From IMG/VR virus record IMGVR_UViG_3300029892_000023, positions 1 to 20,472 of that record: 20,472 bases of DNA. One strand, written 5' to 3'. Source of the DNA: a virus. The translations under genes and the position numbers were made by a program. This document shows, piece after piece, positions 1 through 20,472 of the stretch; positions within the stretch are counted from its first letter, which is position 1, and each line of letters opens with the position of its first letter. The notes beneath the pieces were generated by a model, which worked only from the letters and a program-made list of their open reading frames with translations, was not told where the DNA came from and made no database searches.

Positions 1-331
1 CACGGGCTACCAGTCGGCGGCCACGAACACGGGCGACTACTCGGCGGCCACGAACACGGGCTACCAGTCGGCGGCCACGAACACGGGCAACCGCTCGGCG
101 GCAGAAGTGAAGGGCGCCGAATCCGTCGCGGCCTCGCTGGGTATTCAAGGCCGTGCCCGTGCAGCAGCCGGCGGCGCCATCGTTGTCTGCTACCGCGACG
201 AAAACGACGGCCGCCTGATCCACATCCGCGCCAGCAAGGTGGGCGAGAACGGCATCAAGCCGGACACCTGGTACGCCCTTGACGCCCAAGGCGAATTTGT
301 TGAACCCGAAACCGAGGAAGTATCCGAATGA
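1..331 (+). CDS. C-terminal part of a phage repeat protein (DUF7666-like), 5' truncated by the window edge
   Basis: The reading frame is open from base 2 to the TGA at 329-331, so the gene begins outside the window; a GTG at 107 is internal, not the start. The first ~36 residues are four 9-residue repeats of the type TGYQSAATN. They are followed by a non-repetitive tail containing [32 protein letters not shown] and an acidic C-terminus. In phage early regions this repeat-plus-tail layout belongs to proteins now grouped as DUF7666, whose function is unknown; the assignment is from memory of the family pattern. The regular repeat suggests a beta-solenoid. Its stop overlaps the next start (ATGA at 328-331), so it belongs to the same operon as the nuclease downstream. 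Confidence 0.7.
2..109 (+). repeat. 27-bp coding tandem repeat, four units
   Basis: Four in-frame 27-bp units start at 2, 29, 56 and 83. Units 1 and 3 are identical, unit 2 differs at the D/Y codons, and unit 4 is the most degenerate. Each encodes TG-x-x-SAATN or a variant. The repeat very likely continues upstream of the window. It is part of the protein and is not a CRISPR: there are no spacers and the frame is preserved. Confidence 0.9.
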
Positions 332-1572
332 GCGAGCACGCCAAACTCTCCCCATCCAGCGCACACCGCTGGCTTCAATGCCCAGGCAGCGTCGCCCTTG
401 AGGCGACTTGCCCGGACGATTCCAGCGACTTCGCCGACGAAGGCACGGCCGCGCACGAACTGGCCGCCATGGCACTGGCGAACGGTAACGATGCCGCTGC
501 CTACCAGGGCCGCATCATCCAGGTGAATGGCAAGGGCTGGGAAGTCACCGACGACATGGCCGGCCACGTGCAGAAGTACATCGACTACGTGCGCAGCATC
601 GACGGCGAACTCATGGTCGAACAGCGCTTGAGCATCGAAGCGATTACCAGCGAGGCCGGCGCCAAAGGCACGTCCGACGCCGTGATCCTGGCCGGCAACG
701 AACTGGTCATCGTCGATTTGAAGTACGGCCGAGGCGTCAAGGTCGATGCCGAGAACAACGAGCAGTTGCAGATTTACGCCCTGGCCGCGCTCAACGAGTT
801 CGAATTCCTCGGCGACTTCCATACCGCGCGCGTCGTCATCGTGCAGCCCCGCCTCGACCATATCAGCGAGTGGGTGCGCAACGTGCCGGACCTGCGCACG
901 CTGTTCGCCGAGCACGTCAAGCGCGGCGCCGAGCGCTGCTTCGCAGCCATGCAGTACCACGGCAACTATCAGGAACTGCACGAGAAGTACCTCAACCCCG
1001 GCAACGATCAATGCCGTTTCTGCAAGGCCAAGGCGATTTGCCCGACGCTGACCGAGCACGTGCTCTCCACCGTGGCCGACGATTTCGTCGATACCACGCA
1101 GCCGGTGGCGCCGCAGATCGAGCACGCCGCAGAGCGCACCTTTGACAACGCCATCCTCGGCAACCTGCTGGGCGCCGTTGATCTGGTCGAGTCCTGGTGC
1201 AAGGCCATCCGCGCCAAGGCCGAGGCCGAACTGCTCGCCGGCCGCCCGGTGCCCGGCTTCAAGCTGGTGGAAGGACGACGCGGCGCCCGCCGCTGGGCCG
1301 ACGACAAGGAAGTCGAAGCCACCATGAAGTCCATGCGCATGAAGCTGGAAGAAATGTACGACTTCTCGCTGATTTCGCCGACCACCGCCGAGAAGCTGCA
1401 CAAGGCCGGGACTATCGGCCCGCGCCAGTGGCCGAAGTTGCAGGGCCTCATTACGCAGAGCGAAGGCAAGCCCAGCGTGGCGCCCGAGTCTGACAAGCGC
1501 CCGGCCCTCGTCATCCAGGCCACCGCCGACGAATTCGCCGACGTGTCCGAAGGCGTGGAGGACTTGGTGTGA
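328..1572 (+). CDS. DUF2800 family PD-(D/E)XK nuclease, Cas4/RecB-like with a four-cysteine cluster
   Basis: This 414-residue protein looks like the phage DUF2800 nucleases. The N-terminus has a WLQCPGS segment (Cys18). The nuclease core is visible as E38-G-T with H43, then GTSD (D117), VIVDLKYG (D130-x-K132) and QLQIY (Q146). A C-terminal CxxCxxxxxC (Cys229, 232, 238) joins Cys18 to make the four-cysteine Fe-S arrangement seen in Cas4 and AddB-type nucleases. The expected role is a DNA exonuclease in phage recombination or replication. It lies directly upstream of a single-strand DNA-binding protein and a DNA polymerase, which supports that job. The start ATG overlaps the preceding stop. Family membership and catalytic motifs are visible; polarity and substrate are inferred. 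Confidence 0.88.
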
Positions 1573-1745
1573 AGAACCTGCCGCCTGCCAACGTGCTGCC
1601 CCGCGACGCCGCAAAGCTGCTGCAACAGGCGGCACAAACCCCCATCACGCGGGCCGACCCGCTCGCGCGTGTGAAAGCCATCGAGAAAGCCATCGAGCGG
1701 GTCAAGCGTGAGTACCCCCAATTTTTCCAGACCAAGGAGCTTTAA
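1569..1745 (+). CDS. Small hypothetical phage protein, 58 aa, GTG start
   Basis: A GTG at 1569 overlaps the TGA of the nuclease gene (GTGTGA) and opens a 58-residue frame ending at TAA 1743-1745, three bases before the ATG of the next gene. The protein begins [20 protein letters not shown] and has a helical, Lys/Glu/Arg-rich middle ([17 protein letters not shown]). No domain is recognised. The stop-start overlap, full use of the gap between two certain genes and the operon-typical spacing make it a credible gene. An AAGGAG at 1733-1738 near its 3' end serves as ribosome-binding site for the following ATG. Confidence 0.65.
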
Positions 1746-1747
1746 CC

Positions 1748-2296
1748 ATGAAACTGAAACTCAACAACGTGCGCCTCGCTTTCCCCGTGCTGTTCGAGGC
1801 CAAGACCGTCAATGGCGAAGGTAAGCCGGCGTTTTCCGCTTCCTTCCTGATGGACCCGGCCGACCCTCAAGTGAAGGCCCTCGACCAGGCCATCGAGCAA
1901 GTCGCCAAGGACAAGTGGGGCGCCAAGGCCGACGCCATCCTCAAGCAGATGCGCGCCCAGGACAAGGTGGCCCTGCACGACGGCGACCTCAAGTCCAACT
2001 ATGACGGCTTCCCCGGCAACCTCTATGTGTCCGCGCGCAGCACCACCCGCCCGCTGGTCATCGACAAGGACAAGAGCCCGCTCACCGAGCAGGACGGCAA
2101 GCCCTACGCCGGCTGCTACGTGAATGCCAGCGTCGAACTGTGGGCGCAGGACAACAACTACGGCAAGCGCATCAACGCCAGCCTGCGCGGTGTTCAGTTC
2201 TTCAAGGACGGCGATGCCTTCGCGGGTGGCGGTGCCGCGAGCGAGGACGAGTTCGACGACATCGCCGAAGGCGCTACCGCCGACGACCTCGTTTAA
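1748..2296 (+). CDS. ssb: DUF2815 family single-stranded DNA-binding protein (gp2.5-like)
   Basis: The 182-residue protein opens with KLKLNNVRLAFPVLFEAKTV, the typical start of DUF2815 proteins, which are OB-fold single-strand DNA-binding proteins related to T7 gp2.5. The C-terminus is strongly acidic (EDEFDDIAEG, then DDLV), as expected for an SSB tail that recruits polymerase or helicase. It sits between a recombination nuclease and the replicative polymerase, and a good AAGGAG precedes the ATG. The role is to coat single-stranded DNA during phage replication and recombination. Function is from family knowledge; the acidic tail and motif are seen directly. Confidence 0.88.
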   Translation: MKLKLNNVRLAFPVLFEAKTVNGEGKPAFSASFLMDPADPQVKALDQAIEQVAKDKWGAKADAILKQMRAQDKVALHDGDLKSNYDGFPGNLYVSARSTTRPLVIDKDKSPLTEQDGKPYAGCYVNASVELWAQDNNYGKRINASLRGVQFFKDGDAFAGGGAASEDEFDDIAEGATADDLV

Positions 2297-2303
2297 CCAC
2301 GCC

Positions 2304-2330
2304 AAGCCCCGGCCCTCGGGCCGGGCGCTT
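2304..2330 (+). terminator. GC-rich hairpin after the ssb gene, possible weak terminator
   Basis: An 8-bp perfect stem (2308-2315 with 2318-2325) can be extended by AAGC (2304-2307) pairing with GCTT (2327-2330), with one bulged base. It starts eight bases past the stop codon. The following bases contain only a short T tract (TTT at 2329-2331), so termination may be partial. It overlaps the left arm of the inverted repeat described next, and the two structures would compete. Confidence 0.4.
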
Positions 2331-2428
2331 TGGTTGCGGTGCTGCGCTGTAAGCCCTGGCGGTACGCCTCTCAACGATGCGCACCATGCCGCCCGGCAGG
2401 AGGCGCCCGCAGCACCGCAACCAAAGCG
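2326..2428. repeat. 103-bp element with perfect 21-bp inverted ends upstream of the DNA polymerase gene
   Basis: Bases 2326-2346 are the exact reverse complement of 2408-2428. Inside, CGCCTC (2365-2370) can pair with GAGGCG (2400-2405), and TGCC (2387-2390) with GGCA (2395-2398). The whole would fold as one long rod. It fills most of the only sizeable gap (2297-2443) in the early operon and ends 15 bases before the polymerase ATG. It could be a structured mRNA leader or small RNA, a MITE-like or REP-like insertion, or a replication signal; sequence alone does not decide. No transposase or target duplication is evident. Confidence 0.75.
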
Positions 2429-2443
2429 AACACGGAAAAGAAC

Positions 2444-4609
2444 ATGACGACCCTCTGGCTTGACCTTGAAACCTACAGCGCGGTGCCCATCACCAACGGC
2501 ACCCACGCCTACGCCGAAGGCGCGGAAATCATGCTTTTCGCCTACGCCCTCGACGACGGCCCGGTGAAAGTGTGGGACTGCACCGCCCGGCCCCTGATGC
2601 CCGACGACCTCGCCGACGCGCTCGACGACCCGTCCGTCATCCTCTACGCCCACAACAGCCACTTCGACCGCACGGTGCTTTGGCATTGCGGCTATCGCCT
2701 GCCGCGCGAGCGCTGGCGCGACACTATGGTCAAGGCCCTGGCCCATTCGCTGCCGGGCTCGCTGGGCGATCTGTGCGACATCCTCAAGATTCCCACCGAC
2801 AAGGCAAAGGACAAGGCCGGCCGCCAGTTGATTCAACTGTTCTGCAAGCCGCGCCCGACCACCAGCAAGGTGCGCCGCGCCACGCGCGAAACACACCCCG
2901 CCGAGTGGGCCAAGTTCGTGGAATACGCCGGGCTCGACATCGAGGCCATGCGCGCCATCGACAAGAAGCTGCCGGCATGGAACTACCAGGCCGGGGAACT
3001 CGCCTTGTGGCACCTCGACCAGGCGATCAACGACCGGGGCGTCATGGTCGACACCGACCTGGCGCACGCTGCCATCCGCGCCGTGGAACGTGCGCAGAAG
3101 GTACTCGCCGCGCGCACCAGTGACCTGACCCTGGGCGTGGTGCAGGCGGCCACCCAGCGCGACGCCCTGCTGCGCCACCTGGTCGCGGCCTACGGCATCG
3201 ACCTGCCGGATATGCAGCAGAGCACGCTGGAACGGCGCATTGCCGACCCCGACCTGCCGGCCGAGTTGCGCGAACTGCTCGCCATCCGGTTGCAGGCCAG
3301 CACCACCAGCACCAGCAAGTACAAGACTCTCGCCAAGGCGGTGAGCAGCGACGGCCGGCTGCGCGGCACGCTGCAATTCAACGGCGCCAGCCGCACCGGG
3401 CGCTGGGCCGGGCGCCTGTTCCAGCCTCAAAACCTGCCGCGCCCCGTGCTCAAGCAGGCCGCCATCGACCAGGGCATCGCGGCCCTGAAAGCGGATTGCG
3501 AGGATCTACTCTTCGGCAACGTCATGGAACTGACCAGCAGCGCAATCCGGGGGTGCATCGTCGCGCCTCAAGGCAAGAAGCTGGTGGTCGCCGACCTCTC
3601 CAACATCGAAGGCCGGGTGCTCGCATTCCTGGCTGGCGAAGAGTGGAAGCTGCAGGCGTTTGCCGACTTCGACACGGTGCAGACCGAGGGCGGCGACTGG
3701 ATAACCGGCACCGAACTGGTGGCGGCCTACCTCGACCGGCGCCCTGTACCCCTGGCGCTCGACGCCAAGGGCGAGCCCATCCGCAAGGGCCACGACCTCT
3801 ACAAGCTGGCCTATGCCAAGTCGTTCGGCATCAAGCCCGAGGCCGTGAGCAAGGACAACCGGCAAGTGGGCAAGGTGCAGGAACTCGCCCTCGGCTATGA
3901 AGGCGGGGTTGGTGCCTTCCTCACATTCGCCGCCGCGTACAGCATCGACCTCGAAGCCATGGGCGAGCAGGCTATCGGCGCCATCCCCGACGCGATCCTG
4001 GGCGAAGCCACCAACGCGCTGGAATGGACGAAGCAGCAGAAGCGCCCGACCTTCGGCCTGACCGACCGCGCCTGGCTGGTGTGCGATTCCTTCAAGCGCT
4101 CGTGGCGCTACGCCCACCCGGCCATTTCCTCATTCTGGAAAGACCTCGAAGAAGCCGCACGCATGGCCGTGCTGCGCCCCGGCGTGACCTACGAATGCCG
4201 CATGTTGAAGCTACGCCGCGACGGTGCCTGGCTGCGCATCCGCCTGCCGTCCGGCCGCTTCCTTTGCTACCCCAGCCCGCAACTCGACGACGCCGGCAAG
4301 CTGTCCTACATGGGCGTCAATCAGTACAGCCGCAAGTGGTCCCGCCTCAAGACCTACGGCGGCAAGCTCGCCGAGAACGTGACCCAGGCCGCCAGCCGGG
4401 ACGTGCTCGCCGGGAACATGCCGGCCATCGAGGCGGCCGGCTACCAGATCGTCCTCTCGGTGCATGACGAAAACATCACCGAAGCCGAGGACTGCGACGA
4501 ATTCAGCGCCGACCACCTGGCCGGCCTGATGGCTACCAACCCACCCTGGGCCAAGGGCCTGCCGCTCGCAGCGGCCGGCTTTGAAGCCTATCGCTACCGG
4601 AAGGACTGA
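2444..4609 (+). CDS. Family A DNA polymerase with N-terminal 3'-5' exonuclease domain
   Basis: This 721-residue phage replicative polymerase has a DnaQ-like proofreading domain: Exo I DLE (D7, E9), Exo II AHNSHFD (N71, D75) and Exo III YAGLD (Y161, D165). The family A polymerase domain follows: GASRTGRWAGR (314-324), motif A VADLSNIEGR (catalytic D384), motif B-like RQVGKVQELALGYEGG (473-488) and motif C SVHDE (H674, D675, E676). The key residues are all intact. The start at 2444 is chosen because GGAAAAG lies just upstream and the exonuclease domain begins there. A longer frame back to 2330 would only read through the inverted-repeat element. Neighbouring SSB, helicase and nucleases complete a phage-encoded replisome. 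Confidence 0.95.
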   Translation: MTTLWLDLETYSAVPITNGTHAYAEGAEIMLFAYALDDGPVKVWDCTARPLMPDDLADALDDPSVILYAHNSHFDRTVLWHCGYRLPRERWRDTMVKALAHSLPGSLGDLCDILKIPTDKAKDKAGRQLIQLFCKPRPTTSKVRRATRETHPAEWAKFVEYAGLDIEAMRAIDKKLPAWNYQAGELALWHLDQAINDRGVMVDTDLAHAAIRAVERAQKVLAARTSDLTLGVVQAATQRDALLRHLVAAYGIDLPDMQQSTLERRIADPDLPAELRELLAIRLQASTTSTSKYKTLAKAVSSDGRLRGTLQFNGASRTGRWAGRLFQPQNLPRPVLKQAAIDQGIAALKADCEDLLFGNVMELTSSAIRGCIVAPQGKKLVVADLSNIEGRVLAFLAGEEWKLQAFADFDTVQTEGGDWITGTELVAAYLDRRPVPLALDAKGEPIRKGHDLYKLAYAKSFGIKPEAVSKDNRQVGKVQELALGYEGGVGAFLTFAAAYSIDLEAMGEQAIGAIPDAILGEATNALEWTKQQKRPTFGLTDRAWLVCDSFKRSWRYAHPAISSFWKDLEEAARMAVLRPGVTYECRMLKLRRDGAWLRIRLPSGRFLCYPSPQLDDAGKLSYMGVNQYSRKWSRLKTYGGKLAENVTQAASRDVLAGNMPAIEAAGYQIVLSVHDENITEAEDCDEFSADHLAGLMATNPPWAKGLPLAAAGFEAYRYRKD

Positions 4610-4612
4610 CCT

Positions 4613-4708
4613 ATGACCATGTACCGCCTTTATCGCATGTACCGAGGCTTCGGCTACGGCCGCGCGCTCGCCCTCAAAACTGCATGGAGGCGCACCCGCC
4701 ATGCGTGA
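4613..4708 (+). CDS. Very small basic protein, 31 aa
   Basis: An ATG three bases after the polymerase stop opens a 31-residue frame (MTMYRLYRMYRGFGYGRALA, then a Lys/Arg-rich tail) that ends inside the start of the HNH gene. It is rich in Arg and Tyr. Short Arg/Tyr-rich proteins of this kind are common in phage early operons, but no function is known to me. The ribosome-binding site for the next gene (GGAGG at 4686-4690) lies within it. Tight spacing supports a gene; the short length keeps confidence moderate. Confidence 0.45.
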   Translation: MTMYRLYRMYRGFGYGRALALKTAWRRTRHA

Positions 4709-5180
4709 GCGTGTCGCCGCGCTTCTGGCCTACAACCCGGACACCGGCATCTTCACCTGGAAGGTAGCGAGAGGTTGCGCCCCCAAAGGCTCGCCGGCCG
4801 GCACGGTCATGGGCAACGGGTATATCAGCATCCGCGTGGATGGTGTTCGCTACCTTGCACACCGCCTCGCCTGGCTGTTGATCCACGGCGAGTGGCCCAA
4901 GGGTGAGGTCGACCACATCAATGGCAGCCGCTACGACAACCGGATCGAGAACCTTCGCGACGTTCCGCGCAGCCTGAACCAGCAAAACCAAACCCGTGCG
5001 CAGGCCGGCAATTCGACCGGCGCGCTGGGGGTTTCCACGGCCGACGCGAAAGGCCGCTTTCGCGCCCGCATTTTCATCAATGGCAAACAGCACCACCTCG
5101 GTACGTTCAAGACCGTGGAGGAAGCAAGCCGCGCCTATGTCACGGCCAAGCGCCAACTGCACCAGGGAGGGGTTATCTAA
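4701..5180 (+). CDS. HNH endonuclease with C-terminal AP2 DNA-binding domain
   Basis: In this 159-residue protein the HNH core reads HRLAWLLIHGEWP (H54) followed by EVDHINGSRYDNRIENLRD (D71, H72, N74, N80, N84). The C-terminal ~45 residues (GALGVSTADAKGRFRARIFI, then HHLGTFKTVEEASRAY) form an AP2/ERF-type DNA-binding domain. HNH-AP2 proteins are usually free-standing homing endonucleases of phages: they nick or cut DNA and spread with their gene. It is inserted between the polymerase and VRR-NUC genes, a typical homing position. A GGAGG precedes the ATG at good spacing. No intron or interrupted gene is seen beside it. A genuine replication or packaging role is a less likely alternative. Confidence 0.9.
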   Translation: MRERVAALLAYNPDTGIFTWKVARGCAPKGSPAGTVMGNGYISIRVDGVRYLAHRLAWLLIHGEWPKGEVDHINGSRYDNRIENLRDVPRSLNQQNQTRAQAGNSTGALGVSTADAKGRFRARIFINGKQHHLGTFKTVEEASRAYVTAKRQLHQGGVI

Positions 5181-5444
5181 ATGCGCGAATCACAGATTGA
5201 AAACTATCTCGTCGAGCGGGTGAAAGCCTTGGGCGGCGAATGTCGGAAGCTGCGGTGGATTGGCCGCAACGGTGCGCCCGACCGTATCGTCATGCTCAAC
5301 GGGCAAGTGATCTTTATCGAACTCAAGGCGCCCGGCGAGAAGGCCAAGCCGCACCAGGTACGTGAGCACGAGCGCATGCGCCGCATGGGCCAGCGCGTCG
5401 AGGTCGTCGATTCCTTTGAGCGCGTCGACGAGGTGCTGGCATGA
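5181..5444 (+). CDS. VRR-NUC domain nuclease
   Basis: This 87-residue minimal VRR-NUC protein of the PD-(D/E)XK superfamily has the pattern GAPDR (P33, D34), then VIFIELKAPG (E47-x-K49) and a downstream HQ (Q59). The family includes stand-alone phage Holliday-junction or flap nucleases. The start ATG is directly after the TAA of the HNH gene and its 3' end overlaps the next start by four bases. In this replication cassette it probably processes branched recombination or replication intermediates; the exact substrate is inferred. Confidence 0.9.
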   Translation: MRESQIENYLVERVKALGGECRKLRWIGRNGAPDRIVMLNGQVIFIELKAPGEKAKPHQVREHERMRRMGQRVEVVDSFERVDEVLA

Positions 5445-5716
5445 AGATAGCGATCCCTGAAAACGTCACGAATTCGCTACGCTTCAAGGTCGGCGACCTG
5501 TACGCCGCTGGTGGCAACAGCAGCAACACCGCCTTCTGGTTGGTTGTCGCCATCACCGAGCGCGGCGGTGCGCACCTGTTGGGCCTGAATGAGGCCGGCG
5601 AGATTGTCAGCACGGCCAGCTACAACGCCCACGCCATCGAATCGCGCCGCAAGGTGGGCCACTGCCCACAAGTCGCAAGCATGACGCTGCACGTTGAAAG
5701 CGAGGTGCTGACATGA
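5441..5716 (+). CDS. Hypothetical phage protein, 91 aa
   Basis: The frame overlaps both neighbours by four bases (ATGA at 5441 and at 5713), so translation is probably coupled. The protein is predicted soluble and beta-rich, with segments FKVGDLYAAGG, FWLVVAITERGGAHLLGLNE and a C-terminal VESEVLT. No catalytic motif or known domain is recognised. Position between the VRR-NUC and dCMP deaminase genes suggests an early accessory role only. Confidence 0.75.
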   Translation: MKIAIPENVTNSLRFKVGDLYAAGGNSSNTAFWLVVAITERGGAHLLGLNEAGEIVSTASYNAHAIESRRKVGHCPQVASMTLHVESEVLT

Positions 5717-6153
5717 GCAAGTGGGACCGCCGCATGTTGGGCCTGGTGAATCTCATCGCCACGTGGAGTAAAGACCCGAGCACGGGCGTGGGCGCCGTGA
5801 TCGTGGATGCCAAGAACCGGGTTGTCTCGCTGGGCTACAACGGATTCCCGCGCGCCGTGTGCGACTCCGACGAGGCCCTGTTCGACCGGGACGAGAAGCT
5901 GCGCCGCACCATCCACGCCGAGGAAAACGCCCTGCTGTTCGCGCGCGGCCCGGTGGAGGGTTGCACCCTCTACGTGACACACCCGCCCTGCGCCCGCTGC
6001 GCGGCCAAGCTGATACAGGCCGGCATTGCCCGCGTCGTCGCGCAGATGCCTGCCGAGGGCTTCGGCGAGCGCTGGGCCGACGACATGCGCAGCGCCTCGG
6101 CCATGTTCCTGGAAGCCGGTGTCGGCTTCGAATACGTGGAGGCCCGGCAATGA
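5713..6153 (+). CDS. Deoxycytidylate (dCMP) deaminase
   Basis: This 146-residue zinc-dependent deaminase converts dCMP to dUMP, feeding thymidylate synthesis for phage replication. The zinc site is visible as HAE (H68, E70) and PPCARC (C93, C96). The substrate-type segment GAVIVDAKNRVVSLGYNGFP (27-46) is typical of dCMP deaminases rather than cytidine deaminases. Length fits the family. No thymidylate synthase is seen in this window. The gene overlaps both flanking genes by four bases. Confidence 0.92.
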   Translation: MSKWDRRMLGLVNLIATWSKDPSTGVGAVIVDAKNRVVSLGYNGFPRAVCDSDEALFDRDEKLRRTIHAEENALLFARGPVEGCTLYVTHPPCARCAAKLIQAGIARVVAQMPAEGFGERWADDMRSASAMFLEAGVGFEYVEARQ

Positions 6154-6428
6154 GCAACGTCGACCAACACCTTGACGCTGTGCTTCGCGCTGCCGGCTCG
6201 GGGTTGCGTTATTACTCGATGCAGAAAACGCTCGACGAAATGCGGGCCGCAATGGGTGCGGCCATGCGCGCCGCAGCGGAAGCCGAGCGGGAAGCCTGCG
6301 CGGCACTATGCGACAGCAAGGTGATGGCACTCGATCACGGCGGCAAAGAATACTACCGGCCGGCGCCTGCCGACCGGTGCGCGGCAGCGATCCGGGCAAG
6401 GGGAAACAGCGCCGAGGGTTTGGTATGA
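6150..6428 (+). CDS. Hypothetical phage protein, 92 aa, helical
   Basis: An ATGA overlap with the deaminase stop sets the start at 6150. The sequence begins MSNVDQHLDAVLRAAGSG, followed by an Ala/Glu/Arg-rich helix (MRAAAEAEREACAALCDSK) and an end motif DRCAAAIRARG. This AEREAC...AAIRARG pattern recurs in small phage proteins of unknown function. A coiled coil is plausible for residues ~25-55. A longer frame starting at 5859 merely runs antisense-free through the deaminase gene in another frame and is not used. Confidence 0.75.
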   Translation: MSNVDQHLDAVLRAAGSGLRYYSMQKTLDEMRAAMGAAMRAAAEAEREACAALCDSKVMALDHGGKEYYRPAPADRCAAAIRARGNSAEGLV

Positions 6429-6655
6429 ACCCGACCCAGCGCGTTGAAGCAGTCCGCACCGCCAAAGCCAAGGTGCTAGAGCACTGCATGTGTGCCCACC
6501 TGGAAGAAACACCGCACCACTACCAAGTGCAGTACCCACCAGGTTGCCACCCCCTATTCGACGGCTGTCGCGTGTCGAAAGGTATGGGGCAATTAAAAGC
6601 CTTGGTTGTGCTGCACGACAAGATGGAAACGCACTACCAGGAAGGCTTGCTATGA
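6425..6655 (+). CDS. Hypothetical phage protein, 76 aa
   Basis: The start at 6425 overlaps the preceding TGA (ATGA), and the stop overlaps the helicase start. The protein has three cysteines and several histidines (EHCMCAHLEETPHHY, GCHPLFDGC), which could bind metal but match no motif I know. The two overlaps make it a confident gene; function is unknown. Confidence 0.7.
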   Translation: MNPTQRVEAVRTAKAKVLEHCMCAHLEETPHHYQVQYPPGCHPLFDGCRVSKGMGQLKALVVLHDKMETHYQEGLL

Positions 6656-8046
6656 CCCGGCAAGCCTTCACCCCACGCGAGTACCAGCAGCCGGTCATCG
6701 ACCACATTCTCGACGTGTCGCGCGACGCCGTGTGGGCCGGCATGGGCATGGGCAAGACTGTGTCCGCGCTGACCGCGCTCGACATCCTTGAAATCACCGA
6801 GCCCGGCCCGGCCTTGGTACTGGCCCCGCTGCGCGTGGCCGCGAGCACCTGGCCGGACGAGGCGACGAAGTGGGCGCACTTGCGCAACGTCGAGGTGTCG
6901 GCCGTCGTCGGCACGCCCGAGGAACGGCGCGCCGCACTCAAGCGGCCGGCGACGATCTACGCCACCAACTACGACAACCTGCCGTGGCTGGTCGAGCACT
7001 TCGGCGACAAGTGGCCGTTCCGCAAAGTGGTGGCCGACGAGAGCACGAAGCTAAAGTCCTTCCGCCTGCGGCAGGGCGGGGTGCGTGCGCAGTCGCTTGC
7101 CCGTGTCGCTCATTGCAAGGTCGACCGTTTCATCGAACTGACCGGCACGCCCAGCCCCAACGGGTTGCAGGACTTGTGGGGGCAGGCGTGGTTCCTCGAC
7201 AAGGGCGTGCGCCTGGGGCGCAGCTTCGAAGCATTCAAGGCCCGGTGGTTCCAGTCCATCCAGGTGGGCAACGACCGCCACGCCGTGCGCCTTGAACCGC
7301 TGCCGTTCGCCCAGGAGCAGATCGAGGACCGCATGCGCGACCTGTGCCTGTCGCTCGACGCGCGCGACTACTTCGACATTTCCCAGCCCATCGTCAACGT
7401 CATCCGCGTGGAACTGCCGGCCAAGGCCCGACGCCTCTACAAGGACATGGAACGGGAAATGTTCCTCGCGCTGGAATGCGGCACCGAGGTGGAAGCCTTC
7501 AACGCGGCGAGCAAGACCATCAAGTGCCTGCAACTCGCCAACGGCGCGATCTACACCGACGACATGTGCAGCGCCTTCGCCGAGATTCACGACGCCAAGC
7601 TGCAAGCGCTTGAGGACGTGGTCGAGGAAGCGGCCGGCATGCCGGTGCTGGTGGCCTACCACTTCAAGAGTGACCTCGCCCGCCTGCAGCGTGCCTTCCC
7701 CAAGGGCCGCACCCTGGACAAAGACCCGCAAACCATCCGCGACTGGAACGCCGGGAAGATCCCGGTCTTGTTCGCCCACCCGGCCAGTGCCGGCCACGGC
7801 CTGAACTTGCAGGACGGCGGCAACATCCTGGCCTTCTTCGGCCACTGGTGGGACTTGGAGCAGTTCCAGCAAATCATCGAGCGCATCGGCCCCACGCGCC
7901 AGGCGCAAGCCGGGCACGACCGCCCGGTATTCATCCACCACATCGTCGCCGCCGACACCGTGGACGAGCTTGTGATAGCCCGCCGCGAATCGAAGCGCGA
8001 GGTGCAAGACCTATTACTTGAAGCCATGAAGAGGAAACAACGATGA
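6652..8046 (+). CDS. SNF2-like superfamily 2 helicase/ATPase
   Basis: This 464-residue SF2 protein has REYQQ (Q-type motif, 9-13), Walker A GMGMGKT (30-36), motif Ia LVLAPLRVAAS, motif II ADEST (D129, E130), motif III TGTPSPN (164-170) and C-terminal helicase segments (LVAYHFKSDLARLQ, ASAGHGLNLQDGG). The motif VI region is QQIIERIGPTRQAQAG. The last part differs from the canonical QxxxRxxRxGQ, but the Arg residues are retained. Phage SNF2-like helicases occur in replication modules. It is probably the phage replicative or branch-migrating motor, as no DnaB-type helicase is seen here. The start at 6652 is used because it overlaps the upstream stop and precedes the Q motif. An in-frame extension to 6490 overlaps another gene. 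Confidence 0.9.
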   Translation: MTRQAFTPREYQQPVIDHILDVSRDAVWAGMGMGKTVSALTALDILEITEPGPALVLAPLRVAASTWPDEATKWAHLRNVEVSAVVGTPEERRAALKRPATIYATNYDNLPWLVEHFGDKWPFRKVVADESTKLKSFRLRQGGVRAQSLARVAHCKVDRFIELTGTPSPNGLQDLWGQAWFLDKGVRLGRSFEAFKARWFQSIQVGNDRHAVRLEPLPFAQEQIEDRMRDLCLSLDARDYFDISQPIVNVIRVELPAKARRLYKDMEREMFLALECGTEVEAFNAASKTIKCLQLANGAIYTDDMCSAFAEIHDAKLQALEDVVEEAAGMPVLVAYHFKSDLARLQRAFPKGRTLDKDPQTIRDWNAGKIPVLFAHPASAGHGLNLQDGGNILAFFGHWWDLEQFQQIIERIGPTRQAQAGHDRPVFIHHIVAADTVDELVIARRESKREVQDLLLEAMKRKQR

Positions 8047-8288
8047 GCGAAGACCGACCCGAGTACGCCGCAGCCCTCACCACCCAGGTGGGCGGCAATC
8101 ATTACAAGGACATGGCTATCCAGCCGGTCGAGTACATCCACAAGAACGGCATCGGCTATTTCGAGGGCTGCGTCATCAAGTACGTGAGCCGGTGGCGCAA
8201 GAAGAACGGCGTCGAGGACTTGAAGAAGGCCCGCCACTTTCTCGACCTGCTGATCGAATTCGAGGACACGCAGCGAGGTGGTCTGTAA
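8043..8288 (+). CDS. DUF3310 family protein
   Basis: This 81-residue protein contains QVGGNHYKDMAIQPVEYIHK, the hallmark start of DUF3310, followed by GYFEGCVIKYVSRWRKKNG and DLKKARHFLDLLIE. These small proteins are common in phage nucleotide or replication modules, sometimes fused to nucleotide kinases; the activity is not established. ATGA overlap with the helicase stop. Confidence 0.9.
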   Translation: MSEDRPEYAAALTTQVGGNHYKDMAIQPVEYIHKNGIGYFEGCVIKYVSRWRKKNGVEDLKKARHFLDLLIEFEDTQRGGL

Positions 8289-8479
8289 TGCCCGACGAAA
8301 TCGACCTCGCCCAGGAGCGCGAACACATCGCCACCAACTCGGCCGTCAATGACGTGCGCGAGAAGGCCGCCCGCATCGAGCCCGGCGTACCGGGCGACTG
8401 CGATCTGTGCGGCGAGTGGTCGGCCCGACTGATTCGCGGGGCCTGCGCCCCGTGCCGTGACAGGTACAAGCTGCCATGA
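8288..8479 (+). CDS. TraR/DksA-like C4 zinc-finger protein, 63 aa
   Basis: The ATG shares one base with the preceding TAA (TAATG). The C-terminal half has CDLCGEWSARLIRGACAPCR, a CxxC...CxxC zinc finger typical of phage TraR/DksA proteins. The N-terminal half is helical and charged. TraR proteins bind RNA polymerase in the secondary channel and mimic DksA-ppGpp. Here the coiled-coil part is short, so it may instead be a generic small zinc-finger protein. Confidence 0.75.
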   Translation: MPDEIDLAQEREHIATNSAVNDVREKAARIEPGVPGDCDLCGEWSARLIRGACAPCRDRYKLP

Positions 8480-8712
8480 GTGAAACCGAATTTTTGACCG
8501 CCGACGAACTGGCCGAGGTGACAGGCTACAAGCACGTCGCCAGCCAGCGCGAGTGGCTGGACAAGAACGGGTGGCCTTACGTGGTGAATGCCTCGGGCCG
8601 CCCCATCGTGGGCCGCTGGGCTGCGCGCATGCGCCTGGCCGGGGTGCAACCGACCGCCACCGGCACGGGCATGCAGCCCGCCGGCCGACCCAACTTTGCC
8701 GCTTTGGATTAA
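8476..8712 (+). CDS. DUF4224 family, excisionase-like protein
   Basis: This 78-residue protein opens with FLTADELAEVTGYKHVASQR, then WLDKNGWPYVVNASGRPIVG: the pattern of DUF4224, a helix-turn-helix-like family found directly upstream of phage integrases. Placement seven bases before the integrase gene supports a role as recombination directionality factor or integrase-associated DNA-binding protein. It could bind the repeated sites near the attachment region; this is inference. Confidence 0.8.
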   Translation: MSETEFLTADELAEVTGYKHVASQREWLDKNGWPYVVNASGRPIVGRWAARMRLAGVQPTATGTGMQPAGRPNFAALD

Positions 8713-8718
8713 GCTGTC

Positions 8719-9783
8719 ATGATGCGCCCGAAGTCAAACCACCGCGACTTGCCGCCCAGGATGCTGCGCCGCGTGCGCACGCTGAAAAGCGGCAAGGTTT
8801 GGGAATCCTTCTACTACAACGGCCGCGACGCCACCGGGCGCCGGGTCGAGATTCCGCTCGGGCACGATCTAAACGAGGCCAAGCGCAAGTGGGCCGAGTT
8901 GGAATGTCGCGAGGCGCCAGCAGAAACCGGCCTGATGCGGTTCGTGTTCGACCGCTACGAGCGCGACATCATCCCCACCAAGGCGCCCAAGACGCAGAAG
9001 GACAACCTCGGGTGCCTGGCGATGCTGCGCAAGGTATTCGACGCCGTGGGCATCGACACTATCACCCCGCAATATGTTGCGCAGTACCGTGACAAGCGAG
9101 GCGCCAAGGCCCCGGTTCGGGCCAACCGTGAAATCGCGCTGCTTTCCCATGTGTGGAACATGGCCCGCGAGTGGGGCTATACAGCCAAGGAAAACCCGGT
9201 CAAGGGCGTGCGCAAGAACAAGGAAAAGCCCCGCGACTTCTACGCCGACGACGCCGTGTGGTCCGCCGTATATGCCGCCGCGTGCGTCGAGTTGCAGGAC
9301 GCCATGGATTTGAACTACCTCACCGGCCAGCGTCCGGCCGACGTGCTCAAGATGCGCCTCGCCGACATCAAGGACGGCGCCATCGAGGTGCAGCAGAACA
9401 AGACCAAGAAGAAATTGCGCATCCTGCTGGACGATGAAGGCGCGCGCACCGAGTTGGGCAAGGTCATCGACCGTATCAAGGGCCGTGAGCGCAAGGTGGC
9501 AAGCCTGTTCCTGATTGCCACGCCGGCCGGCAAGGCGCTGAACCAATGGACGCTGCGCACCCGGTTTGACGACGCGCGGGCCGATGCCGCCAAGGTGGCC
9601 GCCGAAGCCGGCGACGAGCAACTGGCCGTCAGAATCCGCGCCTTCCAGTTCCGCGACATCCGGCCCAAGGCCGCGTCGGAAATGGACCTCGAACACGCCA
9701 GCAAGCTGCTGGGCCACACCGAGCAGGAGATAACCGAGAAGGTCTATCGTCGGGTGGGCGAAACCGTGAAGCCGACCAAATGA
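8719..9783 (+). CDS. int: Tyrosine recombinase (phage integrase)
   Basis: In this 354-residue integrase the catalytic domain shows TGQRPADVLKM (box I Arg, R205), a Lys-rich beta-hairpin QNKTKKK (~227-232), FQFRDIRPKAAS (box II with R315; the usual His is replaced by R312) and LLGHTEQEITEKVY (H333, nucleophile Y343). The N-terminal ~70 residues have an AP2-like arm-binding look (GKVWESFYYNGRDATGRRVE). It catalyses site-specific integration and excision. It lies 33 bases from a tRNA-Ser gene, the probable attachment site, with an excisionase-like gene just upstream. ATGATG at 8719-8724 leaves the exact start uncertain by one codon or more. Confidence 0.95.
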   Translation: MMRPKSNHRDLPPRMLRRVRTLKSGKVWESFYYNGRDATGRRVEIPLGHDLNEAKRKWAELECREAPAETGLMRFVFDRYERDIIPTKAPKTQKDNLGCLAMLRKVFDAVGIDTITPQYVAQYRDKRGAKAPVRANREIALLSHVWNMAREWGYTAKENPVKGVRKNKEKPRDFYADDAVWSAVYAAACVELQDAMDLNYLTGQRPADVLKMRLADIKDGAIEVQQNKTKKKLRILLDDEGARTELGKVIDRIKGRERKVASLFLIATPAGKALNQWTLRTRFDDARADAAKVAAEAGDEQLAVRIRAFQFRDIRPKAASEMDLEHASKLLGHTEQEITEKVYRRVGETVKPTK

Positions 9784-9810
9784 AAACGGCCCCATGCTCG
9801 GGGCCGTTTT
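9783..9810. terminator. Bidirectional intrinsic terminator after the integrase
   Basis: An 11-bp perfect stem (9783-9793 with 9800-9810) has a 6-nt loop, with A4 at the 5' side and T4 at the 3' side. It can therefore terminate transcription from either strand. It overlaps the last base of the integrase stop codon and separates the early operon from the tRNA. Confidence 0.88.
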
Positions 9811-9816
9811 CGCACC

Positions 9817-9907
9817 TGGCGGAAGCGGTGAGATTCGAACTCACGGAGGGGTATCAGCCCTCGGTGCTTTTCAAGAGCACTGCCTTAAACCACTCGGCCA
9901 CGCTTCC
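9817..9907 (-). tRNA. tRNA-Ser, anticodon UGA, complete with CCA
   Basis: On the minus strand this is a full 91-nt class II tRNA. Acceptor stem GGAAGCG pairs with CGCTTCC, discriminator G plus encoded CCA; D arm GCC...GGC; anticodon stem GTGCT/AGCAC with loop CTTGAAA (TGA); long variable arm GAGGG/CCCTC; T arm GTGAG/CTCAC with loop TTCGAAT. Every stem is perfect, so it looks functional. Beside an integrase it is the likely attachment locus. Its presence as a whole gene with phage genes on both sides is unusual. Confidence 0.95.
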
Positions 9908-9932
9908 AATTCTGCCCGCCGCCCCGTGGGGG

Positions 9933-10143
9933 TTGCGGAAATGATTTCCGCAAGTTGCGGAAACGATCAAGAAAAACCCTTATAAATCAACGCGCTCGGA
10001 GGCTATGCAACTGCTTTCAAGTCCTCGGAGTAAATGAGGAAAATCAACAGGTTAGAAGCAAATCATTTCCGCAACCCGCTATGATTTGAGTATTCTAACC
10101 CGTTGATTATGCGTTAGGCTATAGGGTACATGCGGAAACGATT
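9933..10143. repeat. Five copies of a TTGCGGAAAYGATT motif in both orientations
   Basis: Copies are at 9933-9946 (+), 9940-9953 (-), 9955-9968 (+), 10061-10074 (-) and 10130-10143 (+). The core TGCGGAAA is invariant. The first two overlap head to head, forming a perfect 10-bp-arm palindrome (9933-9953) with one central base; the third follows directly. Copy number, mixed orientation and placement beside int and the tRNA fit binding sites for integrase, excisionase or a repressor. Confidence 0.85.
10042..10108. repeat. 67-bp nested inverted repeat
   Basis: The outer arms 10042-10057 and 10093-10108 match at 15 of 16 positions. Inner arms 10059-10066 (CAAATCAT) and 10081-10088 (ATGATTTG) match perfectly. 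One copy of the TTGCGGAAA motif lies in the loop side. The structure could be a cruciform, a protein-binding dyad or part of the attachment site. It ends about 50 bases upstream of the small membrane-protein gene. Confidence 0.8.
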
Positions 10144-10157
10144 TTGAGGGGTTCGCC

Positions 10158-10298
10158 ATGACGAAAGAGCACAAGGTACTTGCAGGCATCGCCGCCCTGA
10201 TTGGGCTGTTCTTTGCTCTCGGATGGGACGCCATGGCCTACCTGGCGTGCGCAGCTTTCGGGCTGTACGCCGGCCGGGACGTTTTCCGCGAAGCATAG
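10158..10298 (+). CDS. Small membrane protein, 46 aa, alone on the + strand
   Basis: The ATG at 10158 has a good GAGGGG six bases upstream. The product begins MTKEHKVLAGIAALIGLFFA and has two hydrophobic stretches (about residues 7-23 and 25-39) with a charged C-terminus (AGRDVFREA). It lies between the repeat-rich region and the convergent lysis operon. Such solitary genes near the attachment region of temperate phages are often lysogeny-expressed (superinfection exclusion or host modification). No homology is recognised, so function is open; a holin-like role is another option. Confidence 0.65.
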   Translation: MTKEHKVLAGIAALIGLFFALGWDAMAYLACAAFGLYAGRDVFREA

Positions 10299-10338
10299 CG
10301 GCGAAGGCGGGCCGCGTAGGTGCGCAAGATCCCTGCCT

Positions 10339-10773
10339 TCACTTGGTCGCCCTCTTCAACTTCTCCCAGGTGCGTGCGCCTGCAATGCCCAGCATGCCAG
10401 TGATGAGAACCATGAGGGCCTCGACATCGAGCAGCGGAGGCGGGTTCAAATTGGCCGCGATCCAGCCGGCGGCCTGCATGCCGTTCCAACCCCACACCAG
10501 CAGCGGGTAGAGGATGAACTGATAGGCCAAGGCGATGACACTGACCCAGCCCACCGCCGGGCGCCAGCCGGCCACGAACACACTGGCGTGCCGGGCCTCT
10601 TCCTTGTTGACCTCAAGCTGTCCGCCCAGCCGTTCGGATTCCGCGCGGTAGGCTTCCGTCTCGGCCTTGAGCCCTTCAATTTGCAGCTTCGCCCGTTCCT
10701 CGTCGGAAGTGAAGAGGCTGTCCGCCACCTTCCCCACGGTGTCGATGATGCCGCCGATAAGCAGGGGGTTCAT
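10339..10773 (-). CDS. Phage holin of the 3-TM (Holin_3TMs) type
   Basis: This 144-residue protein has an N-terminal MNPLLIGGIIDTVGKVADSL, a charged helical linker (residues ~23-60) and hydrophobic segments VFVAGWRPAVGWVSVIALAY and FILYPLLVWGW, with a third near the C-terminus (ALMVLITGMLGIAG). The GWRPAVGW motif is typical of 3-TM holin family proteins. It controls timing of lysis by permeabilising the inner membrane. Its start overlaps the endolysin stop (ATGA), giving a classic lysis pair; it is the last gene of the late operon. Confidence 0.88.
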   Translation of the reverse strand: MNPLLIGGIIDTVGKVADSLFTSDEERAKLQIEGLKAETEAYRAESERLGGQLEVNKEEARHASVFVAGWRPAVGWVSVIALAYQFILYPLLVWGWNGMQAAGWIAANLNPPPLLDVEALMVLITGMLGIAGARTWEKLKRATK

Positions 10774-11276
10774 GCTGCCTCCCGAAGTGTGCGATTGATC
10801 CAGCCCAGCAGGAATTTTTGCTGGGTGCGGTCCTTGGTCACGATGTCACGGTACCGGGCCAGCTTCGCCAGGGCGTAGGCCAGCGCGAATTTATCTGGGT
10901 CCATGGTGTTGAGCGCGGCCAGGGTCTTGGGGCCGATCTTGCCGTCCGGCGTGGCGCCGCTCACGATCTGCGCCAGGCGCACCGCCGTGGCGACGCCGGT
11001 ATTCACGGCGAAGTCGAACACGTTGCGCGCCACCACCTGGTTGGTGATGTTGTCGCCGCGAATCGGCGTCCAGAAGTTCATCCGGTAGAACTGGCGCACC
11101 AGTTCGGTGTCGGGAATGTCGCCCGCGTCGATGGCGGCCCAGCCCGGCCAGTGTGGGTGGAAGTTGCGGGCGATGCCGGCGTAGGTCATGCCGCCCCGGT
11201 CGCCCTCAACGGTGTGCAGTTTGTAGCCGCCCTCGTTCCGAATCATGGACTCGAAGGCTTGCAGGAAATCGGCCAT
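10770..11276 (-). CDS. Endolysin, glycosyl hydrolase family 108 (N-acetylmuramidase-like)
   Basis: This 168-residue enzyme has the GH108 signature EGGY (catalytic E15) in FESMIRNEGGYKL, then DRGGMTYAGIARNFHP and a C-terminal peptidoglycan-binding domain of the PG_binding_3 type (ATPDGKIGPKTLAALN). No signal peptide or N-terminal membrane anchor is visible, so it depends on a holin for release, consistent with the adjacent holin gene. It cleaves the peptidoglycan glycan strand at lysis. Family assignment is confident; exact bond specificity is inferred. Confidence 0.93.
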   Translation of the reverse strand: MADFLQAFESMIRNEGGYKLHTVEGDRGGMTYAGIARNFHPHWPGWAAIDAGDIPDTELVRQFYRMNFWTPIRGDNITNQVVARNVFDFAVNTGVATAVRLAQIVSGATPDGKIGPKTLAALNTMDPDKFALAYALAKLARYRDIVTKDRTQQKFLLGWINRTLREAA

Positions 11277-11277
11277 A

Positions 11278-11535
11278 TCAATGCCCCCCTACCTTGGAAA
11301 CGATACCGGCCCACATGGCGGCCATGGCCGCAGCAGCGATAACGCCCATCACGGCGAGAAGCCCGTGGTCGGCGGCCTTACGCATGCGCTTGCCGAAGCG
11401 CAAGTCCTCGCGGAATTCCTCGACCGACTCGGGCTTATCGACATCGACGCCGAGAATGGCAAACACTTTCTTGACGGCTCGGTCGGCGGCTTCTTGGCAT
11501 GTGTCGTCGTGGCAACGGCGGTTCAGTTCTTGCAT
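11278..11535 (-). CDS. Small phage membrane protein (possible holin or lysis accessory), 85 aa
   Basis: GGGGAG precedes the ATG. The N-terminal half is charged with two Cys (NRRCHDDTCQEAADRAVKK), followed by an ILGVDVDKPESVEEFREDLR segment and one C-terminal transmembrane stretch (HGLLAVMGVIAAAAMAAMWA). The pattern resembles a family of small phage proteins found immediately upstream of GH108 endolysins (DUF6127-like; from memory, unsure). An N-in anchored lysis regulator is plausible. Confidence 0.75.
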   Translation of the reverse strand: MQELNRRCHDDTCQEAADRAVKKVFAILGVDVDKPESVEEFREDLRFGKRMRKAADHGLLAVMGVIAAAAMAAMWAGIVSKVGGH

Positions 11536-11549
11536 TTCTTCTCCCCTGG

Positions 11550-11885
11550 TTAGCAGTGATCCCCGGTCGGATCGAATACATCGAGCAGATGCTCACAAAT
11601 GAAAGTGGCGAGGCGGTTGCGCCATCCTGTGTCGGTGCGCTTGTATCGAATCAGCCGCGCCGTGACCAATGCCTCGCGCGGCCAGTCGAGAAATACCAGC
11701 GGCGCGATGAATAGGTTGGCGGCCACGTCCATGAGATAACCGAAGCCCACCACGGGCAGCGCCAGCACCTTGTTGAGCCCCACTAGGCGCTGCGATAGGT
11801 GCGCGCGATAGATGCCCATGACGAGCACGTAGGCGCACCAAAAGGCGTACAGGTAAGCGAGCATCGAGAACAGAACAAGGCTCAT
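11550..11885 (-). CDS. Phage membrane protein, 111 aa, with conserved C-terminal FDP-x-G-x-HC
   Basis: The start at 11885 overlaps the upstream TGA (ATGA), which favours it over a longer frame reaching 11999. Hydrophobic segments SLVLFSMLAYLYAFWCAYVL and VLALPVVGFGYLMDVAANLF suggest two membrane spans. A basic region (TARLIRYKRTDTGWRNRLAT) and the end ICEHLLDVFDPTGDHC follow. This type of protein is recurrent next to phage lysis genes; function unknown. No lipobox or spanin-like signal is evident. Confidence 0.75.
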   Translation of the reverse strand: MSLVLFSMLAYLYAFWCAYVLVMGIYRAHLSQRLVGLNKVLALPVVGFGYLMDVAANLFIAPLVFLDWPREALVTARLIRYKRTDTGWRNRLATFICEHLLDVFDPTGDHC

Positions 11886-12361
11886 AGCTTGGCCCCCTCG
11901 GTGAAGAGGTCGTCGAGTTGGGCACTGGTCCAGCCGAACGCGGCCGACAGTGCAGCCGCCAGGGGCGAGTCCCGGCGCACTTCCTGGGCGTATTCCCATT
12001 CGATGCGGGCCGCGTCGCCCTCGGTGCCGGGCATGTTGGCCACGGCGGTATTGACCTGGGCCAGCAGGCCGGCGCCGAGCAGCGCGAGGCGAGCCTGCCG
12101 CATGGTCACGACCTCGGGCACGGCAACAACCGCCGGCACATATTCGGGCAATGCCGGCGGCTGCGCGTCCGGGAAGTCGGCGCGGGTGAAGTTAAAGCGC
12201 TCGATGGTCGAGTTGTCCTCGATGGCGACCCAGGCTTGCGCCGTGTCGTCCTTTTCCAAGCGCCACAAAGTACCCGCCAGCAGGGCCATGAAGGCGACGT
12301 GCTCGGGCGTGCCGGCAATCGCGTCCAAGTCCTCGCGGGTGTTAATGGAGGGCAATCCCAT
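11882..12361 (-). CDS. Hypothetical tail-fibre-associated protein, 159 aa
   Basis: The C-terminal third (MRQARLALLGAGLLAQVNTA, then RIEWEYAQEVRRDSPL) resembles a common phage module encoded next to tail fibres and often annotated as fibre assembly or XkdW-like. The N-terminal part (DLDAIAGTPEHVAFMALLAG) occurs in related proteins. The first 20 bases overlap the 3' end of the reverse-transcriptase gene, so the two may be translationally coupled. It could be a chaperone for the receptor-binding protein, but that is inference. Confidence 0.75.
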   Translation of the reverse strand: MGLPSINTREDLDAIAGTPEHVAFMALLAGTLWRLEKDDTAQAWVAIEDNSTIERFNFTRADFPDAQPPALPEYVPAVVAVPEVVTMRQARLALLGAGLLAQVNTAVANMPGTEGDAARIEWEYAQEVRRDSPLAAALSAAFGWTSAQLDDLFTEGAKL

Positions 12362-13328
12362 GTCGATTCTCCAGCCAGGTAAAAAGGTGATTGGCGTCGG
12401 CCCACATCGCGTGGCCGGACCATGAGGCGAGAAACTTTTGCAGCCCCTCGTCCTCGCCGTGTTTGATGAAGTTGGCGACCTTGCGCTTGGCGCGGGTCAC
12501 AGAGTCTTTGCGCAGCAGCTTGTGGCTGGGCCAGATGCGATAGCCCAGGAAGTTGATGCCGCGCGAAATCGGGGCAACCTGCCAATGGCTGATGCGCAGT
12601 TTCAGGTGCTCGGCGGCGAAGTCGCGCAGGTTGTAGAACACCTGGCGCAGTTCCTCAGGGTCGTCGCCCAGCACCACGATGTCGTCCATGTAGCGCGCCC
12701 AATGGCGCCGCTTGAGGTCGTGCTGCAGGAACTGGTCGACGGCGTTGCCGTAGATGTTGGCGAACAGTTGCGAGGTCAGGCTCCCGATGGGAATGCCGAC
12801 GCCTTCCTCGGGCAGCATTTCGCGCAGCAGCCGGCGCGTGGCCGCGCAGTGGATTTTCTTGTCGAGCATCCGGTACAGGGCCGCGTGCTCGACGCTCGGA
12901 AAGAACTTCGAGAAATCCGACTTCATGAAGTGGGTCGCCTTGGTGCGGCGCAATTCGGCCTGCACATGACGGACACCCGCGTGCGTCCCTTTGCCGGGGC
13001 GGCAGGCGAAGGTATAGGGCAGCATGCCGGCCTCGAAGATGGGCGCGATGATGTTGCAGGTAGCGTGCTGCACCAGGCGGTCCTTGAAGTCCAGGGCGGA
13101 AATCATCCGGGCCTTGGGCTCGTAAATCAGGAACTCCCGATAGGGGCCGCGCTTGTAGCTGCCATCCAGCAATTCAGCCTGCACGGCCAGCAGATTGGCG
13201 AGGTCGTATTCCTTGAATTCCAGATAACCCCACGTCCGGCGCTTGCCGTTGGAGGTCTTGCGGTAGGCGTCGACCAGGTTGTCCCACGCTGCGATCTGCT
13301 GGATTAAATTTCTGTTGCGTTTGCTCAT
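12342..13328 (-). CDS. brt: Diversity-generating retroelement reverse transcriptase
   Basis: This 328-residue RT has the catalytic YMDD at 213-216, the first palm Asp in KSDFSKFFPS (D138) and the DGR-typical IGSLTSQ (181-187) in place of the QG-x-x-x-SP of group II intron RTs. It also has RPGKGTH (110-116) and LGYRIWP (261-267). No maturase, endonuclease or RNase H domain is present. It copies the template-repeat RNA into adenine-mutated cDNA that replaces the variable repeat in the tail-tip gene. The ATG at 13328 is preferred: the frame stays open upstream to 13961, but that stretch runs through the TR and the avd gene and has no RT homology. The SD before this ATG is weak. Confidence 0.96.
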   Translation of the reverse strand: MSKRNRNLIQQIAAWDNLVDAYRKTSNGKRRTWGYLEFKEYDLANLLAVQAELLDGSYKRGPYREFLIYEPKARMISALDFKDRLVQHATCNIIAPIFEAGMLPYTFACRPGKGTHAGVRHVQAELRRTKATHFMKSDFSKFFPSVEHAALYRMLDKKIHCAATRRLLREMLPEEGVGIPIGSLTSQLFANIYGNAVDQFLQHDLKRRHWARYMDDIVVLGDDPEELRQVFYNLRDFAAEHLKLRISHWQVAPISRGINFLGYRIWPSHKLLRKDSVTRAKRKVANFIKHGEDEGLQKFLASWSGHAMWADANHLFTWLENRHGIALH

Positions 13329-13482
13329 GAAAGAAGTCGGCCGCGCCTTTCCATTTTCAGTAATCAGCGCTCTACCGAACCGCGAAACGTATTTGCCGAA
13401 GCAGGACAAAACCGGCTGACCACCTTCGATAACCGAAAGGTCGGCCTGCCAAGCCGTAGCATTGACAGAGCGGGAAGATAAA
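13329..13482 (-). other. Spacer between TR and RT gene, probable 3' part of the template RNA
   Basis: These 154 bases have no gene in the sense direction. In BPP-1 the corresponding ~140-nt spacer is part of the structured template RNA that binds the RT-Avd complex and supplies the cDNA priming site. Here a stem-loop is possible near 13423-13445 (ACCTTTCG against CGAAGGT, one bulge). The role is by analogy; the sequence shows only position and length. Confidence 0.55.
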
Positions 13483-13603
13483 GTGGACACAGACGCCGCG
13501 CGCCCCGATGTTGTTGTTCGAGTTCGTGGGCGAGTTATTCCAATTCGAACAACGAGAACCGGACTCAGTCGTGTTGCCCCAGTTGCCCCCAAGGAGGACG
13601 GCG
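13483..13603 (-). repeat. DGR template repeat (TR)
   Basis: 121 bp match the VR at a constant offset of 552 bp with 19 mismatches and no gaps. Read on the minus strand it translates through NWGNTTESGSRCSNWNNSPT and NSNNNIGARGVC. It is rich in AAY (Asn) codons, the hallmark of templates designed so that adenine mutagenesis changes amino acids without creating stops. It starts directly after the avd stop (13604-13606) and lies 154 bases before the RT start, as in BPP-1-type DGRs. By hand count it has 24 sense adenines, 9 of which differ in the VR. Confidence 0.95.
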
Positions 13604-13987
13604 CTATTTCCCGGATTGCCCTTTGCGTCCCACGCGGACTATCCAAGCCCCGAGAATCCGCCCCACCTCCGCTATCAGCACTTGTGCTGTTTCGACCTGA
13701 TGGGGAGTCATCGCGCGAACTTTTCCACCCGCGAGAAACCGCAACCAAAACCGCAGCATGGCAAGACCGGCGTCCGCTGCGTACAGCTTGCTGACCTGGT
13801 TCGACTTGCCCGCCACGATGAATAATTCGACCTGCCCGAGCAGGCACTCCAAAAACATATTGCGTGCTACGCCGTGCGCCCTCGGGAGACTTTGCGCAAT
13901 GGGATACAGGTACGAAATTACCTTTTCGTACTTCTCCACAATGAGCATTTGGTCGTAGCATTTAACGCCTTCCTCTATTGGTTCCAT
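13604..13987 (-). CDS. avd: DGR accessory variability determinant (Avd-like four-helix protein)
   Basis: This 127-residue, almost all-helical protein (VEKYEKVISYLYPIAQSL, RNMFLECLLGQVELFIVAGK, LYAADAGLAMLRFWLRFLAG, VETAQVLIAEVGRILGAWIV) matches the four-helix-bundle Avd type. It has a basic C-terminus. In BPP-1, Avd forms a pentamer that binds RT and template RNA and is required for cDNA synthesis and retrohoming. It lies between the VR hairpin and the TR, its usual place. No clear Shine-Dalgarno precedes the ATG at 13987; translation may depend on the upstream gene. Base composition is visibly less GC-rich than that of the neighbours. Confidence 0.9.
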   Translation of the reverse strand: MEPIEEGVKCYDQMLIVEKYEKVISYLYPIAQSLPRAHGVARNMFLECLLGQVELFIVAGKSNQVSKLYAADAGLAMLRFWLRFLAGGKVRAMTPHQVETAQVLIAEVGRILGAWIVRVGRKGQSGK

Positions 13988-14000
13988 GCGCTTAGTACAG

Positions 14001-14020
14001 GCGGGGCCTTTCGGCCCCGC
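14001..14020 (-). other. DGR target-site hairpin/cruciform downstream of VR
   Basis: A perfect 8-bp GC stem (14001-14008 with 14013-14020) has a GAAA tetraloop in the sense direction. It lies 14 bases past the VR end, and its first base is the last base of the target gene's TAG stop. BPP-1 has an 8-bp stem with a GAAA loop just after its VR that promotes retrohoming. No T-run follows, which argues against a terminator. Confidence 0.88.
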
Positions 14021-15084
14021 TAATCAAGGATCAGGTGGTCACAGACGCCGCGCGCCCCGATGTGGTTGTTCGAGAACGTGGGCGAGATGGGCCAGTACGA
14101 GGCACGCGAACCGGAGTTCGACGTGTTGCCCCAGTCGCCCCCAAGGAGGACGGCGTTTTCCATCTGGTACGTGGAACCACGCCCGCCCGTGTTGGCCGTC
14201 CAGCTTGCCGCTGCTGCCCCACCGCCGAACTCGTCGCCCCAGACCCACATGCAGCCAGATGACTGGATGCATCCCCATTTTGAGGTGTAGGCGGCATTCA
14301 GGACGGTGCTTCCTTGATCGGTGCCGACAGAACTTGCCTCGGTTGTACCGTAGGCCAACGCGGCAAATTCGTCATAGGTCGGCGAACGCTTGCCCCACGA
14401 TTTCAGAACTTCATTGGCTTCCCACCAGTTCATACTGGCATAGGCGCTTGTTCCGTTACCGCCGAACTTCGTGGGGATCTTCGGCGGGCTGCTGCCGTCG
14501 GCAATGGTCACGTTGTACTTGGATGTGCCATTGGTCAGGTGATCGACACCCAAAAGATAGATGTCAGACCAGAACGAGTCAGCTACCAGCGTCATGCCGC
14601 GCGGGTCCGGGCATGCCGGGCGGAACTTCAAGTCCCAGAACGAGTAGGCATTGATGGCCGGCGTAGTGTCACCGCCCGCTTGCGCAGCAGCGTTGCCACC
14701 CGGCGCGTAGTGGAATCCGCCGATCTTGCGCCAGTTGCCAGCGCCTGGTGCTGACGTGTGGCTGCTGGATGCCTGAATGGTCGCATCATCTTTGAGCCAG
14801 ATGGCGTAGTCGGTGCCAGCCGTGAGCGTCGGCATGGTGATTGCGGTATCGGCTGCAAACTGCACCAGCGTACCGGCCACATCAACTTTGGTGCCTGCCT
14901 TGATACTGGCAGCGCCGGCAGCGGTTTTGGTGAAAGCAACGGCTGCCGGATCTGCTTTGACAAACAGGCCGTAGGCCGGAACAGAGGCAAAGCCGCCGCG
15001 CGGCACGGTGACATTGACGTTCCCGGCGCCATCTTCCGGGACAAGGGTGATGGAGCCGCTGGCTGAATCAAGTTGCATGGACAT
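14020..15084 (-). CDS. mtd: DGR-diversified receptor-binding tail protein (Mtd-like, C-type lectin fold)
   Basis: This 354-residue protein has an N-terminal beta-rich part (DSASGSITLVPEDGAGNVNV) resembling the trimerisation region of Bordetella phage Mtd (381 aa). The C-terminal half is a formylglycine-generating-enzyme/C-type lectin fold (MNWWEANEVLKSWGKRSPTY, GCMWVWGDEFGGG, IGARGVC). The last 40 residues before LILD (311-350) are the variable repeat. Differences from the template fall at residues 317, 322, 323, 328, 330, 332, 333, 337, 341 and 349, with the WG, SGSR, SPT and IGARGVC scaffold kept. It sits at the tail tip and binds the host receptor; diversification changes host tropism. AGGAG lies six bases before the ATG. 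Confidence 0.93.
   Translation of the reverse strand: MSMQLDSASGSITLVPEDGAGNVNVTVPRGGFASVPAYGLFVKADPAAVAFTKTAAGAASIKAGTKVDVAGTLVQFAADTAITMPTLTAGTDYAIWLKDDATIQASSSHTSAPGAGNWRKIGGFHYAPGGNAAAQAGGDTTPAINAYSFWDLKFRPACPDPRGMTLVADSFWSDIYLLGVDHLTNGTSKYNVTIADGSSPPKIPTKFGGNGTSAYASMNWWEANEVLKSWGKRSPTYDEFAALAYGTTEASSVGTDQGSTVLNAAYTSKWGCIQSSGCMWVWGDEFGGGAAAASWTANTGGRGSTYQMENAVLLGGDWGNTSNSGSRASYWPISPTFSNNHIGARGVCDHLILD
14035..14155 (-). repeat. DGR variable repeat (VR) with 3' IMH-like block
   Basis: This is the ungapped partner of the TR (102 of 121 identical), forming the 3' end of the receptor-binding gene. The 3' sense end (14040-14063) is a 24-bp GC-rich block identical to the TR and would serve as the IMH that marks where cDNA integration begins. 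Just beyond it, a single sense A (VR) against T (TR) at 14039/13487 may distinguish IMH from the TR-side IMH*. The hairpin follows 14 bases later. Confidence 0.94.
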
Positions 15085-15096
15085 GGTTTTCTCCTG

Positions 15097-16038
15097 TTAA
15101 AGCGATGATCCTGCTGCGTACTTGCGCACGATCAGCAGCGTTGTGCTTGGGACGGTCAGCTTGACGCCATGATTGACGCGCAGATTGCGGCCCGTCTCGT
15201 ACTCGGTGTCCGCGTTCAATGTGGTGTTTGCTGAAATGGTCTTTGAGGCATAGCCAGACGTGAGTTCTGCTGAAATGACGCCTGTTGCAGCGTTGTACGA
15301 CACGGCTCCGGTCGCGCTCAATGCTGCGCGGGCGCGTGCCGTGGTGAAGTAGAGGTTGGTCGCGCCTTCGGTCAGTGAATCGGTCGTGCCTGGTGATGGG
15401 CTGATTTCCACGTAGGCCGATCCAGACCAGCGATAGGTCTTGTTGGTGTCCAGTGCCACATAGATTTTTGCCGTCTCACCGATGGCCGGAAAACCTGCTG
15501 TGTTGGCGTACTCAAGAACGTCGTCGACATAGGACGGCAGATACGCGGCAGGCACTTTGCTGTCCGCGCCAAGCGGTGCGATGCCGTTGGCTGCGTTTTT
15601 CTGCGCTGCATCCAGCGGGGTAAATCCCAGCGCACCAGTCACGTCGGTGCTTTGCAGCATGACGGCGCCAGTGCGACCGAACACGCTTTGTACGGGTGCT
15701 GCTGCTGCGGCCTGCGTGGTATCGGTGAAACTGTCCAGCGTGCCCGCCGTAACACGCATCTCAAGACGCGAACCTACCGGCCAGATGCGTGCCGTGGTGC
15801 CCTCCTGTGCCCGTTCGATGGTCAGGCCATCCGTGGCCCGTGACGTGCACTTCACGACTTCCCATGCCGTCTCTGCCCCATTGCCATCCAGCAGGATCAA
15901 AGTGGCCAGGAAGTGATCGCCGCCACTTGGCGCAGGGAAGCGTGCGCCTTGGCCGGTGGCCAGGGTTGCCAGCGTCCCGGCTGCCGACAGTTCGGCGGCC
16001 AGTGAGGCAAAAGCATTGTTCTTGAAAACCTGTGTCAT
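15097..16038 (-). CDS. Tail fibre protein, 313 aa
   Basis: The protein starts MTQVFKNNAFASLAAELSAA, followed by a small beta domain (RATDGLTIERAQEGTTARIW) common to phage fibre proteins. A linker (VQSVFGRTGAVMLQSTDVTG, typical of fibre shafts), a YRWSGSAYVEISPSPG segment and the repeat-type LYFTTARARAALSATGAVSY motif follow. It lies immediately upstream of the DGR target and downstream of an adaptor gene, so it probably joins the receptor-binding protein to the tail. Start overlaps closely with the preceding stop (one-base gap). Confidence 0.85.
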   Translation of the reverse strand: MTQVFKNNAFASLAAELSAAGTLATLATGQGARFPAPSGGDHFLATLILLDGNGAETAWEVVKCTSRATDGLTIERAQEGTTARIWPVGSRLEMRVTAGTLDSFTDTTQAAAAAPVQSVFGRTGAVMLQSTDVTGALGFTPLDAAQKNAANGIAPLGADSKVPAAYLPSYVDDVLEYANTAGFPAIGETAKIYVALDTNKTYRWSGSAYVEISPSPGTTDSLTEGATNLYFTTARARAALSATGAVSYNAATGVISAELTSGYASKTISANTTLNADTEYETGRNLRVNHGVKLTVPSTTLLIVRKYAAGSSL

Positions 16039-16039
16039 G

Positions 16040-16318
16040 TCAGATGTCCTTCACCTTGACCTTGAATTCGTCCTGCTTCACGCGCCCGTCTGCCGTGGTC
16101 GCGGTAACGGTCAGCTTGTAGGTCGTACCGGTGGCGCCGCCCGACACCCAGATCTTGATGCGGGGGTCGTTGATGAAAGTCGATTCAACCGTCAGGCCGG
16201 TGGGCGTCACATCGACGGTGGCCGACTCCACGTTGTCGCCTGCGGTCAGCCATTCGCTGTAGTCGATGTCGTAATCCACGACTTCGACCGGCTGCTTGTT
16301 GAAGTTCCCGAGGTTCAT
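16040..16318 (-). CDS. Phage fibre-tail adaptor-like beta-sandwich protein, 92 aa
   Basis: The sequence VDYDIDYSEWLTAGDNVESA, then GATGTTYKLTVTATTADGRV with an FKVKV end, is characteristic of small phage structural proteins described as fibre-tail adaptors with an immunoglobulin-like fold. Its start overlaps the stop of the long upstream gene. It probably links the fibre to the tail machinery; assignment is by pattern and position. Confidence 0.75.
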   Translation of the reverse strand: MNLGNFNKQPVEVVDYDIDYSEWLTAGDNVESATVDVTPTGLTVESTFINDPRIKIWVSGGATGTTYKLTVTATTADGRVKQDEFKVKVKDI

Positions 16319-17631
16319 GCTGTCACCACCATCAATCGTTCTTCCGTGGAAACGACCATGGCGCGATCTTCCTGCCCCACGATCATGTAGCGGTCATCCG
16401 GCGCCCGGATTTCCGAGTTGGCCAAGGCGTAGGCACGGCCTACCAAAGCAGTAGCCAGCACGTCGGCGACGTGGGCCTGCTGGATTCTGGTGGCCGTGCT
16501 GTCCAGCGTAACGGCCATGGCCAGAGAGCCGGTGGCGCTGGCGGCAAATGCCACGCTGGCGAATGCCTGCTGATCTGCACCAAGGGCCAGCACGCCGTCT
16601 GACATGCCCCAGTGCTGCATGCCGAACACGATGCCCTCGGCCAGCGTGGCGCCAGCCGTTGCGCCGTCCTGATTGGCCATGGTCATGCGCACGCCAAGCG
16701 CCTGCGCGACAGTTGCGGCGGCGGTGCTGGTGCCGGTGGCCACATACTTGATGCGGGCCTTGGGGGCGTAGGTCAGGCTTTCGGCCTGCGCGGAGGCGCT
16801 GGGCATCACCACGCGGGTAGCGTCTGCCGTGGCGGTCGCGGTGGCCGTGCCGCTGGAGGTCGGTCGGTAGATGTGCGTGGAAGCAATCGGCTGGGCGGTG
16901 TTGGTCGCCGTGCCGCTGGCCCGTGCCGAGTAAATGATGAAACTGCCAGCGCCCGACATGCCGTTGCCGAAATCGAACGATCCCAGCGTGGCAATGATCT
17001 TGGTTTTGTCCTGCTCGACCGTGGCGGTGGCCGTGGAGGATGACAGGCTGTAGCCGTCATGCTCAAAGTAGGTGTTGCCGTTGCGCTTGACGGAGGCCTC
17101 GCCCCACGATGGCCCTGAGAACCCGTAGGTCAGCAGGACGATGGGGTAGCGCGTCACATCGCCAGAGGCGGTGGCATTGGCTTCGCAAAGCGTGTTGGCG
17201 CGGCCAGGGTGGATGATGTGGGCCTGCGCCAGATCGACAGTCGATACGGCGGTGGCCAGTGCCTCGCCGATGGCCTGCGCGGTCAGCGCGTCGGCGGTAC
17301 AGGTGGCATCGCCCCCTGCTGTGGCCCAGACATCGCGCCGTACTGCGCCGTTGCCAGTAGCGTTCGCCGTGGCTACGCTGGCGCCGGCAAACTTGAGCGT
17401 CGGTTCGATGCTCGATGAAACGCTGGCCGTGCCGGTGGCACGCGCCTGAATGGTGTGCGTCTGGGTCAGCGATACCGAGACGGCAGCATCGCCGAAGGCC
17501 GCAGCGTAGGTGGTGCGGGTCGGTTCGCTGCTGGCGACGGTGGCGGCGGCAGCGGCAACGACAACAGCACGGACTACCCAAGAGGGAAGTGCCGTGCCGT
17601 TGATCGAGATTCCGTTAACTGCCCCGTTCAC
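16315..17631 (-). CDS. Long Ala/Thr-rich structural protein, 438 aa, GTG start
   Basis: The frame starts at GTG 17631 (VNGAVNGISINGTALPSWVV). It is dominated by degenerate Ala/Thr/Ser repeats (for example SGTATATATADATRV, ATGTSTAAATVAQALG) with periodic hydrophobic residues, suggesting an extended beta-helical or fibrous fold. The last 28 residues carry three short repeats of the form [D/E]R-x-M-[I/V]-V (DRYMIV, DRAMVV, ERLMVV), a motif also seen at the ends of phage tail-adaptor proteins. It probably forms part of the tail or fibre base. No good Shine-Dalgarno is seen, so the start could be slightly off. Confidence 0.8.
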   Translation of the reverse strand: MNGAVNGISINGTALPSWVVRAVVVAAAAATVASSEPTRTTYAAAFGDAAVSVSLTQTHTIQARATGTASVSSSIEPTLKFAGASVATANATGNGAVRRDVWATAGGDATCTADALTAQAIGEALATAVSTVDLAQAHIIHPGRANTLCEANATASGDVTRYPIVLLTYGFSGPSWGEASVKRNGNTYFEHDGYSLSSSTATATVEQDKTKIIATLGSFDFGNGMSGAGSFIIYSARASGTATNTAQPIASTHIYRPTSSGTATATATADATRVVMPSASAQAESLTYAPKARIKYVATGTSTAAATVAQALGVRMTMANQDGATAGATLAEGIVFGMQHWGMSDGVLALGADQQAFASVAFAASATGSLAMAVTLDSTATRIQQAHVADVLATALVGRAYALANSEIRAPDDRYMIVGQEDRAMVVSTEERLMVVTA

Positions 17632-17662
17632 GTCACGTCAGGATTGAGGAAACCTCAACCCT

Positions 17663-18058
17663 TTAGTCAAGACCAAAGACGATCGCGTTGGCGGCAAACG
17701 AAAGCACGTCGCCGGGGGAGAGCGTCTTGGAGGCTGACAGTTGGGCGTAGAACAGGCGGTTGCCGTTGGTGGCAGCGTCGTACAGCGCCAGATGGGTGAT
17801 GGTCACGCTGGCCGAAGCATTGCCGTTGGCCGGGAATGTCAAGGCGCCGACATTCTTGGTCTGGCCGTTGGCATCCAGTGCCGTCCAGGTGGCCGACTGA
17901 CGAGCGTAGCCGGTGTAGGCCGTCTCGGTGCCGCCTGTTGCTTCGCCCGGATCGGACTCGAACAGTGCGACATAGACGGTCGTCGGGGGTGTAATTGCGT
18001 TGTTGCGCAAAAAGTGCTCGACGATCTTTTCTTCGAGGTAGTTGGAAAAAGCGCCCAT
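17663..18058 (-). CDS. Tail fibre-like structural protein, 131 aa
   Basis: The sequence starts MGAFSNYLEEKIVEHFLRNN, then TPPTTVYVALFESDPGEA, a widespread phage structural family in which YVALF-x-x-DPGE is the constant part. The ITHLALYDAATNGNRLFYAQ segment and a SPGD end are also typical. The family is usually labelled tail fibre or gp80-like. A clear AGGAG is seven bases upstream of the ATG. It belongs to the late operon between adaptor and fibre genes. Confidence 0.82.
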   Translation of the reverse strand: MGAFSNYLEEKIVEHFLRNNAITPPTTVYVALFESDPGEATGGTETAYTGYARQSATWTALDANGQTKNVGALTFPANGNASASVTITHLALYDAATNGNRLFYAQLSASKTLSPGDVLSFAANAIVFGLD

Positions 18059-18075
18059 TTCATTGCTCCTTTCAG

Positions 18076-18765
18076 TTAGCGGGTGTTAGGCGTGACGTTG
18101 GGGTTGGCCGGAGCCATTGAATTGGGGTTCGCCCCCACTTCCACCTTCGCCTTGCCGGTCAGCGCAGCGATATAGGCGTTCTGGTGCGTAGCTGCCCTGT
18201 TCTGGTCGGCTGCGTATTCGGTGTCCTTGCTGTAGGCGCGGTACAGGATGTAATCGACCAGCACGTTCTGGTAGATGTCGTCCAGCGTGATCGGGCCGTT
18301 CAGCGTGGCGTCAGCCGGCGCCGCGCCATAGACCATCTCGACATAGCCCTGATTGGCGGCGGGCTGCGGCGGATAGACGTAGAAGTTCTTGGGATCGAGC
18401 AAGGAATAGACGTAGTGTTTGGCCTCAGCGGCAGCCGTGGCGATGTGCCAGTTCGGTACCTGCGCGTCCAAAATCTCACGCATGACGATGCGAATGGCGC
18501 GGCCTGGTGTGTTGCCGTCCGTGCCCATGTTGCGCACCACGTCGATCAGTTGCACGCCGTCAGCGGGCAGGCTCTGCTTAGTGCCTGCGGTCATGCGCAC
18601 GGCCAAGTTCTTCACATGCGAGTTCGGCTTGAGAATGACGACTTCCCGCTGCCCGTCGTTGAGCCAGCCCAGCAACTCATCGGCCACGGGCCAGCGCACG
18701 CCGGTCACGTCTTGCAGGATGGTTTGCGCCTTCTCAATGACGCTGCTGGCGATGATCGTTCCCAT
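18076..18765 (-). CDS. DUF6682-like phage adaptor protein, 229 aa
   Basis: The N-terminus (IIASSVIEKAQTILQDVTGV, then LLGWLNDGQREVVILKP) and the middle (FYVYPPQPAANQGYVEMVYG, then DDIYQNVLVDYILYRAYSKD) match the pattern of DUF6682 proteins. These occur after the capsid genes of many phages and are thought to be head-tail adaptors or connectors. GAGGA precedes the ATG by seven bases and overlaps the stop of the gene before it. Structural role inferred from family and order. Confidence 0.85.
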   Translation of the reverse strand: MGTIIASSVIEKAQTILQDVTGVRWPVADELLGWLNDGQREVVILKPNSHVKNLAVRMTAGTKQSLPADGVQLIDVVRNMGTDGNTPGRAIRIVMREILDAQVPNWHIATAAAEAKHYVYSLLDPKNFYVYPPQPAANQGYVEMVYGAAPADATLNGPITLDDIYQNVLVDYILYRAYSKDTEYAADQNRAATHQNAYIAALTGKAKVEVGANPNSMAPANPNVTPNTR

Positions 18766-18775
18766 GGGTTTGTCC

Positions 18776-19414
18776 TCAGTGTTGCGCCGTCACGCGCTGC
18801 GGTGCGCTGCCCAGCGCGGACACGGCAGAAGCGCGGGCATTGGCAATGCCGACCTCGAACTTGGTACGGCGGTCGGCACCGTTCTGGATGTCCGTCCAAG
18901 GCTTGTTCGGCATCATCATCAGCTTGGCAAGCGCCCCCTCGGCCAGCACGTAAAGGTACTGGTTGAAGATCCACTTCGGAAAGCTGGTGGCGGCCTGCGA
19001 CGGTTGCAGCGCGAGCGTCAGCGTCAGGCCAGCCGTGATGTTGGCATCCGGCAGCGCGGCCAGAATCACCTGCTCGGTATCGACCTGCGTGAAATACTTG
19101 GGGCGGGCGGCCACGGTACGCCAGCGCGGAATTTCCTTGTTCAGCCAGGCCACGTCCTTGGGTGCCAGTGGCACGCCATCAAGCTCTGCGGCAATGACGC
19201 TGGCCACATCGGAGCCTGACAGCGGTTCAAGGTCGTAGGCGCTCTCGCCAGCCACCACATCCAGCGGATCGGGCAGATGCTTCCAGATCCACGAACCGGC
19301 GCAAAACTCGATGACGGTACGCTTGATGGCGTTTTCCGTCACCGGGTCGGACGGATCGGCGGCCAGATAGGGCAGCACTTCGTCCAGCAGTTCGGAATAC
19401 TTGATGTTGGCCAA
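18776..19414 (-). CDS. Head-tail connector-like protein, 212 aa, TTG start
   Basis: The only plausible start is a TTG at 19414 preceded by GGGGG seven bases upstream. The protein begins MANIKYSELLDEVLPYLAAD (first residue from TTG). It contains ENAIKRTVIEFCAGSWIWKH, a helical opening similar to podophage and siphophage connector proteins, and a later WIFNQYLYVLAEGALAKLMM. No enzymatic motif is seen. Immediately upstream of the DUF6682-like gene in the late operon, it is probably part of the neck; the family is not certain. Confidence 0.75.
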   Translation of the reverse strand: MANIKYSELLDEVLPYLAADPSDPVTENAIKRTVIEFCAGSWIWKHLPDPLDVVAGESAYDLEPLSGSDVASVIAAELDGVPLAPKDVAWLNKEIPRWRTVAARPKYFTQVDTEQVILAALPDANITAGLTLTLALQPSQAATSFPKWIFNQYLYVLAEGALAKLMMMPNKPWTDIQNGADRRTKFEVGIANARASAVSALGSAPQRVTAQH

Positions 19415-19467
19415 GGCTTTGCCCCCAGTGTTGTCGGTCGATTATGGAAGCCGGCTGGCTATTCGAC

Positions 19468-19863
19468 TCAGGCGCCCAGCTCGTGCTGCCATTCCTCGAT
19501 CTGGTCGATCATGGTTTTTTTGTTCATGGCGGGATCAAGCTCCTTGTCCCACGTCTGCTTGGCCAGCGCGGTCAGTTCGGCCTTGCTCATCTTCTCCAGC
19601 GGCTTCTTGAGGTCGTCCGGGTCGATGCTCACGGGTTCGCCGTCCTCGTCCTTGCCCTGGATGGATACCGGTGCCTCGACGGCTGCGCGGTCGGATTCAT
19701 TGGCCAGCGCCCACTGGTCGGGGTATTTCAGCAGCAGCTTGGCCTGTGCGTCGGTCACTTCCTGCACGTCGCCCTTGCCCGCCCAGCACTTGCCGGAATG
19801 CGCGACGTTATCGAAGGCGTGCGGCTTGTTGCCGACATAGACGACTTGTACGAGGTTGCTCAT
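19468..19863 (-). CDS. Hypothetical late protein with HeH/LEM-like C-terminus, 131 aa
   Basis: The N-terminal half (QVVYVGNKPHAFDNVAHSGK, then VTDAQAKLLLKYPDQWALA) is a type often seen after phage capsid genes. The C-terminal ~35 residues (MSKAELTALAKQTWDKELDP, then MIDQIEEWQ) resemble the HeH/LEM fold of small phage structural or DNA-binding domains. AGGAG is six bases before the ATG. A head-completion role is plausible from position; not proven. Confidence 0.75.
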   Translation of the reverse strand: MSNLVQVVYVGNKPHAFDNVAHSGKCWAGKGDVQEVTDAQAKLLLKYPDQWALANESDRAAVEAPVSIQGKDEDGEPVSIDPDDLKKPLEKMSKAELTALAKQTWDKELDPAMNKKTMIDQIEEWQHELGA

Positions 19864-19884
19864 GGTGATCTCCTTGTGTTCAAC

Positions 19885-19920
19885 AAAAACGGGGGCAGCC
19901 CAAGCGAATGAGCCGCCCCC
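19885..19920 (-). terminator. Intrinsic terminator inside the late region
   Basis: In the sense (minus) direction a 9-bp stem (19912-19920 with 19891-19899, one G-U pair) is followed by C and five Ts (AAAAA at 19885-19889 on +). It follows the capsid-proximal gene at 19945 and precedes the gene starting at 19863. It probably lowers transcription of distal late genes, a common way to keep capsid or decoration protein in excess. Confidence 0.8.
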
Positions 19921-19944
19921 GCGTCATTGCCGTTCGCGGGTCAA

Positions 19945-20355
19945 TTACTTGCCCTTGAACTCGAAGCTGACAATCACATCGAGCGTGCCGGTTTGCGCAG
20001 CGCCTGCCACGGTTGCCGTGATGTAGGCGTCGTAGGCCAGCGTGACCGGCGCAAACGCGCCGCGAACACTGCCCGCAGCGGTGGCAACGTCGATGTCGTT
20101 GAAGAACGCATTGGCGGTGCTGCCAGCTTCACCATTGACATACTCGAAGCCGATGTCGAGCACGGCGCCAGCGCCGCCCAGGTCATCGAAAACCGCTTGC
20201 ATGTCGTAAATCTTGGTGCCGGCGTACAGCTTGACCAGGCGAACCTTGTCGCCGATTTGGGCGGACGACAGTTCAACTTGACCGTGAGCGTAGGCGGCGG
20301 GGCAATCGCCGCTGTACTGCACGTCTTGGAGGGTGGGTGCATTGATGGTGGCCAT
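19945..20355 (-). CDS. Capsid-associated structural protein, 136 aa (possible decoration protein)
   Basis: The beta-rich protein starts MATINAPTLQDVQYSGDCPA, has LVKLYAGTKIYDMQAVFDDL and LDIGFEYVNGEAGSTANAFF, and ends in DVIVSFEFKGK. It directly follows the probable major head protein gene and precedes a terminator, a layout expected for a decoration or head-stabilising protein. I recognise no named family. AAGGAAA lies upstream of the ATG. Confidence 0.7.
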   Translation of the reverse strand: MATINAPTLQDVQYSGDCPAAYAHGQVELSSAQIGDKVRLVKLYAGTKIYDMQAVFDDLGGAGAVLDIGFEYVNGEAGSTANAFFNDIDVATAAGSVRGAFAPVTLAYDAYITATVAGAAQTGTLDVIVSFEFKGK

Positions 20356-20376
20356 CTCAGTTTCCTTTTCAGAAGT

Positions 20377-20392
20377 GGGGGCCGAAGCCCCC
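20377..20392 (-). other. GC hairpin with TTCG loop between head gene and next gene
   Basis: Six base pairs (20377-20382 with 20387-20392) close a TTCG tetraloop in the sense direction, an unusually stable RNA hairpin. No T-run follows, so it is more likely an mRNA-stabilising or processing element than a terminator. Confidence 0.5.
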
Positions 20393-20433
20393 GTTAATCC
20401 TCAATCCGTCAGATTCAATCGAGAAAATCTCGA

Positions 20434-20472
20434 TTAGGAACCCAGCAGGGTACGGCCAGCAGCCGATGCGGG
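20434..20472 (-). CDS. C-terminal end of an upstream late gene, probably the major head protein (partial)
   Basis: Read on the minus strand from the window edge, the frame gives ...ASAAGRTLLGS and a TAA at 20434-20436. Only about 12 codons are visible. Position before the decoration-like gene and adaptor genes suggests the major capsid protein, but nothing in these residues proves it. Confidence 0.45.
   Translation of the reverse strand, partial: PASAAGRTLLGS

Follow-up and report, generated by a model that had tools for sequence, protein, structure and literature searches.

Diversity-generating retroelements of the BPP-1 type

The closest described system to the locus considered here is the diversity-generating retroelement (DGR) of Bordetella phage BPP-1 (AY029185), which comprises the target protein Mtd, the accessory protein Avd (Bbp7) and the reverse transcriptase (RT) Brt. 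Going by published work on BPP-1, the RT and Avd of such an element would copy the RNA of the repeat TR with errors opposite adenines, and the resulting cDNA would then replace the repeat VR at the 3' end of mtd, with the 3' end of VR (IMH) and a hairpin marking the target for this homing. Indeed, both the IMH and the hairpin are required in a DGR target, and entry of the cDNA into VR needs at least 8, and better at least 19, identical bases upstream (PMC3240598).

The locus lies in a linear virus DNA record of 20,472 bases, which was analysed over its whole length and is referred to below as the window. Its DGR is real, complete and of the BPP-1 type; it adds one more example to a known system and, taken purely as a DGR, is unremarkable. 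The pairing of its parts is a different matter, in that an mtd gene of the lineage represented by L042 (IMGVR_UViG_3300024988_000026) and L052 (IMGVR_UViG_3300029893_000165) has probably been joined by natural recombination to a hairpin-avd-TR-RT cassette of the lineage represented by L004 (IMGVR_UViG_3300000185_000016) and L067 (IMGVR_UViG_3300010216_000002), without the cassette having rewritten it since.

Parts of the element and their homologues

The initial annotation had described a complete DGR on the minus strand in BPP-1 order, and all the parts are found where it placed them. The target gene mtd (14020-15084, 354 aa; this and all features below lie on the minus strand) carries VR (14029-14155, the same repeat as that previously given as 14035-14155) at its 3' end and is followed by a hairpin with an 8-bp stem and a GAAA loop (14001-14020), by avd (13604-13987, 127 aa), by TR (13477-13603), which directly adjoins the avd stop, and by a spacer of 148 nt (13329-13476; 154 nt with the earlier TR end) that leads to the RT gene (12342-13328, 328 aa). 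The RT motifs IGSLTSQ (12768-12788) and YMDD (12681-12692) are both present, the latter intact as had been claimed. The remaining genes of the window encode an exonuclease, a DNA polymerase, an HNH endonuclease, a helicase, an integrase, an endolysin and tail fibre and adaptor proteins, a content consistent with a fragment of a temperate podophage.

The proposal that the DGR targets a receptor-binding protein is supported by homology of the target to BPP-1 Mtd, from which such a role would follow. The protein matches Pfam mtd_2nd (E 1e-21) and the solved BPP-1 Mtd proteins (PDB 1yu0-1yu4, 2iou; E about 1e-122) over residues 39-354; its first 38 residues do not align with them, and the likeness to Mtd that had been ascribed to the N-terminal region is not borne out there. 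Homology to the solved Mtd, VR included, predicts a C-type lectin fold with variable residues. Identity to the window Mtd is highest in L052 (92%), followed by L042 (87%), L004 and L067 (75-76%) and BPP-1 (62%), which places the gene with the L042/L052-type lineage. An mtd-like stretch also occurs in gene 17 of the Escherichia phage T7 records LR745707-LR745709, at about 66% in two of them, these records being perhaps of laboratory-made phages.

Avd scores above the cut-offs of Pfam bAvd (E 6e-35) and NCBIfam DivGenRetAVD (E 5e-32) and matches PDB 4dwl (E 3e-70) and 8ub7; avd is 98% identical to that of L004, and Avd 88% to that of BPP-1. The RT (Pfam RVT_1) matches 8ub7, the structure of the BPP-1 RT, over its full length at E 1e-190, the next family following at E 4e-18. 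Placement of the RT in a tree had been suggested as a check and was carried out: in a tree confined to related RTs, it groups with the BPP-1 RT in a clade (support 100/98). The window RT is 96% identical to that of L004, 81% to that of BPP-1 and 60-61% to those of L042 and L052. The solved Mtd, Avd and RT structures thus match the window proteins in sequence across nearly their whole length. A 539-aa open reading frame (12342-13961) was considered as the RT gene and rejected, since the same frame extends back through TR and avd, and homology to the RT begins at 13328, as in BPP-1. RTs 80% identical to that of the window are also encoded in L118 (9947-11034) and L007 (3584-4671), from Pandoraea nosoerga and another record, and no avd, mtd or TR/VR pair was found near either.

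The GC-rich 3' end of VR (IMH) is followed by a hairpin with a GRNA loop, GCGGGGCC-GAAA-GGCCCCGC, for which a DNA fold of -12.2 kcal/mol (z -4.1) is calculated. The hairpins of the relatives differ by lineage, such that the L004/L067 side has GCGGGGCC-GAAA or GCAA-GGCCCCGC and the L042/L052 side has GGCGGC-GACA-GCCGCC; the window hairpin is of the BPP-1/L004/L067 type.

Mismatches between TR and VR

TR and VR align without a gap over 127 nt at 83% identity, with TR outside the target gene mtd and VR inside it, at its 3' end; a repeat of this kind in such an arrangement is far beyond chance. The richness of TR in AAY codons noted in the initial annotation is confirmed, with nine in a 30-codon stretch, eight of which share positions with AAY codons of the BPP-1 TR. 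The mismatches are another matter. They are not dominated by adenines, an anomaly that the initial annotation missed: of 21 mismatches in 127 positions, nine face a template A (43%) and 12 face another base. Adenine-directed differences between TR and VR are a common criterion for recognising DGRs, and it is for this reason that the mismatch matters. The differences of the window VR lie mainly at template adenines when it is set against the TRs of L042 and L052, and do not when it is set against its own. Even so, A sites are still mismatched more often than non-A sites in the window's own pair (9/25 vs 12/102, p 0.007). The departure from adenine bias is read as the mark of a re-paired DGR, the component parts of which remain of DGR type.

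Three of the 12 non-A mismatches lie in the 3'-terminal part, in which a difference between the IMH of VR and the IMH* of TR is normal. The other nine fall within the VR core (14085-14120), at 14119, 14118, 14116, 14107, 14103, 14102, 14101, 14095 and 14089, in an alignment of VR with seven TRs. TR/VR pairs of relatives, the latter identified in IMG/VR with RT and Mtd as queries and among genome contigs with RT as the query, provide the scale for these numbers. Among 74 distinct pairs, mismatches occur at 1046 of 2031 A sites and at 116 of 6977 non-A sites; the share at A has a median of 92% and a minimum of 57%, and non-A mismatches never exceed six in a pair. At the pooled non-A rate the 12 of the window have p about 1.5e-7, in a calculation in which the pairs are non-independent, and at the highest single-pair rate (6.25%) they are moderately unusual (p 0.026). 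Accordingly, the weight of the case is carried by the comparisons described below.

Fit of VR to a foreign template

When all TRs are compared with all VRs, only the window clearly has a VR for which a foreign TR far outperforms the resident one, the sole other listing, the L014 VR with the L022 TR, amounting to a difference of two sites. Against the TRs of L042 and L052 the window VR has two non-A and 11 A mismatches, as compared with 12 and nine against its own. Moreover, all nine core differences fit the L042/L052 TR, eight by carrying its base and the ninth, 14107, by lying opposite an A in it, from which it follows that, in the genome as sequenced, the VR core is not the product of the TR now beside it. 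The sites 14149, 14146 and 14145, towards the 5' end of VR, match the resident TR and L067 and disagree with L042/L052, and these count against a swap. That this TR diversifies this VR, as the earlier suggestion of a functional system implied, is not supported in that form, although the parts look intact.

It could be argued that TR and VR have always been paired, and that mutation of the usual kind, or an RT with another error bias, produced the non-A differences; a few non-A mismatches do, after all, occur in other pairs, as the 116 sites above attest. Drift or random error, however, would not bring all nine core differences into agreement with the TR of a different lineage. In addition, L004 has a TR that matches the window TR at 97% identity and a near-identical RT, and its own pair shows A-directed change (10 A and two non-A differences), and the VR of L067 fits the window TR with almost exclusively A changes. 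The window TR is thus a template in use in another lineage and not a drifted one, and a lasting pairing with drift or altered bias is highly improbable.

Two further observations belong here. The first 19 bases of VR (14137-14155) are identical to the resident TR and to the VR of L067, forming a small mosaic patch. L116 (5214-7453) has a single TR, upstream of which stand two mtd-like copies that both end in a VR-like sequence; this record was considered as a second outlier and rejected, the signal being a VR-VR match between the two mtd copies, and the comparison with TR giving 15 A and two non-A mismatches.

The putative join between the lineages

The hairpin, avd, TR, RT and the genes beyond (about 10300-14020) are mostly 91-100% identical to L004, with the lowest bins at 85-89%, and are as close to L067 wherever L067 sequence exists. 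Above about 14062 identity to L004 and L067 drops to 70-90%, and L042, L052, L068, L069 and L071 become the closer relatives, with blocks nearly identical to the window in L042 (98-100% at about 14650-15640) and L052 (100% at about 14400-14600). This switch of partner places the putative join at 14022-14062 on the minus strand, in the conserved 3' end of VR (IMH) and as far as the mtd stop. The trees of RT and Mtd conflict in the same manner: the RT data reject a clade of the window with L042 and L052 (p-AU 0.0007) and the Mtd data reject a clade of the window with L004 (p-AU 0.002), p values which are descriptive, as the groups were picked after the similarities had been seen.

The position of the switch bears on whether the mtd gene itself was exchanged. 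DGRs can home to a target elsewhere, given an IMH, a hairpin and short homology (PMC3240598), such that cDNA made by the DGR of a coinfecting L042-type phage might have converted VR in trans, with mtd left in place. The body of mtd and the tail genes upstream of it, however, follow the L042/L052/L069 group just as VR does, and an exchange of mtd is therefore needed anyway, which leaves conversion in trans with very little to commend it.

A crossover in the 3' end of VR and an assembly join at that place predict an identical contig. It could be, therefore, that the sample contained two related phages and that assembly fused the mtd-bearing part of one with the DGR-bearing part of the other at the conserved 3' end of VR, in which case each real phage would hold an ordinary A-directed TR/VR pair. 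The join does fall exactly in a stretch common to both lineages, a single record shows the pairing, with no second contig bearing it found in the IMG/VR searches, and variation of VR within populations would be expected to hamper assembly. Against this, exact matches between the sampled parental types across the 3' end of VR, where the join would lie, reach no more than 32 nt, which is short relative to the usual assembler word length, although the assembler used here may differ. The window is also mosaic elsewhere, and BPP-1 and L008, too, sit on different branches in the RT and Mtd trees, which means that re-pairing occurs in the group. An assembly chimera is on these grounds rather unlikely, and natural recombination is favoured over it.

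The window phage is, indeed, a mosaic of several lineages. Its replication and integration half (1-10300) shows up to 94-98% identity to contigs including L182, L183 and L184 (from the set L176-L184 and L190). Contigs that carry a related replication module (L182, L190 and others, several of them short fragments) gave no match when searched for RT and Mtd.

Proposed origin and fate of the pairing

If natural recombination is the correct reading, mtd and its VR would have come from an L042/L052-type phage, with VR already diversified by the DGR of that phage, and the hairpin-avd-TR-RT unit from an L004/L067-type phage. The observed pattern suggests that the two were brought together by a crossover within the conserved 3' end of VR. 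Homing from the present TR, once it took place, would overwrite the foreign VR core and erase the mismatch, so that the record would catch the state before the first use of the new pairing. Homing looks possible, given that TR and VR agree in an unbroken run of 19 bases at the repeat's 5' end and in another of 24 near its 3' end, and, as all the parts look intact, the TR/VR pair may still work.

Loss of the cassette in related phages

The surveyed phages also show the opposite fate, in which the cassette is repeatedly deleted and mtd retained. In several BPP-1-like phages internal deletions have removed most of avd, TR and RT and left mtd and VR, with junctions that differ: L067/L134 (600-900), L069 (4820-5210), L071 (7040-7333), L086/L139, L088 (6940-7300), L101 (6930-7440), L103 (6945-7250) and L143 (about 6380-6450). 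L069 and L071 share an identical junction in two metagenome records, and in L086 avd is whole, with TR and most of RT gone. Such a deletion would freeze the receptor-binding protein. In L077, L082, L087 and L100 no avd, TR, RT or GC-rich hairpin was found downstream of mtd, which is followed directly by the next gene; here the DGR was either lost or never acquired. Deletion and exchange together mean that cassette and target separate in this group both ways.

Significance

The failure of the adenine-bias test in the window has a reason that becomes visible through the relatives, in that the pair looks recombinant. If the swap is real, the target gene and the mutagenesis cassette can come apart and be paired anew, as modules, right beside the homing site, and a swap can be caught before its first homing. 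A wider reading, offered tentatively and as a possibility that falls short of being the likelier one, is that the conserved VR 3' end serves as a natural exchange point for receptor-binding genes and mutagenesis cassettes in this group. Were it true, a cassette could take charge of an mtd that a different DGR had diversified, or restore a DGR to an mtd that had lost its own by deletion (as in L069/L071), and TR/VR pairs rich in non-A mismatches would be fresh swaps and not the product of another RT error bias. A limited literature search found no paper on an mtd/cassette swap of this kind, which does not imply that there is none.

Comparison with known systems

The window shares with BPP-1 its gene order, strand, hairpin stem, GAAA loop and the adjoining of TR to avd. 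The cassettes are 76% identical in DNA and the Mtd proteins 62%, the first 38 residues of the window Mtd having no counterpart match in BPP-1, and the TR/VR mismatches of BPP-1 number 18 A and four non-A, as against nine A and 12 non-A in the window. L004 is like the window in gene order, RT, avd and TR and has a similar hairpin, and differs in Mtd. L067 has the same hairpin, but little of its avd and RT remains and its TR is gone. L042 and L052 resemble the window in Mtd and in DNA blocks of 99-100% identity, and differ from it in the 3' end of TR and in a 6-bp hairpin with a GACA loop.

Follow-up and report, generated by a model that had tools for sequence, protein, structure and literature searches.

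Diversity-generating retroelements (DGRs) are recognized in part by a variable repeat (VR) that differs from its template repeat (TR) almost only at adenines. The locus studied here raises the question of what it means when a VR departs from the resident TR at adenines and at other bases alike. It lies in IMG/VR virus record IMGVR_UViG_3300029892_000023. We analyzed the whole record, a stretch of 20,472 bases that may be a genome fragment and that we refer to as the window.

A putative BPP-1-type DGR with an atypical repeat pair

The cassette is read on the minus strand in the order mtd-like gene, avd, TR and reverse transcriptase (RT, or brt) (Table 1), and by homology it is a relative of the Bordetella phage BPP-1 DGR, a machinery that would diversify the tip of the phage's tail protein. 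In a blastn search it matched the BPP-1 group of Bordetella phages at 76% identity over 94% of the cassette, and its RT is 81% identical in amino acids to the BPP-1 RT and 80-81% identical across the BPP-1 group RTs. The mtd product matches the second domain of Mtd in Pfam (E 1e-21), and a phmmer search of PDB sequences recovered BPP-1 Mtd structures at E 5e-120 or better, with homology spanning residues 39-354. The remaining defining features of a DGR were found as well. The TR sits between avd and an RT with an RVT_1 match, the accessory gene avd is recognizable, and the VR is at the 3′ end of a gene that Mtd homology predicts to encode a C-type-lectin target, where it ends at the stop codon. 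The IMH/IMH* and downstream hairpin are represented by a GC-only run, a 21-bp element that differs between the repeats, and a fold with a z score of -4.7. At the edge of the record (1-129 of the window) there are also four copies of a 27-nt direct repeat.

Table 1. Features of the cassette in the window, with positions given on the whole stretch.
Feature	Position	Strand	Remarks
mtd-like target gene	14020..15084	-	354 aa; probable imported part of the cassette
avd	13604..13987	-	127 aa; Pfam bAvd E 6e-35
Reverse transcriptase (brt)	12342..13328	-	328 aa; Pfam RVT_1 E 7e-22
Template repeat (TR)	13483..13603	-	native to the avd-brt lineage
Variable repeat (VR)	14035..14155	-	ungapped 121-bp alignment with TR
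TR core block with clustered non-A differences	13537..13567	-	ancestral, not rewritten (L003 TR; imprints in L066/L083 and L084 VRs)
VR block with putative foreign-template imprint	14089..14119	-	9 non-A differences from resident TR
5′ patch	14145..14149	-	three bases of resident-lineage type between donor-type DNA; alignment of relatives
(GC)14-like GC-only run of VR	14046..14059	-	seen in the sequence
21-bp IMH element	14025..14045	-	donor-type T at 14030 (C in L083, L085)
Hairpin GCGGGGCC-GAAA-GGCCCCGC after VR	14001..14020	-	native type; 8-bp stem, 4-nt loop

The feature that departs from expectation is the comparison of the VR with the resident TR. Over 121 ungapped bp the two differ at 19 positions, 9 of them among the 24 TR adenines and 10 at other bases. 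These counts agree exactly with the original prediction, which had also held that adenine sites are enriched among the differences (Fisher p 0.003). The non-A differences are at 13567, 13566, 13564, 13555, 13551, 13550, 13549, 13543, 13537 and 13487. The clustering described earlier is real, with nine of the ten inside the 31-nt span 13537-13567 (p 0.0002 by sampling), and the codon changes are as claimed, TR GAG (Glu) being AAC (Asn) in the VR and TR TGT (Cys) being GCC (Ala). The tenth difference, 13487, falls inside the 21-bp IMH/IMH* element, a stretch in which a mismatch between the repeats is expected. No third repeat copy or second TR was found within the 20,472-base record.

The VR fits the template of another lineage

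Searches of viral contigs returned 64 loci by RT and 59 by mtd, partly on the same contigs, and a search of genome contigs returned 16. Self-comparison of the fetched loci gave 76 distinct repeat pairs including that of the window, and 50 loci had no pair above threshold. One pair, from L142, had seemed to be another outlier, with 3 A and 14 non-A differences. It was dropped because both of its repeats are VRs, partly N, that belong to two mtd genes in tandem; positions 4740-5950 of that locus hold the tandem mtd pair with two VRs, one of which contains Ns, and one TR alongside. The 75 TR/VR pairs kept include some from near-identical contigs and hence are not all independent. Among them the window is the most extreme, with 9 non-A core differences versus at most 4 in the other 74 pairs, which bears out the earlier view that its pattern is atypical.

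Every VR was then compared with every TR over the core (VR index 33-103). The VR's own TR was strictly best in 64 of the 75 pairs, tied with another in 8 and worse in 3, these three being the window (9 vs 0 non-A differences), L019 (4 vs 1) and L023 (3 vs 2). A poor fit of L085, which is the same contig as L003, was set aside because it is due only to a 3-nt deletion in the VR relative to its TR. For the window, the best fit is to L041 (=L086, L094) and L051 (=L090), whose TRs are identical. Its VR core differs from these TRs at 8 A and 0 non-A positions, versus 8 A and 9 non-A from its own TR. Non-A differences are absent over VR index 11-116 and are confined to index 6 and 10 and, within the IMH element, index 117 and 118. 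Compared with the L041/L051 TR, the window VR thus shows the adenine-only pattern that it lacks beside its own. Excerpts of PMC12875486 state that programmed non-A changes in a TR are fully transferred on homing, a result in favour of taking the fixed bases of a VR as an imprint of its template. On this reading the VR appears to be the foreign part, bearing the template pattern of another phage. Because the remaining defining features of a DGR are present, we describe the window as a DGR cassette beside the target of another lineage and not as a matched TR/VR pair.

The TR core of the window is native to its lineage and was not rewritten, since L003 (=L085) shares this core and the VRs of L066 (=L083) and L084 derive from such a core. 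The L003 TR is 96.7% identical to the window TR over 122 nt and carries the same block as 13537-13567, one base apart. The L003 VR fits that TR with the same fixed core, showing 9 changes at A and 1 elsewhere in the 89 nt of ungapped alignment. The VRs of L066/L083 and L084, which have no full cassette nearby, follow the window TR nearly A-only, fixed core and 5′ flank included, with 10 (L083) and 12 (L084) differences over 121 positions, mostly at adenines. We had also considered that the VR could be an older, all-AAC form of the resident TR, which had since drifted, and dropped this idea because L003, L066 and L084 show the present core to be native. The original prediction had proposed template exchange by recombination between related phages. 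Recombination between relatives is upheld, but the L003 TR and the VRs of L066/L083 and L084 indicate that it was the VR, together with mtd, that moved and not the template core.

mtd and avd-RT have different nearest relatives

The rest of the cassette has the same divided ancestry. At the protein level mtd is 92% identical to L051, 87% to L041 and 76% to L003, whereas avd is 98% identical to L003 and 69% to L041, and the RT 96% and 61%, respectively. In 200-nt bins, the DNA at 15699-14700 is 99-100% identical to L041, that at 14699-14300 is 94.5-95% identical to L051 and that at 13899-13500 is 98-98.5% identical to L003, with several switches of ancestry within mtd itself. Quick trees were built from the 60 loci in which mtd, avd and RT were all long enough, the other fetched loci being left out; 10 of the 60 rows have a stop inside a translated stretch, which was read as X. 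The nearest neighbours for mtd and for avd+RT differ in 41 of these 60 loci, and the discordance is strongest in the window. A fork joining the window with L090/L094/L089 had a support of 99 in the quick mtd tree and was not supported at 80 in the careful one. AU tests were run on 22 of the 60 loci, picked after the quick trees had been inspected. For mtd they rejected two groupings of the window, one with L003 at p 0.0185 and the other with its own RT clade at p 1e-13, and for avd+RT the grouping with L041/L051/L089 (p 2e-28); because the tested groups had been suggested by the sequence comparison itself, these p values are only descriptive.

Apart from the partners of the window, the ten most discordant loci are L050, L099, L005, L004, L116, L107, L027, L052, L088 and L068, and in all ten the VR fits its own TR best. 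Their VRs may have been overwritten once a swap had taken place, or the swapped segment may not have reached the VR. Among the surveyed loci, the window alone still shows a swap in its VR.

Donor and resident sequence meet at the 3′ end of the VR

On the right-hand side, the window matches the native sequence, as in L083, at every position from the hairpin leftwards as far as VR index 126, and L041 sequence continues rightwards to index 131, so that the two overlap by 6 nt. The hairpin itself is identical in L066, one base off in L003 and different in L041/L051. At index 125 (14030) the window has a T, as do L041, L051 and L043, where L083 and L085 have a C. According to excerpts of Guo et al. 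2011 (PMC3240598), cDNA integration in BPP-1 maps to the GC-only run, and 14030 is 3′ of that integration zone; a donor-type base there, although it is one SNP, therefore speaks for import of the VR DNA itself. A search for donor-type T joined to the native hairpin recovered L083 and L085 alone, each of which has C at this base, and so gave no second contig with the same join among the contigs scanned, from which the record of the window was possibly omitted.

For 84 nt just upstream of the VR, the mtd DNA shows no difference from L041. Resident-type bases nevertheless stand at three positions within 14145-14149, and the 5′ flank, GCCGTCCTCCTTGGGGGC, occurs among viral contigs only in L083 and L084. 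The patch is not a simple homing tract, because homing from the resident TR should start on the IMH side and include the core. Our guess is that it is a small recombination patch left from the former VR.

Related cassettes in other contigs

Two of the 16 loci from the genome-contig search are close, Pandoraea L067 (80%) and the Akkermansiaceae MAG L068 (69%), and a search of 398 genomes from the Pandoraea family yielded two matches (E 1e-70). No isolate showing the join was found among the genome contigs or these 398 genomes, and the L067 genome has no mtd match. L067 (Pandoraea nosoerga) and L006 (a virus record) both have an RT 80% identical to that of the window, with no nearby TR/VR repeat and no mtd match. 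A plasmid collection gave one short match to the cassette. Parts of the cassette are also matched by phage T7 records LR745707, LR745708 and LR745709; the last is annotated with a chimaeric tail fibre made by fusion, so this match is a laboratory construct.

Several of the surveyed loci have altered cassettes. In L019 (5737-5856) the TR bases that differ from the VR at non-A sites look private to the TR, and it is possible that this template changed after its last homing. The cassette of L065 (5865-5988) looks decayed, with a partial match to the RT and an apparent loss of adenines from its TR. mtd is often kept where the DGR machinery has been lost, as in L083 (=L066) at 670-890, L112, L095, L096, L127, L084, L102, L114 and L129; four contigs of 37.8-61.5 kb carry mtd and have no RT match. 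Internal deletions leave only a C-terminal RT stub, which is kept repeatedly across contigs, and in L083 avd codon 22 is fused to RT residue 277.

A probable import of the target and its alternatives

The mosaic sequence, the match to a foreign template and the discordant trees are direct observations. The explanation that we hold to be very probable is that this BPP-1-type DGR stands beside a target that was imported recently, by homologous recombination, and still carries the pattern of a foreign template. Recombination with an L041/L051-like phage would have imported mtd together with its VR, and a right-hand switch at the 3′ end of the VR would have left the native hairpin, avd, TR and brt in place. 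The imported VR would have been written by the donor TR, and its fixed non-adenine bases would follow the donor template with differences only at adenines. The resident element would have yet to copy its own TR across the VR core since the import. Once it does so, the non-A block should vanish in one step. The resident-type bases at 14145-14149, inside donor-type DNA, would need a second event. Three points are inferred: a single real phage carried this join, the import took place by homologous recombination, and the resident element remains able to act on the VR.

The main doubt about an imported target is assembly, as all of the evidence consists of metagenome contigs without reads. The contig could be a chimera of two phages, one supplying the tail and mtd half and the other the avd-TR-brt half, joined at the 3′ end of the VR, which is conserved. 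We regard this as unlikely, though as the most serious of the alternatives. The left part is L041/L051-like and the right part L003-like, and the switch coincides with the VR, where assemblers could join strains; the related contigs L093 and L097 stop inside the VR, which marks it as hard to assemble. Against a chimera, exact overlap between the sampled donor and native sequences is only 6 nt across the right-hand join and 14-20 nt around the 5′ patch, and the longest string shared in the 3′ part of the VR, 32 nt, is followed by the T/C difference. A chimera must also be weighed against the multiple switches within mtd itself and the frequent mtd-RT discordance in other contigs.

It is also conceivable, if improbable, that the VR core was written in trans by the template RNA of another phage during co-infection. 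In full, this would have cDNA of an L041-like TR written into the window VR during co-infection or double lysogeny while the rest of mtd came separately, a scenario to which we give slightly less credence still. According to the excerpts of PMC3240598, the BPP-1 machinery functions in trans and 8 bp of 5′ homology can suffice for it, and such writing would leave a resident-type 5′ flank, as at 14145-14149, plus an A-only core. However, 14030 is of donor type 3′ of the mapped zone, albeit a single SNP, and the 84 nt of L041 identity upstream of the VR would need DNA import anyway. If trans-writing were true, the template of a DGR would work beyond the phage genome that encodes it, and receptor-binding codes would be shuffled between lineages with no template DNA being exchanged. 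Two further accounts, both raised by the original prediction, are in our judgment barely tenable. One holds that rewriting or mutation changed the TR core after the last homing event, as the nine clustered non-A disagreements might suggest and as L019, where the odd bases seem to sit in the TR, may exemplify on a small scale; against it, the L003 TR has the same core, and the VRs of L066/L083 and L084 bear the imprint of that core. The other is an RT of relaxed specificity that miscopies other bases. Surveys do report some non-A substitutions (excerpts of PMC6642488), but against the L041/L051 template the differences are A-only over VR index 11-116, and L003, with an RT 96% identical, shows 9 A changes to 1 non-A, so this claim is not supported.

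Discussion

Import of the target by recombination gives non-A differences between TR and VR a specific origin in the window, namely exchange of the target gene. The portions of PMC6642488 consulted give non-A substitutions in 46.3% of TR-VR pairs, at about 1.5 per pair, and consider them underestimated. So far, such differences have been taken for underestimated substitution in PMC6642488 and have stood as outliers in PMC8144416. A simple test is whether the TR of another lineage fits the VR with adenine changes only. If the fixed bases of a VR record the template that last wrote it, then natural phage populations should make it possible to trace target swaps and how long they persist before being overwritten by the resident element. 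Such swaps would offer a phage a route to a ready-made receptor-binding protein while it keeps its own diversifying machine. A full-text literature search, taken at the level of titles and the starts of abstracts, gave no paper describing a VR written by the template of another lineage.

The closest known system is the BPP-1 DGR, with the order mtd-avd-TR-brt. The window resembles it in gene order, in Mtd, Avd and RT homology, in repeats of ~121-134 bp, and in the GC-only run, the IMH/IMH* and an 8-bp hairpin with a GAAA loop. It differs in that the VR of BPP-1 matches the resident TR, with 13 A and 0 non-A differences in the core, whereas the window VR fits that of another phage. Roux et al. 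2021 (PMC8144416), in the part available, list seven clusters of DGR outliers with <75% of mismatches at adenine. The window resembles these in its share at A (9/19) and, unlike them as described there, points to a cause, a target and a template of different lineages. Separate histories of RT and target gene were argued for Nanoarchaeota DGRs by Paul et al. 2015 (PMC4372165, excerpts), and there, as in the window, target and RT did not move as one unit. In the Nanoarchaeota this was concluded from composition and trees, whereas the window shows the donor lineage and the junction, together with the imprint that the template left behind.
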